Made by a program: the position numbers and the translations under genes. DNA of 64,000 nucleotides from Qipengyuania oceanensis (GTDB lineage: Bacteria; Pseudomonadota; Alphaproteobacteria; Sphingomonadales; Sphingomonadaceae): assembly GCF_009827535.1 (NCBI RefSeq), contig NZ_WTYN01000003.1:1-64000 (forward strand), written 5' to 3'. The notes below the pieces were generated by a model that worked only from the letters and a program-made list of their open reading frames with translations, had not been told where the DNA came from and did not search any database. Each line of letters opens with the position of its first letter. The first letter of the stretch is position 1. Below, piece by piece: positions 1 through 64,000 of the stretch.

Positions 1-99
1 GTTGGAAAAGCCCTTCAGAACGAACCGGCGAAATAACTGGTCACGTGGGGGAATATGGGAAATGGGAGGGCACACCGTACGCAGTAAGACTGCCATGGT

Positions 100-1413
100 A
101 TGGGGAAAAATGCCGTAAAATCAGTGCGTGAGATGCTGGAAGTGCTCGGCAGCAGACATGCGGTTGAAGGCCATCCGGTCCCCGCAAATGACGGTAATTC
201 CGCGACTTTTGAAGGCAGTTTTGCTAGTGACGATTGCCATATGGTCCCCAGGCGGCGAAAGCCCGGGCGCAGGGCACTGCTCGATGGTAATTTCGCGCGG
301 CGCAAGCTGCCGCTTCGCGAGACCGAATACTGCATCTGGGATACCGAGCTTGCTGGATTCGGCCTGCGTGTCAGGCCGAGCGGCAATTACTTCTGGTTTG
401 TCCGCGTACGACATCGCGGCAAGCATCGCCGGATTTCGCTTGGCCGAACCGATGAGCTCGACGCTGGCGTAGCAAGGGCACAAGCGCGGCGCATTCTGGC
501 CGAGGTGGCGCTGGACGGTCTGCCCAAGCGTGCCGTGGTGAGAGCCACGCCAACGCTTGCCGACTTCGTCGAGACGTATTGGGATGACCTTTCGCGGGTC
601 TGGAAGCCGTCGACGATCAAACGCAATCGGAATGCGTGGCGGCTCTCCATCGAGCCGGAATTTGGTGCGATGCGGGTGGCGGACATCATGCCCGCGGACA
701 TCCACCGCTGGCGCGACGGCTGCTCTGGGGAAGGCGAAGCAAGCTTCAACCGCGCCTTGCCGGTTCTGGCCTCGCTCATGAAGTATGCCGAAGCGCTTCG
801 AATGCGCCGCAAAGGTTCGAACCCTTGTCGGGGGATGCCGCGCTTCAAGCGCCCGAAGATGGAGCGATACCTTACCCCTGCCGAGTATCGCCGCTTGGGC
901 GCGTCCTTGCGTGACGCCGAGGCCGAGTATCCCATACCGGTGGCAATAGTGCGGCTGCTGATGTTCACCGGAGCCCGGTTGGGCGAGATCAGATTTCTTC
1001 GATGGGGAATGGTGAAACCGCCCCGGCTCGTGCTGCCCGACAGCAAGACCGGACCAAAGGTCATCTGGCTCAACTCGCAGGCGCTGGAGGTATTGGCAGG
1101 ATTTGAGCGCGGTGAAGACGACGCGCTAGTGTTCGTCAACTCACGGGGCAAGCACCCGGTCAACATCGAGCCGTGGTGGTACAATCTGCGGCGACGCTGC
1201 GCGATGCCCGATTTACGCGTCCACGATCTGCGGCATAGCTTCGCTTCGACCGCGATCATGGACAATGTGCCCCTCGCCACTATCGGCAAGCTGCTTGGTC
1301 ACGTCTTGCCGGAAACAACAGCAAAGTACGCGCATTTGTCCGATGACGTGATCGGCGATGCCGCCGAGCGCATTTCTGGCTCGCTGGCACAGGCGATCGG
1401 ACTGCGGTCATGA
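100..1413 (+). CDS. Tyrosine recombinase (phage integrase family), first of a tandem pair
   Basis: This is a site-specific recombinase of the lambda-integrase superfamily, 437 residues. The N-terminal half carries an Arm-binding-like segment (about residues 70-130) and a SAM-like core-binding domain (about 150-250). The catalytic half shows the first Arg in GARLGEIRFLRW, then HDLRHSFAS, LGH and the nucleophilic Tyr in TAKYAHL, so the active site looks complete. The stop overlaps the start of a second, related recombinase by 4 nt (ATGA), so the two are co-translated. The long N-terminal extension before about residue 50 is untypical, and an internal start such as the Met at 241 is possible. 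A third partner, as in recombinase-in-trio elements, is not seen here but could lie left of the window. Confidence 0.9.
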   Translation: MGKNAVKSVREMLEVLGSRHAVEGHPVPANDGNSATFEGSFASDDCHMVPRRRKPGRRALLDGNFARRKLPLRETEYCIWDTELAGFGLRVRPSGNYFWFVRVRHRGKHRRISLGRTDELDAGVARAQARRILAEVALDGLPKRAVVRATPTLADFVETYWDDLSRVWKPSTIKRNRNAWRLSIEPEFGAMRVADIMPADIHRWRDGCSGEGEASFNRALPVLASLMKYAEALRMRRKGSNPCRGMPRFKRPKMERYLTPAEYRRLGASLRDAEAEYPIPVAIVRLLMFTGARLGEIRFLRWGMVKPPRLVLPDSKTGPKVIWLNSQALEVLAGFERGEDDALVFVNSRGKHPVNIEPWWYNLRRRCAMPDLRVHDLRHSFASTAIMDNVPLATIGKLLGHVLPETTAKYAHLSDDVIGDAAERISGSLAQAIGLRS

Positions 1414-2627
1414 CAGCCGCCAGCCTCAAGCGCATTGTCGAAGAGGCGCTGGCCGAGGTTGGCGCATCGGTAAACTTCAGGCTCGTTCCAAAGGGCAAGG
1501 CGCGGACGACCACCTGGCTCGGGATCGAGCACGGCTTCGGCATCCGTCACTATCCGAGCGGGCGCAACGTCTACATTGTTCAGACCCGGATGGGTGGCAG
1601 GCTGCGCACTGTCACCATTGGCCCTGCCTCGGTACTCACGCGCCATCAGGCTCAGATGGTCGCGCGCCGCGTCATTGCCTACGCGCAGGTGGGGCGCGAT
1701 CCGGCCACCGATCGCAAGCGCATTCGATCCGCGCCGAGGTTCGACGATTTCCTTGAGGAATATTGGACCCGCTGGTCGCCGCGCTGGAAAGCTTCGACGC
1801 TCGACTCCCACACGCGCTACCGGCGGCTCTACCTCGACGACGCTTTCAAGGGCGTCTTCATCGACGAGGTCAACGAAGAGCATGTGACCAAGTGGTTTGC
1901 CGAGCTCAACAACCGGACGGGTCCGGGTGCAGCCAATCGGACCCTCGAAATCCTCAAGCACATGCTCAACAAGGCCGAGGCGTGGGGGTATCGGCTCGAG
2001 AATACAAACCCGTGCAGGTCGATACGACCGAACCGCAAACGCCAGTGCGAGCGGTTTTTGACGGTTGAGGAACTGGGGCGGGTCGGCATCGAGCTTGCAA
2101 AGCTACGGGAGAGCGACGACCTGACCGCCCGCTGCGAGGGCGCGGCAATCACCCTGCTGCTGCTGACCGGTTGTCGCAGGGGCGAGATACTCAATCTGCA
2201 TTGGGGCGACGTGAAGGGAAATCGGCTGAACCTTCGCGATAGCAAGACTGGGCCGCGCACCGTCTGGCTCGGCTCCGCCGCGCGAGAGGTCATTGCTGGC
2301 ATCCCGCGCCATCGGAAACTCCCCTGGCTATTCTGGAACTACCGATACCGGCGGCATATGCGGGACATTGCTTGGGCATGGAAAGGTATTCGCGAACGTG
2401 CCGGGCTTGGTCAGGTCCGCATCCATGACCTGCGACACACCTTCGCCAGCCATGCCGCCATGAACAAGGAAACGCTGCCGATGATCGGCAGGTTGCTTGG
2501 CCATGCAAACCACCAGTCCACGGCCCGTTACGCGCACCTGGATGATGACCACTTGCTTGATGCGGCGCAGCAGATTGGCGACGCAGTCGAACGAATGTGC
2601 GGGGGAAATCAGTCGCTTTGGAATTGA
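1410..2627 (+). CDS. Tyrosine recombinase (phage integrase family), second of a tandem pair
   Basis: A 405-residue paralogue of the preceding recombinase. It has the same domain order: N-terminal arm-binding-like part, SAM-like core-binding domain (about 110-200) and a catalytic domain with TGCRRGEILNLHW, HDLRHTFAS, LLGHA and TARYAHL. All catalytic residues of the family (R, K, H-x-x-R, H, Y) appear present. It starts by ATGA overlap with the upstream gene. Tandem overlapping integrases of this kind usually move a compact element together. The defence-like genes immediately downstream may be its cargo, which is an inference from position only. Confidence 0.9.
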   Translation: MTAASLKRIVEEALAEVGASVNFRLVPKGKARTTTWLGIEHGFGIRHYPSGRNVYIVQTRMGGRLRTVTIGPASVLTRHQAQMVARRVIAYAQVGRDPATDRKRIRSAPRFDDFLEEYWTRWSPRWKASTLDSHTRYRRLYLDDAFKGVFIDEVNEEHVTKWFAELNNRTGPGAANRTLEILKHMLNKAEAWGYRLENTNPCRSIRPNRKRQCERFLTVEELGRVGIELAKLRESDDLTARCEGAAITLLLLTGCRRGEILNLHWGDVKGNRLNLRDSKTGPRTVWLGSAAREVIAGIPRHRKLPWLFWNYRYRRHMRDIAWAWKGIRERAGLGQVRIHDLRHTFASHAAMNKETLPMIGRLLGHANHQSTARYAHLDDDHLLDAAQQIGDAVERMCGGNQSLWN

Positions 2628-2812
2628 TCCTTGTGGACGAAATGTGGACAAATACAAAGTGCGCATTCGGATTGCGATTCTTCGCCAGAGGAATCCTTTC
2701 GCCAGAGCAAGATAGCTCCGAAAGGTTCGGCGATCCGCTTGCGCGTCATTGCTGGCGATTTTGAGAGCAATCGCTATAGTTGTCTGGGGCGACTTCGGTT
2801 GAATGGAAGAGA

Positions 2813-3799
2813 ATGGCGCGCGGTGAGTTGATGAAAAAGCTGCTGGCAAGTTACGGCCGGGACGAAGAGTTCCGCGCTGTGGCCGAGCAGATCATCGGCG
2901 AAGAGGAGAAGAAAAATAACCGCGTTCTCGCTCGTTCGCTGCGCAAATCCTTGGAGGCCGGCCCTTCGCCGCGATCAAAGCCGAGAGGCCTTGCGCCATT
3001 AATTCCATTCCCAGAGTCAGCTGGTGATTTCATCGAGCTGGTCGAGCCGTCGCACAACAAACAGGACATCGTACTGTCCTCCGAGAATGTGCGAATCTTC
3101 TTGTCGTTGCTGCGAGAATATCGTCGCGGCGACGAGATCCGTCGGCGAGGCCTGCTTGTGCGCTCCAAATTGCTTTTCTGCGGGCCGCCGGGCTGCGGCA
3201 AGACATTGTGTGCTGAAGTGTTCGCGGCAGAGCTTGGTTTGCCGCTCTATATCGTTAAGATTGACCGGCTAATCTCGTCTTACCTTGGCGAAACAGCGAC
3301 AAATATCCGCAAGATCTTCGAGTTTGCTCGCAAGCAACCCACTGTCCTCTTTTTCGATGAGTTTGATGCGCTAGCCCGTGCACGGAGCGAAGATGGCGAG
3401 CACAGCGAGTTGCGCCGGGTAGTGAATAGCCTCCTGATATTCATTGATCGGATCCAACCGAAAGGCTTTTTGGTAGCTGCGACCAACTTCGACCAATCTC
3501 TGGATTCCGCGATATGGCGGCGTTTTGACGAAGTAATATGGTTTGACCGTCCTGATCGACGAATGGCCGCTCGATTCCTTCGAATGAAATTTAAGAACGT
3601 TCCATTGCAGTTCGATCCCGAGGCCCATTTGGATGGGTTAGATGGATATTCCTACGCTGAATTGGAAAGGATCTGTGTTCAGGCGATCAAGGCATCGATC
3701 ATCGATCAGCGAAAGCAGGTTTCGGAAAAGGACTTCCTCGATGCATTGGCTGATGAACGGCGGCGGCGTAGACGCACAGCGCGTATAGCCGAAGCATGA
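2813..3799 (+). CDS. AAA-family ATPase paired with a subtilase
   Basis: The protein has about 328 residues. A helical N-terminal segment (about 1-45) is followed by one AAA module with Walker A GPPGCGKT, Walker B VLFFDEFDAL, sensor-1 AATN and a downstream RRFDEVI arginine-finger segment. The start at 2813 gives MARGELMKK, which fits what I recall of related ATPases; a TTG at 2780 and an ATG at 2831 are in the same frame. The gene ends 7 nt before the subtilase start. AAA ATPase plus S8-peptidase pairs recur in bacterial genomic islands. A plausible job is to remodel a target or gate the protease, but no function can be read from this sequence alone. Confidence 0.8.
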   Translation: MARGELMKKLLASYGRDEEFRAVAEQIIGEEEKKNNRVLARSLRKSLEAGPSPRSKPRGLAPLIPFPESAGDFIELVEPSHNKQDIVLSSENVRIFLSLLREYRRGDEIRRRGLLVRSKLLFCGPPGCGKTLCAEVFAAELGLPLYIVKIDRLISSYLGETATNIRKIFEFARKQPTVLFFDEFDALARARSEDGEHSELRRVVNSLLIFIDRIQPKGFLVAATNFDQSLDSAIWRRFDEVIWFDRPDRRMAARFLRMKFKNVPLQFDPEAHLDGLDGYSYAELERICVQAIKASIIDQRKQVSEKDFLDALADERRRRRRTARIAEA

Positions 3800-3806
3800 G
3801 CTGTCA

Positions 3807-6146
3807 TTGCCTCGCTACGATCACCTTGAGCTTGTCAGGCTGCCGGAGCGCCTCCCTCGCCGAAAAACCGGTGGCGGTGGGCCACCACCGCAACGAAATC
3901 CGGGCGGGCACAGCCGCCAGCTCAGCGACGAGCTCGACGAAGCAATAGCGTCACAAAGACGGCGACGCAGGCCTGATTCCGTCGATCCATCACTTATTTT
4001 GCGTGTCCAGATGCATGGGGCACTCCAAGAGGATGAGTGGGCGAAAGTTGGACTGACTGTCCTCTCGAGCGACGAGGATCGCACACTCATTTTGTTTGCC
4101 GACAGTGATGAACTTGATGAGTTTCGGAACAAGCTAGACAGCTATGGGCAAGGAACGCAGCCGGGTCGGCAGAACCCGGCTTATGCCGCTTTCATCGCAA
4201 ATGTTGATGCGATCGCCGAGGTCGCTCCGCGTGATCGCATTGGGATGCGCGCGCGCGAAGAAGGCTTGGTTGAGGTCGACGATTTCCAGGCGGGTGTAGA
4301 GTATATACTCGATATCGAACTTTGGGATTTGGGACCACGAGCTTTGCGTGAGCGCAAGCTCGACGACATCGCTGCATACTCAGAGGCCCTCGGGGCAGAA
4401 GAGTTGGACCGTCACATTGGTCCAAATTTGACGATGCTTCGATTGCGTGCCGATGGAACGGTGGCCCGCAGTCTGCTGAACATCGAGGAGATCGCCGAAC
4501 TCGACTTTCCGCCTGAGCCCGATCTCACCACGAGTGAGTTAATCGAGCGACCGTTGGCGGATGTGCCAGACCCCGAGGACGCGACCGACGATCTCCCGTT
4601 AATTGGCATCATTGATAGCGGGATCAACGATCACCCTTTAATTGAAGACGTTATCGCGGGATCCATCGCCATTCCGGACACGCTCGGTACTGCCGATGAT
4701 TTTTGCCATGGCACCTTTGTCGGAGGAATAGCCACCTTTGGCGATTTGCGGGCTCAGCTTGGGCAGGAGAGGCTGGTTCGCTACGCAAGGCTCTGCTCGG
4801 CGAAGGTAGTGGATGATCGGGGGCGATTTCCGAATAGTCGGCTCACTCCGCGTCTAATGCGCGAGGCTGTCACCCGCTTACACGATGAGTTTGGTTGCCG
4901 TATTTTTGTGGTGGCGCTGGGTGATCGTAAAAAGCTCATCGAAGGATCCAAAGTTGGCCCTTGGACGCAAACCCTCGACGAACTTGTCCGTGAGCTGGAC
5001 GTGGTCATCATCGTGTCCGCCGGAAATCACCAACCGCGAGGTGGCAACAGGATCGAAGAGGCGGTTACGGAATATCCTCGCTATCTGGTCGAACCAAGCA
5101 ACCGCCTTTGTGAACCGGCGGGCGGAATGAACATTGTTACCGTCGGTTCGCTTGCGCATAGCAATGGCCTGGGCCGACAAGCACAAGAGAATATCGGAAT
5201 TCGTCCCATCGCCGATCTGAACGAGCCATCTCCGTTCTCACGTGCCGGACCGGGTGTGCGTGGATCGATCAAGCCCGATTTCGCAGACATTGGCGGAACG
5301 CTGATTTATGACGGGCAAGCAATTGCGTTGCGCGGCGGCGAAGCAAGGCCCGAAGCCGGTGTTGTTTCGCTTCATTATCGGCCAATAGATCGCTTGTTTG
5401 CGACCTATTCGGGTACGTCGTACGCCGCTCCACTCGTCGCTTTCAAGGCGAGCCAAATACTGGCTCGCTTTCCTGATGCATCTGCAAATCTTGTTCGCGC
5501 ACTTCTAGCAAGCAGTGCTGTTCCTCCGGAAGAGGCACTGAGGCGTCTTGAGCCGTTGGGAGGACGAGCGGCCCTCGACCTTTGCGGACATGGGCTAGTA
5601 GATGCCGAAAGGGCGTCGTTCTCCGACGATGCGCGGGTCATTCTCTATGCTGAGGATGAGCTCGAGATCGATCATTTCGCTGTTTACCAGATACCCATCC
5701 CGGACGCATTTCAAACGGAGCGCGGCCGCCGCACGGTCCGCGTGAGTTTAGCCTATGATCCGCCGGTTCGACACAGTCGTCTCGACTATAATGGTGTCTC
5801 GATGGGATTTCGGCTCATCCGGGGCTGTGAGCCTGACTTGATCTTTGAGCATTTTCGCCAGCGAACCGCAGAGGAAGGGCCGTTTCCGCGAGTTGAGAAC
5901 CGCTACAACTGCGATTTGAGTCCAAGTTCTACGATCCGCGAGAAATCAAGTCTTCAAACTGCTTCTGTAACCTTCTCAAGAGACATCCAGCAATACGGCG
6001 ACAACTATTACCTTGTGGTCCGCTGCGCGGGTGGTTGGGCTGGAGACGTTGGTCGCCAGAATTTCGCAGTGACAGTCGAACTGTCACACGAAGCGGAGGT
6101 GCAGCTTTATGAACGCATCCGGCAGCGGGCCAGGGTCCGTACTTAA
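3807..6146 (+). CDS. S8-family serine peptidase (subtilase), partner of the AAA ATPase
   Basis: The 779-residue protein has a basic, proline-rich start and a non-catalytic N-terminal region (about 60-250). The peptidase domain has the triad Asp270 (GIIDSGIND), His301 (FCHGTFVGG) and Ser538 (SGTSYAAP). A C-terminal beta-rich region of about 180 residues follows. No signal peptide is visible, so it probably acts in the cytoplasm, unlike secreted subtilisins. The frame opens with TTG at 3807 and there is no ATG near it; the resulting start fits the family. It follows the ATPase by 7 nt and is surely co-transcribed. Its TAA shares bases with the stop of the convergent pnkp gene. Confidence 0.85.
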   Translation: MPRYDHLELVRLPERLPRRKTGGGGPPPQRNPGGHSRQLSDELDEAIASQRRRRRPDSVDPSLILRVQMHGALQEDEWAKVGLTVLSSDEDRTLILFADSDELDEFRNKLDSYGQGTQPGRQNPAYAAFIANVDAIAEVAPRDRIGMRAREEGLVEVDDFQAGVEYILDIELWDLGPRALRERKLDDIAAYSEALGAEELDRHIGPNLTMLRLRADGTVARSLLNIEEIAELDFPPEPDLTTSELIERPLADVPDPEDATDDLPLIGIIDSGINDHPLIEDVIAGSIAIPDTLGTADDFCHGTFVGGIATFGDLRAQLGQERLVRYARLCSAKVVDDRGRFPNSRLTPRLMREAVTRLHDEFGCRIFVVALGDRKKLIEGSKVGPWTQTLDELVRELDVVIIVSAGNHQPRGGNRIEEAVTEYPRYLVEPSNRLCEPAGGMNIVTVGSLAHSNGLGRQAQENIGIRPIADLNEPSPFSRAGPGVRGSIKPDFADIGGTLIYDGQAIALRGGEARPEAGVVSLHYRPIDRLFATYSGTSYAAPLVAFKASQILARFPDASANLVRALLASSAVPPEEALRRLEPLGGRAALDLCGHGLVDAERASFSDDARVILYAEDELEIDHFAVYQIPIPDAFQTERGRRTVRVSLAYDPPVRHSRLDYNGVSMGFRLIRGCEPDLIFEHFRQRTAEEGPFPRVENRYNCDLSPSSTIREKSSLQTASVTFSRDIQQYGDNYYLVVRCAGGWAGDVGRQNFAVTVELSHEAEVQLYERIRQRARVRT

Positions 6147-8686
6147 AGCCGCGGATCAACCGGCTCACTCTCCATCGCCAGCACTCCGAACACGCATTGG
6201 TGCACGCGTGTGAGCGGAGAGTGGTCGACGAACCGTTTCAGCGCCTCGATCCCCAACGCGAATTCGCGCAATGCCATTGACCGCTTCTGGCCAAGTCCTC
6301 GTTTTTTCAGCCGCTCGATGTTGCCTGGTCGGTCGTAATGCGGGCCATAGATGATCCGCAGATACTCCCGCCCCCGACACTTGATGGCAGGTTGCAGAAG
6401 GCCGCGCCGACCGCGAGCGATGAAGTCGAGCGGCTTGACCACCATGCCCTCGCCACCCTTGGCGGTCATGGCCTCCCACCATTCGATTGCCTCTCGAACC
6501 TGAGTAGTGTCATCGAGATCGAGAGCTCGATATTCGGTCGCAAGCAGTAGGTCTGCGTCAGCCGCACATAGCCTGTGAGCCATCCCCATGTGCCAGAGGT
6601 GATCCTTATCGGAATGTACCTGACCCTCCGATGCCAGGAGATGGAACGGTGCGATCTGCAGGTCTGCAATGCCCTCGAAGGGGTGGACATACCGATTGTA
6701 CGCTACGCGATAGCTCGCCGCGTCTTCGACTCGCTGAGACACTCTCGCCCCCAAGTCTTTGACGTCCACGCCACGCGCGAGAGCAGCCTGCAAAGCGGCA
6801 TCAAGGGCAGACAAACCAGAGTTGGCGGCTGCGCCAACTGAAGCGTATTGGCCGCGCACAAGCGCACCGGCCTTCATGCTCCAAGGCATGATTTCACTGT
6901 CCCACAGGACCCAATCGGTATCGAGCTCAGTCCACAGGCCCGAACTCTCCAACGCCTGGTCCAAGCGGTGCAGAACCGACGCCTCCAATTCGGCATCGTT
7001 GAAAAAGCGCCGACCGGTTCGGGTCACAATGGTTCCTCGCGAACCATCGTGAACGCCAAAGCGCTTGGCCGCGGTTTCTTGGGTTTTCGACAGCACGATG
7101 AGCGCGCGCGAGCCCATGTGCTTTTCTTCGAGCACAAGCTTTTGTGCGCCCTTCGAGCCGTAATAGGCGAAGGCCTCTTCCGGCCGCTCCAGCCATCCTT
7201 CCTGTGCACTCGTTTCCGCTGGAGACATGGTCGGCGGCAGATGGATCAGCCAGTGCGGATCGACTGCGTGGCGGGTCATTACCTCCAGCGCGGCAGCGGC
7301 GTTGTCTTCACGCACCGTCACATGACCATACAGGCCAGTTTCGATGACTTGCTTGCCCAGCACGTCGGCAATGTTGAGCTGATGCGCCGGCGTGCTCCCG
7401 GTATCGGCGGCGGGACCGTCAAGGGGCCGGATCGGCTCATAGTAGGTCTGCTCGGCATCAACCGACACCAGTTCGAGTTCCGGGTAGCGAAGGGCAGTAA
7501 GCTTGCCGCCGAACACGCAGCCGGTGTCGATACAAATTGTGCCGTTGACCCAATTCGCTTCGAGCACAGGTGTGTGACCGTAAACGACCTTGGCGCGACC
7601 CTTGTATTCGGATGCCCAGTCCCACCTGACGGGAAGGCCAAACTCATCCACCTCGCCAGTCGTTTCGCCATACATGCAGAAGCTGCGGATCGCGCCAGAG
7701 GCGCGGCCCTGCATTTCTTCCTTTAGACCGGCATGGGCAACGACGAGCTTCCCATCGTCGAGCAGGTAGTGGCTCAAAAGACCGTCGAGCCACTCGCGCA
7801 TCTCAGCCAAAAACTCCGGCGGCTCGCTACCAAGCTGCTCAATGGTTTCGGCAAGCCCATGCGTCGGTTTGACGTTGCGGCCAGACAGATGGCGCTTCAG
7901 CTTGTCATCGTGGTTTCCCACCACGGCCAAGGCAGTGCCAGAGTCCACCATGTGCTTCGCGATACGCAGGACGTCAGGTGAACGCGGTCCACGATCAACG
8001 AGATCACCAACGAAGATTGCCCTGCGACCTTCAGGTGGAGTTACATGGACGTCCTTGCCATCCCACGAAACTTGATAGCCAAGCTCGTCCAGAATGGTTT
8101 CGAGTTCATCGGCACAACCGTGAACGTCACCGATAATGTCGAACGGTCCGGAGTCTTCGCGACGGTCAGTCCAAAGGCGCGTCCGCGTTATCTCGACCGC
8201 TTCCACCTGCTCGATGGAGCGCAAGCGATGCACGTAGCGGATGCCTTCGCGCCCCATGCTTTTGATGGAGCGTTTCAGATTGAGCATCTGGCGACGGACC
8301 GGCCCTGCACCAAACTGGCGATCGGGACGCTCGGCGTTGCGAGCAAGTGCGACCTCTTCGGGCAGTTCGAAGGTAATAGCCACGACCAGGGCGTGCCATT
8401 TGCGGGCAAGCGCGACCAGGCTCTTGCGGGATTCCGGTTGTACACTGGTTGCATCAACGACCGTGAACCGCCGGTTCTTGAGCCGTTTCTCGACGATGAA
8501 ATGGAGCACGTCGAAGGCGTCGCCCGTGGCGGACTGGTCAGTCTCGTCATCGGCAATCCAACCACGCATGCGGTCCGAGGATACGACCTCCGTCGGCAGG
8601 AAGTGCTTCGACGCAAAGGTCGACTTGCCCATACCCGACGCGCCAACCAGAAGGACAAGCGCGAATTCTGGAATCTCGATCTTCAT
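6143..8686 (-). CDS. pnkp: Polynucleotide kinase-phosphatase-adenylyltransferase (bacterial Pnkp)
   Basis: A three-domain RNA end-healing enzyme of about 847 residues. The kinase domain has the P-loop GASGMGKST (about 15-23). The calcineurin-type phosphatase has GDVHG, GDLVDRGP and GNHDDK. The C-terminal ligase-like adenylyltransferase carries a Lys motif EEKHMGSR. In the known bacterial system Pnkp and Hen1 together repair RNAs cut by ribotoxins and add a 2'-O-methyl group at the break. The start at 8686 is chosen because it overlaps the hen1 stop by ATGA and begins just before the kinase domain; an upstream in-frame extension to 8842 lies inside hen1. Its 3' end meets the subtilase stop on the other strand. 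Confidence 0.93.
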   Translation of the reverse strand: MKIEIPEFALVLLVGASGMGKSTFASKHFLPTEVVSSDRMRGWIADDETDQSATGDAFDVLHFIVEKRLKNRRFTVVDATSVQPESRKSLVALARKWHALVVAITFELPEEVALARNAERPDRQFGAGPVRRQMLNLKRSIKSMGREGIRYVHRLRSIEQVEAVEITRTRLWTDRREDSGPFDIIGDVHGCADELETILDELGYQVSWDGKDVHVTPPEGRRAIFVGDLVDRGPRSPDVLRIAKHMVDSGTALAVVGNHDDKLKRHLSGRNVKPTHGLAETIEQLGSEPPEFLAEMREWLDGLLSHYLLDDGKLVVAHAGLKEEMQGRASGAIRSFCMYGETTGEVDEFGLPVRWDWASEYKGRAKVVYGHTPVLEANWVNGTICIDTGCVFGGKLTALRYPELELVSVDAEQTYYEPIRPLDGPAADTGSTPAHQLNIADVLGKQVIETGLYGHVTVREDNAAAALEVMTRHAVDPHWLIHLPPTMSPAETSAQEGWLERPEEAFAYYGSKGAQKLVLEEKHMGSRALIVLSKTQETAAKRFGVHDGSRGTIVTRTGRRFFNDAELEASVLHRLDQALESSGLWTELDTDWVLWDSEIMPWSMKAGALVRGQYASVGAAANSGLSALDAALQAALARGVDVKDLGARVSQRVEDAASYRVAYNRYVHPFEGIADLQIAPFHLLASEGQVHSDKDHLWHMGMAHRLCAADADLLLATEYRALDLDDTTQVREAIEWWEAMTAKGGEGMVVKPLDFIARGRRGLLQPAIKCRGREYLRIIYGPHYDRPGNIERLKKRGLGQKRSMALREFALGIEALKRFVDHSPLTRVHQCVFGVLAMESEPVDPRL

Positions 8687-10089
8687 GCCGCCTCCCTCAC
8701 CGCATCGGCGCGTGAAAAGATGGCGACCTGTGTCGGGTGACCAAAAGTTGGATCTTCGCTCCCAATGCCTTCGTACCGAACCTCGTAGCCGTGCGCCCTC
8801 GCAACCGATTCCGACCAATGGTGGAATTCGGAACGCGACCACTCGAAGCGGTGGTCCGAATGCCGCATGGCACCCGGCTCCATGCCTTCGAAAAGGACGT
8901 TGTATTCGCTATTGGGAGTGGTCACGATCACGTTTGCCGGTCGCGCGTGGCCGAACAATGCCGCTTCCAGTGCTGGCAACCTCTCTGCATCGATGTGCTC
9001 GATAACTTCCACAAGAGCAGCCACGTCGAAGCCCTTGAGACGATCGTCGCGGTACACGAGCGAGCCTTGCATCAGCTCAATCCGCTTGCGCTTGATGTCG
9101 GGCATGTGATCCAGCTTCAGCCGGTCACCTGCCTTCGCCAGAACGCGCGGCGCGACCTCGACGCCTACTATGCGGTCGAGACCCTTGATCGCGAGTAGGT
9201 GGCGCAACAACCGGCCTTCTCCGCAACCAAGATCGAGTACGCTCGACGCGCCAAGATTGCGGATCAAATCCGCCAGATAATCCATGCGCTGCGTGTTGAG
9301 CCGGATCGGCTTTTCGATCTTTTCTTCCTCTGCATCGCGCGACGCGTGTTCCTCCGGTTCTTCCGCCTCAACCCGCTCCTCTAGTTGCTCGGTTGCTGAC
9401 CGCATGAGTGACCGGAACCCGAGCAAGTACCGACGAACAATGAGTTCCTTCTCAGGATGCGCCTCAAGCCATTCGCCACCCTTTTGCAGCAGCTTTTTCA
9501 CCTCATCCTCGCCCACGTAATAGTGCTTGGAATTGTCCAGCACCGGAATGAGTACGAAGAGGTGCGTAAGCAGGTCCTGAACCCTTACCGTGCCTTTGAT
9601 GTCCAGCGACACGTATGGGCTAGCCCCCCACTCTGGATGCGCCGGATCGAGGGCAATTGCTTCTGCCTCGACTGAGTATCCCAACGGTTCGAACATGCGC
9701 GCCAGAAGGTCAGCCGACCCCCTGGCCGGGAGCGGCGTAAGAGAACATTCAAGCGGGATCGCGGTATCAGCAAGCTCCTGACGAAGCTTCGATCGACCGC
9801 CCATTGCGGTATTGAGAAGGCGGCCAAGCGCGACCGACAGCAGCGATGACGCGGCGTAAGGCCGGTCGTTGACGTACTGATCCTCAATGCTTGACTTGCC
9901 CCTGACCAGTGCGACCGGATCGACCTCCAGAGTAATCGCGGCGGTGCATCGATCCTCCCCGGCCTCGGGGTAGAACAGAGTCGCTGACCCGAACGGCAGG
10001 TCGACCGAATGGACGTTCTCCGGATGCTTCATCAGGAGGAAGCCGAGGTCGGTAGCAGGCCTGTGAGTGGTGGAGATTGTCAGAAGCAT
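8683..10089 (-). CDS. hen1: Hen1 3'-terminal RNA ribose 2'-O-methyltransferase
   Basis: The 468-residue bacterial Hen1 has two parts. The N-terminal half (about 1-240) is the region that activates ligation by Pnkp in characterised systems. The C-terminal methyltransferase (about 265-460) has the SAM motif LDLGCGEGRLL and the metal-site segment EVIEHID. Only RNA breaks marked by Hen1 resist a second cut at the same place. It is the first gene of a two-gene operon with pnkp and is translationally coupled to it. The start codon lies only 17 nt downstream of a strong minus-strand terminator-like hairpin (10107-10137), so expression may be controlled by attenuation. Confidence 0.93.
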   Translation of the reverse strand: MLLTISTTHRPATDLGFLLMKHPENVHSVDLPFGSATLFYPEAGEDRCTAAITLEVDPVALVRGKSSIEDQYVNDRPYAASSLLSVALGRLLNTAMGGRSKLRQELADTAIPLECSLTPLPARGSADLLARMFEPLGYSVEAEAIALDPAHPEWGASPYVSLDIKGTVRVQDLLTHLFVLIPVLDNSKHYYVGEDEVKKLLQKGGEWLEAHPEKELIVRRYLLGFRSLMRSATEQLEERVEAEEPEEHASRDAEEEKIEKPIRLNTQRMDYLADLIRNLGASSVLDLGCGEGRLLRHLLAIKGLDRIVGVEVAPRVLAKAGDRLKLDHMPDIKRKRIELMQGSLVYRDDRLKGFDVAALVEVIEHIDAERLPALEAALFGHARPANVIVTTPNSEYNVLFEGMEPGAMRHSDHRFEWSRSEFHHWSESVARAHGYEVRYEGIGSEDPTFGHPTQVAIFSRADAVREAA

Positions 10090-10106
10090 CTTCTCGATCC
10101 GGGTAC

Positions 10107-10137
10107 AAAAAAGCCCCGTCGATTTCTCGGCGGGGCT
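10107..10137 (-). terminator. Intrinsic-terminator-like hairpin in the hen1 leader
   Basis: On the minus strand AGCCCCG pairs with CGGGGCT around a 12-nt partly paired loop and is followed directly by six T. It has the form of a rho-independent terminator but sits 17 nt upstream of the hen1 ATG on the same strand. It either ends a transcript coming from the right, such as an unseen small RNA, or acts as an attenuator of hen1-pnkp. No leader peptide with a Met start was found upstream of it. Confidence 0.7.
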
Positions 10138-10661
10138 GCGTCCTTTGTTTGGGTGGTGTCCGAACTAGGGCGCAGCGCTTTGATTGGGCAGGAGGGCGCG
10201 GTAATTGCGCGCGCAAAACCGCTCGTCGCCAAATGCGGAATGATTCAGTGCAGGCAGTTTCGCTATGAGCATGTGCTTCTAGTTCAACAATTCTTCGATA
10301 GGGTCAAGCGAGCAGTTGGAAGGGCCGATCCTGATCCGACGGGTGGTCGGATATGGATGTTGGCTATTTGGTCCCCATTTCGGAACAGAGCATGTTTTTG
10401 GACCCTGGCGTTGGAACGATCTTGAGAGAATTTTTCCGCTCGGGTGCCGCTAGAAGGCGCGTCAATCCACTGGGAAATAGATCAAAACTCCCAAGCCAAC
10501 GGTCACGGTATTGCCGGTCACAGACACGCAGTCAGAAACCCGGTTGACCGGGCACACCGTACCCGGAGATCCGGTGTTTGGGAGGCGAGGATTTCTGCGG
10601 GTTTCGCCGATATTTCGGCATCTGTCGCCAAGTAATGTCATCTGATGTCACTCCGCGATCC
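10138..10661. other. Intergenic stretch between hen1 and the mob operon
   Basis: About 520 nt without a convincing gene. Short open frames such as 10353-10547 (+) have no ribosome binding site or recognisable motif. A 13-nt match to the left edge of the window (GGGCACACCGTAC) lies at 10550-10562. The hen1 promoter must lie in the left part, and AT-rich sequence starts near 10690. Confidence 0.5.
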
Positions 10662-10681
10662 GCAACTCACATGTGAGTTGC
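10662..10681. promoter_or_regulatory. Perfect 20-bp palindrome upstream of the MOBF mobilization genes
   Basis: GCAACTCACATGTGAGTTGC is fully self-complementary over 20 bases. It lies about 130 nt before the small RHH-like gene and next to an AT-rich stretch (10690-10725). A second, smaller inverted repeat GACTGA-TG-TCAGTC is at 10747-10760. The palindrome is a candidate operator for the small DNA-binding protein or part of an origin of transfer. Which of these it is cannot be decided from sequence alone. Confidence 0.6.
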
Positions 10682-10746
10682 TCGCCGCTAAGTTATTAAT
10701 TTGAAATCTTAAAATAGCGTTTTCCTACAGGGTGGGCGCTGCCGTA

Positions 10747-10760
10747 GACTGATGTCAGTC
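10747..10760. repeat. Short inverted repeat before the mob operon
   Basis: GACTGA, a 2-nt spacer TG, then TCAGTC: a 6-bp inverted repeat about 50 nt before the first mobilization gene. It could be an accessory-protein or relaxase site within an origin of transfer. It is short and could also be fortuitous. Confidence 0.35.
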
Positions 10761-10809
10761 GAGAGGGGTCATTGGGCCGAGGAGGGGCGGCCAAACGTCA
10801 GGTGACGCC

Positions 10810-11115
10810 GTGCGATTTGCCCTTCAATGCTATGTCGACGAAGAACTTCATGCCCTTGTCAAAGCCGCTGCGGATGCAGCGAATATGAGCGTCAGCCAGT
10901 GGCTGAAACTCACAGTCATCGAGGCTCTCGAGCAGCCCCAGGACGATGCGTTCCGAGATCAGGTTCTGGCCGATCTGCTCTTCACCAAGATCGCGCTCGA
11001 TGGCTGGCTCCGCACACACAAGGATAAGGAGCTGCGGGACCGGGTTGTGGTCGCTTACCAACGACGCATTCGCGAATATCGCGAACGCAAGGCAGCCACG
11101 CGTGCGGGGCGCTGA
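10810..11115 (+). CDS. Small ribbon-helix-helix-like mobilization accessory protein
   Basis: A 101-residue protein starting with GTG. The first 45 residues (FALQCYVDEELHALV..., then SVSQWLKLTVIEAL) have the strand-helix-helix look of RHH DNA-binding proteins, and the C-terminus is a charged helix. The gene ends 3 nt before the MOBF relaxase start, the position occupied by accessory and nicking-complex proteins in mobilizable elements. A role in binding the transfer origin or repressing its own promoter is inferred from position and fold. An inverted repeat and a 20-bp palindrome lie just upstream and are the obvious candidate targets. Confidence 0.65.
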   Translation: MRFALQCYVDEELHALVKAAADAANMSVSQWLKLTVIEALEQPQDDAFRDQVLADLLFTKIALDGWLRTHKDKELRDRVVVAYQRRIREYRERKAATRAGR

Positions 11116-11118
11116 GCG

Positions 11119-14058
11119 ATGCTTTCGGTTGCCAATGTGCGCTCCGCTGGCGGTGCGGCCAACTACTTCGCCAACGACAATTACTACACCAAGGCGGACG
11201 CTGATCGGTCCGGCATCTGGGTCGGTAGGGGTGCCGAACGGCTAGGTCTTTCAGGCACGGTCGAAGCCAAAGCGTTTGAGGCAATCCTGCGCGGCGAACT
11301 GCCCAATGGCGAGCGGATCGGGCACCAGGGCCAGTATCACCGTGCCGGGACAGATCTGACCTTTTCACTGCCCAAGAGCTGGTCACTGTTGGCGCTCGTC
11401 GGCAAGGATCAGCGGATCATTGACGCATACCGTTCAGCGGTCGTCGAAACGCTCCAATGGGCAGAGAAGAATGCGGCCCAGTATCGCACCGAGAAGGGTG
11501 GCAAAGAACGACTTCATGCAAGCGACAACCTGACCGTCGCGCTGTTCCAGCACGACACCAACCGCAACCAGGAACCGAACCTTCACTTCCACGCCGTCGT
11601 CGCCAATATGACGCAGGACAATGACGGCAAGTGGAGGGCGCTGCGCAACGACAAGCTGTGGCAGAACAATACGCTGCTCAATGCCATGACGATGGCGCGA
11701 TTCCGGATCGAGGTAGAGAAGCTTGGCTACCGCCTTGGTGAATTCGGAAAGCACGGTAACTTCGAAGCCAAGGGTATAGACCGTGACGCGGTGATGGCCT
11801 TCTCGACGCGGCGTCAGGAGGTTCTCGAAGCCCGACGCGGCGGCGGGCTCGAGGCGGGTCTGGTGGCAACGCTGGCGACCCGGCAGGCCAAGCAAAGCGA
11901 AGTCGATCGCGGTGCCTTGATGGCCCAATGGGAGGGGCAGGCGTGGGATCAGAGGCTCGACCTTGAAGGCATGGTGCGCGACGCCAAGCTGCGTTCGCAC
12001 GAGCTGACTGTAGCGGCTGCCAAGAGGGCAAATGATCGCCCCACCTTACTTGAACGGGGCAAGGCGATGATTGCCAGCGTCGCCGAGCGAATGGGCATCA
12101 AGGAGTGCGATCCGCTGATCCCTAAGCGGCTCCATATGAAGAGCAGCGAAGAGATTGCGACGGCTCACGCGGTTGCATCGGCGGTGCGGCATTTGTCCGA
12201 ACGAGAGGCGGCTTTTACGGCAACTGATCTTGCCAAGGCTGCGCTCGATTTCGGTTTGCCGACAACGATGAAGTCGGTCGAGAAGCGCATTGGGCAACTT
12301 GCCCAGCAGGGCGCGCTGTTGCGCGGGCGAGGCGTGCAGAAAGGGTGGCTGACGACATCCGATGCATTGACGCTGGAGACCCGCATGCTGGCGGAAATCG
12401 AGAAAGGGAACGGCGCAGTCCGTCCGATCCTCCAAACGGACACCGCAGGACCATATCTGCAAGCTTCGGCAGCTATCAATTACGGCATGACACTCAACGC
12501 CGGTCAGGAAGCGGCAGGTCGGTTGATCCTCTCGTCGACCAATCGCGTGGTAGCCGTCCAGGGTGTGGCAGGGGCAGGCAAATCAAGCGTGCTGCGCCCA
12601 CTTAATCAGCTTCTGGAAGAACACGGCAAGCGGGTCATCGGCCTCGGGGTCCAGAACACACTTGCCCGCATGCTGGAGAAAGATACGGGCATCCCGTCGA
12701 TGACCCTGCATCGCTTTCTTGGACAGAGTCGTAAGCTTCTCGATGGCTCGGCAGGCAAAGCGGAACTGTCCGCTACGCGCGAGGAGTATCGCGACACTGT
12801 TCTCGTTCTTGATGAAGCCTCAATGGTCTCTACCCGAGACCAGGGCCGCCTGATCCGGCTTACCAATCTGCTCAAGCTTGATCGCCTCGTCCTCATGGGC
12901 GACGAAAAGCAGTTGGGGGCTGTCGAAGCGGGCAAACCCTTCGCTCTGGCGCAGTGTGCCGGGGCCGAAACGGCGCGCATGGATCACAATCTTCGTGCGC
13001 GCTCAGATACATTGAAGAAGGCGCAGCAGGCGGCCCAGTCGGGCAAAACCAGCGATGCACTCGACCACCTCAAGGATCACATCGTCGAGGTCCAGGAGGA
13101 CAGCGCAATCGTTGCGGCGGAACGCTGGCTGTCCCTTCCGCCAGCAGAGCGCGAACGCACGTCGATCTTTGCGGCAGGTCGTCGTTTGCGCTCTGAGATA
13201 AATGCCGCGGTTCAAACCGGGCTTGCCGCCAATGGCGAAATCGGACCAGCAAGCACACGGCTTTCAGTTCTATCGCGTGTAAACGCGACGCGCGAGGAAT
13301 TGCGCTACGCGCGCAATTACGCGCCGGGCATGGTGCTTGAAGTGGCAAGCCGCCAATCGCGCCATCGGCTCGGACGCGGAAGCCATGAGGTCGCCGCTAT
13401 CGATACCGAGAGGGGTGTTGTTACGCTTCGCGATGAGCGAGGGCATTTGCGCCGCTTCGTGCCAGCGAGGTTGTCGGCGAAGGGTAGCGACCAAACATTG
13501 CAGCTGTTCGAGAAGAAGGATCTCGATCTGTACACCGGAGACGCGATTAGATGGACTGCGAGCGACCACCAGCGCGGAATGATAAATGCAGACCGCGCAA
13601 CCGTGACCGCGATCGATCAGGATGGGGTGACCGTCACCAGCTCCAGCGGCATGGAGCATAAGCTGAAGCCGAATGACCCGATGTTGAAGCGGATCGACCT
13701 CGCCTACGCGCTCAACGCCCACATGGCGCAGGGCCTCACAGCAGATAAGGGCATTGCCGTGCTCGACAGCCGCGAGCGGCGACTGCTCTCGCAGCGCAAT
13801 TTCCTAGTCACGATCACGCGATTGCGGGACGAGCTTACGCTGATCGTCGACAGCCGCGACAAGATCGGCCGAGGTATTGCGACCAATCTGGGCGAGAAGA
13901 CATCAGCTGCTGAAATCACCGAGAGACTTGGCCTGGCGGCAGCCAAGGGACGGCGTGCGGGTCAGATCCAAGCGGCTAACAAAGAGCAGCAGGTCGAGCG
14001 AGCGCAGGCACCTGAGCTAGCCAAGGAGCGGATCAAGCCGTTCGAGATTGGGTTATGA
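11119..14058 (+). CDS. MOBF-family relaxase-helicase (TrwC/TraI-like)
   Basis: A 979-residue conjugative relaxase. The N-terminal HUH nuclease has paired tyrosines (Tyr22-Tyr23 in NDNYYTK) and the His triad His145, His156 and His158 (LHFHAVVAN). A RecD-like helicase follows, with Walker A GVAGAGKSS (about 482-490) and Walker B VLDEASMVS. Family members nick the transfer origin, stay bound to the 5' end and unwind the transferred strand. No coupling protein or type IV secretion genes are adjacent, so this element probably relies on a helper for transfer. It follows the small RHH-like gene by 3 nt. Confidence 0.92.
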   Translation: MLSVANVRSAGGAANYFANDNYYTKADADRSGIWVGRGAERLGLSGTVEAKAFEAILRGELPNGERIGHQGQYHRAGTDLTFSLPKSWSLLALVGKDQRIIDAYRSAVVETLQWAEKNAAQYRTEKGGKERLHASDNLTVALFQHDTNRNQEPNLHFHAVVANMTQDNDGKWRALRNDKLWQNNTLLNAMTMARFRIEVEKLGYRLGEFGKHGNFEAKGIDRDAVMAFSTRRQEVLEARRGGGLEAGLVATLATRQAKQSEVDRGALMAQWEGQAWDQRLDLEGMVRDAKLRSHELTVAAAKRANDRPTLLERGKAMIASVAERMGIKECDPLIPKRLHMKSSEEIATAHAVASAVRHLSEREAAFTATDLAKAALDFGLPTTMKSVEKRIGQLAQQGALLRGRGVQKGWLTTSDALTLETRMLAEIEKGNGAVRPILQTDTAGPYLQASAAINYGMTLNAGQEAAGRLILSSTNRVVAVQGVAGAGKSSVLRPLNQLLEEHGKRVIGLGVQNTLARMLEKDTGIPSMTLHRFLGQSRKLLDGSAGKAELSATREEYRDTVLVLDEASMVSTRDQGRLIRLTNLLKLDRLVLMGDEKQLGAVEAGKPFALAQCAGAETARMDHNLRARSDTLKKAQQAAQSGKTSDALDHLKDHIVEVQEDSAIVAAERWLSLPPAERERTSIFAAGRRLRSEINAAVQTGLAANGEIGPASTRLSVLSRVNATREELRYARNYAPGMVLEVASRQSRHRLGRGSHEVAAIDTERGVVTLRDERGHLRRFVPARLSAKGSDQTLQLFEKKDLDLYTGDAIRWTASDHQRGMINADRATVTAIDQDGVTVTSSSGMEHKLKPNDPMLKRIDLAYALNAHMAQGLTADKGIAVLDSRERRLLSQRNFLVTITRLRDELTLIVDSRDKIGRGIATNLGEKTSAAEITERLGLAAAKGRRAGQIQAANKEQQVERAQAPELAKERIKPFEIGL

Positions 14059-14563
14059 TGGTATGACTGAAACTGGGCCGTGAGTCGACTGTCCGGTCTC
14101 AGGCGGGCAACTGGGAAAAGCTGTCATTAGGATCGATCAATGGCTTTCGCTGGTCTCGCCAACGATTGCCGCCATTCACAGGCTCAGATCGTCCCGTCGA
14201 AACCGGCCATTCGTTCATCACCGCGAGTTGTCCGTTAGTTGGTTGGTATCAGGCGTCGTCTGTGGATGGCTCAGCGGCGAAACTTGGGTGGGAAGCCGAC
14301 GCTAAGGCGGCGTCATTCCTTCCAACCCCCAGCGATTCCAAGCAGCAAGTTTCGTAGCGACTGAAAGCCAATCAGGCCCGTCCGTCAGCCCGGTGGCGCC
14401 GGGCGACAAAGGCGCCTGGCGACGTAGAGCGCGGTCGCCCGCTGGAGAGCGAGTTGCCACAGCGAGCACACCCCAGAAAGAACAAAAAGAGATCGAACTT
14501 CGTCGGTGCCTATGGCATAGCAATGATGACGGTTTGCGAATCCAACCTGCTGACGGGGACATC
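14059..14563. other. Intergenic stretch after the relaxase, with a degenerate dispersed repeat
   Basis: About 500 nt with no convincing gene. Bases 14075-14140 resemble 61358-61422: both run GGGCCGT, then GTCCGGTCT and AGG, then GGGAAA and CATT with a CGATC near the end. The rest shows nothing recognisable. An in-frame upstream extension of the next gene (from 14393) has an implausible composition and is not taken as coding. Confidence 0.45.
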
Positions 14564-15805
14564 ATGGCGATCGAGTTCCGGCGTGGCGGCCGCAAGGTAT
14601 CCAGCGGAGACTTCTTCAAGGGCATGATGGATGATGCGCTCGACGAGGTCATGAACAGCTATGCCGAAGAGGTGCACGGCAAGGCGGCTTCGGTCGTCGA
14701 TCCCGAGACCGGGAAACACGCACCGGTCTTCGTGCGACGCATCGGGAAACAGGGCTGGACCGTCTTCACTAGCGGGTCGCCTGCCTTCGCGCGAGCGCTG
14801 GAACAAAGATTGGGGCTCGACAGGGGGGAAGTCCACGGCATGAATGAACCGGCAGATCGTGAACGACTGGTCTATCTCGCGCACGCATCCGAAGATAAGC
14901 TCATCGTGAAGCCTCTGGCCGAAGGCCTGATGCAGCGCGGTATCGACGTCTGGTATGACAATTGGGAAATCGGATATGGCGACAGTCTGCGTCGCAAGAT
15001 GGAGGAAGGCCTCGGCAACTGCACGCATTTCGTAGTCCTGCTGACCGGGACCTCGATCGCCAAGCCGTGGGTCAATGAAGAAATCGACGCCGGGCTGATG
15101 AGCGCAGTCGAAGGGACGGCGAAGTTCATCGGCCTGCGCCAGGACCTGCCATTGTCGTCGGTATCGCCCTTTCTCAAGACCCGGCTCACTCCCGAATATC
15201 GCCCTGGAGAAGACGGCATCGAGGCGCTGGCGGCGGAGATTTTCGGCGTCAGCAAAAAACCTCCACTCGGCCAGACACCGCGATATGTGCAACAGCACGA
15301 GGCTGGCTCCACCTGGTCGTCGTCTGCGCGCGTCGTGGCCGAATATTTCGTGCGCAACAGTGAGCAGGGACAGTCGATGGATCCGCAGGCCAATTATGCG
15401 GAGATCCAGGAGGCGACCGGACTGCCTATGCCGGATGTGCGGATCGGGGTGCTCGATCTTGTCGGCGCCGGACTTCTGGAGAAGCAAGATTATGTCGGTG
15501 GGGAATCGCATATCTGGCCGGAGGGCGACCTTTTCGCGACATTCGATAGCGCATTCATGGACTGGGATCCCGAGATTGACGCCCGCGATCTCGCGGTTCG
15601 GCTCATCAATCTCGACACCGACCAGGCCGATGCCGAGGAGGTGGATCAGGCGCTTGGCTGGGGACCCCGACGCTTCAACGCGGCGGCCGCCTATCTGGTC
15701 TCAGCGCGGATAGTCCAGCCCATCGAACATTCCGGTGGCAATGGCTATTGGCCCTGCGGCTTCCTGATGGGTGATGAACTGCTGCGTTTCGTGAGAAGTC
15801 TCTGA
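14564..15805 (+). CDS. TIR-domain protein
   Basis: A 413-residue protein. Residues about 1-95 are an unassigned N-terminal region. A TIR domain covers about 101-205, with YLAHASEDK, the SLRRKMEEGL helix that carries the candidate catalytic Glu147/148, and FVVLLTGTS. The C-terminal 200 residues look winged-helix-like (EATGLPMPDVRIGVLDL). Prokaryotic TIR domains are often NAD-consuming effectors or make signalling nucleotides in phage defence. No adjacent sensor gene such as ThsA or a SIR2 partner is visible, so it may act alone or with the downstream ATPase. The ATG at 14564 is chosen for its GACGGGGAC upstream; the gene is monocistronic by spacing. Confidence 0.8.
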   Translation: MAIEFRRGGRKVSSGDFFKGMMDDALDEVMNSYAEEVHGKAASVVDPETGKHAPVFVRRIGKQGWTVFTSGSPAFARALEQRLGLDRGEVHGMNEPADRERLVYLAHASEDKLIVKPLAEGLMQRGIDVWYDNWEIGYGDSLRRKMEEGLGNCTHFVVLLTGTSIAKPWVNEEIDAGLMSAVEGTAKFIGLRQDLPLSSVSPFLKTRLTPEYRPGEDGIEALAAEIFGVSKKPPLGQTPRYVQQHEAGSTWSSSARVVAEYFVRNSEQGQSMDPQANYAEIQEATGLPMPDVRIGVLDLVGAGLLEKQDYVGGESHIWPEGDLFATFDSAFMDWDPEIDARDLAVRLINLDTDQADAEEVDQALGWGPRRFNAAAAYLVSARIVQPIEHSGGNGYWPCGFLMGDELLRFVRSL

Positions 15806-16081
15806 CGCTGCCCGCCAACATAGCCGACATTTGGGGGCTCGACAGAGTGTCGCGAAAGCCGCCGCCCGTTCAGGTGCCTGGTAGTCGAGATCGGTTGGGA
15901 GACCACCATAACGGTAGACCGTCTGGCCTTCAGTCGTCGGTTCGGCCTAGATCACCCAACACCTAGCTGCGCAGAACATTTTTCGACGAGGATGGCGCAG
16001 TTCGTCGCCCTCACAGTGTTGGCTTGTGTAAATGAATTGTGTCAGCTTGCCGCTGACTAGAAGTCTTGGGGGATTCACGCC
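15806..16081. other. Intergenic stretch between the TIR and zinc-hook ATPase genes
   Basis: About 275 nt with no gene and no clear terminator. A purine-rich GGGGGATT sits about 10 nt before the start of the ATPase gene and serves as its ribosome binding site. A promoter for the ATPase gene presumably lies near 16020-16060. Confidence 0.4.
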
Positions 16082-18703
16082 ATGGATGAACTTGGCATCG
16101 GAGGTGACGGTTTGGCGGCGCCGGAAGCCGTTGGTGAAGAGCGCCCGCAAACCACGATATGGGCCGAATTGAACGCTTGGGGTAAGTCCATTGCAGACTG
16201 GAAGCGCTACATAATCTCCCATGCCGTTCGAGACGGTACACTTGCCGATGCGCGAATTGATGAAGCCTATCGATTATTTCTGCGGGACAGGAAGCTTGAT
16301 AATGGTGACGAAGAACTACCGGATGTGCCTGGCTCCGTCACCGGCCGCGCAGCTGCGGAGGGAACGCCCCTCTCGCTCCAAGCTATAAAGGCATTGAAGA
16401 ATGTAAATGCCATCCCTGAGGTGTCGCATGTCACCTTCGGCTCTCAACTGACCGTAATCTATGGGCACAACGGCGCCGGAAAGAGCGGCTTTGCACGCAT
16501 CCTCTCATGTGCGTGTTTCAGTCGCTCCAGTCCTCAGATTATTCGCAACATCTACGATGATGATGCGCCCGAGGCGCCAGCAACGGCCCAGTTCGTCGTT
16601 GATCGTGGCAACGGCTTTGACGAGGATATCGCCTTCACCGATGGTGACGAGCATGATGATCTGAAACGGGTCAGCGTCTTCGATTCCTCTGTCGCCCGCA
16701 TTCACTTGGCCAAAGAGAACGAGCTGGGATTCCAGCCCGCTGGCTTCGACGTATTCGATGAAGCGATGCGGGCGATCGGCCTCATCACTCAAAAGCTTGA
16801 AGCTGACATCAATGCGAAAACGCGACCGAACAAGTTCGATCTGCTTTTCGCCGACCCAGGGCCCGTCGCGGACAAGATCGCTGTGCTGAACGCGAAGTCA
16901 GACATCGCTGAGCTGCGGACACTCGCAACCTTTGGCGATGCCGAAAAAGAACGCTTGGATGAGGTGGCGCGGCAGGAACAGGAGCTTCTCGCCAAATCTC
17001 CCGTTGAAACGCTCAAAGCCCTTGCAACTGCAAAGACCGATACGGAGACTCTTCAGAAGAAGGTCGCGGATCTCGCGTCCGCCCTCGGCAACGCCGCGTG
17101 CGATAAAGCGCGCCGACTGCTCAATGGCCACAAGACTGCGCTGTTGGAGGCCGTAAAGGCCGGAAGTGAGACGGTCTCCCATCCCCAGTTGAGCCAGACG
17201 GGCTCAACCGCCTGGAACAACTTCGTGCTCGCGAGCCGCAAGTTGGGGCAAGCCGAGGCTGGAACTTATCCGGCGGAAGGCGATCCCTGTTTGCTCTGCC
17301 ATCGCCCTCTCGATACCCCGTCTGCTTCGCTGATTGGTCGCATGTGGGGTTATCTTGACCATGATGCTCGAAAGGCAGCCGTCGTCGCTGACGAGGAACT
17401 CAATCGCTTTGCGGCTCAACTCAAGGCGCTTAGTTGTGCATTGCTACCCGCTGAGAGCCGCATTCGCGCTGACCTTTCCAAGATTATTCCTACGCTGGTC
17501 GGTGAAATTGACGCGGCCTCTGCCACTTTTGACGCGAGGCGAAGCGCGCTTGTTGCTGCTCTTGAACAAGGTGCGGCCGACGCCGTTCCCTCCGGCGATC
17601 TTGCCCTTCCAGAAGAGGCTCTTGCCAAAGCATTTGAGGATATTGAGGCGCAGGATGTGGCGCTCCGCGACGGCAAATTTGATGAGGTTCTTGCCAAGCT
17701 GAAAGCCGAGCATATCACCCTTCGCCATCGTCAGGTGCTCAGCAAGAACATCGACGACGTGGTTGCATTCGTCGAAGACCTAGCCTGGATCGAAAAGGCT
17801 GTTGGCTCCCGTCCAAACACCCGTTTCGTCACGGATCGCCAAAAGATAGTTTTCGAGAAGTTGATCGAGGGCAACTACAAGGAGCGGTTAAAGGACGAGT
17901 GCGCCAAGCTCAATTGCTCACTGCCGTTTGAGTTCAAGGCGCGAGGGAGCGCTGGGAAGACCCTTCGCGGTCTCAAAGCCAAAGGCGGTCATAAGCCTGA
18001 TGATATTTTCAGTGAGGGAGAGCAGCGGGCGCTGTCTCTCGCGGATTTTCTCACCGAAGTGAATCTCAATCCCACCAGTGCCGCCATTGTTCTCGATGAT
18101 CCGGTCACATCGCTCGACCATCAGCGAAAACGGGCGATTGCTAGACGACTCGCTGAGGAAGCATCTGTACGACAAGTGATCGTCTTTACGCACGACCTCG
18201 TATTCCTCACGCTGCTCTCTGACAGAGCCGAGGCCGCTGGCTGCGAGGTCACGAGCCACTGGGTACAGTGCTTGGAAGGTGTCCCTGGGTGTGTGAGAAT
18301 CGAAGACACTCCAGCCAATGGCAGGGCCTATCGCAAAACCACCAAGGCGAAGGAGTTTCTGCAACAGGCCAAGCAAGCCACAGGCGGTGAACGGGTTGAT
18401 TTGGTTCGAAGTGGCGCAGGGGCGCTTCGCCGCACGGTTGAAGAAGTGGTCATTCTTCACCTGTTCAAAGATACTGTGCGTCGATGGGATGAACAGGTCA
18501 GATTGGGCGCATTGACCAAAATCAGTTGGTCAAACGACTTAGCAGACGAGATTGTCGCCTTGCAGGATGATACCTCCCGGCTCTTGGAAGGCCACTCCAA
18601 CTCGGATGAATTCGCAGGTGAAATGCCGGACGTGGACGATCTTGAGAAGTTGATCGCCCGCGTGGAAGATGTGATCGACAAAGCCAAAGCTCAACGTACC
18701 TGA
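16082..18703 (+). CDS. Zinc-hook AAA (Rad50/RloC-like) ATPase with a C-terminal HEPN-type motif
   Basis: This 873-residue ABC-type ATPase has a split nucleotide-binding domain. Walker A is GHNGAGKS (128-135); the signature EGEQRAL and Walker B IVLDDPVTS lie near residues 640-680, followed by the switch His in FTHDLVFL. Helical, coiled-coil-prone segments occupy the middle. A CxxC (Cys403-x2-Cys406, PCLLCHRP) at the apex resembles the Rad50/RloC zinc hook. The last 100 residues hold R-x3-E (Arg783/Glu787) and R-x4-H (Arg833-LLEG-His838), like the HEPN ribonuclease motif in the PrrC/RloC anticodon nucleases. I infer a self-contained defence nuclease. Cleavage of tRNA is likely but unproven. Confidence 0.75.
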   Translation: MDELGIGGDGLAAPEAVGEERPQTTIWAELNAWGKSIADWKRYIISHAVRDGTLADARIDEAYRLFLRDRKLDNGDEELPDVPGSVTGRAAAEGTPLSLQAIKALKNVNAIPEVSHVTFGSQLTVIYGHNGAGKSGFARILSCACFSRSSPQIIRNIYDDDAPEAPATAQFVVDRGNGFDEDIAFTDGDEHDDLKRVSVFDSSVARIHLAKENELGFQPAGFDVFDEAMRAIGLITQKLEADINAKTRPNKFDLLFADPGPVADKIAVLNAKSDIAELRTLATFGDAEKERLDEVARQEQELLAKSPVETLKALATAKTDTETLQKKVADLASALGNAACDKARRLLNGHKTALLEAVKAGSETVSHPQLSQTGSTAWNNFVLASRKLGQAEAGTYPAEGDPCLLCHRPLDTPSASLIGRMWGYLDHDARKAAVVADEELNRFAAQLKALSCALLPAESRIRADLSKIIPTLVGEIDAASATFDARRSALVAALEQGAADAVPSGDLALPEEALAKAFEDIEAQDVALRDGKFDEVLAKLKAEHITLRHRQVLSKNIDDVVAFVEDLAWIEKAVGSRPNTRFVTDRQKIVFEKLIEGNYKERLKDECAKLNCSLPFEFKARGSAGKTLRGLKAKGGHKPDDIFSEGEQRALSLADFLTEVNLNPTSAAIVLDDPVTSLDHQRKRAIARRLAEEASVRQVIVFTHDLVFLTLLSDRAEAAGCEVTSHWVQCLEGVPGCVRIEDTPANGRAYRKTTKAKEFLQQAKQATGGERVDLVRSGAGALRRTVEEVVILHLFKDTVRRWDEQVRLGALTKISWSNDLADEIVALQDDTSRLLEGHSNSDEFAGEMPDVDDLEKLIARVEDVIDKAKAQRT

Positions 18704-18944
18704 TACCGAGCAAACTGCAGCGATCCGGTAAACGGTCGAAAGAGGGCGCAAAGCTGACCCGCTAGTTCTCTGCCGGGATCGTCCGCTGTGCAAATCAGCG
18801 CTGCTGAAAGGAGCCGTTCCGGATCGTCCGACATTGCAGTCGTTCAATCGACGACCGGTGAACGGCCGCTTTCGGGAATTCCCTCGCTGAATTAGAATGA
18901 CCGATATGAAGGCGCAATGCCGCCGTGCTTTCGCGAGTGCTTAT
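18704..18944. other. Intergenic stretch before the convergent integrase
   Basis: About 240 nt with no convincing gene. The sequence around 18845-18880 (GTGAACGGCCGCTTTCGGGAA) has the look of dispersed sphingomonad intergenic sequence. No terminator with a clear T run was found for either flanking gene. Confidence 0.35.
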
Positions 18945-20093
18945 TCACCTTCCAACGCAAAAGCCCGACCACTCGCGCATAAGCTCACGCCGCTTGTCCA
19001 AATAGTTGGTACGGCGATAGGCCGCTTCCACTTTGTTGCTGACCGAGTGCGCTAGCGCCGCTTCCGCCACTTCGCCGGGGTAGCTTGTCTTCTCGGCGGC
19101 CCAATCTCGGAACGCAGATCGAAAGCCGTGCACCGTGAAGGGTAGCTTGGCGTAACGCAGGATCTTGAGCAGCGTCATGTCGGACATCGGGCGCAAGACA
19201 TTGCGACCCGGGAAGACCAGATCGCTGCATTCAGCGTAGTAAGGTCTGGCACGTTCGAGCACGTCGATTGCCGCATCGGTCAGCGGAACCACATGTTCCT
19301 TGCCGACCTTCATACGCTCCGCTGGGACAGTCCAGAGTTTTGCGTCCAGATTGATCTCCGCCCATTTAGCACCCCGCACTTCGCCCGATCGAGAGGCAGT
19401 CAGGATCAGGAACTCAAGCCCGAGCCGTGCGACACTCGTTCGCTTGTGCAGATGCTTCAAGAAAGTTGGGACATCCTTATAGGGCATCGCAGCGAAATGG
19501 CCGTCCTGCTTGGGCTGCCGTGGCAGCGCACGACTCAGCGAGCGCATCGGCGCTTCGGTCGCGCGCATTCCGTTTGCATAGGCCCAATCGAGCACAACGC
19601 CGATCCGTTGCTTTACGCGGCGAGCTGTCTCTGGCTTTTCCAGCCAGATGTCGAGGAGCACTTCTCGGATGAGTGGGCCCTCGATGTCATTTACGAGCCG
19701 GTCGCCGAGCTTGGGAAAAGCATAGGTTTCGAGTGTATTGATCCACTGATCCTGATGCTTCCCGTTTTTCCAGGCCGCCTTTTGCTCGGAGTGGACCTTC
19801 TCGGCAGCGGCCTTGAACGTGAGGATTTCGATTTTCTGGCGCTTGCGCTCTTCGATCGGATCAATGCCTCGCTGAATATCGCGGCGCATGTCGATCGCGA
19901 GTTCGCGGGCTTCAGCCAATGTAACTAAGTCTAGTGGCCCTAGGCCGATGTCCCTTCGGCGCCCGTTTATGGTCGCGCGCAGCACCCAATACCCCTTTTT
20001 TGGGGCGGTGAGCAGCAGCGATAGGCCATCGCCATCCATGTAGCGGCCCGGTTTAGTGAGAGCTCGAATCTGAGCAGCGGAAAGTTTTCTCAT
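18945..20093 (-). CDS. P4-type tyrosine integrase next to a tRNA-Ser attachment site
   Basis: About 382 residues. The N-terminal DUF4102-type arm-binding domain (about 1-90: PGRYMDGDGLSLLL, WVLRATINGRRR) is followed by a core-binding domain and a catalytic domain with TASRSGEVRGAKW, HGFRSAFRDWA and the Tyr in VEAAYRRTNY. The second conserved box reads LAHSV rather than LGH. P4-type integrases recombine at tRNA 3' ends. This one is read away from a 24-nt tRNA-Ser 3' fragment about 170 nt upstream, the usual int-att arrangement. The start at 20093 has AGGA about 8 nt before it; an in-frame ATG at 20099 is also possible. Confidence 0.92.
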   Translation of the reverse strand: MRKLSAAQIRALTKPGRYMDGDGLSLLLTAPKKGYWVLRATINGRRRDIGLGPLDLVTLAEARELAIDMRRDIQRGIDPIEERKRQKIEILTFKAAAEKVHSEQKAAWKNGKHQDQWINTLETYAFPKLGDRLVNDIEGPLIREVLLDIWLEKPETARRVKQRIGVVLDWAYANGMRATEAPMRSLSRALPRQPKQDGHFAAMPYKDVPTFLKHLHKRTSVARLGLEFLILTASRSGEVRGAKWAEINLDAKLWTVPAERMKVGKEHVVPLTDAAIDVLERARPYYAECSDLVFPGRNVLRPMSDMTLLKILRYAKLPFTVHGFRSAFRDWAAEKTSYPGEVAEAALAHSVSNKVEAAYRRTNYLDKRRELMREWSGFCVGR

Positions 20094-20259
20094 AGCCATC
20101 CATCCTGGTTCTCTTCCCACATCTGCTCCCACAATGGTGGGTAGAAAGTGTGGGAAGGGTTAGAACAAAATAAGAACTAGAGATTCCGATGCAAGTCCAG
20201 AAAACCGCAGAATTCTGCGGCTTTCAGGGACTTTCTGGGATCTCTTGGGATGGTATAGG

Positions 20260-20283
20260 TGGCGGAGACGGAGGGATTCGAAC
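20260..20283 (-). other. tRNA-Ser 3'-end fragment, attachment-site core
   Basis: The minus strand reads the T-loop TTCGAAT, CCCTC, an acceptor strand CGTCTCC, discriminator G and CCA, which is the 3' end expected for a serine tRNA starting GGAGACG. Upstream on that strand (20284-20350) the expected T-stem partner, variable arm and anticodon arm are absent. It is therefore a fragment and not a gene. It lies directly in front of the P4-type integrase and is the natural att core. The missing tRNA body implies a further element, or a rearrangement, on the right. Confidence 0.75.
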
Positions 20284-20423
20284 TTCGTCGATAAGGTTAT
20301 GTTTCGTAACATTAGTTCGATTTAGACAGAGCGTAATACCCCCTTGCATACCCCGAATTAAGATTGGATCCGCCTGCGATTTCCTTGGTTCTGGCCAATC
20401 GCCGGTTGATATCGAAATCGGAC

Positions 20424-20459
20424 GATAGAGATTGAACCTATCCGTCTTACCGTTAGACG
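20424..20459 (-). pseudogene. tRNA-like remnant: D-arm joined directly to T-arm
   Basis: On the minus strand CGTCT-AACGGTA-AGACG (20443-20459) is an intact D-arm very close to that of tRNA-Gln or tRNA-Glu. It is followed without a gap by GATAGG-TTCAATC-TCTATC (20424-20442), a T-arm with a canonical loop. The anticodon arm and acceptor 5' strand are missing. The same bases form two hairpins in the plus-strand leader of the FNR gene that starts at 20466, so a regulatory reading is also possible. Confidence 0.4.
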
Positions 20460-20465
20460 AAAACC

Positions 20466-21191
20466 ATGAGTGCCCAACACCCCTCCAACGCTGTCAATTT
20501 CTGCCAAGCGTGCGCCGTACGGAACCGCGCGATTTGCGCAGACCTCGACAGGGAAGAGATTGAATTGCTCAATGCCATCGGGCGAAGAAAGACAATCTCG
20601 CCGGGCGAGCAATTGCTCTGGGAAGGCGATGAAGCGGTCTTTGTGGCGAACGTCATTCATGGCATCCTCAAGCTTTCGACGCATTCGGCGGAAGGCAAAG
20701 AGCAAATCTTGGGGTTAGCCTACCCGTCCGATTTTCTCGGACGCCCGTTCGGCTCCACCACACCCTACAGCGTGGAAGCGCTCACCGAAGTCCAGGTGTG
20801 CCTGTTTCAGCGAGCCGATTTCGACCGTTTTGCCCGGGAGCATCCCAGACTGGAGCACAAACTGCTCGAGCGGACGCTGACGGAACTCGACCGAACGCGC
20901 CGGTGGATGCTGCTGCTGGGGCGGATGAACGCAGAACAGAAGCTGGCGAGTTTTTTGCTTGAAACCGCGGACAGGCTTCAACCCGCGACGTGCAGTTTCG
21001 TTGCCGAGGGTGACGCCAGCGTTATCGAGCTTCCTCTCACTCGCCAGCAGATCGCCGATGTCCTGGGGCTGACGATAGAAACCGTCAGCCGCCAGTTCAG
21101 TCGGATGAAAAACGAGGGACTGATCGCCATCCCCTCACGCCGCGGCGTCGAATTGCGCGATCGCCAGCGTCTGGAAGTAATCGCCATCTAA
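20466..21191 (+). CDS. FNR-type oxygen-sensing Crp/Fnr regulator
   Basis: The 241-residue protein has an N-terminal cysteine cluster Cys13-x2-Cys16-x7-Cys24 plus Cys112, as in FNR/FnrL/FnrN proteins that bind an oxygen-labile [4Fe-4S] cluster. A cyclic-nucleotide-binding-type domain covers about 30-150. The DNA-recognition helix ETVSRQFSRMK (about 205-215) has the E--SR pattern of FNR, which reads TTGAT half-sites. Two canonical FNR boxes lie nearby, before ompW and before ccoN, so this is the likely microaerobic activator of the cbb3 operon. No FNR box was seen at its own promoter. Confidence 0.9.
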   Translation: MSAQHPSNAVNFCQACAVRNRAICADLDREEIELLNAIGRRKTISPGEQLLWEGDEAVFVANVIHGILKLSTHSAEGKEQILGLAYPSDFLGRPFGSTTPYSVEALTEVQVCLFQRADFDRFAREHPRLEHKLLERTLTELDRTRRWMLLLGRMNAEQKLASFLLETADRLQPATCSFVAEGDASVIELPLTRQQIADVLGLTIETVSRQFSRMKNEGLIAIPSRRGVELRDRQRLEVIAI

Positions 21192-21559
21192 CCTTTTCCT
21201 GACGCCTGATCTGTATATTGATCGTAGGCTTCGAGCGCCTGGGCTGCATACATCGCGCTCGGACCAGCACCCATATACACCGCCAGCCCCATGGTTTCGG
21301 CAATCTCTTCGCGCGTTGCGCCGTGCTTGCGAGCGCCCTCGACATGAAACGTGATACAAGGATCGCAGCGCACAGCGACGGAGATCGCCACGGCTAGCAG
21401 TTCCTTGGTCTTGGAATCCAGCACGCCCCCCTCATGCGCAGCGGCCCCCATTTCCCGAAAAGCCTTCATCACACCGGGTGACCCCCGGTGTATTTCCTTG
21501 ATTGCGGGAATGAGATCGGTGGCCATCTGTGGCCAGTTCTTAAAGGCTGTGTGCGACAT
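21188..21559 (-). CDS. Carboxymuconolactone decarboxylase family (AhpD-like) protein
   Basis: 123 residues with the family active-site pattern CDPCITFH (a CxxC followed by His) inside a helical repeat. AhpD-like members are alkylhydroperoxidases or thiol-disulfide partners of peroxiredoxins; the substrate here is unknown. The start at 21559 has GGAG 8 nt upstream and gives MSHTAFKNW; an in-frame ATG at 21571 is less well placed. The gene faces the FNR gene and their ends overlap by 4 nt. OmpW lies upstream on the same strand. Confidence 0.85.
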   Translation of the reverse strand: MSHTAFKNWPQMATDLIPAIKEIHRGSPGVMKAFREMGAAAHEGGVLDSKTKELLAVAISVAVRCDPCITFHVEGARKHGATREEIAETMGLAVYMGAGPSAMYAAQALEAYDQYTDQASGKG

Positions 21560-21661
21560 TTGATGCTCCATTATGCGTAAATTAGGCCTGGCTGCTGGAT
21601 GACTGCCGCTTCGGATCGGGCATTGCGAACCCATCACTGGCAGTCAAACGAGGTCTGGCAG

Positions 21662-22336
21662 CTAGAAACGGTAGCTTACGCCAGCGCTGATGACCCACGG
21701 ATCCAGTTTGTGTTCGGTTTCGATGGCTAGGGTGTCACCCGCGAACCACCGGGCGGTCGTGTCGACGAAGTAGCGCTTCGCATCCACGCTTAGTCCAAAA
21801 CCGTTATCGTTGAGCGGGATGTCCAAGCCGGCCTGAAGAACAAGGCCAAGCTCGTCCGACAGGGTGGTGCGCGTAACACCCAGGGGCAGGGTCGATTCTC
21901 CAGGCTCGACGTCAACCCACCAGAAATACGTGGCTCCAGCACCCACGTAGGGCCTCACGCCTGCCAAGGGGAGGTGGTACTTGGCGGTTACTGTCGCCGG
22001 AATAAGCTTGGCGTCGGCGACAAGTTCGGCTCCTGGCAACCCGGAAGTTCCATCGACATCGTGCTGCGTGAGGCAGCAGATCGTCTCGATCGAAAAATTG
22101 TCCGACACGAAATATTCAGCCGCGACTGTCGGCACCACATTGTCGCTCGCCTTCGTCTGCGTGTTTCCGGGCAGTCCGACAATGTCGGTATTGACGGCCG
22201 TGATTTCGCCGTCTGGCAACACGACAGTTGCGAACGCCTTGATCTGAATTCGGCCGGCGTCGTCTCGCGCGCTGGCGATCGAAGGGACTGTAACGGCCCC
22301 GACAGCAAGCATGCTTGCAAGTATCTTCAAATTCAT
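21662..22336 (-). CDS. ompW: OmpW-family outer-membrane protein
   Basis: 224 residues. A signal peptide (MNLKILASMLAVGAV...ASA) is followed by a beta-barrel-type sequence ending in Phe (VSYRF). The family forms an eight-stranded outer-membrane channel for small hydrophobic molecules and is commonly FNR-controlled in proteobacteria. A perfect FNR box (22425-22438) lies about 90 nt upstream, which supports that here. The start has GGAAAGGA just before it. Two adjacent cysteines (about residue 87-88, ETICCLTQ) are unusual for a barrel. Confidence 0.88.
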   Translation of the reverse strand: MNLKILASMLAVGAVTVPSIASARDDAGRIQIKAFATVVLPDGEITAVNTDIVGLPGNTQTKASDNVVPTVAAEYFVSDNFSIETICCLTQHDVDGTSGLPGAELVADAKLIPATVTAKYHLPLAGVRPYVGAGATYFWWVDVEPGESTLPLGVTRTTLSDELGLVLQAGLDIPLNDNGFGLSVDAKRYFVDTTARWFAGDTLAIETEHKLDPWVISAGVSYRF

Positions 22337-22424
22337 GGTTTTCCTTTCCTGGTTCAATGGCCGCGCGTCGCAGTAACGGTGTCTGCGCAACGATGACTCT
22401 TCGTCACTGACACGGGGACAATCA

Positions 22425-22438
22425 TTGATCTGAATCAA
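22425..22438. promoter_or_regulatory. FNR box between ompW and the second Crp/Fnr gene
   Basis: TTGATCTGAATCAA is a perfect match to the FNR consensus TTGAT-N4-ATCAA. It lies between two divergent genes, about 90 nt before ompW and 35 nt before the Crp/Fnr-type regulator, and could control either. Confidence 0.8.
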
Positions 22439-22454
22439 AGACGACTCGTGTTGC

Positions 22455-22469
22455 TTGACCCATGGTCAA
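22455..22469. promoter_or_regulatory. Possible Crp/Fnr-type half-site pair at the start of the regulator gene
   Basis: TTGAC-CCATG-GTCAA is an inverted repeat with 5-nt arms and a 5-nt spacer, one base wider than an FNR box. It lies directly before the ATG of the second regulator and could serve as an autoregulatory site. Confidence 0.35.
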
Positions 22470-22472
22470 GTT

Positions 22473-23198
22473 ATGACGAACATGAATCAGCACAGCCCAA
22501 TGCCTGTCGTGAATCCATTCGAGCGATTTGCAGCGGCCATACTTCCGGCGGGCGTCGCGCCGGATGTGCGAGCGCGGTTCCAGTCACTTGCGCGCCACGC
22601 CGTTGCGGATGCTGGTGGTGCCCCCTTGGAGCATCAGGAACAGGACCAGATCGTATTCGTGGCGAGCGGCGCTACGAAGCTTGTCGCGCGGGCATCGCTT
22701 GGTCGAGAGCAGATCGTGGCGTTTCATTTTGCCGGCGACCTGGTTTCCCTGCCAGCGCGGGGAAGACATTCCTATTCGCTGGTTGCGCTGCAACGGAGTG
22801 AATTTCTCTCTTTCTGTGCGACCGATTTCCTTGCATCCGCCCAGGACGCGAGCTGTATCACAAACGAGATCCTCCGGCGTTCGCTTGTATCCCTTTGGCG
22901 CTGCCGCGAAAAATCCATCACCCTTGGTCGAAAAACGGCTCAGGAACGCCTCGCAAGCTTTCTTGCGACGATGGCGGACCGCATAGGTGTGCCGCATGAC
23001 GGCGGTTGTGTTCTTGATCTGCCGATGTCGCGACGCGACATCGCCGACAGTCTCGGACTGACGATAGAAACAGTCAGTCGCCAGTTCACCATCCTTCGCG
23101 ATCTTGCCCTCGTGGAAACCACTGGCCGTTCCACCGTCACCCTTACCGACATCCCAGCGCTGGAGGATCGAGCCGGGCATCTTCCAGTGGCGGCGTGA
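22473..23198 (+). CDS. Crp/Fnr-family regulator without Fe-S cysteines
   Basis: About 241 residues with a degenerate cyclic-nucleotide-binding domain and a C-terminal helix-turn-helix with ETVSRQFTILRD. That recognition helix is nearly identical to the one in the FNR at 20466, so both should read the same DNA sites. The N-terminal cysteine cluster is absent, as in FixK, Dnr or NnrR proteins, so it does not sense oxygen through a cluster. It lies directly upstream of ccoN and probably tunes the same regulon. ATGs at 22473 and 22482 and a TTG at 22455 are all in frame; the first ATG is taken. Confidence 0.87.
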   Translation: MTNMNQHSPMPVVNPFERFAAAILPAGVAPDVRARFQSLARHAVADAGGAPLEHQEQDQIVFVASGATKLVARASLGREQIVAFHFAGDLVSLPARGRHSYSLVALQRSEFLSFCATDFLASAQDASCITNEILRRSLVSLWRCREKSITLGRKTAQERLASFLATMADRIGVPHDGGCVLDLPMSRRDIADSLGLTIETVSRQFTILRDLALVETTGRSTVTLTDIPALEDRAGHLPVAA

Positions 23199-23211
23199 TT
23201 ATTTTGCCGAT

Positions 23212-23225
23212 TTGACCTGGATCAA
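23212..23225 (+). promoter_or_regulatory. FNR box upstream of ccoN
   Basis: TTGACCTGGATCAA matches the FNR/FixK consensus TTGAY-N4-ATCAA. It is centred about 60 nt before the ccoN start codon, a position suited to activation of the cbb3 operon when oxygen is low. Confidence 0.85.
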
Positions 23226-23277
23226 TGAACGATGCGCGCCGCTGCACTAGTCCTCGCGAAAATGGACGGAGATTTTA

Positions 23278-24954
23278 ATGCAGGCTGAAGCTGCACTAGG
23301 CCGGACGGGGCTGTGGTTTTTCGTAATGTTGCTTTCGATCGTTGTTGTTGCAACAGCGGCTGATAGTGGTTTCGCAGCCCATGCGACCATAATCGCCATC
23401 GTGGCGTTTGCGCTGATGTGCATGAGCGCGGCGCGTTTCGATCCGGTGAGTAATGGCCGCACATTCTTCAAGATGCCCGACGGCCCTTCGCGGTATGATG
23501 ACGATGTCGTGCGCTGGGGCGCGATTGCCACGATGTTCTGGGGCATGGCCGGGTTGGCGGCTGGACTTTTCATCGCGTTGCAACTCGCTTTCCCGCAGTT
23601 AAACTTCGAACCCTATTTCAACTTCGGGCGAGTGAGGCCGCTGCACACCAGTGCGGTCATATTCGCATTCGGGGGCAATGCCCTGATTGCAACGAGCTTT
23701 TATGTGGTTCAGCGCACCTGCCGCACCCAGCTCGCCTTCCCGTCGCTCGCGCGGTTCGTCTTCTGGGGCTACCAGCTTTTCATCGTGCTCGCTGCAACCG
23801 GCTACTTGCTGGGAATCACGCAAAGTCGCGAATATGCAGAGCCGGAATGGTATGTCGATCTGTGGCTGACGATTGTCTGGGTCGCCTATTTCGCTGTCTT
23901 CGTCGGCACCATCATCCGCCGTCACGAACCGCACATCTACGTCGCCAACTGGTTCTACCTGGCGTTCATCGTCACGATCGCGATGCTTCACATCGTCAAC
24001 AATCTGGCAGTCCCGGTCAGCTTCCTGGGGTCGCGTAGCTATAGCGCGTTCGCGGGCGTGCAGGATGCGCTGACGCAGTGGTGGTATGGACACAACGCTG
24101 TCGGCTTTTTCCTGACCGCGGGATTCCTCGCGATGATGTATTACTTTGTGCCGAAGCAGGCTGAGCGGCCGGTTTATTCCTATCGCTTGTCGATCATCCA
24201 CTTCTGGTCGCTGATCTTCCTCTACATCTGGGCGGGGCCTCACCACCTGCACTACACGGCTCTGCCGGACTGGGCGCAGACCCTGGGTATGGTCTTCTCG
24301 GTAATGCTCTGGATGCCGAGCTGGGGCGGCATGATCAACGGGCTGATGACCCTGAACGGGGCTTGGGACAAGGTGCGAACCGATCCGATCATACGCATGA
24401 TGGTGATGGCGCTCGCCTTTTACGGAATGAGTACTTTCGAAGGCCCGATGCTTTCGATCAAGAGCGTAAACAGCCTCTCGCACTACACCGACTGGACCAT
24501 CGGCCACGTCCACTCGGGCGCGCTCGGCTGGAACGGCATGATCACCTTTGCGGCCATGTATTATCTGTTCCCCCGGCTGTGGAAGCGCGAGCGGATGTAT
24601 TCGCTGCGCATGATCAACTGGCACTTCTGGCTCGCGACGATCGGGATCGTTTTCTACGCGTCCAGCATGTGGGTGGCCGGCATCACCCAGGGCCTGATGT
24701 GGCGCGAATACGGGCCCGACGGATATCTGGTGAACAGCTTCGCCGATACGGTCGCGGCACTTCATCCGATGTATATCATGCGGGCGTTCGGCGGTCTCCT
24801 CTACCTCTCGGGCGCAGCAATCATGAGCTACAATGTGTGGATGACGCTCGCAGGCAAACTGCGGGATGAAGCACCGATGACGGATACGCCGCACAACGAG
24901 GCGGCGGACCGGCCGATCGTCACCCCCCAACCTAATGCCGTTCCGGCAGAATAA
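23278..24954 (+). CDS. ccoN: cbb3-type cytochrome c oxidase subunit I
   Basis: The 558-residue catalytic subunit reduces oxygen to water and pumps protons in the inner membrane. It has about 12-14 membrane segments. Histidines for the two b hemes and CuB are seen in [30 protein letters not shown] and [17 protein letters not shown] motif precedes the ATG. It is the first gene of an uninterrupted operon through ccoO, ccoQ, ccoP and the assembly genes. It is led by an FNR box, as expected for a high-affinity oxidase used at low oxygen. Confidence 0.97.
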
Positions 24955-24968
24955 GAGAACACAGACTC

Positions 24969-25721
24969 ATGGGCCTGGCCGAACGCCATAAGAAACTGGA
25001 ACGCAACATCACCCTGTTGGCGGTGGGAACTTTTATTACCGTCGCCATCGGGGGGATCGTCGAAATCGCTCCTCTGTTCTGGATCGATAACACGATCGAG
25101 GAGGTCGAAGGCATGCGGCCTTACACTCCCTTAGAACAGGCAGGCCGTGACATTTACGTGCGCGAGGGATGCTATTCCTGCCATAGCCAGATGGTGCGTC
25201 CCTTCCGCGATGAGGTCGAACGTTACGGACACTACAGCCTAGCGGCCGAAAGCATGTACGATCACCCGTTCCAATGGGGTTCGAAACGTACGGGACCGGA
25301 CCTCGCGCGAGTTGGCGGCCGCTATTCCGATGAATGGCACGTTCAGCACTTGCAGGATCCGCAGAGCGTGGTGCCTGAGAGCATAATGCCGCAATATGGC
25401 TTCCTGGCCGAGACCGATCTCGAAATGGGTAATCCCGGTGCTCATTTGAGTGCCCTGCGTCGGGTTGGTGTTCCATACACCGACGAAGATATCGGGCAGG
25501 CTATGGCCGATCTGATTCTGCAGGCCGATCCGGATGCGGACGGCGATGTCGAAGATTTTATCCAACGCTACCCGAAGGCGCAGGTGCGTGACTTCGACGG
25601 CGATCCCGACCGCATTACGGAAATGGATGCGCTGGTGGCTTACCTACAGATGCTGGGGACTCTTGTCGATTTCGACAGTGCCGCCGCGCAGGAAGAGCTC
25701 GCACAGGAGAAGGGCCGCTAA
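24969..25721 (+). CDS. ccoO: cbb3-type cytochrome c oxidase subunit II (mono-heme)
   Basis: 250 residues. An N-terminal membrane anchor (about 14-38) is followed by a periplasmic c-type cytochrome with the heme site Cys68-Tyr-Ser-Cys71-His72. Methionine-rich text further on (SIMPQYGF) supplies the axial Met. The protein passes electrons from CcoP to CcoN. It starts 14 nt after the ccoN stop. Confidence 0.96.
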
Positions 25722-25722
25722 T

Positions 25723-25881
25723 ATGTACGATTTCCTTCGCGAGTTTTCTGTCAGTTACGGACTGGTGGCGATGATGATCGTTTTCGTCGCACTATGTCTG
25801 TGGCCGTTCCGGCCAGGTGCTCAAAAGCATAACCACAAGGCCGCACAATCGATTTTCGAGGACGAAGCCCATGGCGAATAA
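25723..25881 (+). CDS. ccoQ: cbb3-type oxidase small subunit CcoQ
   Basis: A 52-residue single-span protein (MYDFLREFSVSYG..., membrane segment about 13-30, then a polar tail FRPGAQKHNHK). Its size, position between ccoO and ccoP and the conserved YGLVAM...LWPF pattern identify it as the stabilising subunit of the cbb3 complex. It begins right after the ccoO stop and overlaps the ccoP start by 11 nt. Confidence 0.92.
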   Translation: MYDFLREFSVSYGLVAMMIVFVALCLWPFRPGAQKHNHKAAQSIFEDEAHGE

Positions 25882-26794
25882 GGGCAACAACACCCGCGTG
25901 GACGAACCGACCGGAACCGAATTTGTCGGGCACGAGTGGGACGGCATCGAAGAACTCGACACACCCATGCCCCGCTGGTGGGTATGGACTTTCTATCTCA
26001 CGATCATCTTCGCCTTGGGATACGTGATTGCCTACCCCGCATGGCCGATGTTCGAGAAAGCGACCGAAGGTGTCTTGGGGTGGTCGAGCCGGGGCCAGCT
26101 AGCGGAAGAAATCGACGCCGCTGACCAAACGCGCGTTTCGGTGCGCGAGGCGCTTGCTCGGATTCCCATCGAGCGTTTGCCCGATGATAGTGCGCTTATG
26201 CAGCAGGCAATCGCGGGAGGTGCAGCTGCGTTTCGCGTCAATTGCGTTCAATGTCACGGCTCCGGGGCAGCCGGTAGCCAGGAGCTGGGCTATCCGAATC
26301 TCAATGACGACGCCTGGCTTTGGGGCGGTGACCTTAGAGCGATCGAGTACACCCTTGTTCACGGCATTCGCCAGGCAGGCGACGATCAAACGCGTGCGAG
26401 TCAGATGCCTCCTTTCGAAGGGGCTTTCGACAGCAATCAGATGGACGCTCTCGTTTCCCATGTCCTTTCGCTCAGCGGTAATGGGCAATCGACCCCGCGT
26501 GGGGCGCAGACATTTTCCGATAACTGTGCCGCCTGTCACGGTTCCAGCGGTGAGGGCAATCGCGAGCTAGGAGCGCCGCGGCTCAACGATGCGATCTGGC
26601 TTCGCGGCAGTAGCCGGGAAGCAATCACTCGCCAGATACTGAATCCGCGCATGGGAATGATGCCGAAATGGGAGGGGCGCCTCGATCCCGTGACTATCAA
26701 GATGCTGGCCGCCTACGTTCATTCTCTCGGAGGCGGCGAAGACTTCTTGGAAGTTGCCGAGGATCCCGAGGTCGAAGTCGATGAGCAACCCTGA
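25871..26794 (+). CDS. ccoP: cbb3-type oxidase subunit III (di-heme cytochrome c)
   Basis: 307 residues with an N-terminal membrane segment (about 36-55, WWVWTFYLTIIF) and two periplasmic cytochrome c domains. The heme sites are Cys125-x2-Cys128-His129 and Cys219-x2-Cys222-His223. The protein accepts electrons from soluble cytochrome c and hands them to CcoO. The ATG at 25871 lies inside the end of ccoQ, and the 3' end overlaps the ccoG start, which indicates tight translational coupling along the operon. Confidence 0.96.
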   Translation: MANKGNNTRVDEPTGTEFVGHEWDGIEELDTPMPRWWVWTFYLTIIFALGYVIAYPAWPMFEKATEGVLGWSSRGQLAEEIDAADQTRVSVREALARIPIERLPDDSALMQQAIAGGAAAFRVNCVQCHGSGAAGSQELGYPNLNDDAWLWGGDLRAIEYTLVHGIRQAGDDQTRASQMPPFEGAFDSNQMDALVSHVLSLSGNGQSTPRGAQTFSDNCAACHGSSGEGNRELGAPRLNDAIWLRGSSREAITRQILNPRMGMMPKWEGRLDPVTIKMLAAYVHSLGGGEDFLEVAEDPEVEVDEQP

Positions 26795-28364
26795 CGGACA
26801 AAAGTCCGGCGGCGATCGCGACTGGTCTGTCGTTGTCGAAGACGGAATTGCCAAGAGCAACGAACCTGTCTCCAGCGCGGTAGCCGAACCCGCAGCGACG
26901 ACCCGGCGGCACGAACCGCACGAACCGCCCCGGCAGCCTTTGCCGGAGAAGCTCTACAAACCGCGTGAGCCGGTTCACAACAAGCGCGTACGCGGGCCAT
27001 TCCGCACGTTCAAATGGCTGGTGATGCTGGTAACGCTCGGCATTTATTATGTGACCCCCTGGATACGCTGGGATCGCGGCCCCTACGCGCCCGATCAGGC
27101 CGTGCTGGTCGACATGGCCAATCGTCGTTTCTACATGTTCGGTATCGAGATCTGGCCGCACGAGTTTTACTTCGTCGCCGGTCTGCTCATCATGGCGGGT
27201 ATAGGTCTTTTCCTCGTGACCAGCGCAGTGGGCCGTGCGTGGTGCGGCTATGCCTGCCCGCAAACCGTGTGGACCGACCTATTCCAGCATGTAGACCGGC
27301 TGATCGACGGTGACCGAAATGCCCGCATCCGCCTTGATCGTGCCCCCTGGACATGGGGCAAGGTATTCCGACGCGGATTCAAATGGACAATATACGCGCT
27401 GATCGGGTTGGTGACGGGTGGCGCCTGGATATTGTACTTCGCTGACGCGCCTACATTGTTCCGGGATTTTTTCGCAGGCGAGGCAGCGCCAGTCGCTTAC
27501 ATCACCGTCGCTGTTCTTACCCTCACGACTGTGACGCTGGGCGGGTTCATGCGCGAGCAGGTCTGCATCTACATGTGCCCGTGGCCGCGCATCCAGACCG
27601 CCATGCTCGACGAGAAGTCGCTTATTGTCACCTATAAGGACTGGCGCGGCGAACCCCGCGGCAGTGTGAAGAAAGCCAAGAAAGAGCCGGAAAAATTCGG
27701 GGACTGCATAGATTGCACCCAATGCGTGCAGGTCTGCCCGACCGGCATCGATATCCGGGAAGGGCCCCAGATCGGCTGCATAACCTGCGCTCTTTGCATC
27801 GATGCATGTGACAAAGTCATGGCCGATATCGGGCGACCGCGCGGATTGATTGATTATGCGACGCTCGAAGATTGCGAGCGCGAAGCGAATGGCGCAGAGC
27901 CGCGCTCGCCCTGGCGCACGTTGTTGCGACCGCGAACCATTGCCTACTTCCTGATATGGGGCAGCATCGGCCTTGCGATGCTCTTTGCACTCGGGGTGCG
28001 CAGTCACACGGACCTGACCGTGTCCCCTGATCGCAATCCACCCTTCATGCTCATGAGCGATGGATCCGTGCGCAATTCCTTCACATTGAAACTGCGCAAT
28101 ATGGAAAGCCGGCCGCGTGACATGGAGATATCGATCGAAGGTCTGCCGGGTGCAGTGATGTGGTCCGATACAATCAATCGGCGCGATGCCGCAGCGACAC
28201 AGGTCGTAACAGTTCCCGCGGACCAGACGCGGGCGGTTCGCGCTTACGTGATGGTACCCGAGGGCACAGAGACCCGCGATTTCACCTTCCGCATCACATC
28301 GCAGGACGAGCAAGGCGAAACGGATGCTGTCGAAACCCGCTTTTCTGCGCCCGGCGATAGCTGA
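26781..28364 (+). CDS. ccoG: Cytochrome oxidase accessory protein CcoG (FixG/RdxA)
   Basis: 527 residues. A charged cytoplasmic N-terminus, several membrane helices and two [4Fe-4S] ferredoxin-type sites (Cys309-x2-Cys312-x2-Cys315-x3-Cys319 and the later CITCALCIDAC) are followed by an Ig-like periplasmic tail. A further Cys pair is at CGYACP (about residue 155). CcoG is reported to act as a cupric reductase in cbb3 assembly. The gene overlaps ccoP by 14 nt and ccoH by 1 nt. Confidence 0.95.
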   Translation: MSNPDGQKSGGDRDWSVVVEDGIAKSNEPVSSAVAEPAATTRRHEPHEPPRQPLPEKLYKPREPVHNKRVRGPFRTFKWLVMLVTLGIYYVTPWIRWDRGPYAPDQAVLVDMANRRFYMFGIEIWPHEFYFVAGLLIMAGIGLFLVTSAVGRAWCGYACPQTVWTDLFQHVDRLIDGDRNARIRLDRAPWTWGKVFRRGFKWTIYALIGLVTGGAWILYFADAPTLFRDFFAGEAAPVAYITVAVLTLTTVTLGGFMREQVCIYMCPWPRIQTAMLDEKSLIVTYKDWRGEPRGSVKKAKKEPEKFGDCIDCTQCVQVCPTGIDIREGPQIGCITCALCIDACDKVMADIGRPRGLIDYATLEDCEREANGAEPRSPWRTLLRPRTIAYFLIWGSIGLAMLFALGVRSHTDLTVSPDRNPPFMLMSDGSVRNSFTLKLRNMESRPRDMEISIEGLPGAVMWSDTINRRDAAATQVVTVPADQTRAVRAYVMVPEGTETRDFTFRITSQDEQGETDAVETRFSAPGDS

Positions 28365-28810
28365 TGCGCCGCGAACTTACAGGCCGGCATATCGCCTTAA
28401 TCTTTATCAGTGGCTTCGGCATCGTGATGGCCGTGAATTTCTATATGGCGGCCCTGGCGACAAAAGGCTTCGGCGGAGTAGTTGTCGAAAATTCCTACGT
28501 CGCGAGCCAGAAGTTCAACGGCTGGCTGGAAAAGGCCCGGGAACAAGATCAACTTGGCTGGACTGCAGAAGTTTCGCGCAGTCCCGACGGTAAACTGCAG
28601 GTGGCGGTAGCCGATGCCCCAGCCGACCTAAAAGTGTCGGCACAATTGAGGAGGCCGCTCGGCCGTCCGGAAGCGACCGATCTGGTCTTGCGTTCTCTGG
28701 ACGGCAGTACATTCACCTCCGACGTGCCAATTCCTTCGGGCCGCTGGATCGCGCGGGTGTCCATGCGTTCTGCCAACGATCGCTGGACAAGGGAATCGAG
28801 GCTCGATTGA
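28364..28810 (+). CDS. ccoH: Cytochrome oxidase accessory protein CcoH (FixH)
   Basis: 148 residues with one N-terminal membrane anchor (about 8-30) and the motif VMAVNFYMAALATKGFGGVVVENSY, typical of FixH proteins, then a small periplasmic beta domain. It is required for a stable cbb3 complex in studied bacteria. Its start overlaps the ccoG stop (TGATG) and its stop overlaps the ccoI start. Confidence 0.92.
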   Translation: MRRELTGRHIALIFISGFGIVMAVNFYMAALATKGFGGVVVENSYVASQKFNGWLEKAREQDQLGWTAEVSRSPDGKLQVAVADAPADLKVSAQLRRPLGRPEATDLVLRSLDGSTFTSDVPIPSGRWIARVSMRSANDRWTRESRLD

Positions 28811-30939
28811 ATGCGCCCGCCGCCATCGACGTCGCCGCGCATGGGCAGTTGACCGATACCCGGCTGACGGTTCCCGGCATGCGCTGTGCCGGCTGCATTG
28901 CGAAGATCGAGCGGGGTCTCGACGAGGTGGATGGTATCGCCTCGGCTCGCGTCAACTTTTCTGCCAAGCGCGTGGCGGTCCGGCATGACAGGGGCATTTC
29001 CGAACAAGAACTCGTCGTTCGGCTGCAAAAGCTCGGTTTCGAAGCCCAGGCGATAGCCTCCAATCCGCTGGCGAGAGACGACCGAGAAACGCAAACCCTG
29101 TTGCGGGCCCTTGCGGTGGCGGGCTTCGGCATGATGAACATCATGTTGCTATCGGTGAGTGTCTGGTCGGGGGCTGGAGGCGTTACGCGTGAACTGTTCC
29201 ACTGGCTTTCGGCTCTGATCGCGATACCGGTGGTGGCCTATTCGGGGCGCCCGTTCTTTTCGTCTGCAGCGATGGCATTGCGCTATCGCCGCACGAATAT
29301 GGATGTGCCGATATCCATCGGTGTGGTGCTCGCAACGGGTCTAAGCCTTTACGAAACGTTGATGGGCGGGGAACACGCCTATTTCGACAGTGCGGTGATG
29401 TTGCTGTTCTTCCTGCTCGCGGGCCGGGCGCTTGATGCCACGATGCGTAACAAGACCCGCTCGGGGATTGGTGCGCTGTTAAGCCGGATGGGACGCAGCG
29501 CAGGAGTCGTCCAGCCTGACGGGACTATCGTCCGTATGGACGCTGACGAACTGAAGCCTGGCATGTTGATGCTGCTGGCGGCAGGCGAAGCTCTCCCCGC
29601 TGACGGCGTGGTCGAAAAGGGGACCGCATCCATCGACAATTCGATGCTGACCGGCGAAAGTGCACCGGAAGCGGTCGGGCATGGAGCACTTGTGCATGCC
29701 GGGGCGATCAATCTGCTTCACCCGATACATGTTCGGGTGACCGCGACCGGAAGCGACACCGCAATCGCTGAAATCGCCCGCCTGATGGACGAAGCGGGGC
29801 AATCGCGCAGCCGACATGTTCGTATTGCCGATCGCGCTTCGCGTCTTTACGCGCCAGCCGTCCATTCGCTTGCGCTCCTAGCCTTTGTCGGCTGGATGTT
29901 AGCTGGTGCTGGTTGGCACCAATCGCTCGTCATCGCCATTGCGGTGCTGATAATTACCTGTCCGTGCGCGATGGGCCTGGCGGTACCAGCGGCCCAGATC
30001 GTTGCCTCCGGGGCGTTGATCCGCAAAGGCTTGCTGGTGAAGGACGGAAGCGCACTGGAGCGCCTGGCAGAAGTCGATGCTGTCATCTTTGACAAAACCG
30101 GCACGCTTACGCTGGGCGACATGCGCGCTGACGTTGCCGCGCTTGATAGCGAGCAACAGTCCATCGCTCTAGCTCTCGCTCAAGCCAGTCTCCATCCTGT
30201 CAGCGTGGGCCTTGCGAAAACGCTCAGCGAACGCGGTCAAGGGCCCGCGGACGTCGTCCATATCGAGGAAGTTTCCGGTCAGGGGATCAAGGGTTCCTTT
30301 GCGGGACGAAGCGTGGCCTTGCGAAGGCCTTGGCAAAGATCCGGCACCACTAGCGTAGATCTGCAGATCGGCGAGGAAACGACGTCGATTGATTTCGCCG
30401 ATGAATTGCGCCCCGATGCGGGCAAAACCGTGACCCGCTTGCAGGCCATGGGACTAAGCGCAACTATCTTGTCTGGCGATGCGGAACAAGCCGTCAGCGA
30501 CGTGGCCTTGGAACTGGGTATCTCTGGACGGGGCGGAGTGGATCCCGCAGGAAAACTTCGCGCGCTTGATGCGATGAAGGCCGAGGGCCGGCGGCCGCTC
30601 ATGGTTGGCGACGGGCTGAACGATGGTCCGGCCCTTGCCGCAGCCCATGCCAGCATCGCACCAGGCACGGCCAGCGATGCCAGTCAACAGGCGGCGGATG
30701 CGGTTTTTATCGGGGAGCGACTGACGCCTGTGGCACTCGCAGTCCAGGTTGCTCGCCGCACGATGGCGATCGTCCGTCAAAATTTCGGTTTCGCAATCGG
30801 ATACAATATTCTCGCCGTGCCACTGGCGCTGGCGGGGTTCGTTACGCCCCTGATTGCTGCGATAGCGATGTCGTTGAGCTCGCTCGTTGTCGTTGGTAAC
30901 TCGCTGCGTCTCGCCAGGGCAGCGGAAGGTGACGTATGA
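28807..30939 (+). CDS. ccoI: Copper-exporting P1B-type ATPase CcoI (FixI)
   Basis: 710 residues. The N-terminal heavy-metal domain has Cys27-Ala-Gly-Cys30. The membrane metal site is Cys385-Pro-Cys387, the phosphorylation site is DKTGTLT at Asp429, TGES is in the actuator domain, and GDGLNDGPAL is near the C-terminus. CcoI delivers copper to the cbb3 oxidase by moving it across the inner membrane. The frame opens with TTG at 28807, overlapping the ccoH stop; no ATG occurs before the metal-binding motif, so the TTG start is likely real. Confidence 0.95.
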   Translation: MNAPAAIDVAAHGQLTDTRLTVPGMRCAGCIAKIERGLDEVDGIASARVNFSAKRVAVRHDRGISEQELVVRLQKLGFEAQAIASNPLARDDRETQTLLRALAVAGFGMMNIMLLSVSVWSGAGGVTRELFHWLSALIAIPVVAYSGRPFFSSAAMALRYRRTNMDVPISIGVVLATGLSLYETLMGGEHAYFDSAVMLLFFLLAGRALDATMRNKTRSGIGALLSRMGRSAGVVQPDGTIVRMDADELKPGMLMLLAAGEALPADGVVEKGTASIDNSMLTGESAPEAVGHGALVHAGAINLLHPIHVRVTATGSDTAIAEIARLMDEAGQSRSRHVRIADRASRLYAPAVHSLALLAFVGWMLAGAGWHQSLVIAIAVLIITCPCAMGLAVPAAQIVASGALIRKGLLVKDGSALERLAEVDAVIFDKTGTLTLGDMRADVAALDSEQQSIALALAQASLHPVSVGLAKTLSERGQGPADVVHIEEVSGQGIKGSFAGRSVALRRPWQRSGTTSVDLQIGEETTSIDFADELRPDAGKTVTRLQAMGLSATILSGDAEQAVSDVALELGISGRGGVDPAGKLRALDAMKAEGRRPLMVGDGLNDGPALAAAHASIAPGTASDASQQAADAVFIGERLTPVALAVQVARRTMAIVRQNFGFAIGYNILAVPLALAGFVTPLIAAIAMSLSSLVVVGNSLRLARAAEGDV

Positions 30940-31088
30940 GCGTCTTGTTATATCTTATTCCCATCGCGCTGGGCATGGGCGGGATCGGGCTTGCCGTCTT
31001 CTTCTGGGCGATGCGCGACGGTCAGTTCGAAGATCTCGACGGCGCAGCGAACCGCATCCTTATTGATGACGAGGATGACGCTTCGTGA
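30936..31088 (+). CDS. ccoS: cbb3 maturation protein CcoS
   Basis: A 50-residue single-span protein (MSVLLYLIPIALGMGG...FFWAMRDGQFEDLDG) with the LIPIA...FFWA.R.GQF.DL pattern of CcoS. It is required for cofactor insertion into CcoN. It overlaps ccoI by ATGA and the next small gene by a GTG inside its end. Confidence 0.93.
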   Translation: MSVLLYLIPIALGMGGIGLAVFFWAMRDGQFEDLDGAANRILIDDEDDAS

Positions 31089-31303
31089 GTACTTTTTATT
31101 CGGCAATGATCGCCTTGCTGCCAGCGCTCGTGGGCCCGCTTCCCGATGCCGCGGACCAATTGACGCTATCCGTCTGCGGAAGCGAAGCACTGGTAACGAT
31201 AGATCTTGGTCGGGAGGCCCCCGAACCCGCACAGGGTCCTTCATGTCATGGGAAAGCGTGCCATGCAGGCTGCAGCCGCAAGAAATTTGATCCAGCGCAA
31301 TGA
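31085..31303 (+). CDS. Small Cys-rich protein of the cco operon, function unknown
   Basis: 72 residues starting with GTG inside the end of ccoS, with the stop overlapping the hemN start. The N-terminus is hydrophobic and could be an export signal (MIALLPALVGPLPDA). The C-terminus has CHGKACHAGCSRKK, with three cysteines and two histidines in 12 residues, a pattern suited to binding copper or heme. Its place inside the unbroken operon makes an assembly role likely. I do not recognise a named family. Confidence 0.75.
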   Translation: MSTFYSAMIALLPALVGPLPDAADQLTLSVCGSEALVTIDLGREAPEPAQGPSCHGKACHAGCSRKKFDPAQ

Positions 31304-32649
31304 CCGCGAACATTCTCCTGCATAAACCGAGCCGCATGTGGACGTATTATCCTGACTTGCTCGCCACGCCGGTGCCGCGATACACCAGCTTCCCCACCGC
31401 AGCCGACTTCGGGGAAATGCCTTCCGACGACTATCGGCGGGCACTTTCGAATGTCTCCGGCGCTGTCTCGCTCTACCTGCACATCCCATTCTGCGAGAAA
31501 ATCTGCTACTATTGCGGGTGCAACACCGGGGCTGCGGGCCGGCGGTACAGGTTGGAATCCTATCTCGACGCCCTGCATCGTGAAATCGAGAGCGTGGCCG
31601 CCTTGTTGCCTGCTGGAACCGAAATCAGTCGGGTTTCCCTCGGCGGAGGCAGTCCAAATGCCATCGCGCCGACGGATTTCGTGCGATTGGTCGATGCCCT
31701 GACAATCCAATTCGGTCTGACCGACCCGGTCTATTCCATCGAACTGGATCCGCGGACCATGACCCGTGACTGGGCCGAAGCATTGCGCCTGGTTGGTGTG
31801 GATCGCGCGAGTCTGGGCGTGCAGACCTTCGCTAGGCACTGCCAAGAGCGTATCGGGCGCGTCCAGTCGGAAGATATGATCCTGCAGACCACCGACTGGT
31901 TGCGCGAGGCCGGTGTGACCTCGCTCAACTACGACCTGATGTATGGTCTTCCTGGGCAAACCCGCGACGATTTGCATGACAGCCTGAGCCGTACCCGTGT
32001 CCTAGGTGCAGACCGGATCGCTCTTTTTGGCTACGCCCATGTCCCGCATATCGTGCCACGGCAACGCGCCATCGACGCGACCGGCCTGCCTGATCAGGTA
32101 GAGCGCTTCGCAATGGCGGCTGAAGGATACGCCTATCTTGTGACGCACGGATACACGCCCGTCGGCTTCGATCATTTCGCAATACCCGGAAAGGATGCCC
32201 TCGCGAGTGCGGCCCTGTCAGGTCAATTGAAACGAAATTTTCAAGGTTTCACCGATGATCAAGCGCCTAATCTGATTGGTCTGGGGGCGTCGGCCATCAG
32301 CGCGTTTCCGCATCTGATCGTCCAGAACGAGAAGAACAGCGGTCGTTACAGAATGCGCGCAAGCGCGGGCAACCTCGCGACCGAGCGCGGTCTTTTCCGC
32401 TCCGTTGATGATCGTCTTCGTGGAGAAATCATCGAGGCGTTGCTTTGCCGTGGAGAAGCCAAAGTCGAGCCTCGTCTGCTCGCCGAAGCGCAACCTCATC
32501 TTGAACGGTTCGTCGATCGGGGCCTCGCTGCGGTTTGTGGAAGCAGTCTTCAAATTTGCCCGGACGGCCTGCCTTATGCCCGGACAATAGCTTCTCTATT
32601 CGATCCATATCGCCGACAATCATCGCGCCGCTTCAGCTCTGCGGTCTAA
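31300..32649 (+). CDS. hemN: Oxygen-independent coproporphyrinogen III oxidase (radical SAM)
   Basis: 449 residues with the radical-SAM cluster Cys65-x3-Cys69-x2-Cys72 and Cys74 next to it (FCEKICYYCGC), then GGGSPNAI. HemN makes protoporphyrinogen precursor without oxygen, so heme for the cbb3 oxidase can be made at low oxygen. The ATG at 31300 overlaps the preceding stop; an alternative ATG at 31336 gives MWTYYPDLLATPVPRY, which resembles many family starts. It is clearly part of the cco transcription unit. Confidence 0.94.
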   Translation: MTANILLHKPSRMWTYYPDLLATPVPRYTSFPTAADFGEMPSDDYRRALSNVSGAVSLYLHIPFCEKICYYCGCNTGAAGRRYRLESYLDALHREIESVAALLPAGTEISRVSLGGGSPNAIAPTDFVRLVDALTIQFGLTDPVYSIELDPRTMTRDWAEALRLVGVDRASLGVQTFARHCQERIGRVQSEDMILQTTDWLREAGVTSLNYDLMYGLPGQTRDDLHDSLSRTRVLGADRIALFGYAHVPHIVPRQRAIDATGLPDQVERFAMAAEGYAYLVTHGYTPVGFDHFAIPGKDALASAALSGQLKRNFQGFTDDQAPNLIGLGASAISAFPHLIVQNEKNSGRYRMRASAGNLATERGLFRSVDDRLRGEIIEALLCRGEAKVEPRLLAEAQPHLERFVDRGLAAVCGSSLQICPDGLPYARTIASLFDPYRRQSSRRFSSAV

Positions 32650-32669
32650 TCCTACAGGAAGTATCGTCT

Positions 32670-32945
32670 ATGCCGCTCTGGTTCTTTCCCGCGCTCATGG
32701 GACTTCTGGCCACCATAAGTCTCGTCGCCGGTATATGGCTTCTGCTTCATCTCCGCGATGTTGCTGCCGTTTTCGCGGGCCGCGAAGATGGTGAGTTCGT
32801 TCGCGGGCCGGGACGGCGGCGGGCCTCGAAATCGCGAGTCTGGTTCGCAATTATCGTTTTCAATGCCGGATGGATCGCTTGTCTGCTTATCTGGATATTC
32901 GTGATCGGGGGCGATGCGAACGCGATGACCGATGCGGCCTCCTAG
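32670..32945 (+). CDS. Small two-span membrane protein, function unknown
   Basis: 91 residues. Two hydrophobic segments (about 3-27, LWFFPALMGLLATIS, and about 62-82, VWFAIIVFNAGWIACLLIWIF) flank a charged loop. AGGAAG lies 8 nt before the ATG, and the gene follows hemN by 20 nt. Probably the last gene of the cco-hem unit. No motif identifies a function. Confidence 0.75.
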   Translation: MPLWFFPALMGLLATISLVAGIWLLLHLRDVAAVFAGREDGEFVRGPGRRRASKSRVWFAIIVFNAGWIACLLIWIFVIGGDANAMTDAAS

Positions 32946-33086
32946 AAGTGATAATGTCGGATGGTCGTAACCTGCTGTGCTTGAGCTGTGACCTGCTCGT
33001 ACCAGTCAAATTTTTCCAAGTGGCGATCTGTTGATTTGCAACCCAGACACTTGAGGCACTGATCGCGAGTAACTAGGCGCTGAGAA

Positions 33087-33521
33087 ATGCCAACCGCGAG
33101 AAACCCGATGAAGCGAGCTGTCGTGCTTGCCATTCTCGCACTGATATTGCTGGCGTCCAACGTGTTACCCACAGGCTGGATGCCAGACCGCGAACCCGAC
33201 GGCACGTTTGTCGTCCGCATCTGTTCGCAAGGATTGACCGAAGCACAGCGAACAAGGTTCGAAGCGATCGTTCAAGCTCGGGTCGACCATGCTATGCATG
33301 GTGCCGATCAGCATTCCGGCGACGACCACCAAGCGGCCAGCGATCCGTGCCCTTACGGCGTGGTGGCGAACGCCTTCGCGGTTCCGCCCGTTTCTCCGCC
33401 GATGGTAGAACCAGTCGAAGGCATCGAAGCGGACTTGCCTCTCCTTACTTCGAATGTCGGCATAGGGATGGGTCTGGCGGCACCGCCACCTCCATCAACA
33501 GGTCCGCCGATTATTTCCTGA
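33087..33521 (+). CDS. DUF2946-like exported protein
   Basis: Up to 144 residues. An export signal (KRAVVLAILALILLASNVLP) leads into LPTGWMPDREPDG and VVRICSQG. A His/Asp-rich stretch (HAMHGADQHSGDDHQ) and a CPYG segment follow. This layout matches the DUF2946 family, whose members often sit before TonB receptors in metal contexts. The His-rich stretch suggests metal binding, by inference. An internal ATG at 33108 may be the true start. The TonB receptor follows 56 nt later. Confidence 0.7.
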   Translation: MPTARNPMKRAVVLAILALILLASNVLPTGWMPDREPDGTFVVRICSQGLTEAQRTRFEAIVQARVDHAMHGADQHSGDDHQAASDPCPYGVVANAFAVPPVSPPMVEPVEGIEADLPLLTSNVGIGMGLAAPPPPSTGPPIIS

Positions 33522-33577
33522 ACGCGCTCTGCGACCAGCGGAGTTGATCACACCTTTCCGTATTCAGGATATGACCA

Positions 33578-35713
33578 ATGAAATTTCCCCTTCGTGGGGC
33601 GCTTTCGAGCGCCTCGGCTCTTTCGCTTGTGGCGGCACCAAATGCCGTGATGGCCCAGCAGACCAATGCGCCAGAAGACGATCGTTCCAATGCCAACGAA
33701 TTGCTTACTGATACGATTATTGTAACGGCGGCAAAGACTGACCCGCTCCAAGCGGATAACCAATCCCCTCCAGAGCAGATTGCAATTCCAGCCGATGCAG
33801 CGGGAATTGCCGCGCGCACGCCCGGGGGTGCACTGGTTCAGAACGGCGCTCTTTCGGGGCAGCTTTCCTATCGCGGTCTATTTGGAGAACGCGTTCTCGG
33901 CCGTATCAATGGCCAGAGGTTTGTATCCGGCGGGCCGAACGCCATGGATCCGCCGCTGCATTACGCGCCTTCCATCCTTATCGACCGTATCGAAATTACG
34001 CGCGGCACGGCGCCCGTATCGCAGGGACCGGGCCTGTCCGCCGCGGTTAATGCGCAGCTTGTCGGGACGCGCTTCTCCGACATCGGTGAGCTCACCGCGA
34101 GCGCCTACGCAGCGGGGCAATATCGAAGTGTCGACAATAGCTACGCGAGTGGAGGGCAAATCGGTATTGCGACGCTCCGGTGGCGACTAGGCGTCATCGG
34201 TAGCCGCGAGGAAGGTGACGATTACGATTACGCTGGTGGCACGGCCGTGGGCACATCCTTCGAGCGACAGCTTTACGGTGTCGAAGGAGGCTTTCGTGCT
34301 GGTGAAGGCGAATTCTTCGTCGAATACCGGCGCAGCGAAACCGACCCGACCGGCAATCCGCCTTTCGCCTTGGATATCGTGTATTTCGATACCGACTTCC
34401 TTCAGGCCGGCTACCGGGGGCAGCTTACCGATGACCTCCATCTCGATCTGCTGATGGGCCATGTTGCGGTCCGTCACCTGATGGACAACCAGACGACCAG
34501 GCAGCCTGCAGCTCCAGCCATACGGGCACGTGCAACCTTTGCGGATGCCGACACCAACACCGGCGAAATTGCACTGCGCCTCGGCTCGGATACGCGCAAC
34601 GTAACCGTCGGCGGCGACGTCGAGATGGTCGACAAGGACGTGACGATCACCAACCCGACCAATGCCGCCTTTTTTCTGGACGCCCAACCGAACTTGTCTT
34701 CGGAACGTATCGGCGGCTTCGTTCAGTGGCGTGGCGGCATCGGAGCTGCTGAGTTCGAACTTGGCGCGCGTCTCGATCATACTAGCCAGACCGCGGGCGT
34801 CCCCCAGCTCGGAACAGCCGTTCCGATGGGGCCGCGTATGCTCGCAGCAGCATTCGCTGCATCCGGACGCGAGCAAAGCGATATGACGGTGGATGTGGTT
34901 GCACGGGCGTGGGTCCCAATGGGTGTATTGGTCCCGCGCGTGACACTATCGCGCAAGACTCGTGTTCCAAGCCTCCTGGAACGTTTTGCATGGTTACCGA
35001 CGGAAGCGAGTTACGGCCTTGCGGACGGGAATATCTATGTGGGCAATCAGACTCTCGAGCCAGAGGTAGCCTATACCTTGGAAGCCGGCGCCGATTTTAA
35101 CGGTGAGGTATTCACGTTCCGCCCGACCGCCTACTATCGCCGGGTCGACGATTTCATCCAGGGCACACCCTTCGATGCAACCGTTGGCGTGCTGGATACG
35201 CCGGTTGAAATGGTTGCGAATATGAACGGTGATCCGACGCCGTTGACGTTCCGCAATGTCGACGCCGAATTTTACGGCGTGGATCTGGATTTTACCGTCC
35301 GACCGACAGCGCGCATCCTGATCGATGGCACGATGAATTACGTGCGAGGCAAGAGGAGAGATATCGACGATGATCTCTACCGCGTTCCTCCTCTGAATGG
35401 GCGTATCTCGATTGCCTATGAGGGCGATCGATTCGCCATTGGCGGCGAGCTGACAGGTGCAGCCGATCAGAATGCCGTATCGGTCAGCAACGACGAGGAT
35501 ACCAGCGAGGGCTATGCAATTGCGGGATTGTTTGCGCAGTTCAGACTGAGCGATGAAGTGAAGCTCGAAGCTGGTGTCGAGAACATTTTCGACACTTTCT
35601 ACCAGCCGCATCTTGCAGGCAGGAATCGTGTGCAGGCATCTGACGTGCCGCTGGGCGAACGACTGCCAGGCTACGGTCGGGGTGTCTGGATCCGCGCGAG
35701 CGCAAACTTCTGA
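33578..35713 (+). CDS. TonB-dependent outer-membrane receptor
   Basis: 711 residues. A signal peptide ending AVMAQ, a TonB-box-like TDTIIVTAAK, a plug domain (about 65-170) and a beta-barrel ending in Phe (WIRASANF) are all present. The substrate is not shown by sequence. The pairing with a DUF2946-like protein and the copper-dependent oxidase cluster upstream point to copper, as in OprC/NosA-type receptors, but this is inference. A strong bidirectional terminator follows (35719-35750). Confidence 0.88.
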   Translation: MKFPLRGALSSASALSLVAAPNAVMAQQTNAPEDDRSNANELLTDTIIVTAAKTDPLQADNQSPPEQIAIPADAAGIAARTPGGALVQNGALSGQLSYRGLFGERVLGRINGQRFVSGGPNAMDPPLHYAPSILIDRIEITRGTAPVSQGPGLSAAVNAQLVGTRFSDIGELTASAYAAGQYRSVDNSYASGGQIGIATLRWRLGVIGSREEGDDYDYAGGTAVGTSFERQLYGVEGGFRAGEGEFFVEYRRSETDPTGNPPFALDIVYFDTDFLQAGYRGQLTDDLHLDLLMGHVAVRHLMDNQTTRQPAAPAIRARATFADADTNTGEIALRLGSDTRNVTVGGDVEMVDKDVTITNPTNAAFFLDAQPNLSSERIGGFVQWRGGIGAAEFELGARLDHTSQTAGVPQLGTAVPMGPRMLAAAFAASGREQSDMTVDVVARAWVPMGVLVPRVTLSRKTRVPSLLERFAWLPTEASYGLADGNIYVGNQTLEPEVAYTLEAGADFNGEVFTFRPTAYYRRVDDFIQGTPFDATVGVLDTPVEMVANMNGDPTPLTFRNVDAEFYGVDLDFTVRPTARILIDGTMNYVRGKRRDIDDDLYRVPPLNGRISIAYEGDRFAIGGELTGAADQNAVSVSNDEDTSEGYAIAGLFAQFRLSDEVKLEAGVENIFDTFYQPHLAGRNRVQASDVPLGERLPGYGRGVWIRASANF

Positions 35714-35718
35714 TTGTG

Positions 35719-35750
35719 ATGCCAGCCGGGGCCGGAGCTCCGGCTGGCAT
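35719..35750. terminator. Bidirectional terminator between the TonB receptor and a convergent methyltransferase
   Basis: An 11-bp perfect stem (ATGCCAGCCGG / CCGGCTGGCAT) with a 10-nt loop is followed by TTCTT on the plus strand. It lies between two convergent stop codons. Confidence 0.8.
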
Positions 35751-35753
35751 TCT

Positions 35754-36374
35754 TCAACCGCGCTTGCGGGCTATCAGGTCGATCAACGCCGACTTGCCCG
35801 AATGGCCGATACCCTCCTCGATCTCGGTATCGTAGGCATCGAGCAATTCTATCTCCCACGTCGAGAAGGCGCGGCGCAAACCGTCCTCCGTATAGAGATT
35901 TTCGATATTGGGCGGACCGCCTGTCCCGTAGGCCAGCTGTTCTTCGCGATAGCCTTCGAGCAATAGCAGACCACCCGGCTTCAGCGAGCGATGGATACCA
36001 TCGAAGATGTCCTCACGCAGTTCGGGACCGGCAAACTGGATGAAGATGCCGACCACCGCATCCAAAGCTTCCGCCGGCCATTCCCATTCGGCCAGATTTG
36101 CCTGCCGATATTCGACGTCGACCGCTCGCCGCTCTGCGAAAGCTCGCGCCTTATCGAGTGCCCTTTCCGAAATGTCGGTAGCGACGACGCGATGGCCATG
36201 CTGGGCCAGGAATACGCTGTTTCGCCCCTCGCCATCGGCGACCGCCAGGACTTTCGATCCCGGGGTCAGGCAATGCACCTCGCGCGCGAGGAATGCGTTC
36301 GGTGCAGTCCCGAACAGATATTCGCCCGTCGCATAGCGCTCATCCCAGAAGGCCGCTTGATCCGGTTCAGTCAT
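35754..36374 (-). CDS. Class I SAM-dependent methyltransferase
   Basis: 206 residues with FWDERYATGEYLFG and a Rossmann fold, where motif I reads VLAVADGEGRNSVFLA, followed by ATDISERAL and LKPGGLLLLEGY. It resembles TehB and thiol-methyltransferase-like proteins often found beside sulfur genes. The start lies inside the end of the MBL-rhodanese gene (8-nt overlap), so the two are co-transcribed. A role in thiol or sulfide detoxification is plausible from context but not demonstrated. Confidence 0.82.
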   Translation of the reverse strand: MTEPDQAAFWDERYATGEYLFGTAPNAFLAREVHCLTPGSKVLAVADGEGRNSVFLAQHGHRVVATDISERALDKARAFAERRAVDVEYRQANLAEWEWPAEALDAVVGIFIQFAGPELREDIFDGIHRSLKPGGLLLLEGYREEQLAYGTGGPPNIENLYTEDGLRRAFSTWEIELLDAYDTEIEEGIGHSGKSALIDLIARKRG

Positions 36375-37719
36375 GGTCCGCCTTCCAAGCGCCCATCGAG
36401 CCTAGATAGACATCCAGCTTTTCGAAGCCGCGGCTCGCAAGCCAGCCGACAGCGACCGTGGCCCGCATTCCGCTGGCGCACATTAACGTGTAGTGCTGCG
36501 CCGGATCGAGGTCGTGATAACGGTCATTCAGTTCGCCTACGTAGATATGCTCGGAACCCTCGATCGCGTTTTGCGCGCGTTCGTCCGCATCCCTCACATC
36601 GAGCAGCGTCCAGCCATCTTTGCCGGCTTCCAGACGACGCTCGACTTCCTCGGTTCCAATCATCGGGATAGTCCGCATAGACTTGCCTTGCGCAGCTGCA
36701 GGCACGACACCGACATAACCGCCTTTGATATTGTCGAGTGCGATCCGCACGAGATGCGTCATGGCAGCTTCGAGCTGGTCTTCATCGGAAGCGATAAGAG
36801 CGACCCTCTCGCCCTCGCGAATGAACCATCCCGCGAATGCCGAGATCATGCCAACTGGTAGGTTCATGGAACCGGGAAGATGCCCTGACGCAAAGGCAAG
36901 GGGCTCGCGCACATCCACCAGGTGGTCGACGTCGGTGTCGCCCAACTCGGGCAGCGACAGCCGCTTGGGTCGCATCACACGAGGCGCAGCTTCGCCGCCT
37001 TCGAGATTGAGGCGCTCCATCAGCCGGAAATAGGGCGGCTGGTAATGGTTTTCCTCCACCTTGAAGTTGATGAAGGCATCGCGACTTTCGAATTGAAGGC
37101 GTGGATTGTTCGCGCGTTCGTGGCCGAGGGTCGAGAACTCGCGTTCCGCCATTCCCGATCCGCACACAGACCCCGCGCCATGTGCCGGATAGAGGATGAC
37201 CTGATCCCCGAGTGCCAATATCTTCTGCAGGGAATCGTATAGAAGGCCTGCGACCTCGCGCTTTCGTTCGGGATAAAAGTCCGTGCGGCCGACGTCGCCG
37301 ACGAACAGAGCGTCTCCCGTAAACACCCCGACTGGCCCATCGGGATAGCCAGTGTCGTGGAGAACGAAAGCAAGATGATCGTCCGTGTGCCCGGGCGTTT
37401 CGAGCACTCGGATTTTGAGCTGGCCTATCTCGAATTCGTCGCCCTCGCGCGCCGTTTCTGCATATTCGACTGTGCCTGCAGGATTTGGACCGTGCAGGAC
37501 GCGCGCGCCGGTCAATTCTCTCAGGATGGGAGCCCCGGACACTAGATCCTCGTTGCGATGGGTTTCGAAGATATGGGTGATCTCCAGACCCTCGGCGCGT
37601 GCCATTTCGACATAGCACTCGCAGTCGCGGCGCGGATCGATGACGGCCGCCTTGCCGCCCGAACCAATCAGGTAGGAAAGGTGGGACAGGCCGGGTGTCT
37701 TTATTTTTTCGAGCAGCAT
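36367..37719 (-). CDS. MBL-fold hydrolase fused to two rhodanese domains
   Basis: 450 residues. The metallo-beta-lactamase domain (about 1-240) has a variant first metal motif THRNED, then TPGHTDDHL and FTGDALFVGDVGRTD. Two rhodanese domains follow (about 260-345 and 360-445). The second has the active-site Cys loop MCASGMRA; the first has no Cys in that loop (ALIASDED) and is presumably structural. Such fusions are linked to persulfide oxidation (ETHE1/persulfide dioxygenase type) and sulfur transfer. It is the first gene of a two-gene unit with the methyltransferase. Confidence 0.88.
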   Translation of the reverse strand: MLLEKIKTPGLSHLSYLIGSGGKAAVIDPRRDCECYVEMARAEGLEITHIFETHRNEDLVSGAPILRELTGARVLHGPNPAGTVEYAETAREGDEFEIGQLKIRVLETPGHTDDHLAFVLHDTGYPDGPVGVFTGDALFVGDVGRTDFYPERKREVAGLLYDSLQKILALGDQVILYPAHGAGSVCGSGMAEREFSTLGHERANNPRLQFESRDAFINFKVEENHYQPPYFRLMERLNLEGGEAAPRVMRPKRLSLPELGDTDVDHLVDVREPLAFASGHLPGSMNLPVGMISAFAGWFIREGERVALIASDEDQLEAAMTHLVRIALDNIKGGYVGVVPAAAQGKSMRTIPMIGTEEVERRLEAGKDGWTLLDVRDADERAQNAIEGSEHIYVGELNDRYHDLDPAQHYTLMCASGMRATVAVGWLASRGFEKLDVYLGSMGAWKADHD

Positions 37720-37738
37720 GATGCCTCCTTCATAAGGA

Positions 37739-37772
37739 AAAAGCGGGACCGGCGCGAACCGATCCCGCTTTC
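37739..37772 (-). terminator. Terminator of the peroxiredoxin gene
   Basis: A 9-bp stem (AAAGCGGGA / TCCCGCTTT) reads on the minus strand with a TTTTT run after it. It lies 25-60 nt after the peroxiredoxin stop and before the MBL-rhodanese start. Confidence 0.75.
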
Positions 37773-37796
37773 AAAAGATTCGATGAGGTCGGACGC

Positions 37797-38426
37797 TCAA
37801 TCGATTTTCACTGTGCGCAGGTAGGGACGAAGCGTGGTGAAACCCTGCGGGAAACGCGCTTTTGCATCCTCGTCGGAAACCGACGGTGGAATGATCGCAT
37901 CCTTGCCTTCGCGCCAATCAGCGGGCGTTGCCACGCCATGCTTGTCGCTGAACTGGAGCGCATTGATCGCGCGCAGGATCTCGTCGAAGTTTCGTCCCAC
38001 GCTCATGGGATACGTCATGGTGAGCCGGATCTTCTTGTCCGGATCGATGATGAATACCGACCGCACAGCCGCCGTCTCGCTCTGATCCGGATGGATCATG
38101 TCATAAAGCTTCGCGATCTTGAGATCGGCATCAGCGACGATCGGGAATACGAGGTTGGTGTTCTGGGTGTCGTTGACGTCTTCGATCCACTTAACGTGTT
38201 CTTCGGCAGTGTCGGTCGAGAGGCCAAGTGGCTTCACATTGCGCTTGTCGAACTCGCTGGCGAGCTGCGCGGTGCGGCCCATCTCTGTAGTGCAGACGGG
38301 AGTGAAGTCGGCCGGGTGGCTGAAGAAGAACACCCAGCTATCGCCAGCCCAGTCGTGCAGGCTGATCTCGCCATTCTGGGTGTCGACGGTGAAGTCGGGG
38401 GCGGTGTCACCGATGTGAAGGCTCAT
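37797..38426 (-). CDS. 1-Cys (Prx6-type) peroxiredoxin
   Basis: 209 residues with the catalytic motif PVCTTE (Cys45) and the Prx6-type C-terminal half (WREGKDAIIPPSVSD). It reduces hydrogen peroxide or organic hydroperoxides, and some relatives act on sulfur species. The start at 38426 has GGAAAT before it; the in-frame extension to 38492 has no support. It is monocistronic with its own terminator. It is a relative of a second Prx6-type protein at 46710, so peroxiredoxin genes bracket the sulfur operon. Confidence 0.93.
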   Translation of the reverse strand: MSLHIGDTAPDFTVDTQNGEISLHDWAGDSWVFFFSHPADFTPVCTTEMGRTAQLASEFDKRNVKPLGLSTDTAEEHVKWIEDVNDTQNTNLVFPIVADADLKIAKLYDMIHPDQSETAAVRSVFIIDPDKKIRLTMTYPMSVGRNFDEILRAINALQFSDKHGVATPADWREGKDAIIPPSVSDEDAKARFPQGFTTLRPYLRTVKID

Positions 38427-38620
38427 TTCGATTTCCTTGTTTCGTGTCGATGCACCCTTTGTAAAGAGACCCAGACACGCTGCCCAATTCAAATTATCGA
38501 TTGCAATAAGTGATAAACCAACTGGCAGGACCGAAAGGCTGAAAAGGCACTTTTTCCGTTTGATGGTGCCTCTATCACTTAACTATTGCATATAACTTTC
38601 TTGAGCACCGATGACGTCAG

Positions 38621-38743
38621 TTACGCTTTCAGCCAGAACCTGATGATCGAGGCTACGAGACCCAGCACGGTTATGCTCGCAAGCCAGATCACGAACATCC
38701 AACCGAGCCGCTGCCAAAGCGGGCGATCCTGCGGCTCGTCCAT
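38621..38743 (-). CDS. Small subunit of the bd-type oxidase operon (DUF2474-like)
   Basis: A 40-residue single-span protein (MDEPQDRPLWQRLGWMFVIWL...). The PLW-RLGW start followed by one membrane helix is the pattern of the tiny protein at the end of CIO-type cydAB operons. Its ATG overlaps the cydB stop by ATGA. Confidence 0.85.
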   Translation of the reverse strand: MDEPQDRPLWQRLGWMFVIWLASITVLGLVASIIRFWLKA

Positions 38744-39750
38744 CAGTGATATCCCTCGTCCGCCACCTTGCCGCGGAACACCCAGTAGGCCCAGGCGGTG
38801 TAGGCGATGATGAGCGGCATGGTGATCGCGACGCCAACCAGCATGAAGATCTGGCTGCGTTCGGGTGCGGCGGCGTCCCAAATCGTGAGGCCCGGCGGAA
38901 CGACATAGGGCCACATGGTGACGCCGAGGCCGGCCATGCCAAAGAAAAACAGCGCAAGGCTCAGCCAGAACGGCTTGCTGTGCCGGTCGACCGAAAGAGC
39001 TCTCAGCAGCATCACGGCAATCACCAACGTGAGGATCGGGACCGGCGCGGCGAAGTAGATCTCCGGCGCAGTCAACCAGCGCTCGGCATATTCGGCGTTC
39101 AGGAACACATTGTAGAGGCTAACGCCTCCCATCAGCACCAGCGTTGCCCATGCCGCCCGCTTGCCCAGCTTTCGGGCGTGATGCTGACTCTCCCCGTCCA
39201 GCTTCCACACCAACCAGGTCGCGCCAAGCAGAGCGTAGCCGGCAACCGTCCCCAGGCCGGTCAGTAGTGTGTAGGGCGTGAGCCAGTCGAACCAGCTGCC
39301 CGCATAGGATCGATCTACGACTTCGATGCCTTGAAGAAGTGCACCCAGCGTCATGCCCTGCGCCATCGCCGCGACCAGCGAGCCGCCGGTGAAAGCCGCG
39401 TCCCAGTATCGACGATGCCCCGGATCGCGCCAGCGATACTCGAACGCGACCCCCCGAAACACCAGCCCCAGCAGCATGGCGATGATGAGCGGGTAGGTAG
39501 CGGGCAGGATGACCGCATAGGCGAGCGGGAAGGCTGCGAACAACCCTCCGCCGCCCAGCACGAGCCAAGTCTCGTTTCCATCCCATACCGGCGCAATGGA
39601 GTTCATCGCCCGGTCGCGTTCGGGGCCGACCTCAAAGGTGGGAAACAGGATCCCAATACCAAGGTCGAACCCGTCCATGACGACATAGGCGAATACAGCG
39701 AAGGCAATGATAAATGCCCAGATCGTCGTCAAGTCCACGTTAACGTCCAT
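38743..39750 (-). CDS. cydB: Cytochrome bd-type quinol oxidase subunit II (CIO type)
   Basis: 335 residues with eight to nine membrane segments and the conserved start WAFIIAFAVFAYVVMDGFDLGIG and WDGNETWLV of CydB/CioB. Together with CydA it oxidises quinol and reduces oxygen without a copper site. It overlaps cydA by 11 nt on the same strand, after the last charged residues of CydA. Confidence 0.95.
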   Translation of the reverse strand: MDVNVDLTTIWAFIIAFAVFAYVVMDGFDLGIGILFPTFEVGPERDRAMNSIAPVWDGNETWLVLGGGGLFAAFPLAYAVILPATYPLIIAMLLGLVFRGVAFEYRWRDPGHRRYWDAAFTGGSLVAAMAQGMTLGALLQGIEVVDRSYAGSWFDWLTPYTLLTGLGTVAGYALLGATWLVWKLDGESQHHARKLGKRAAWATLVLMGGVSLYNVFLNAEYAERWLTAPEIYFAAPVPILTLVIAVMLLRALSVDRHSKPFWLSLALFFFGMAGLGVTMWPYVVPPGLTIWDAAAPERSQIFMLVGVAITMPLIIAYTAWAYWVFRGKVADEGYH

Positions 39751-41194
39751 CGGTCGCCTCCTCGTGATTACTCGGCAGTGGGTCGGGATCGCCCGGGTTC
39801 TGTGACGGGCCGGGCGTGATGCCCGCGGTCCGGATCGGTCCGGTGTCCCCGCGCTTGACGCCGTATTCGCCTGCGTGCGGCGGTTTGTGCATCAGGTGCA
39901 GGATATACCAGACGCCCGCGCCGAAGACTGCAAAGTAGACCACCACGAAAGCAAGCAATGACGCGGCGACAGCAGGAGCATCCAGCGGACTCGCAGCATC
40001 TGCCGTGCGCAGGAGATTGTAGATCACATACGGTTGCCGGCCGACCTCCGTCGTGATCCAGCCGGCGATGACCGCAACGAAACCGCTGGGAGCCATGACC
40101 AAGGCTGCGCGATGGAGCATTGGCCATTCGTAGAGTTTCTTGCGGAAGCGAGCGACCAAGCTCCATGCTCCGATACCAAGCATGGCAAAGCCGATCCCGA
40201 CCATTATCCGGAATGACCAGAAGACGATGCCGACCGGCGGTTCCTCGTCGTCCGGGATCGTGTCCAGACCGGCGAGCGGCGCATTCAGATCATGTTTCAG
40301 GATCAGCGACGATGCCTTGGGAATCTCGATCGCGTAGTCGACACGCTTCTCCTCGCTGTTCGGAATGCCGAACAGGATCAGCGGCGCACCATCCGGATGG
40401 CTCTCGAAGTGGCCTTCCATCGCCATGACCTTCTGTGGCTGGTGTTCGAGCGTGTTCAGTCCGTGCAAGTCACCTGCAAAGATCTGGATCGGCGCAACGA
40501 TGGCCGCCATCCACATCGCCATCGAGAACATCTTGCGAGCGTGGAGGTTGGCTTTGTCCTTCAACAGATGCCATGCGCCAACCCCGCCGACCACGAAGGC
40601 CGTAGTGAGGTAGGCCGCGATGACCGTGTGAACCAAACGATAGGGGAAGCTCGGGTTGAAGACGATGTCCCACCAGCTTTCGCCAGGCAGGTATTGTCCG
40701 TTCGCCCCGATTTCATAACCCACGGGGGTTTGCATCCAGCTGTTCACCGAGAGGATCCAGAAGGCGCTGATGAAGGTGCCGATTGCCACCATGAGAGTGG
40801 CTGCGAAGTGCAACTTCTTGCCGACTTTGTTCATGCCGAAGAGCATGACGCCGAGGAACCCGGCCTCGAGGAAGAACGCGGTCAGCACCTCGTAGGCCAT
40901 CAGCGGGCCGATAACCGGCCCCGCAATATCGGAGAAGACCGACCAATTCGTGCCGAACTGGTAGGACATCACGATGCCCGAAACGACGCCCATCGCGAAG
41001 GCAATGGCGAAGATCTTCAGCCAGTATTTGAACAGGTCGAGATAGATCGGTTTCCCGGTCTTAAGCCAGAGCCCTTCGAGCACTGCAAGATAGCTTGCGA
41101 GGCCGATGGAGAAGGCCGGAAAGATGAAGTGAAAGCTCACCGTGAAGGCGAACTGGATGCGGGCAAGCAGAAGGGCGTCTAGCTGTTCGAACAT
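39740..41194 (-). CDS. cydA: Cytochrome bd-type quinol oxidase subunit I (cyanide-insensitive type)
   Basis: 484 residues carrying the b-heme and quinol sites. The heme-ligand His is in SFHFIFPAFS (about residue 22) and a second in RLVHTVIAAY; GRQPYVIYNLLRT follows. The segment between helices VI and VII is short, as in CioA-type enzymes, which are known to tolerate cyanide and sulfide. The start at 41194 removes an unsupported N-terminal extension to 41287 that overlaps the HTH gene. It follows a 51-residue HTH gene by 4 nt. Confidence 0.94.
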   Translation of the reverse strand: MFEQLDALLLARIQFAFTVSFHFIFPAFSIGLASYLAVLEGLWLKTGKPIYLDLFKYWLKIFAIAFAMGVVSGIVMSYQFGTNWSVFSDIAGPVIGPLMAYEVLTAFFLEAGFLGVMLFGMNKVGKKLHFAATLMVAIGTFISAFWILSVNSWMQTPVGYEIGANGQYLPGESWWDIVFNPSFPYRLVHTVIAAYLTTAFVVGGVGAWHLLKDKANLHARKMFSMAMWMAAIVAPIQIFAGDLHGLNTLEHQPQKVMAMEGHFESHPDGAPLILFGIPNSEEKRVDYAIEIPKASSLILKHDLNAPLAGLDTIPDDEEPPVGIVFWSFRIMVGIGFAMLGIGAWSLVARFRKKLYEWPMLHRAALVMAPSGFVAVIAGWITTEVGRQPYVIYNLLRTADAASPLDAPAVAASLLAFVVVYFAVFGAGVWYILHLMHKPPHAGEYGVKRGDTGPIRTAGITPGPSQNPGDPDPLPSNHEEATDGR

Positions 41195-41198
41195 GTCT

Positions 41199-41354
41199 TT
41201 ATCCGTGTTGCTTTTCGGCGCGTGCCTTGCGCCAGCGGTAAAAAGTCTTTTCGGAAATCCCGATCTCGCGGCAACTCTCGCAAACACCCTTTCCGGATGC
41301 GATCAGAGCTTCGATCTTGCGGCAGCGGGTGTCCTTGTCATGAATGGCAGGCAT
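41199..41354 (-). CDS. 51-residue helix-turn-helix protein inside the sulfur-oxidase operon
   Basis: A short frame from the ATG at 41354, coding MPAIHDKDTRCRKIEALIASG and then GISEKTFYRWRKARAEKQ. It has the helix-turn-helix of transposase-OrfA-like proteins (EIGISEKTFYRWRK) and little else. The ATG overlaps the sulP stop (ATGA) and the stop is 4 nt before cydA, so it is a true operon member and not scattered debris. It could be a domesticated transposase fragment serving as a regulator. No such function is shown. Confidence 0.75.
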   Translation of the reverse strand: MPAIHDKDTRCRKIEALIASGKGVCESCREIGISEKTFYRWRKARAEKQHG

Positions 41355-43174
41355 CAGATCATGCCCCTCGCAGCATCGGGGATTGGTTCAGCTGGTGGTC
41401 CGCCGTTTGTCGCCAATTCCCGGAACGCGCGGTTCTGCGACATGAAGACCTGCCCGTTCAGCTCGTCCACAAAATGGGTTCGCTTCAGGCGGTCCATGAC
41501 CGGACCTTTCACTTCGGAAAGGTGAAGGCCGATCCCCGCGTCGATCAAGCGGTGATTGATCGCTTCGAGGCTTTCGAGGCCGGAGGCGTCGATTTCGTTA
41601 ACCGCACTACACATCAGGATCACGTGACGCACATCGGGGCGGTCGGCGATCTCCTCGAGCACATATTCCTCGAGCCACCGCGCATTGAGATAGGTCAGGC
41701 TTTCGTCGATCCGGATCGAAAGAACGTGCGGGACGGTGAAGACCCGGTGGCGGTCGACATTGCGGAAGTGCTCGGTCTCGGGGACACGGCCTACGATGGC
41801 GGCATGCGGTCTGCTCGCCCGCCATAAGTAGAGGAGCAAGCCGACGCCGACCCCTGCGATCACACCCAGTTCGACGCCCGCAAGAAGGGTAATGGCGATC
41901 GTCGCCATGTGGGCGGCGAAGTCGGCCTTGGAATAATTCCACAGCTGCCCTGGCGTCTTGAGATCGACGAGGCTCAGGACCGCGACGATGATCGTGGCCG
42001 CCAGCGTTGCGATGGGCAGGCTGTAGAGCAGCGGCGTCAGGAACAGGCCCGCCAGCGCTATGCCGACGGCGGTGTAGGCCCCTGCCGCAGGCGTTTCCGC
42101 CCCGGCGTCAAAGTTGACAACCGAGCGGGCAAATCCACCAGTGACGGGGTAGCCCCCCGAAAAGGCACTGGCGATGTTCGAAGCACCCAGACCGATAAGC
42201 TCCTGGTTAGGTGCGATCCTCTGCCTGCGCTTGGCAGCCAGTGTCTGCGCGACCGATACGCTCTCGACGAAGCCGATGATCGAGATGAGCAGGGCCGGAA
42301 CCCACAACTGCCCGATTAAGCCGAGATCGGTGGATGGCAGGGCGAAAGGCGGCAGGCCCTGCGGGATAGCGCCGACGAGATTGACGCCGCGATCCTCGAG
42401 ATCGAGACCGACGGCGGCGAGGATCGTAGCGACCACGGCAATTACCGGCCCTGCCTTGGCCGCGATGTCGGCGGCGCGCGGAGTAAGGCCCAGCTTCACC
42501 AGTGATGGTTTCAAGCCCTTGCGAACCCAGAAAAGGAACAACGTGGCCGGAATGCCAACGGCGAGGGTCCACGGGTTGATCGCGTCAATCGCGGCGGCAA
42601 GCCCGCCGAGCATTTCGGGCCAGTTGTCGCCGCCCGCCGAAACGCCGAGGATGTGCTTCACCTGGCTCGTCGCTATCAGGATGCCGCTGGCAGTGATGAA
42701 CCCGCTAATGACCGGATGTGACAGGAGGTTGGCGAGAAAGCCCATTCGCAGGAATCCGAGCACGGCCAGCATCACACCGGACAAGGCGGCGAGGGTGATT
42801 GCCGCCTCAAGATAAAGTTCAGTCCCCTGCGCCGCGACGGCTCCGGCAGCGCTCGCCGTCATCAAGGACACGACCGCCACCGGCCCCACGGCAAGCGTGC
42901 GGCTGGTGCCGAAGATCGCGTAGGCGACCAGCGGCAGGATCGATGCGTAAAGGCCCACGACAGGTGGCAGGCCGGCAAGCAGCGCATAGGCGAGGCTCTG
43001 CGGGATCAGCATGATCGTCACGATGATCGCCGCGACGAGATCGTTCGTCAGGACCGATCCGTTGTATGTCCGGCCCCACTCGAGGATCGGGAGATATTGC
43101 GCCAGCAGCCCGGGCTTGTGCCTTCGCGGCAAGCCGGACGGCTGCCCAGCTGACCCTGGGTTGCTGTCGCTCAT
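41354..43174 (-). CDS. SulP-family anion permease with STAS domain
   Basis: 606 residues. About 11-14 membrane helices start with the SulP signature region (VLTNDLVAAIIVTIMLIPQSLAYA). A C-terminal STAS domain follows (about 490-590, VNEIDASGLESL). The family moves sulfate, bicarbonate or other anions. Between a sulfide:quinone oxidoreductase and a terminal oxidase, export of sulfite or sulfate is an attractive role, by inference. The start at 43174 lies 2 nt before the SQR-like stop. Confidence 0.9.
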   Translation of the reverse strand: MSDSNPGSAGQPSGLPRRHKPGLLAQYLPILEWGRTYNGSVLTNDLVAAIIVTIMLIPQSLAYALLAGLPPVVGLYASILPLVAYAIFGTSRTLAVGPVAVVSLMTASAAGAVAAQGTELYLEAAITLAALSGVMLAVLGFLRMGFLANLLSHPVISGFITASGILIATSQVKHILGVSAGGDNWPEMLGGLAAAIDAINPWTLAVGIPATLFLFWVRKGLKPSLVKLGLTPRAADIAAKAGPVIAVVATILAAVGLDLEDRGVNLVGAIPQGLPPFALPSTDLGLIGQLWVPALLISIIGFVESVSVAQTLAAKRRQRIAPNQELIGLGASNIASAFSGGYPVTGGFARSVVNFDAGAETPAAGAYTAVGIALAGLFLTPLLYSLPIATLAATIIVAVLSLVDLKTPGQLWNYSKADFAAHMATIAITLLAGVELGVIAGVGVGLLLYLWRASRPHAAIVGRVPETEHFRNVDRHRVFTVPHVLSIRIDESLTYLNARWLEEYVLEEIADRPDVRHVILMCSAVNEIDASGLESLEAINHRLIDAGIGLHLSEVKGPVMDRLKRTHFVDELNGQVFMSQNRAFRELATNGGPPAEPIPDAARGMI

Positions 43175-43176
43175 GA

Positions 43177-44409
43177 TCAGGCAGCCTGTTTCATATGCGG
43201 CTTGGCGAGCCACTCATGGCCCTTCAGCATGCCGTTCCAGTAAATCCAGGGCAGCGCCTCCGACTTGAGTAGCCAGCTCAGCTTGCGCGGCTTTGTGCCA
43301 TCGATCACCCATTTCGGAAAACTCGGCAGCAGCTTTCCGTCATAGCCGAATTCGGCGAGCACGATCTTTCCGCGTTCGACGGTCAGCGGGCAGGAGCCGT
43401 AGCCATCGTAATCGGCCACCGGCTGCTTTGCATCGAGCTGGGCGAGCGCGTTGACCGCGACGATCGGTGCCTGCTTGCGCGCGGCAGCCATCGTTTTGGC
43501 ATTGGGAGTAGATCCAGCGTCGCCGATCCCGAAAACGTTGGGATAACAAACGTGCTGGAGCGTGAACTTGTCGACATCGACAAAGCCGCTGTCGGCATTG
43601 GCGAGAGGGCTGTCGGCAACGAACTGCGGGGCAACCTGCGGCGGGACCGCATGGAGCATGTCGAAGTCGACTGTTTCTTCAGCAGCTTCGCTCTTGAAGA
43701 CCGCCTTCTTGCCGGGGCCATCGACCGCGACAAGCGTCTGGTTGAGCTTGAGGTCGATCCCGTATTTGTCGACATATTCCATCAGCGCCGGGACGTATTC
43801 CTTCACCCCGAACAGGACGCCGCCGGAATTGCGGAACTCGACGTCGATGTCGTCGAGAACCCCACGCTCCAGCCATGCATCGCATGACAGATACATCGCC
43901 TTCTGCGGCGCACCTGCACACTTGATGGGCATGGGCGGCTGGCTGAAGATCGCGCGCCCCGATTTCAGGTTGCGCACGAGCTCCCACGTGTAGGGTGCCA
44001 GATCGTAGCGATAATTGGAGGTGACGCCGTTCTTGCCGAGCGTCTCTTCCAGCCCGTCGATCTTTTCCCACGCGAGCCGGATGCCCGGCGCGACGATCAG
44101 GATCCGGTAGGTGATGGTCGTGCCATCGCTGAGCGTGACCTGATTGTTTTCTGGCTGAAACGACGCGGCGGCCGTTTTCAACCAGATCGCCTGTTTCGGC
44201 ATTACGCTCGCTGTGGTGCGCCTGGTCGCTGACACTTCGAAGACACCGCCACCGACCATGGTCCACCCAGGTTGATAATAATGATCCTCGCTCGGCTCAA
44301 CGATCGCGATATCGAGTGACGGGCGCCGCTTCAGCATGGAGGATGCAGTCGCAATGCCTGCTGACCCTCCGCCGATGATGACGACTTCATGATTTAGGCC
44401 TTGGGCCAT
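43177..44409 (-). CDS. FAD-dependent oxidoreductase, sulfide:quinone oxidoreductase-like
   Basis: 410 residues. The FAD-binding start is VVIIGGGSAGIATASSML, a second nucleotide site follows VAPGIR, and FGIGDAG lies near the C-terminal third. Cysteines that could form the sulfide site are in IKCAGAPQ, YLSCDAW and HVCYPN. SQR enzymes oxidise sulfide, transfer electrons to quinone and release polysulfide or persulfide. The neighbouring persulfide-dioxygenase-like and YeeE genes and the bd oxidase fit this. A relative acting on another sulfur compound cannot be excluded. Confidence 0.88.
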   Translation of the reverse strand: MAQGLNHEVVIIGGGSAGIATASSMLKRRPSLDIAIVEPSEDHYYQPGWTMVGGGVFEVSATRRTTASVMPKQAIWLKTAAASFQPENNQVTLSDGTTITYRILIVAPGIRLAWEKIDGLEETLGKNGVTSNYRYDLAPYTWELVRNLKSGRAIFSQPPMPIKCAGAPQKAMYLSCDAWLERGVLDDIDVEFRNSGGVLFGVKEYVPALMEYVDKYGIDLKLNQTLVAVDGPGKKAVFKSEAAEETVDFDMLHAVPPQVAPQFVADSPLANADSGFVDVDKFTLQHVCYPNVFGIGDAGSTPNAKTMAAARKQAPIVAVNALAQLDAKQPVADYDGYGSCPLTVERGKIVLAEFGYDGKLLPSFPKWVIDGTKPRKLSWLLKSEALPWIYWNGMLKGHEWLAKPHMKQAA

Positions 44410-44433
44410 GACAAACTCTCCAGTGTTTTTTCG

Positions 44434-44847
44434 TTATTCGCCAAGCCGGTCGCGCAAGCCCGACAGATCGTAGCCCGCTATCTTGGCGCGATTGATGCGC
44501 TCGGCGGCGGATTCGTGCTCGATATTGGCGAGTGCATCGAGCGTGATGGAGCGTGTGCCGGTCCGGCAGAAGGCAAGCACCTTGCCGTCCGCTTCTTCAC
44601 GGACCTTGGCAAAGGCCTTGATCGCAACCGGCGGAAACTCGCCTCCTGAGACCGGAATATGATGGAAGGCTAACCCAGCCGCTTCGGCAGCCTCGCGCAT
44701 CGATGCGACGGTGGGCTGGCTCAGCTCTTCGTCATCCGGCCTGTTGCAGATCACCGTGCTAAATCCCGCGTCGGCAAGCCCGCGCATGTCGTTCGGCTCA
44801 AGCTGAGGGGAGACGGCGAAGGCGTCGCTTACATGTGCGAGCTTCAT
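44434..44847 (-). CDS. TIGR01244-type sulfurtransferase/phosphatase-like protein
   Basis: 137 residues, MKLAHVSDAFAVSPQL..., with the phosphatase-like loop FCRTGTRS (Cys94) and ICNRPDDE upstream. These features mark the small BLH-linked (DUF442) family that sits in sulfide-oxidation clusters and is thought to transfer persulfide sulfur. Its start overlaps the YeeE-type stop by ATGA and it is 24 nt ahead of the SQR-like gene. Confidence 0.88.
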   Translation of the reverse strand: MKLAHVSDAFAVSPQLEPNDMRGLADAGFSTVICNRPDDEELSQPTVASMREAAEAAGLAFHHIPVSGGEFPPVAIKAFAKVREEADGKVLAFCRTGTRSITLDALANIEHESAAERINRAKIAGYDLSGLRDRLGE

Positions 44848-45263
44848 GATGATGCCCCTTCGAAAAGCCGGACAACAGCCATGCCGGCGAGCATGGCGAC
44901 GACGAATATCGCGGCCGCTGCAGGTTCGATCACGAGAGCAGCAATCCCGGGTCCCGGACACAGCCCCGCAATTCCCCAGCCGATTCCAAACAGGGCTGCT
45001 CCGCCGATAAGGCGGGGGGTGAGATCGGATTTGGTCGGCAGATGAAACTCGCCAGCGAAGATTGGTTCGGCCAGGCGCGGCACGATCCGCCACGCGATGG
45101 CCATGACGATGACCGCTCCGCCCATCACGAAGGCGAGCGTGGGGTCCCAGTCACCGAAGATGTCGAGAAAGCCGCGCACGCGGGCTGGGTCAGTCATGCC
45201 GCCAAGGGCAAGCCCAGCGCCGAAAAGGACTCCGGATACGATCGAGGCAAGAGCGGTACGCAT
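44844..45263 (-). CDS. YeeE/YedE-family membrane protein, short form (second)
   Basis: 139 residues with four membrane segments and the family motifs GAGLALGGMTDPARVRGFLD and GWGIAGLCPGPGI, with a conserved Cys in the latter. YeeE/YedE proteins take up or pass sulfur compounds such as thiosulfate. The two adjacent short forms together correspond to one full-length YeeE. It overlaps the upstream half by 1 nt and the next gene by 4 nt. Confidence 0.9.
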   Translation of the reverse strand: MRTALASIVSGVLFGAGLALGGMTDPARVRGFLDIFGDWDPTLAFVMGGAVIVMAIAWRIVPRLAEPIFAGEFHLPTKSDLTPRLIGGAALFGIGWGIAGLCPGPGIAALVIEPAAAAIFVVAMLAGMAVVRLFEGASS

Positions 45264-45709
45264 TACAACACCTCCAGCCCGAGCGCGTTCATGATCGCGA
45301 CTGTCGCAATACCAGTCGCCATGAAAGTCAGCGTGGCTACAATCGAGCGGCCCGATAGACGACTAACACCGCAAACCCCGTGCCCACTCGTGCACCCGCT
45401 GCCGACGCGCGTTCCGATGCCGACGACCAGTCCAGCTATCGCGAGCGTTACGGGGCTGGCGAAGCTGGCTTCGAGCCCGCCCGATGCCAGCACAACGATG
45501 AGTGCACCCAGCGGCAATCCGATCACAAACATCCATGCGCCGCTCCTGGCTATGCCGCTACCGCCAAGCCCGACGGCCTTCGCGGCAAGCCCGGAAACGC
45601 CAGCGATCCTGCCAAGGCCGAGCAGCATGACCGCCGCAGCAAGGCCGATCAATACGCCGCCCGCCAGGCCGGCAAGCGGCGCGGCTTCAGGGAAGCCGGG
45701 GAGCGTCAT
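45263..45709 (-). CDS. YeeE/YedE-family membrane protein, short form (first)
   Basis: 148 residues, four membrane segments, with the motif GSGCTSGHGVCGVSRLSGRS that holds the conserved cysteines of YeeE/YedE. It pairs with the following short form to make a complete sulfur-compound channel. It overlaps the persulfide-dioxygenase-like gene by 4 nt. Confidence 0.9.
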   Translation of the reverse strand: MTLPGFPEAAPLAGLAGGVLIGLAAAVMLLGLGRIAGVSGLAAKAVGLGGSGIARSGAWMFVIGLPLGALIVVLASGGLEASFASPVTLAIAGLVVGIGTRVGSGCTSGHGVCGVSRLSGRSIVATLTFMATGIATVAIMNALGLEVL

Positions 45710-46635
45710 ACGGCATTTACCGGAATCTTGATGTAACTGACGCCGTTGTCTTCGGGGTCAGGCAAACGACCGCCTCGGATATTGACCTGCACCGACGGCA
45801 TGATCAGGTTCGGCATGGCGAGCGTCTTGTCGCGGGTCGTCCTCATTTCGACGAAGTCGTCCTCGCTCACCCCGTCCTTCACATGCACGTTCTCCTCACG
45901 CTGTTGCTTGACGGTGGTTTCCCAAGCGTATTCGTCGCGGCCCGGTGCCTTGTAATCGTGGCAGAGAAACAGGCGGGTTTCGTCCGGAAGCGACAGCAGT
46001 CGGCGAATGGACCGATAGAGCTGGTGCGCGTCGCCTCCGGGAAAGTCCGCCCGCGCCGTGCCAAAGTCGGGCATGAAGATCGTGTCGCCGACAAAGGCCG
46101 CATCACCGATGATGAAGGCCATGTCAGCAGGCGTGTGGCCAGGAACATGAAGGGCGATGCCTTCAAGCTCGCCGACCTTGAAGGTCTCACCATCCTCGAA
46201 CAGCTTGTCGAACTGCGATCCGTCGCGTTCGAAATCGGTGCCGGCATTGAAGAGCTTACCGAATACCTCTTGCACGCGAATGATGTCGCGTCCGATAGCC
46301 AGCTTTCCGCCGAGGCGTTCCTGCAGATAGGGGGCAGCTGAAATGTGATCGGCATGCGCGTGCGTCTCAATCAGCCATTTCACTTTAAGATTATTAGAAG
46401 TGATATACTCGATAATGCGGTCGGCCGAGCCGTTAGAAGTCCGACCGGACGCCGCTTCGAAGTCCAGAACCGAGTCGATAATGGCCGCTTCGTCCGTCTT
46501 GGGATCGTGTACGACATACGAAACCGTATTCGTCGCCTCGTCAAAAAAGCCCGCGATAGAGGGGCGGAGGCACTTATCGGCCTGTGCGCGCTCGATCTGG
46601 GCGGCGGCGCTGTTGAGGTTTTGATCTTCAGCCAT
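45706..46635 (-). CDS. MBL-fold persulfide-dioxygenase-like hydrolase
   Basis: 309 residues with the full metal motif THAHADHISA, then VPGHTPADM and FVGDTIFMPDFGTARADFPGG. This is the pattern of the Blh/ETHE1-related enzymes that oxidise glutathione persulfide to sulfite. It is the first gene of the minus-strand operon running to the bd oxidase. GGAGATC lies 7 nt before the chosen ATG at 46635. Its promoter region is shared with the divergent peroxiredoxin-ArsR pair and contains an inverted repeat. Confidence 0.92.
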   Translation of the reverse strand: MAEDQNLNSAAAQIERAQADKCLRPSIAGFFDEATNTVSYVVHDPKTDEAAIIDSVLDFEAASGRTSNGSADRIIEYITSNNLKVKWLIETHAHADHISAAPYLQERLGGKLAIGRDIIRVQEVFGKLFNAGTDFERDGSQFDKLFEDGETFKVGELEGIALHVPGHTPADMAFIIGDAAFVGDTIFMPDFGTARADFPGGDAHQLYRSIRRLLSLPDETRLFLCHDYKAPGRDEYAWETTVKQQREENVHVKDGVSEDDFVEMRTTRDKTLAMPNLIMPSVQVNIRGGRLPDPEDNGVSYIKIPVNAV

Positions 46636-46655
46636 AGCTTGATCTCCATACATTT

Positions 46656-46674
46656 ACATAAACCGTTTATATGT
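46656..46674. promoter_or_regulatory. Inverted repeat in the divergent promoter, candidate ArsR operator
   Basis: ATAAAC-C-GTTTAT (46658-46670) is a perfect 6-1-6 inverted repeat flanked by AC and ATGT. It lies 20-40 nt from both the MBL start (46635) and the peroxiredoxin start (46710), in AT-rich sequence. An ArsR-family gene is the second gene of the plus-strand unit, and such repressors use sites of this form. Confidence 0.6.
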
Positions 46675-46709
46675 GTTGCTATTCGGTTGTCAAGTGGTAT
46701 GAGGGCTCG

Positions 46710-47378
46710 ATGACCGAGATGACCAAAGCTGATAACGAACGAGAGGCGCCTTGCGCTGGACTGCGTATCGGAGACCTCGCCCCGGCCTTTTCCGCACGCA
46801 GCACGACAGGGGATGTCCGCCTTTCGGATTACCGGGGGCGGTGGCTGATCCTCTTCTCACACCCCGCGGACTTCACGCCTGTGTGCACGACCGAGTTCGT
46901 CGCACTGGCCCAATCGGCCAGCGAGTTCGAACAGCGCGACTGTGCGCTGATGGCGCTTTCCGTCGATAGCCTGTTCTCGCATTTCGCCTGGCTACGGCTG
47001 ATCCGCGATCGCTACGACATCGAGGTGCGCTTTCCGATCGTGGAGGATCCGACACTCGTGATCGGGCGCGCCTACGGCATGGTGGCGCCGAACGACAACG
47101 ACAGCGCAACGGTGCGCACGACATTCTTCATCGATTCAGCCGGCGTTATCCGCGCGATGACTTGCTATCCCGCGAACGTTGGACGTTCGACCCCGGAGAT
47201 GCTGCGGACGCTCGATGCTCTCCAGGCGGTGGACAATGGGCCAGTCCTGGCCCCTGCAAACTGGGCGCCCGGAGAAGCCCTACTGGCTCAGCCCGACGCC
47301 TCGCTGGACACTGTTTTCTCGGCCAAGGGCCAGACCGACTGGTTCATGAAGGAAACCATGCGAGGGTCTCGGAAATGA
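46710..47378 (+). CDS. 1-Cys (Prx6-type) peroxiredoxin, second copy
   Basis: 222 residues with PVCTTE and the Prx6-type C-terminal half. It differs considerably from the copy at 37797 and has an extra N-terminal stretch (TKADNEREAPC). The chosen ATG follows GAGGG; the longer in-frame start at 46671 would overlap the operator. Its stop overlaps the ArsR start. Co-transcription with an ArsR regulator and divergence from the persulfide-dioxygenase-like gene suggest action on reactive sulfur or on peroxide made during sulfide stress, by inference. Confidence 0.9.
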   Translation: MTEMTKADNEREAPCAGLRIGDLAPAFSARSTTGDVRLSDYRGRWLILFSHPADFTPVCTTEFVALAQSASEFEQRDCALMALSVDSLFSHFAWLRLIRDRYDIEVRFPIVEDPTLVIGRAYGMVAPNDNDSATVRTTFFIDSAGVIRAMTCYPANVGRSTPEMLRTLDALQAVDNGPVLAPANWAPGEALLAQPDASLDTVFSAKGQTDWFMKETMRGSRK

Positions 47379-47713
47379 CGGACGAAGAGCTGGTCGATGC
47401 CTTGAAGGCGCTCGCGCATCCCGTGCGTCTTCGCATCATGAAGGCCCTGACGGGCACCGAGCGCAATGTCGGCGAGATCGACGACGCCGCAGATATCGGC
47501 CAACCGACGTTATCACAGCAGTTGGCGGTCCTTCGCAACGCGGGCCTCGTAAAGACCCGGAAAGACGCTAAGCTAGTTTATTACCGGATCGATGAAGCCA
47601 GGATTGCGAAGGTTGTCGATGCCGCAGGCGCACTTGGTGGCTTGTCTGCAAACCCTATTCAGCAGTCGCGCCAGCCAGCGCCAGGGGTCGCTAATTTCGC
47701 CAGACTGGGGTGA
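47375..47713 (+). CDS. ArsR-family transcriptional regulator without cysteines
   Basis: 112 residues forming a winged helix: LKALAHPVRLRIMKAL, then the recognition region QPTLSQQLAVLRNAGLV and the wing RKDAKLVYYRI. It is in the position of the BigR/SqrR repressors that control sulfide-detoxification operons. Those sense persulfides through two cysteines, but this protein contains no cysteine at all, so it must respond to something else or work constitutively. It overlaps the peroxiredoxin stop by ATGA. Confidence 0.88.
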   Translation: MTDEELVDALKALAHPVRLRIMKALTGTERNVGEIDDAADIGQPTLSQQLAVLRNAGLVKTRKDAKLVYYRIDEARIAKVVDAAGALGGLSANPIQQSRQPAPGVANFARLG

Positions 47714-47780
47714 GAATTTGGGCTCCCGCACTCCGTGTTATCTGCTTGAACGACGCATTTATCAGGGCCAATCGTAGGTG

Positions 47781-50700
47781 ATGGACAAAAGCGCCGAAAA
47801 GGCTGAACAATTCATCGCTGCCTGGCGCGATACCGGGGGGTCCGAGCTCGCCAATACGCAGAGTTTCGTCAACGGCCTTTGCGATCTGATCGGTGTTCCG
47901 GCGCCGGATGGCAGCAAGCCGGATGATGCGGAGAACGACTACGTTTTCGAACGCCGCGTCTTCGCCGATAACGGCGATGGCACGACGAATTTCGGCCGGA
48001 TCGACTGCTATCGCCGGGGGGCGTTCATCCTTGAAGCAAAGCAGGGGTCGGACGCGGACCGGCGCGCTGCGGAAGCAGGCGAAGAGGACCTCGATCTGTT
48101 CGGCCAGTCAGCGGCACGTCGCATGAAGCGGGGTACTGCCAAGCGCGGAACGGGCGGCTGGACAGCCGCGATGATCGCCGCAAAGGGCCAGGCGGAACGC
48201 TATGCCCGCTCTCTCCCGGTCGACCACAACTGGCCGCCATTCCTGATCGTCACTGATGTCGGTTACTGCCTCGATATCTGGGCGGACTTCTCAGGCACGG
48301 GAAGGGCCTACACGCAGTTTCCGGACCGCGCACGCTATCGCATCATGCTGGAAGATCTGCGGGATCCGGATGTGCGCGAGCGTTTGCGTTGCATCTGGAC
48401 CGATCCGCTTAGCCTCGACCCTGCCACCAAGGCGGCGCGCGTCACACGCCAGATAGCCGATCTATTAGCCAAGGTTGCGAAGCGGCTGGAGGCCCGCGAT
48501 CACAATCCCGACCGGGTGAGTGGCTTCCTGATGCGGCTGCTTTTCACGATGTTCGCCGAAGACAGCAAGCTGATCCCCGAGGAAAGCTTCACCGGCTTGC
48601 TGAAGGCGCAGAGAGCCCACCCACAGCATCTTGCCCCCCAGTTGTCGGCCCTTTGGCAGGCGATGGACAAGGGTGAATTCGCACCTGCTCTCGGTGTCCC
48701 CGTAAAACGATTCAATGGATACCTGTTCAAGGATCGAACCGCGCTCGACCTGGAGACGGACGAACTGGAGGTGCTGATTCAGGCGGCGGAACACAAGTGG
48801 ACGGAAGTGGAGCCTGCGATCTTCGGCACCTTGCTGGAACGTGCGTTGAACCCGAAGGAGCGGGCGAAGCTTGGGGCGCATTACACTCCGCGGGCCTATG
48901 TCGAACGCCTGATCGCTCCCACGATCATGGAACCTTTGCGGACAGATTGGGACGGTGTGCGCACCGCTGCTGCCAGTCTTATCGATGACGGCAAGACCGA
49001 CGCCGCCCATATGCTGGTGGAACAGTTCCACACGCGTTTGGCTGGCACTAAAGTGCTCGATCCGGCATGCGGAACGGGCAACTTTCTCTACGTTGCCATG
49101 GCGCGGATGAAGGAACTCGAAGGCGAGGTGCTCGACCTTCTGGAGGAGCTGTCGTCCAGCGATGCCGAGAAGCAATACGTAGCCGATCTTACCGGCCACA
49201 CGATCACACCCGAAAACTTCCTCGGCCTCGAAATCAACCCGCGTGCGGTTGAGATTGCGCAGCTCGTTCTGTGGATCGGTTACCTGCAATGGCACTTCCG
49301 CGTTAACGGGCAGGAGCGCATGCCGAACGAGCCTATCCTGACCGGCCTGCGCACAATCGAGCACCGCGATGCGTTGATCGACTACGACGAGAAAGTGCTG
49401 GAGCGCGATGAGGAGAACCGGTCCGTCTCGCGCTGGGATGGGGAGACGATGAAGCCCCATCCGGTGACCGGCAAGCCGGTGCCAGACGAGACGGCACGGG
49501 TCGAAAGCTGGCTCTATCCCAATCCCCGACCCGCGAAATGGCCCAAGGCTGATTTCATCGTCGGCAATCCGCCTTTTATCGGTGGCAAGGACGTTCGGGA
49601 TCGGCTGGGTGATGGATATTTCGATGCCTTGTTCAAGGTATCGGACGTTCCGGAAAGCGCCGATTTCGTGATGCATTGGTGGGATCGCGCGGCCAATGCG
49701 GTGCGGGCAGGGACTGCGCGGCGGTTCGGCTTCGTCACTACCAATTCGATCACACAGGTCTTCAGTCGTAGGGTCACGGCAAAGCATCTCGATGCCAAGA
49801 AAGGCGTCACAATCGCCTATGCTATTCCTAACCATCCTTGGGTGGACGAGAAGGACGGCGCGGCGGTTCGGATCGCCATGACTGTGGGCGTTCCATCGGG
49901 GACGCAAAGCAAAGGCTTGCTGCGCAAGGTCAGTGACGAGAGGGATGCGCCTGATACGATACTGTTCGCAGAGAAATCCGGGCGCATCGGATCCGATCTG
50001 CGCGTTGGTGCCGACGTTACCAAGGCGGCGCCGCTAAAGGCGAATGCCCGAATTGCGTCCCGTGGCGTACAGCTAATGGGCTCCGGCTTTATCGTCACGC
50101 CCGATCAAGCGCAGCGGCTCGATCCGCGTTCGCTGGCCATCGCCAGAGGAGAGGATGATGCGCCGCCGCGCATCCGTTCCGGTAGCGGCGACGAGCCGCA
50201 GGTCATCTTCGATTACCGCAACGGCAAGGATCTGACGGCTCGCCCGCGCGGCGTCATGGTGATCGACACCTACGGCTTAAGCGAAGCCGAATTGCGCGAC
50301 TGGCATCCGGCGGTGTGGCAGCATATCTTCGACGAGGTGAAACCGCATCGCGACACCAACAATCGCGCATCCTATCGCGATAATTGGTGGTTATTCGGTG
50401 AACAGCGCAGCGAAATTCGCAAGGCTCTGCGCGGGTGCGAACGCTATATTGCGACGGTCGAAACCGCCAAGCACCGGGTGTTCCAGTTTCTTCCGATTGC
50501 CACGGTGCCGGACAATATGATCGTGGCAATAGCTTCTTCGGATGCGTTCGATCTCGGAGTCTTGTCCAGTCGCTTTCATGTCCCGTGGGCGCTCGCGAGT
50601 GGGGCACGAATGGGTATGGGGGACGACCCGCGTTACAGCAAATCGCGATGCTTCGACCCATTCCCATTCCCGGCGGATGTCCCCGAATCGCTCGCTAATT

Positions 50701-51305
50701 CGATCCGCACCGAGGCCGAGGCACTCGATGCCGTTCGCAAGCGTGTGCTGGCCGACCATGACGATCTTACCTTGACCAAGCTATATAACGTGCTCGAGGC
50801 GATGCGATCCGATCTTCCGCTGACAGACACCGAGCGCGACATCCACGACCGTGGCCTCGTTACCCTCATTCGTCGCCATCACGACACAATCGATAGCGCT
50901 GTTGCCGAAGCCTATGGCTGGGCAGCGGACTTGCCCGAGGAGGAAATCCTCACCCGCCTCGTCGCGCTCAACCGCGAACGCGCCGCCGAGGAATCGCGCG
51001 GCCTTATCCGCTACCTGCGCCCAGATTTCCAGGATCCCGGCTATCGCGCGCCGATCAGCGAAACACTTGATCTGGGTGAGGCGCAGGTGCCGTTGCCGGA
51101 CAATGTTATCGCGTGGCCGAAGGACCTGCCGGGGCAGATCGGCGCGGTTCAGTCAATTCTTTCTGCGGCGAACGAACCCCTTGCGGCGCAGGACATTGCT
51201 CGCGCCTTCAAAGGCAAGCGGGCAGCCACTGTACGGCCTGTTCTGGATGCGCTAACAGGGGTCGGTCTGGCGCGCCGTACTGGCGAGGGCAAATACGCGG
51301 CATAG
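47781..51305 (+). CDS. MmeI-like (type IIL/IIG) restriction endonuclease-methyltransferase
   Basis: 1174 residues. The N-terminal nuclease has Asp75-x9-Glu85-Ala-Lys87, the same D-x9-E-x-K spacing as MmeI. A helical connector precedes the methyltransferase, with SAM motif LDPACGTGNFLYVA and catalytic NPPF in FIVGNPPFIGG (an adenine N6 type). A target-recognition region follows. The C-terminal 70 residues look winged-helix-like (AAQDIARAF...RRTGEGKY), and the chain is longer than MmeI (about 920). One polypeptide would both cut and protect DNA, a common cargo of mobile elements. A hairpin GCGGC-ATAGC-GCCGC with T-rich sequence follows at 51297. Confidence 0.88.
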   Translation: MDKSAEKAEQFIAAWRDTGGSELANTQSFVNGLCDLIGVPAPDGSKPDDAENDYVFERRVFADNGDGTTNFGRIDCYRRGAFILEAKQGSDADRRAAEAGEEDLDLFGQSAARRMKRGTAKRGTGGWTAAMIAAKGQAERYARSLPVDHNWPPFLIVTDVGYCLDIWADFSGTGRAYTQFPDRARYRIMLEDLRDPDVRERLRCIWTDPLSLDPATKAARVTRQIADLLAKVAKRLEARDHNPDRVSGFLMRLLFTMFAEDSKLIPEESFTGLLKAQRAHPQHLAPQLSALWQAMDKGEFAPALGVPVKRFNGYLFKDRTALDLETDELEVLIQAAEHKWTEVEPAIFGTLLERALNPKERAKLGAHYTPRAYVERLIAPTIMEPLRTDWDGVRTAAASLIDDGKTDAAHMLVEQFHTRLAGTKVLDPACGTGNFLYVAMARMKELEGEVLDLLEELSSSDAEKQYVADLTGHTITPENFLGLEINPRAVEIAQLVLWIGYLQWHFRVNGQERMPNEPILTGLRTIEHRDALIDYDEKVLERDEENRSVSRWDGETMKPHPVTGKPVPDETARVESWLYPNPRPAKWPKADFIVGNPPFIGGKDVRDRLGDGYFDALFKVSDVPESADFVMHWWDRAANAVRAGTARRFGFVTTNSITQVFSRRVTAKHLDAKKGVTIAYAIPNHPWVDEKDGAAVRIAMTVGVPSGTQSKGLLRKVSDERDAPDTILFAEKSGRIGSDLRVGADVTKAAPLKANARIASRGVQLMGSGFIVTPDQAQRLDPRSLAIARGEDDAPPRIRSGSGDEPQVIFDYRNGKDLTARPRGVMVIDTYGLSEAELRDWHPAVWQHIFDEVKPHRDTNNRASYRDNWWLFGEQRSEIRKALRGCERYIATVETAKHRVFQFLPIATVPDNMIVAIASSDAFDLGVLSSRFHVPWALASGARMGMGDDPRYSKSRCFDPFPFPADVPESLANSIRTEAEALDAVRKRVLADHDDLTLTKLYNVLEAMRSDLPLTDTERDIHDRGLVTLIRRHHDTIDSAVAEAYGWAADLPEEEILTRLVALNRERAAEESRGLIRYLRPDFQDPGYRAPISETLDLGEAQVPLPDNVIAWPKDLPGQIGAVQSILSAANEPLAAQDIARAFKGKRAATVRPVLDALTGVGLARRTGEGKYAA

Positions 51306-51324
51306 CGCCGCCTTCTGCTTTTTT
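51297..51324 (+). terminator. Possible weak terminator at the end of the MmeI-like gene
   Basis: GCGGC-ATAGC-GCCGC forms a 5-bp GC stem overlapping the stop codon and is followed by CTTCTGCTTTTTT. The stem is short and the T run begins several bases after it, so it may be weak. Confidence 0.45.
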
Positions 51325-51397
51325 CGCCAACACGTTTGGGGTGACCGACACCCACATCCTAAAAGGCACTTCGTATCATCCCACGGAGTGCCACAAC

Positions 51398-52375
51398 GTG
51401 TATCCGAACAACGAAGCAGGCCGTAAGGCTTACGATCGCCACCAGACGAGCAGCCTCCCGACGCTGCTGCCGGGACTAGATCCGGACCCTCCCGTGCTGC
51501 TCTGTGCGCGCACGAAACCCTACGATGCCACGATCCTCGCGCAGCTGCGCCAGCATGGTTGGCCAGGAACTGGACAGACCACCACACGAGCTCGGACGAA
51601 GCGTCCCAAGGCAATCAAAGCCATCACGCTTGCCAGAAAAATCGCTAAGGGTTCTGGCCTTTCGGATGCCGAAATCAGAGTTCTCGCTGATCGGATAGCA
51701 TGGCTCATACGCAATCCGTTTCGCTGGAAAGCGCGCGAGGGATACGCTGTCCTGGCAGTTGCTAAGGGGCCGCCAGCCGACGGCAGCGTCACTGATGAAA
51801 GCAGTCAACCCGCACGGACAGAGGCGACTCCACCGGTCGAAGTTGAGGCGCGGAATTCGCTCGAAACCAGTTCGCCGAACGATCAGAGCTCGGTCGCGGA
51901 ACAGGCCGCTGTCCTGCCCCCGGAGAAACCGCAGTCCACTAAATCGGGGAATGTCACGACCGGTCCCGAGACCAAGAATCTTCGGGAATCTCGCGATGAT
52001 AACGATCTGTTCGAGCATAGCTCCGGCCTGGACAGTTCTGACGATCTACTCGCCGAATTGGGTGGTAGCGCAAACATGTCGTGGGAGGACTATGCGAACC
52101 AAGTAGGCCTTTCGGACGAAGCGGATGATGACCGAGGGTCTTCAACCAAGCTCTGCGTGATTCGTACCGTCATGATCGAACACCTGCCTCAGAAGAAAGC
52201 GCGGGCCCTCTTGCTCGCTATCGAACAAGAGGAACCTGAAGAGGTTCTCCGCCTCAAAGCGAACGCATTGCTGGCTGACGAGGAGGAGCTTTCGGCAGCT
52301 CTTTCATCAAGCAGTTCGCTTGCACAGGACATCGACGATGCCTGCGCGGCTTTGGGGATCGATCTGCCATGCTGA
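51398..52375 (+). CDS. Acidic protein of unknown function in the mobilization region
   Basis: 325 residues from a GTG at 51398 that has GGAG 9 nt upstream; the open frame extends left into the MmeI-like gene but without support. Residues about 65-105 are basic and helical (KRPKAIKAITLARKIAKG...RIAWLIRNPFRWK). The middle is low-complexity (Ser, Glu, Pro) and the end is very acidic, with repeated Glu-Glu and a Ser run. It has the look of a DNA- or protein-binding accessory protein of an element. I do not recognise the family. Confidence 0.6.
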   Translation: MYPNNEAGRKAYDRHQTSSLPTLLPGLDPDPPVLLCARTKPYDATILAQLRQHGWPGTGQTTTRARTKRPKAIKAITLARKIAKGSGLSDAEIRVLADRIAWLIRNPFRWKAREGYAVLAVAKGPPADGSVTDESSQPARTEATPPVEVEARNSLETSSPNDQSSVAEQAAVLPPEKPQSTKSGNVTTGPETKNLRESRDDNDLFEHSSGLDSSDDLLAELGGSANMSWEDYANQVGLSDEADDDRGSSTKLCVIRTVMIEHLPQKKARALLLAIEQEEPEEVLRLKANALLADEEELSAALSSSSSLAQDIDDACAALGIDLPC

Positions 52376-52443
52376 TCCAATCCGATCCCAACACCCGTTC
52401 TCTGTGTCTGGAAATTACAGGATGGGAACACTCCGTGCTCCTT

Positions 52444-52476
52444 CCCGTGCCGTGTCGCTGCGCTTCGTGGCACGGG
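52444..52476 (+). repeat. Leader hairpin before the MobC-like gene
   Basis: CCCGTGCC and GGCACGGG form a perfect 8-bp stem around a 17-nt loop. The start codon at 52497 is 20 nt further on, after the ribosome binding site AAGGAAAGG. It belongs to a series of hairpins at comparable positions in this region. Confidence 0.6.
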
Positions 52477-52496
52477 TCTGAAGGAAAGGTTTCACG

Positions 52497-53024
52497 ATGA
52501 AGCCTGAATATTCGGAAGAGCCTTCCGCAAAGGCAAGGGCGGTCCTCTCCCCAGGTCCGAGCGAAGGACCATATCGTCATGAAATCAGGATTGCGCTTAC
52601 CAGCGCGCAAAAATCCTATCTCGAACAGGCGGCGGGATGCGACGCGATCTCCGCATTTGTCCGCGACAAGTTATTTTATGCCTCCCCCAATATGGTGACC
52701 GCCATCGGTGCTATCGGCGCGCTCTATCAGGCTGCAGGACAGGTCATCGAAGCGAGCGATGAGCTACGAATGCAGGCCGCAAAGGCTGGACGCACGATCG
52801 ACAGCATCGGACAAATTGCGATCAGTAAGAACGAGGTCTGGGAAGGGATGCCGAAGGATATCGCGACCGCGTTGCGACCGGTCGGCGAACAAGCCGAAAG
52901 GTTGCATGATCTCGGCACAAGATTGCACGGGCTCGCGAATAATCTTGCGGCCGAGGATTTCCTCGGCGCGCCGAACCGAAAACTGAACCACGAAATTCAA
53001 CCTCGACCGAGACCGAAGCCGTGA
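52497..53024 (+). CDS. MobC-like mobilization accessory protein
   Basis: 175 residues. After a disordered start, EIRIALTSAQKSYLEQAAG and AISAFVRDKLF resemble the ribbon-helix-helix part of MobC proteins. The rest is helical and ends in a proline-rich basic tail (EIQPRPRPKP). It is directly upstream of, and overlapping, the MOBP relaxase, the usual place of the accessory protein that opens the transfer origin. A strong ribosome binding site AAGGAAAGG is present. Confidence 0.7.
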   Translation: MKPEYSEEPSAKARAVLSPGPSEGPYRHEIRIALTSAQKSYLEQAAGCDAISAFVRDKLFYASPNMVTAIGAIGALYQAAGQVIEASDELRMQAAKAGRTIDSIGQIAISKNEVWEGMPKDIATALRPVGEQAERLHDLGTRLHGLANNLAAEDFLGAPNRKLNHEIQPRPRPKP

Positions 53025-55786
53025 TCGCAAAGCTTATCGGGATCAAGTCTCAGCTCATGAGCGGTGCGAGCCTTGCCGCCGGCGCGCAAAAGGTCCGCGA
53101 TTACGGCTGGACATTGGCGAAATACGTCGCCGCGTTGAAGCTCGACGAGGAAGATCTCGCGCGCCTCCACGAACTGGGTGAGATGGGCAAATATCCCGTC
53201 AACGACAAAGGCGATGAGAACCGCATCCGTGATCGCGGGACGATGCATCTAGAGGGCGAGGACTACGACCAACGTGCGCTCGCATTTGCGTACCTCACCG
53301 CCCAGTATGGACCGCGGGCCCTCAAGCACATCGTTGTGTCCTATCGCGAAGGCCCCGTATCTCTCGAAATGGCCGAACGTCATCGCGATACTTTCCTACG
53401 TGTCTTGGGCGCTGAAAACTGTGCAGGCTTTTACGGCCTTCATGGAGATACCGCACGTCCGCATTTTCACCTTGCTATCAACGCATATGATCTGACGCAG
53501 AGAAACCTGAGTAAATGGGGGCAGGGCTTCGAAATCGAGGCCCTTCATATCGCGTCGGCTCTGTGCGAACGCGACGACATGCTGCCGTGTGAACCAAACA
53601 GGCGGTACGTGGCCGATGAAACAGGGGTCTACCACACCTTGTCCGGTATCAAAGTCGCCGACGAGAACGGGCGGATTCTAAATGCCTCGCGAATGCTTCG
53701 CGTCCCTGGCCTACAGCACAAGATCGAAGATGAATTTCGCACGCCGGATGGACTCGAAGAGGGGAAACCTGTTCCGGCGGAAACCTCAGTCAAAATTCTT
53801 GCGAAAGCGGCGCGGGAAAGCGCTCGAGATTGGGAGGGGTATCACCGTGGTCTCGCCCGCGTAGGCCTCCGTTACGAACCTTACGAAGCCGCGGGGAAGA
53901 TTGTCGGTGGCTATTTCGTTCCGGTCGATGCCGATATTTCTAGTAAGGTGCGGGTGAAGGCGAGCGCGATCGGAGCCGGCTACAAGAAGCTCGTCAATCG
54001 TTTCAATCAGACCGAATATCAGGAGCCGCCCAAGGATATCTGGTTCAGGCCATTTCAAACGCTGGGTTATGTCGGTGAGCCTCCTGCAGACGCCGACGCC
54101 CGCGATCGCGAACGAGAGCTACAGAGAGCCGAAGAAAAACGGCTTGCGACGCTGACTGCGGAAATTGCTGCACGACATGGTCGCGATGGATTGTCAGCCC
54201 GGGCTACTCAAAAAGCGCGCGCCGCCAAAAAGCGTAAACAGCTTGGTCTATCGCTGGACCAAGATGACGATCCTCTAAATGATCAAAGCGCCAAGTATCG
54301 CAAATACGAACGCGACTTCATCGAGGGGATCAAGCGCGCCATCAAGCAGGAACGAGGCGCGACGCGTGGACGCAAAAGAACGAAACCGATTGATGGCTTG
54401 CTATGGGGAGCCAGCAGCAGCGTAGTCGATGATCAACCAGCATGGCTGGACAAGTATAATCCTATGCGCCTCAACGGCGTCCGGGAATTTTATGACGGCG
54501 AGGTTCTGGCGTTCACGGAAACCCGCAATTTCGTAGCGGTTCATTCCAGCTCAAAACAGCACAGGATCGATGCGCTGCTGCTCGCCCAGAAAAAGTTCGG
54601 CACCATTCGGATCGAGGGCTCCCGGAGGGAACGGAAACGACTGATAAAACTGGCCGTAGAACTGGATATTCCGCTTGATCGATCACACCAAGGCGAAGCC
54701 GAGAGAATTCAACGTAGGACGGCATCAGAGCAATCAAGAGGGCGGATTAGCGAGCCAAGTCTTGAGACGCAGCCCGAGCCTCGTCAAGAAGTCAACCGCA
54801 GTCAGAGCGACTCTGGTATTGACGAAAACCCGGACAAAGCAGCGCACGCGCTGCGCAAAAACAGACAACGAAAATTAAGCGCTCTGCGCTACCTCGTGCA
54901 GCGCGACAGTCGAGAGCGGCGGCATCGGGTCGAGAGCCACTTTCCTGCCTACGAAATGTCTTGGCTGCAACAAGACAACGAGAGTGCCGCAGATGTCCGC
55001 GGCCCTAACCCGCCCCCGAATGAATCCATTCGCGCTCGCAGGAAGCTTGAAAGCATTGATCCCAACAGGCTGATGCTGGCTTCCTCGCAGGAATGCTACA
55101 AAGGATACCGTTTTCTTGACGATAAGGTGCTAACGACGGTCTTCACCGCGCCGAAACGCTGGCTGATGCTGCCCGAAATCCAGAAGCATCTGAAAGCGCT
55201 GGCTGCGATCCAAATGCATGAGCGCCGCTGGATTGCTTCGGCCGTGCAATCTGGTCGCGTCACGATCGAAAAGGGAGAATTGTTTGCGGTCAGAAAGACC
55301 GACGGCTGGGCAACCGAATTCTATCGTCGACAACGAGACGATCCCCGCTTCCAAGCTACAATACTTCTCGCGAAGGTGGCGCCGAACCGGTTCGCATTGA
55401 ACCTCGATGTTCACCCCGGACTTGCGGCTTGGCGGCAAGCCCACCGGAGCCAAGACGCGGATATAGCGAGCTACATTGCGTATGAACTCAACCGAACGGC
55501 AATCAAGCATGGCGCGGCGAGCGTGCCGATTGGTGCTGAAGCAAGAGACGGCAGGACTTTAACGTCGCTTCGTAATGATGCCGCAGGCGAGTTCCGCAAG
55601 CTGATCGCCTCACCGCTAAGCCGAGATGAGCGCGAAGCGTTGTCCAAAACGCGTTCGGTCACTGCGACCGTTTTTGCGCAATTCCCATGGGCCTCGATCC
55701 GTTCGCCGAAGCGGATGAAGCGGTATGCGCGAAAACAAAGGTTCCGGCACATCGGTACGGCGGTGCACGATAGGAACGGTCGATAA
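53021..55786 (+). CDS. MOBP-family relaxase with LPD7-like segment
   Basis: The 921-residue protein has the motif III signature His141-x-Asp143-x4-His148-x-His150 (HGDTARPHFHLAI), an upstream HIVVSYREG, and a candidate nicking Tyr among Tyr28 and Tyr35 (RDYGWTLAKY). A segment near residues 505-550 (AVHSSSKQHRIDALLLAQ, then IRIEGSRRER) resembles the LPD7 domain seen in large mobilization proteins. The C-terminal part is basic and unassigned. It starts with GTG overlapping the MobC-like stop. This relaxase family differs from the MOBF enzyme at 11119, so two mobile elements are implied. Confidence 0.85.
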   Translation: MIAKLIGIKSQLMSGASLAAGAQKVRDYGWTLAKYVAALKLDEEDLARLHELGEMGKYPVNDKGDENRIRDRGTMHLEGEDYDQRALAFAYLTAQYGPRALKHIVVSYREGPVSLEMAERHRDTFLRVLGAENCAGFYGLHGDTARPHFHLAINAYDLTQRNLSKWGQGFEIEALHIASALCERDDMLPCEPNRRYVADETGVYHTLSGIKVADENGRILNASRMLRVPGLQHKIEDEFRTPDGLEEGKPVPAETSVKILAKAARESARDWEGYHRGLARVGLRYEPYEAAGKIVGGYFVPVDADISSKVRVKASAIGAGYKKLVNRFNQTEYQEPPKDIWFRPFQTLGYVGEPPADADARDRERELQRAEEKRLATLTAEIAARHGRDGLSARATQKARAAKKRKQLGLSLDQDDDPLNDQSAKYRKYERDFIEGIKRAIKQERGATRGRKRTKPIDGLLWGASSSVVDDQPAWLDKYNPMRLNGVREFYDGEVLAFTETRNFVAVHSSSKQHRIDALLLAQKKFGTIRIEGSRRERKRLIKLAVELDIPLDRSHQGEAERIQRRTASEQSRGRISEPSLETQPEPRQEVNRSQSDSGIDENPDKAAHALRKNRQRKLSALRYLVQRDSRERRHRVESHFPAYEMSWLQQDNESAADVRGPNPPPNESIRARRKLESIDPNRLMLASSQECYKGYRFLDDKVLTTVFTAPKRWLMLPEIQKHLKALAAIQMHERRWIASAVQSGRVTIEKGELFAVRKTDGWATEFYRRQRDDPRFQATILLAKVAPNRFALNLDVHPGLAAWRQAHRSQDADIASYIAYELNRTAIKHGAASVPIGAEARDGRTLTSLRNDAAGEFRKLIASPLSRDEREALSKTRSVTATVFAQFPWASIRSPKRMKRYARKQRFRHIGTAVHDRNGR

Positions 55787-55874
55787 ATCCGTTTCCAACT
55801 ATCTTGAACTCAAAAGCCTTAGAAGCCGGAACGCAGATCCGTCTAATAAGGTGGAATATTTGACTGAAGAGAGA

Positions 55875-55896
55875 CCTGCCGGTTGAAGCCGGCAGG
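55875..55896 (+). repeat. Leader hairpin before the DEDDh exonuclease gene (outer)
   Basis: CCTGCCGG-TTGAAG-CCGGCAGG is a perfect 8-bp stem. It is followed by AAGGAAAAGG and an in-frame ATG at 55912, which may be an alternative start of the exonuclease gene. Confidence 0.6.
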
Positions 55897-55937
55897 GCGA
55901 AAGGAAAAGGGATGCGGAAAGCGCGTCCCGCGCCTCG

Positions 55938-55956
55938 CCGGTTTCGACGAAACCGG
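55938..55956 (+). repeat. Leader hairpin before the DEDDh exonuclease gene (inner)
   Basis: CCGGTTTC-GAC-GAAACCGG is a perfect 8-bp stem with a 3-nt loop. It is followed by AGAATAGGA and the ATG at 55966, only 9 nt after the stem. Confidence 0.65.
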
Positions 55957-55965
55957 AGAATAGGA

Positions 55966-56859
55966 ATGATCAACACCGACCACCTGTCACCAGACGCCGA
56001 AGCGTTGGCGGATGAGCTTCAACGCAGCGACGATTATCGCGTGCTGCGGCGCGTCCCAAAACCCTATCCATCGATGCCCCACATGGGACCTGTGCCCGAT
56101 GGTCGTTGCGTCGCCATTGTCGATACCGAAACGTCGGGTCTTTCAGCAGAGCACGACGTCATCATTGAGCTCGCAATCATGCTCTGCTTCGTCGACGATG
56201 GTAGCGAGCTCATAGGCCACTTCGGACCGTTCAGCTGGCTGCAGGATCCAGGCCGTGAACTCGATCCCAGGATCAGCCTCATCACTGGCCTCGGCGCACA
56301 GCATCTGATGGGCCAGAAGATCAACGATACTTTCGCGCGCGGTTTGCTCGATCGCGCTGACCTGATAGTCGCTCACAATTCGAGCTTCGACTCGAAATTC
56401 ATAGAGCGCCGTTATCCCGATCTGGCGGGCAAAGCCTGGGCCTGCTCGTGCAGCGAAATCGATTGGCTGAAGTTGGGCTTCGACGGCCGCTCGCAATCCG
56501 CGCTTCTCGCGCATGCCGGATGGTTTTCGGACGCGCATCGCGCGGCCGCGGATGTCTGGGCGCTGTTCTGGCTGCTACGCCACCGCCAACGCGATCCCGG
56601 TGGAGGTCCGGTCCGCACCCACCTAGCGCGCCTCATCGACGCTGCCGACACGCCCTCGGCCATCGTGCAGGCCGAACGCGCGCCGTACTCAAAGAAAGAG
56701 ATGCTGAAAGCGCGCGGCTATCGATGGAATCCCGACGGCCCGTTCTGGCAGATCGAACTGCCGCCGCAGAAGGTCGAGCACGAACAAGCATGGGGCTATC
56801 GCAACGGTCTTCCAACGATGACCACGCGCACGGTGACGGCGCGCGAGCGGCATCGCTGA
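55966..56859 (+). CDS. DEDDh 3'-5' exonuclease (DnaQ-like)
   Basis: 297 residues with the exonuclease motifs IVDTETSG (about 53-58), HNSSFDSKF and SDAHRAAADVWA, the DEDDh set used by DNA polymerase III epsilon and RNase T. The last 80 residues (KARGYRWNPDGPFWQIEL) form an added domain resembling the small module often attached to plasmid-borne exonucleases. The start at 55966 follows a hairpin and AGGA; an in-frame ATG at 55912 would add 18 basic residues encoded by the hairpin itself. It is probably an element-encoded DNA-repair or replication function. Confidence 0.85.
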   Translation: MINTDHLSPDAEALADELQRSDDYRVLRRVPKPYPSMPHMGPVPDGRCVAIVDTETSGLSAEHDVIIELAIMLCFVDDGSELIGHFGPFSWLQDPGRELDPRISLITGLGAQHLMGQKINDTFARGLLDRADLIVAHNSSFDSKFIERRYPDLAGKAWACSCSEIDWLKLGFDGRSQSALLAHAGWFSDAHRAAADVWALFWLLRHRQRDPGGGPVRTHLARLIDAADTPSAIVQAERAPYSKKEMLKARGYRWNPDGPFWQIELPPQKVEHEQAWGYRNGLPTMTTRTVTARERHR

Positions 56860-56898
56860 ACGCGGCCGTTTCTTCATTCACAATTCGACGCAAATGCG

Positions 56899-56924
56899 CC
56901 GGTGCACTTCTCGGTTGGCACCGG
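56899..56924 (+). repeat. Leader hairpin before the PolB-type exonuclease gene
   Basis: CCGGTGC and GCACCGG form a 7-bp stem around a 12-nt loop. AAGGAAAT and the ATG at 56946 follow 21 nt after the stem. Confidence 0.55.
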
Positions 56925-56945
56925 TGCGCAACAAGGAAATACATC

Positions 56946-57812
56946 ATGACCAATATCGTACCGCTGGGCGGCGAACTCGAGCGCCTGTCTCGCAAGCTCG
57001 AGCACGAAGCGCAGATGTTCCTAGCGCGCAAGCGTGACGGCCGTTTTGATACAGCGCGCCGCTGGTTGATCTTCGATCTGGAATTTGTTTTCGATCGCTC
57101 GCGTCACAAAGGTTACACGAAGTCCGAAGGAAAGGACGCCGAGCTGTCGATCCGTTGGCCGTTCCATCAGGTCGCAGCGGTCAGCTGGATGACGCTGGAG
57201 TTCGTCGCCGATGGAGCTGTTCCGGCGATCGCAGGACCGTTCGTCCTGACTGCCGAGAATGCGGACGAGCGTGACATGGTCACGGCGTTGTTCGACGCGC
57301 TCGAGCAGGATCCCGGTGCGGTCGCGACTACGTGGGGAGGGGAGGCTCGCGACCTTGCCGTCCTGCGCCGTGCAGCGGCGACCCATGGGCTGGTGTTGCC
57401 CCACCAGCTGATCGACGGATCTCCGCACGCGAGGGAGCGGCTCGATCTGTGCCGGGCTAGCTGCGTTCAGGCATCCAGTGTGCATCTACCCGAGCTGGCG
57501 GCCGCGGTCGGTGTTCCATCCAAGCCGACACCATCGGAAGACATCGGCAAGCATTGCGAAGCGGGCAATTGGGCAACGGTGCGTGACCAGGTGCCCGCTG
57601 ATGTCCTCACCACGGCCGTTCTGACAGTCCGGCACCTGGCCGCGCACCGCCAGATCGAATGCCATCAGCCCGATACGCTGGTGGCTATCGCGGACGCCGC
57701 AGGCGCGGCCCTGCCGAACAGCGAATTCATCCGTCGGTCCTTTGCACCCTGGGCAGGAGGTAAGAAGGCCGAAAGCGGCCTACGCGGTACTGTCTACCGA
57801 GCCGCCGCGTAA
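56946..57812 (+). CDS. Predicted 3'-5' exonuclease, PolB-exonuclease-like
   Basis: 288 residues. WLIFDLEFVFD gives a D-x-E exonuclease I motif, WGGEARDLAVLRRAA fits motif II, and the C-terminal third (DVLTTAVLTVRHLA) fits motif III. This is the layout of predicted exonucleases related to the PolB proofreading domain. It is the second DEDD-type nuclease in a row and is preceded by its own hairpin and AAGGA. The long frame that overlaps it on the left (from 56448) is spurious. Confidence 0.7.
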   Translation: MTNIVPLGGELERLSRKLEHEAQMFLARKRDGRFDTARRWLIFDLEFVFDRSRHKGYTKSEGKDAELSIRWPFHQVAAVSWMTLEFVADGAVPAIAGPFVLTAENADERDMVTALFDALEQDPGAVATTWGGEARDLAVLRRAAATHGLVLPHQLIDGSPHARERLDLCRASCVQASSVHLPELAAAVGVPSKPTPSEDIGKHCEAGNWATVRDQVPADVLTTAVLTVRHLAAHRQIECHQPDTLVAIADAAGAALPNSEFIRRSFAPWAGGKKAESGLRGTVYRAAA

Positions 57813-57901
57813 CCGATTGAGTACTCGTCAGAACCATGACGGGAAAAAGCGATCTGAAAGAGAGGAGGAAAAGATGACTTAGGAAATGCCAACAGGAGGC
57901 A

Positions 57902-57931
57902 GGCACGGGCCTCGAGACATAGCACCGTGCC
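57902..57931 (+). repeat. Hairpin 1 in the leader of the gene at 58019
   Basis: GGCACGG and CCGTGCC form a 7-bp stem around a 16-nt loop, 90 nt after the previous gene. The arms recall those of the hairpin at 52444 in reverse order. Confidence 0.5.
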
Positions 57932-57937
57932 GCGAAG

Positions 57938-57956
57938 GGTCTGCCGCAAGCAGACC
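57938..57956 (+). repeat. Hairpin 2 in the leader of the gene at 58019
   Basis: GGTCTGC-CGCAA-GCAGACC is a perfect 7-bp stem with a 5-nt loop, directly after hairpin 1. Confidence 0.55.
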
Positions 57957-57964
57957 GTACCCGA

Positions 57965-58003
57965 GCCGCTCGTCCACCGAGGATGCGCGGCATTTTTTAT
58001 GCC
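57965..58003 (+). terminator. Terminator-like or attenuator structure in the leader of the gene at 58019
   Basis: GCCGC (57965-57969) can pair with GCGGC (57987-57991), followed by ATTTTTTAT. The same T run is also the loop of GGCAT-TTTTT-ATGCC (57989-58003). The two structures exclude each other. The ribosome binding site AAGGAAA and the ATG follow within 16 nt, so this could switch between termination and read-through. Confidence 0.45.
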
Positions 58004-58018
58004 TGAAGGAAACACAAA

Positions 58019-58696
58019 ATGCCCAAGAAGAAAACCACCGCCAGCCGCGCTGTCGCGACCGCCAAGAACACCAACCTCGCTCGCCTGCCCGAGCGCATCG
58101 CCATCGGCGATCATGAGGTGAGGCCCGAACAACTCTACATTATCAAGAAGCGCCAGCCGCGAGGGTCCGGGCCGTGGAACGATGAAAAGTTCGACAAGGT
58201 TGCCTGGAACGACGCTGAGACAGGTCTCGACTGCATTCTGCTGCGCCAGGCATCGGGTGTCTGGGGCGGGTTCGTCGCGGTTCCTCCTGATCATCCGCTT
58301 TACGGCTACCGCGAGGATGCCGTCCCGGCGGCAATCGGCCTCACGCCGCATGGGGGAATCGATTACGCCGAAGCCTGCTCGCGGTACGAGGACGAGGCCG
58401 TGCGCGTGTGCCACGTCCATAGCAGGGCCAATGCCCCACAGGCTGAGGATCAGACAGAAGACAATGCGTGGTGGTTCGGTTTTGCTGCGGACAAGCGCGG
58501 CGACTTGGTTCCGTCGGGGGGCAAGCCGATTCTCGCGCGCGAGGAGGGCGAGATCTACCGCAGCATCGACTACATGTACTCGGAAACCGTGCAGCTCGCC
58601 CGGCAGCTGAAAGCGATCGATGACAGCAGCATCGCCAAAGCCGACCCCGTGCTGGCACCGCCGCCGCCAAGGCTCGGCAAGCCGGGAGGGCGCTGA
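58019..58696 (+). CDS. Conserved-looking protein of unknown function
   Basis: 225 residues. A Lys-rich start (MPKKKTTASRAVATAKNT) is followed by a compact domain with several Trp (GPWNDEKFDKVAWND, GVWGGFVAV, WWFGFAADKRGD), a helical end and a proline-rich tail. AAGGAAA precedes the ATG. It has the typical size and look of element-borne accessory proteins. No motif gives a function. The next gene starts 2 nt after its stop, so they form a pair. Confidence 0.65.
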   Translation: MPKKKTTASRAVATAKNTNLARLPERIAIGDHEVRPEQLYIIKKRQPRGSGPWNDEKFDKVAWNDAETGLDCILLRQASGVWGGFVAVPPDHPLYGYREDAVPAAIGLTPHGGIDYAEACSRYEDEAVRVCHVHSRANAPQAEDQTEDNAWWFGFAADKRGDLVPSGGKPILAREEGEIYRSIDYMYSETVQLARQLKAIDDSSIAKADPVLAPPPPRLGKPGGR

Positions 58697-58698
58697 TC

Positions 58699-59496
58699 AT
58701 GGATCAGCACGAGATTCCTTATGAGAAGCGCCGCAATCCGAACCTGCCGTTCGGCTATTGGTGCATCGCGGATCCGGACGGCTATCCGCACCTTATCGAC
58801 GAGCATGGGCGGCGGTGGTCGTGTCTGCGCGAATACATCTGGTGCGGTCGCCTTGGCATGGCGCGGGGCTCCAACTGGGAGTTCACCGCCACGACTGAGT
58901 TCCTGCTCGCCGTCCTCGCTGCGATCGATAGACGCGTCGTACACATCGAGGAGCGGATCAACGATCTGTTCGGCGGTGCCTGGGATGGCGAACGCCATTA
59001 CGCGTCGTGGCTCGAAGGTCACAAGCTCGCCGAAGGCTTGGCCGGCGATCTCACCCCGGAGGGAAGAGCCATCCTCGTTGCGCTGGCCAGCACGCGCGGT
59101 GCCGAGGCAGCGCCCATTCCAATTGGCCTTCCCACGGTCGCACCGTGGCGTGGGTTCGATGGCGGCGATACCCAGGAAGAGCGCAAACGCGCGTTCAAGG
59201 TTAACGCGGCCTTCGCCGAAAATCTGCCGGGCCGGTTCATCCGGGAACAGATCGGAAGGGAATGGGGGATCAAGCTCATCGGTGCGCCCGAAGGGCCGAA
59301 TATCCCGCTCGGCCGCGTGCTCTGGACCATGACTTTTCCCGACCAGTACGCGCGCGATCGCCTGTTCGCCTGGCTGGTTCACCGGATCGACCGGTGGGAA
59401 GCGTGGACGGCGCTTGCGAGCAAGCACGGAGCACAGGCGTTCACCGAGCATATCCTGCGGTTGCGGTTCGCCGACGAGACAATCGACCTGGGCTGA
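58699..59496 (+). CDS. Protein of unknown function paired with the preceding gene
   Basis: 265 residues, soluble, with WCIADPDGYPHLIDEHGRRW and a Trp-rich C-terminal part (HRIDRWEAWTALASKHG). No signal peptide or catalytic motif is recognised. It starts 2 nt after the previous stop and is co-transcribed with it. A strong hairpin lies after its end, before the next gene. Confidence 0.65.
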   Translation: MDQHEIPYEKRRNPNLPFGYWCIADPDGYPHLIDEHGRRWSCLREYIWCGRLGMARGSNWEFTATTEFLLAVLAAIDRRVVHIEERINDLFGGAWDGERHYASWLEGHKLAEGLAGDLTPEGRAILVALASTRGAEAAPIPIGLPTVAPWRGFDGGDTQEERKRAFKVNAAFAENLPGRFIREQIGREWGIKLIGAPEGPNIPLGRVLWTMTFPDQYARDRLFAWLVHRIDRWEAWTALASKHGAQAFTEHILRLRFADETIDLG

Positions 59497-59526
59497 ACGC
59501 GAGCATTCAATCTTAATCCAATCAGT

Positions 59527-59558
59527 AGCGGGCGGTTCTCGAAAAGGAACCGCCCGCT
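59527..59558 (+). repeat. Leader hairpin before the gene at 59582
   Basis: AGCGGGCGGTTC and GAACCGCCCGCT form a perfect 12-bp stem with an 8-nt loop, the longest of the series. CCAGGA and the ATG at 59582 follow 23 nt later. It could also end transcription of the upstream pair, but no T run follows. Confidence 0.65.
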
Positions 59559-59581
59559 GCGCATTTCCAGGATGTTCTCAG

Positions 59582-60163
59582 ATGCGATATCGAAATTATT
59601 CGCGCTTCCCCGAACGCATGGTCGCGCTTTCCATTTTGCCCCCGCCGCTGGCTCTCGACCGGCCAGCACCATTCGGGTTCGGGGCATTCATCGTCACCCG
59701 TCGCTGGCGTGATGAGGCGGAGGTTGCCTCATATGCGCACGGCTACGGCGCCGGCTACGATCCTGAGCGTATGCGCAGCCACATCGAAACGCTCTTCACG
59801 CCGGAGACAATGGCATTGATCCACATTGCCGCACCATCGTTTTCACGGCGTCATAAACTGGCACCATTGCCTTATTCTTCCTCCTACTCGAGGTACATTC
59901 CCCGATGCGGGCTCAGACGGAACATCCACGCGGTGATCCCGCACGATCAACTGGTTCACGCAGCACGGGTCGGCGGAATTTCGATCCATGGACCGAACCC
60001 GACAGCAATTCAGCGTATCGGTCGCCTCCATACCGAGGCGCAAGCCACGTGGTTGTTCTGGGTGATCGCAGCCTGCCCCCCACGCATCCGCAGAAGCGTT
60101 TTGGCAGGCTATGTGGCTTGGACAAAGCTGCAAAAAGCGAAAGGGTGTGGTTCGACTGTTTGA
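59582..60163 (+). CDS. Protein of unknown function
   Basis: 193 residues, starting at the ATG that follows the 12-bp hairpin and CCAGGA. The sequence (MRYRNYSRFPERMVALSIL..., YAHGYGAGYDPERM, a basic centre with CGLRRNIHAVIP and a hydrophobic stretch ATWLFWVIAACPP) has no motif I recognise. A terminator follows within 10 nt, so it ends a unit. Confidence 0.6.
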   Translation: MRYRNYSRFPERMVALSILPPPLALDRPAPFGFGAFIVTRRWRDEAEVASYAHGYGAGYDPERMRSHIETLFTPETMALIHIAAPSFSRRHKLAPLPYSSSYSRYIPRCGLRRNIHAVIPHDQLVHAARVGGISIHGPNPTAIQRIGRLHTEAQATWLFWVIAACPPRIRRSVLAGYVAWTKLQKAKGCGSTV

Positions 60164-60167
60164 CGGA

Positions 60168-60197
60168 AAGAGGCGCGGTGATCCGCGCCCCTTTTTT
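60168..60197 (+). terminator. Intrinsic terminator after the gene at 60163
   Basis: AGGCGCGG-TGAT-CCGCGCCCC forms a 7-bp GC stem with a 4-nt loop and is followed by TTTTTTAT. Confidence 0.8.
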
Positions 60198-60353
60198 ATA
60201 TCCACACTCGTCCCAAACTTTACTCTGAAATCGCTCCCGTGTCGCCTCCCTCCCCGAAGGGGAATCCTGCACCGGGGGCGTAGTACCGACGGTTCTGTAA
60301 TAACCCTATGCAATAAAAGGATTTAGTAAGGAATTAGAGGCATCAGAATCCCG

Positions 60354-61202
60354 ATGCGGAAATCCGATATGACCCCCTTCATTAGTCGTATGCGGAAAGG
60401 GACATGCCTGCGCCCAGAAAGCGCCCGCGCAATCCTTCATGCAGAGCGGTATGCCTATGCCGCACGAAGGCCGCTCAATGTTTTCATTACCATGAAATTC
60501 CCTAAGGTCAGCAGGTCCGGCGAAAAACCTTATGACGTTTTCCGCAAAAAGTTCTGGGAGAATACAAGGCGACGTTGGAACACGATGGTGAAGGAAAACA
60601 GGAAGTTTTCGCCATTCGACGCAATTGCGGTATTCGAAAACCCGCCAACAGCGAACAATTCAGGGCGAAGGCATCATGGCCCGCTCCATTTGCACTGGAT
60701 GCTTCGTTGGCCTTTCAGGAAGTGCGGCCGCCTAATGTATTTCTTACGGCGACAATTCCATAGGGAATTTGGTGTTGCACCTCCGAGTTCCGTTCGAATG
60801 CAACGGGTTCGATACGGTCCCAGAGCTGCTGCCTATCTTGCGAAAGGCATCGATGCACCATTCGCGAAGCACTTCCACATAGATCACGCCCCCCAAGGGC
60901 CCATTGCCCATCGCAGGATGATCATCTCACGTTCGTTAGGGCCAACCGCGCGAAAGCGTGCAAAAGCCGCTGGGCGAGATCCGCTCCCGAAAAAAAGAAA
61001 GGGCTATTACAGGAAGTTTCGGCCCGTTGATCTAACTCGTCTTATCGGAAGCGTGGGATGGAATGCGATGCCGCAAGCTCCAAAAAAATCCTCCAAGAAT
61101 TCCAAGAACCATCGTCCTCCAAATGCGCGCAGCGCATTTGCAATGGGTAGACGGAAGCGGGTGATGAACCTTGAAAATCCCGCCGTTTCCATTCAACCGT
61201 GA
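60354..61202 (+). CDS. HUH/Rep-like protein, candidate rolling-circle initiator or relaxase-type nuclease
   Basis: 282 very basic residues. PLNVFITMKFP (about 40-50) resembles a first Rep motif. PLHLHWMLRWP gives His112-x-His114 flanked by hydrophobic residues (the HUH metal motif), and AYLAKGID gives Tyr161-x2-Lys164 like the catalytic motif III. The spacing fits rolling-circle Rep proteins. The C-terminal third is Lys/Arg-rich. It is monocistronic, with a terminator 150 nt upstream. If correct, it provides DNA nicking for the element. An ATG at 60369 is an alternative start. Confidence 0.5.
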   Translation: MRKSDMTPFISRMRKGTCLRPESARAILHAERYAYAARRPLNVFITMKFPKVSRSGEKPYDVFRKKFWENTRRRWNTMVKENRKFSPFDAIAVFENPPTANNSGRRHHGPLHLHWMLRWPFRKCGRLMYFLRRQFHREFGVAPPSSVRMQRVRYGPRAAAYLAKGIDAPFAKHFHIDHAPQGPIAHRRMIISRSLGPTARKRAKAAGRDPLPKKRKGYYRKFRPVDLTRLIGSVGWNAMPQAPKKSSKNSKNHRPPNARSAFAMGRRKRVMNLENPAVSIQP

Positions 61203-61490
61203 TTGTGCGCAGTTATCAGCGAGTGCTCAGATCGGTAATTCGATGCAATGAAGTTATCTGCCGATCACCTCGTGCATCTTAGGTTGCTGGCTGCGGAGTG
61301 CTGACGAAGGCCAGCGCATGATTCTGCAGGACGAACTCTAATGCCACGACCGCACTTGGGGCCGTAAGCTGTCCGTCCGGTCTAAGGAACCGGACTCGGG
61401 AAAGCAGACATTCGGGCGATCCCTCTCTGAAAACTGCCGTTTGTTCACGCGATTTACGAATGCGGCTTTCGGCAGATGAGAAGGCTTAGA
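61203..61490. other. Intergenic stretch with a degenerate dispersed repeat
   Basis: About 290 nt with no gene. Bases 61358-61422 are a diverged copy of 14075-14140. GTCCGGT-CTAAGGA-ACCGGAC near 61374-61394 forms a 7-bp hairpin inside it. Nothing else is recognisable. Confidence 0.45.
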
Positions 61491-62240
61491 TCAGAGCTCG
61501 GATTGCGGCGATCGATAAACCGGCGCCTGCCATTCGGGCGGGTCATAGATCTTTGATCGCTTAATGGCGCCCCTGAAACCTGTTGCTTCGGCAATAGCCT
61601 TCTTGTCGGCTGTCCATTCGCGGCGATCTCGGTTGGGATCAGCCATGATTTGGGTAATCATGGCGTGGGGATCTACCTGAAAACGATATAGACCGCCCTT
61701 GTCCTGGTCCTTCACATCGCCGAAATAGAGCAGGCGAACTTCGCGTTCGTGGCGAAAGGCATGGCGCTTCATCAGCAGCGAACGCGCGAACTCCACGCCC
61801 AACAATGGCAGACGCCCATCGCGATGGAGCCATGCTTCGAGTTTCGCCTCCGACCGGTATTCGACCCTTCCTATGAAACAGCGATCTTGGGCCGCTTGGG
61901 GATGCGCATTGACCAGCGCGCAGAGCAGCTTCCTCGGCGTCGAGCGGATGCGTAGATAACGCTTGGCGGGATCGTTGGCATAGATGCCCCACATCGCTTC
62001 CGAATAGGCATCGCGCGTCCAGCATTGACCCACAAAATCTTCGGCGAAAGCATAGTTGAACGCTTCACCATCCAACACGCCGCCGAGCTTCAGCTGGAAA
62101 TTTTCGAACTTGTCCTTCCAGTTGTGAATCCGGCTTAAGACGTTGCGCCGGCTTGCAAACAGGTCAAGCACATAGTCCTCCGGCATGATCCGATAGATAT
62201 GTTGGTCCGGATTTGAATTCTCGAAGTTGAGGAAGTTCAT
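61491..62240 (-). CDS. DUF2971-like protein
   Basis: 249 residues. IYRIMPEDYVLDLF near the start, CWTRDAYSEAMWGIYA in the middle and HEREVRLLYF near the end follow the DUF2971 pattern (short start box, CW box with a SEAMW-type segment, H-x-x-E-R region). Members occur widely in accessory DNA and some appear linked to defence, but their activity is unknown. The ATG at 62240 has GAGGG upstream; a longer start at 62261 is possible. It is divergent from the RHH-MazG operon. Confidence 0.7.
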   Translation of the reverse strand: MNFLNFENSNPDQHIYRIMPEDYVLDLFASRRNVLSRIHNWKDKFENFQLKLGGVLDGEAFNYAFAEDFVGQCWTRDAYSEAMWGIYANDPAKRYLRIRSTPRKLLCALVNAHPQAAQDRCFIGRVEYRSEAKLEAWLHRDGRLPLLGVEFARSLLMKRHAFRHEREVRLLYFGDVKDQDKGGLYRFQVDPHAMITQIMADPNRDRREWTADKKAIAEATGFRGAIKRSKIYDPPEWQAPVYRSPQSEL

Positions 62241-62323
62241 CGCAGCGCCCTCGATCTGCAAGGCTCAGCAACCGTCCTTCGCACAGACATCGCCAAGCTT
62301 CCAACCAAAGATGATCGCTTCCA

Positions 62324-62361
62324 TTTTTCATGAAAACATGGTTTTATGTTTTCATGAAAAA
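62324..62361. promoter_or_regulatory. Large perfect inverted repeat overlapping the RHH gene start, candidate operator
   Basis: Two 16-nt arms, TTTTTCATGAAAACAT and ATGTTTTCATGAAAAA, are exact reverse complements separated by GGTTTT. Each arm contains the smaller palindrome TTTTCATGAAAA. The right arm contains the ATG (62354) of the small RHH gene. This is the arrangement of an autoregulated operator with two dimer sites, and as RNA it would also bury the start codon. Confidence 0.8.
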
Positions 62362-62551
62362 ACTGGACAGTTCGGATGATTGCGGGGATGAACATCTCCA
62401 GGTTCAGGTGCCGACTGCTACCAAGCGCGACTTGGGGCAGCGTGCGCTCGATAGTCGCGAACCAATCCGAATGGTCGTGCTGAGAGCCTTGGCTGCTTAT
62501 GGTGTGGTGGTGCCTGAGGGCGCGATTGCAGACCGGCGGAAGCGCACCTGA
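62354..62551 (+). CDS. Small ribbon-helix-helix protein, candidate autoregulator/antitoxin
   Basis: 65 residues. HLQVQVPTATKRDLGQRALDS followed by EPIRMVVLRALAAYG is a short strand and two helices, the RHH fold of Arc/ParD-type repressors. The large inverted repeat over its start codon supports self-repression. It overlaps the MazG-like gene by 1 nt (TGATG). The ATG at 62354 is chosen over the in-frame ATG at 62330, which lies in the left arm of the repeat. Confidence 0.75.
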   Translation: MKKLDSSDDCGDEHLQVQVPTATKRDLGQRALDSREPIRMVVLRALAAYGVVVPEGAIADRRKRT

Positions 62552-63729
62552 TGGAGGACGACTTTCAGGCGCTGACGGTCGACCAATATGCCCGCGAAGC
62601 AGCTCGGACCGATCAACGTAAGGGTTCCGGTACAGTCGGGTTCACAATGCTCGGCCTCTTCGGCGAAACAGGCAGCCTCCTCGCCGAAGCCAAGAAGAAG
62701 CAGCGGGATGCCGCTTCCTATCTCGGCTATGCCGAAGCAGTCGCCGAGGAGATCGGTGACGTGTTGTGGTATTTGGCAGCTATCGCACAGCGTCACCGCC
62801 TGGCATTGAGTGACATTGCAGCCGCCGCGCTCAAGGCCGATGGTTCTTACGCAGAGGGCACGAACGAAGCACTCAGTCTCCACGCCCTACAGCCTGCACA
62901 TATGCCGCTCGCAAAAGCGCCCATGCCCGAGTTCGAACACAGCCTGCTTGCCCTGGCCAGCGAAGTCGGGCTTCTGGCGCGCGAAATCGAAGGCGGCAAC
63001 TCGACGCGGCACTGCGAGGATGTCGCCGAAAGACTTGTTGCGATTACGCGTTGCCTCATTCGCGCTTCGACCGACTCGGGCATCACCATCGAGGCCGCGG
63101 CGATCAAGAACCTGCAGAAGATTTTCGATCGATGGCCACGTGAACGCATCTACCCGCCGGCCTTCGATGCCGACAAAGACGCCGAAGAGCAGCTGCCTCG
63201 CTCGATACAGATCGACATTTACGAGCGCAAGGTGCGTGGTCAGGACTATGTCTTCCAGCGTTCGCGCGGCGTCTATGTCGGCGACCGACTGACCGACAAC
63301 GCCATCGAACCTGACGACTATCGGTTCCACGACGTATTCCACTACGCCTATGTCGCGGTGCTGGGCTGGTCACCGGTGATCCGCGCCTTGCTGCGCCTCA
63401 AGCGCAAGAGCGACCCGAAGCTGGACGAAGCCGAGGATGGCGCGCGCGCGATCCTGATCGAAGAAGGTGTCACGTCGTGGCTATTCGGCCAAGCGCAGCA
63501 GCTCAATTTCTTCGAAGACGTCAAACGAGGCGGACTTCCGCTGGACATGCTCAAACATGTCCGCCAATTCGTCGCTGGTTACGAGGCTGACCGCTGTCCG
63601 CTGTGGCTCTGGGAGGAAGCAATTCTCCAGGGATACGCGGCCTTTCGCTTCCTCCAGAAGAACCGACGGGCGCGAATTACCATCGATTTCGCCCGCCGTC
63701 GCTTGCGTATCAAGGAGTTGCCGCAATGA
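62551..63729 (+). CDS. MazG-like nucleotide pyrophosphohydrolase protein
   Basis: 392 residues. The N-terminal half has the MazG pattern of two metal-binding helices: GLFGETGSLLAEAKKK (ExxxxxxxE) and AEEIGDVLWYLA (E-x2-x-D). A second helical bundle follows (about 125-200) with SEVGLLAREIEGG, perhaps a diverged repeat of it. The last third has HDVFHYAYVAVLGWSPV and WLFGQAQQL and is unassigned. MazG-type enzymes break down non-canonical or alarmone nucleotides. It sits between an RHH regulator and a UDG-like gene with 1-4 nt overlaps. Action on nucleotides such as dUTP is a guess from that context. Confidence 0.75.
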   Translation: MEDDFQALTVDQYAREAARTDQRKGSGTVGFTMLGLFGETGSLLAEAKKKQRDAASYLGYAEAVAEEIGDVLWYLAAIAQRHRLALSDIAAAALKADGSYAEGTNEALSLHALQPAHMPLAKAPMPEFEHSLLALASEVGLLAREIEGGNSTRHCEDVAERLVAITRCLIRASTDSGITIEAAAIKNLQKIFDRWPRERIYPPAFDADKDAEEQLPRSIQIDIYERKVRGQDYVFQRSRGVYVGDRLTDNAIEPDDYRFHDVFHYAYVAVLGWSPVIRALLRLKRKSDPKLDEAEDGARAILIEEGVTSWLFGQAQQLNFFEDVKRGGLPLDMLKHVRQFVAGYEADRCPLWLWEEAILQGYAAFRFLQKNRRARITIDFARRRLRIKELPQ

Positions 63730-64000
63730 CCCCCAAGACCTTCGTATCGGCATTGGCGGCCGCGAAATTGCCCTCGGTGTTCAACCCATGGCGCGACCGC
63801 TGTTCCATCCATGACCGGCGTGATGCCGCGGCACGGCGCCGCTCCAACCTCCAGGGCATGCTGGAAGCAGCTCTCGATGCGCATGTCGAAACGATCTGGA
63901 TTGCCCGCGATCTTGGCTATCGCGGCGGACGCCGCACTGGGGTGCCGTTGACCGATGAGGTGCATCTCACCCATGCATCGGCGCTGATGGGTGGCATCGC
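63726..64000 (+). CDS. UDG-superfamily-like protein, truncated by the window end
   Basis: The first 91 residues are present. FNPWRDRC near the start and IWIARDLGYRGGRRTGVPLTDE resemble the region of uracil-DNA-glycosylase-superfamily proteins that reads E-A-P-G-x-x-G-x-x-x-T-G-x-P-F-T. The acidic residue and Pro of the standard motif are replaced (ARDLGYRGG). It overlaps the MazG-like stop by ATGA. The rest of the gene is outside the window, so the catalytic second half cannot be judged. Confidence 0.6.
   Translation, partial: MTPKTFVSALAAAKLPSVFNPWRDRCSIHDRRDAAARRRSNLQGMLEAALDAHVETIWIARDLGYRGGRRTGVPLTDEVHLTHASALMGGI

Follow-up and report, generated by a model that had tools for sequence, protein, structure and literature searches.

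The window analysed here, the initial 64 kb of a contig of 154 kb in a genome of 2.87 Mb, carries several genes of a mobile region that are preceded by hairpins, and the question is whether these hairpins represent one common means of post-transcriptional control. The nearest named relatives of the locus belong to the Erythrobacteraceae (Qipengyuania, Erythrobacter and Pseudopontixanthobacter). The genes concerned are as follows.

52497, forward strand: gene upstream of the relaxase gene 53021
53021: MobP/TraI-like relaxase gene
55966–56859, forward strand: DnaQ-type 3'-5' exonuclease (RNase_T PF00929; NF006615 above cut-off)
56946–57812, forward strand: predicted 3'-5' exonuclease, PolB-type (PF10108)
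58019–58696, forward strand: uncharacterised protein with a weak match to PHROG 2164 (function unknown)
58699–59496, forward strand: uncharacterised protein, beginning 2 nt after 58019, without a hairpin of its own
59582–60163, forward strand: uncharacterised protein, final gene ahead of a terminator at 60172–60197

The two exonuclease genes, 58019, 58699 and 59582 are read as a small operon carried by a mobile element in sphingomonads resembling Erythrobacteraceae, as part of a best explanation that, taken whole, we consider plausible but slightly short of probable. The same genes are chromosomal in another genome (G221) with a relaxase identity of 98%, a value that appears compatible with recent transfer. 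Homology to a T4SS coupling protein was detected in the genome itself on another contig only, and viral contigs and plasmids contained only remote relatives of the 58019 family. The AlphaFold model of the 58019 product had a mean pLDDT of 53, too weak for use.

Hairpins ahead of start codons

The original prediction placed stems before the start codons at 52497, 55966, 56946, 58019 and 59582, each followed by an AGGA-type ribosome binding site, and all five stems and binding sites were found. The stem before 55966 is described in the next section. At 58019 the 5-bp stem GGCAT/ATGCC is present, but the main hairpin before this gene is a terminator at 57965–57991. The other three are given here; none of the window hairpins before 52497, 55966, 56946 and 59582 has a U-tract.

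52444–52476, forward strand: hairpin before 52497, 8 bp, 20 nt ahead of the start
56896–56929, forward strand: intercistronic hairpin before 56946, 7-bp core at 56899–56924, 21 nt ahead of the start
59527–59558, forward strand: hairpin GCGGGCGG/CCGCCCGC before 59582, 12 bp, 23 nt ahead of the start

A similar frequency of hairpins in ordinary chromosomal leaders had been named as evidence that would count against a special role, and the frequency there was lower. Perfect stems of at least 7 bp that end 9–23 nt before the start occurred in four of the five element leaders, compared with about 5% of 285 chromosomal leaders (from 400 kb of the same genome, with our own gene calls) and 1% of shuffles; when stems of at least 5 bp were counted, the values were five of five and 26%. 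Relatives provide a fairer test of enrichment because the five window sites had been hand-picked. With the 3' arm 9–30 nt ahead of the start, stems of at least 7 bp were present in 7 of 11 leaders for g56946, 6 of 16 for g58019 and 5 of 6 for g59582, against 5.6% in the control. Relatives kept hairpins in place with differing, compensating sequences and the pairs do covary; a lack of covariation, the other outcome named as counting against the idea, was therefore also not observed. This agrees with the proposal that structure and position, rather than sequence, are common to the leaders. The original prediction had tied the lack of a hairpin to genes that directly follow another; 53021 and 58699 indeed have no stem near the start, but 60354 is an exception, with none despite a gap of 190 nt.

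The plain intercistronic hairpins at 56946 and 59582 were found in nearly all relatives and are terminator-like in some. Sequence turnover of the 56946 hairpin is complete among relatives, three of which (L102, L104 and L112) have a U-tract, while the stem GCGGGCGG/CCGCCCGC at 59582 is nearly invariant, so that covariation is little informative there. The 52497 comparison comprised one near-identical homologous leader (L100). Shared DNA-binding operators were rejected as an explanation, as the stems differ in sequence between leaders and form no common repeat. A shared 13-bp sequence of the SAS/ESAS type was absent from the leaders, which have in common only an SD-like AAGGA.

The original interpretation was upheld in one part, post-transcriptional control: enrichment, conserved position and covariation with coding-strand G-U pairs all point to the RNA level. 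A single common device, such as the suggested RNA-binding protein shared by all leaders, was not supported because a sequence-conserved core occurs only at 55966, a mini-ORF with a terminator at 58019, and plain hairpins at 56946 and 59582. These leaders are at least three different devices.

A conserved structured RNA before the 55966 exonuclease gene

The leader of 55966 contains a multi-helix element and two hairpins that could compete with its first helix.

55885–55945, forward strand: conserved structured RNA of about 60 nt, matched by covariance model R1 at 66.3 bits, with covariation; P1 pairs 55885–55893 with 55937–55945, the AAGGAAAAG core lies at 55902–55910 and P3 at 55909–55929
55875–55896, forward strand: local hairpin CCTGCCGG/CCGGCAGG 5' of the structured RNA, offering the 5' strand of P1 another partner
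55938–55956, forward strand: alternative hairpin CCGGTTTC/GAAACCGG, 8 bp, 9 nt before the start, touching the GGAG Shine-Dalgarno (SD) and mutually exclusive with P1

The hairpin at 55875–55896, also of 8 bp and ahead of 55912, is additional to the five stems of the original prediction.

Homologs of 55966 down to about 40% protein identity kept the RNA, with a AAGGAAAAG-like core, a variable P3 and a P1 of 9 bp (7–8 bp in a distant clade). The covariance model, built from nine sequences, recovered more members, one of them (L175) ahead of another exonuclease-like gene. It replaced a loose GGAAAA fold filter whose 173 matches were mostly in coding regions; three matches to the model outside the element (L176, L177 and L178) resemble coding sequence and were not counted as members. 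Among 19 sequences (probably including two false ones), 82% of cells in the structure were paired, compared with 73% after shuffling and 33–46% when slid, and two-sided changes were seen in 13 pairs, a number reached in none of 500 shuffles. Covariation was strong in P1 and included G-U pairs on the coding strand. The G-U pairs in P1, together with model scores of up to 73 bits on the coding strand versus at most 27 bits on the reverse strand, identify the element as a coding-strand RNA. A further start codon at 55912 is not conserved among relatives, and for this reason the RNA reading was preferred.

A search of the whole window and its relatives against Rfam 15 returned no relevant match and no family over the gathering threshold for the 55966 leader; the DnaX element scored 14.6 bits, where the cut-off is 35. 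The 55966 element is presented as a candidate for a new RNA family carried by mobile elements. The 3' strand of P1 can instead pair within the SD-touching hairpin. The two folds have equal energy in the window, and many relatives clearly favour P1. The leader is a possible translational switch in which P1 or the SD-touching hairpin would form alternately.

A minimal open reading frame and a terminator before 58019

A gap of 206 nt forms the leader of 58019. A strong SD and ATG ACT TAG come first, two hairpins and an intrinsic terminator follow, and the gene's own SD is last.

57862–57873, forward strand: strong Shine-Dalgarno GAGGAGGAAAAG of the minimal ORF
57874–57882, forward strand: minimal ORF ATG ACT TAG (M-T-stop)
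57902–57931, forward strand: hairpin A, GGCACGG/CCGTGCC, recognisable in close relatives
57937–57962, forward strand: hairpin B, GGTCTGC/GCAGACC
57965–57998, forward strand: intrinsic terminator GCCGCTCGTCC..GCGGC-ATTTTTT, hairpin at 57965–57991, U-tract end 20 nt before the start

The most unusual of the devices is this combination: a start-then-stop mini-gene that encodes one to four amino acids, and a terminator just ahead of 58019. To our knowledge, only isolated examples of minimal ORFs have been described in the leaders of bacterial genes. The mini-ORF was found in relatives as M*, MT*, MN*, MS*, MIQL* and MKPP*; its second codon, stop codon and length vary and its minimal size is constant. 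The M* version (ATGTAG) occurs in L104, L149, L150, L202, L203 and L206, and an SD followed by ATG-NNN-stop in the window and in L101–L103, L143, L144, L146, L148, L201, L204, L205 and L212. By comparison, three or fewer further codons follow only 24 of the 463 ATGs with a strong SD in 1.0 Mb of the same genome. Regulatory codons are absent from the M*, MT*, MN* and MS* versions, and MKPP* ends in Pro-Pro-stop, conserved at the amino-acid level. Within the MKPP* clade two of the 15 ORF columns are variable, both at third codon positions, while the flanks vary in 8 of 9 and 8 of 11 columns; this pattern is the one expected for a translated sequence. The distance from the mini-ORF stop to the start of the 58019-family gene was 93–142 nt, counting only correctly located starts.

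The U-tract of the terminator ends mostly 20–23 nt before the start (15 nt in one clade); values of 0 or none for this distance arise from wrongly picked starts, for example TTTTTTATG in L101–L103. The terminator hairpin was stable in all 21 sequences, with z-scores from –2.7 to –5.9, and individual positions of its inner stem are occupied by GC, AT, CG and TA pairs in different sequences. On the chromosome a terminator-like hairpin stands as near to the start in 2 of 285 genes. Hairpins A and B were not recognisable in the MKPP* clade, and minimum free energy folds of the 58019-family leaders gave no anti-terminator common to all clades.

Mini-ORF and terminator occurred together. Among 53 distinct 58019-family leaders, 26 had both (28 by eye), 25 had neither, two had the mini-ORF only and none had the terminator only; in the two exceptions terminators are visible by eye, just under the filter. 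Because the elements are related to one another, these 28 represent about ten lineages. When the full layout was scanned for in 4.28 million strand-bases, a total that includes overlapping loci and so overstates the true amount, every match preceded the 58019 family. The unit is absent after g56946 in two loci without g58019 (L112 and L113). The mini-ORF is retained for its architecture over many species, beside a terminator and in six peptide versions.

Proposed mechanism and alternatives

Our leading explanation, which we hold tentatively and put a little below an even chance, is that cis-acting RNA elements lie at the intercistronic boundaries of the operon, each with its own device, and that the 58019 leader would be gated by translation. 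The anatomy, conservation and covariation of the leaders and the co-occurrence of mini-ORF and terminator are observed; start sites, ribosome loading, termination and any signal are inferred, as follows. A ribosome would load at the strong SD and start the minimal ORF with almost nothing to elongate. About 95–140 nt downstream, the terminator would end part of the transcripts just ahead of the 58019 RBS, and 58019 and its followers would be made only from read-through RNA. Occupation of the mini-ORF (by initiation, drop-off or slow termination, with Pro-Pro-stop in one clade) would decide the fate of the leader, either through control of termination and read-through or through protection from RNA decay. 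The hairpins at 56946 and 59582 could be leaky terminators or barriers that affect RNA stability.

The 58019 leader may accordingly be described as a translation-gated attenuator or a ribosome-protected leader, and we give about equal weight to read-through control and RNA protection. At a distance of 95–140 nt the terminator is out of reach of a ribosome that occupies the mini-ORF, and direct coupling of the trp type is only a possibility, as no anti-terminator pairing was identified that all clades conserve. A more specific and rather unlikely version is an attenuator whose translated element has been cut to a start and a stop. In place of a leader peptide, it would sense initiation or termination itself (supply of initiator or release factor, recycling, or EF-P in the MKPP* clade). 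If true, such a start-stop attenuator would make the expression of genes on the mobile element depend on the condition of the host ribosomes.

The alternative that survives best, although we judge it somewhat unlikely, is that a ribosome at the SD and mini-ORF, together with the hairpins, shields the cistrons from RNase E and 3' exonucleases (or Rho), with the terminator setting stoichiometry only and nothing being sensed. Published minigenes affect RNA stability or translation of nearby genes: the two-codon minigene ATGactTAA of axe-txe acts positively in cis, possibly via RNA stability, and in LEE4 a ribosome bound at the strong SD of the mini-ORF keeps RNase E from acting (PMC8708949). The variation of the encoded residues by clade likewise suggests that ribosome occupancy, not the peptide, could matter. 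This account leaves unexplained the strict tie between mini-ORF and terminator and the synonymous-only changes in the MKPP* clade.

Plain insulation is improbable. On this view the upstream transcript would stop at the terminators, and transcription of 58019, 56946 and 59582 would begin at separate promoters that a consensus scan overlooks. The original prediction had included insulation from read-through, which is possible for the terminator-like hairpins, whose shape at 58019 is canonical. The end of the U-tract, mostly 20–23 nt before the start, leaves scant room for a promoter ahead of the RBS, however, and the mini-ORF would have no explanation. A sigma-70 scan, which performs poorly for these organisms, found no consensus promoter in these gaps. 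Least probable is an independent 3' UTR-derived sRNA, titrating ribosomes or RNA for example, that lies before 58019 by chance: the stretch of about 130 nt does end in an intrinsic terminator and, among close relatives, also contains hairpins A and B, but the same gene family is always downstream, the unit is not seen after g56946 in the two cases where g58019 is missing, and the MKPP* clade is without recognisable hairpins A and B.

Comparison with known systems

The 55966 leader resembles cis-regulatory leaders of the Rfam type in having a covarying multi-helix RNA and a conserved unpaired core beside the SD, and differs from them in matching no Rfam 15 family. The SAS/ESAS elements of cluster K mycobacteriophages (PMC3203893) are likewise dyads just 5' of the starts of a subset of mobile-element genes. 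They have a common sequence and RNA pairing was not supported according to the authors, whereas in the present leaders sequences differ and pairing covaries.

The M* leaders resemble the AUG-stop uORF of plant NIP5;1 (PMC5972666), where a stop directly after AUG serves as a regulatory element. In contrast to this eukaryotic uORF, the 58019 unit is bacterial, SD-driven and coupled to a terminator, and it has no known link to boron. The attenuators trpL, tnaC and mgtCBR share with 58019 the order of small ORF, intrinsic terminator and structural gene. Unlike them, the 58019 mini-ORF has 0–3 sense codons beyond its ATG and lacks a run of regulatory codons, and its leader shows no anti-terminator common to all clades.

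A close likeness is to the two-codon minigenes of axe-txe and LEE1 ler and to the LEE4 mini-ORF, in which an SD is combined with a minimal ORF and the identity of the residues is unimportant; ATGactTAA of axe-txe is almost identical to ATGACTTAG of the window (PMC8708949). In axe-txe, 15 nt separate the end of the minigene from its gene (PMC8708949), whereas the mini-ORF of 58019 is 93–142 nt away with a terminator between. A further difference from axe-txe and LEE is that the 58019 unit is kept over a gene family in M*, MT*, MN*, MS*, MIQL* and MKPP* forms, which provide a natural series for the effects of start-stop ORFs on transcription and RNA decay.

Non-coding blocks upstream of mobile element genes

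The gap that precedes the start codon at 60354 contains a non-coding block (about 60250-60320), CCTGCACCGGGGGCGTAGTACCGACGGTTCT, which was nearly identical in L100, L102, L107, and L108 among the loci of relatives compared with the window and was retained in part in L111, where the protein identity is 50%. This block could be an origin, an operator or an attachment site. A second conserved non-coding block, CTGGGGCGGCGTCGCRACGCCTTGG .. GGACCC .. GCTGACAGC, was detected 5' of the homolog of the DnaQ-type exonuclease gene (start at 55966) in L106, L073-L076, and L079. The window lacks this second block, and the relaxase gene stands upstream of 55966 there.

Wider occurrence of the exonuclease leader RNA

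The structured RNA of the 55966 leader was also detected in L175 (genome and contig G268:C11, ~1501-1559, minus strand) upstream of a different exonuclease-like gene, where the GGAGG Shine-Dalgarno sequence falls within the possible 3' hairpin. In more distant exonuclease homologs (L085, L092, L094, L096, L098, and L099), the hairpins are simpler and have GGAAAAG as their apical loop; GTGACCGGAAGGGCGGTGAGGAAAAGCCTCGCTGCCGCTCGGTC is one example. These hairpins and the 55966-type RNA perhaps belong to one wider RNA family.

Other genes in the window

47778-51305, plus strand: MmeI-like combined restriction-modification enzyme, adjoining the mobile region
36367-37719, minus strand: metallo-beta-lactamase/rhodanese-type gene
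6143-10089, minus strand: gene pair

The start codon of the metallo-beta-lactamase/rhodanese-type gene is preceded at 23 nt by a terminator-like hairpin. A strong terminator-like hairpin also lies 22 nt upstream of the minus-strand gene that starts at 10089, and the gap upstream of this gene spans 795 nt. The 6143-10089 pair resembles a Pnkp-Hen1 RNA repair cassette.
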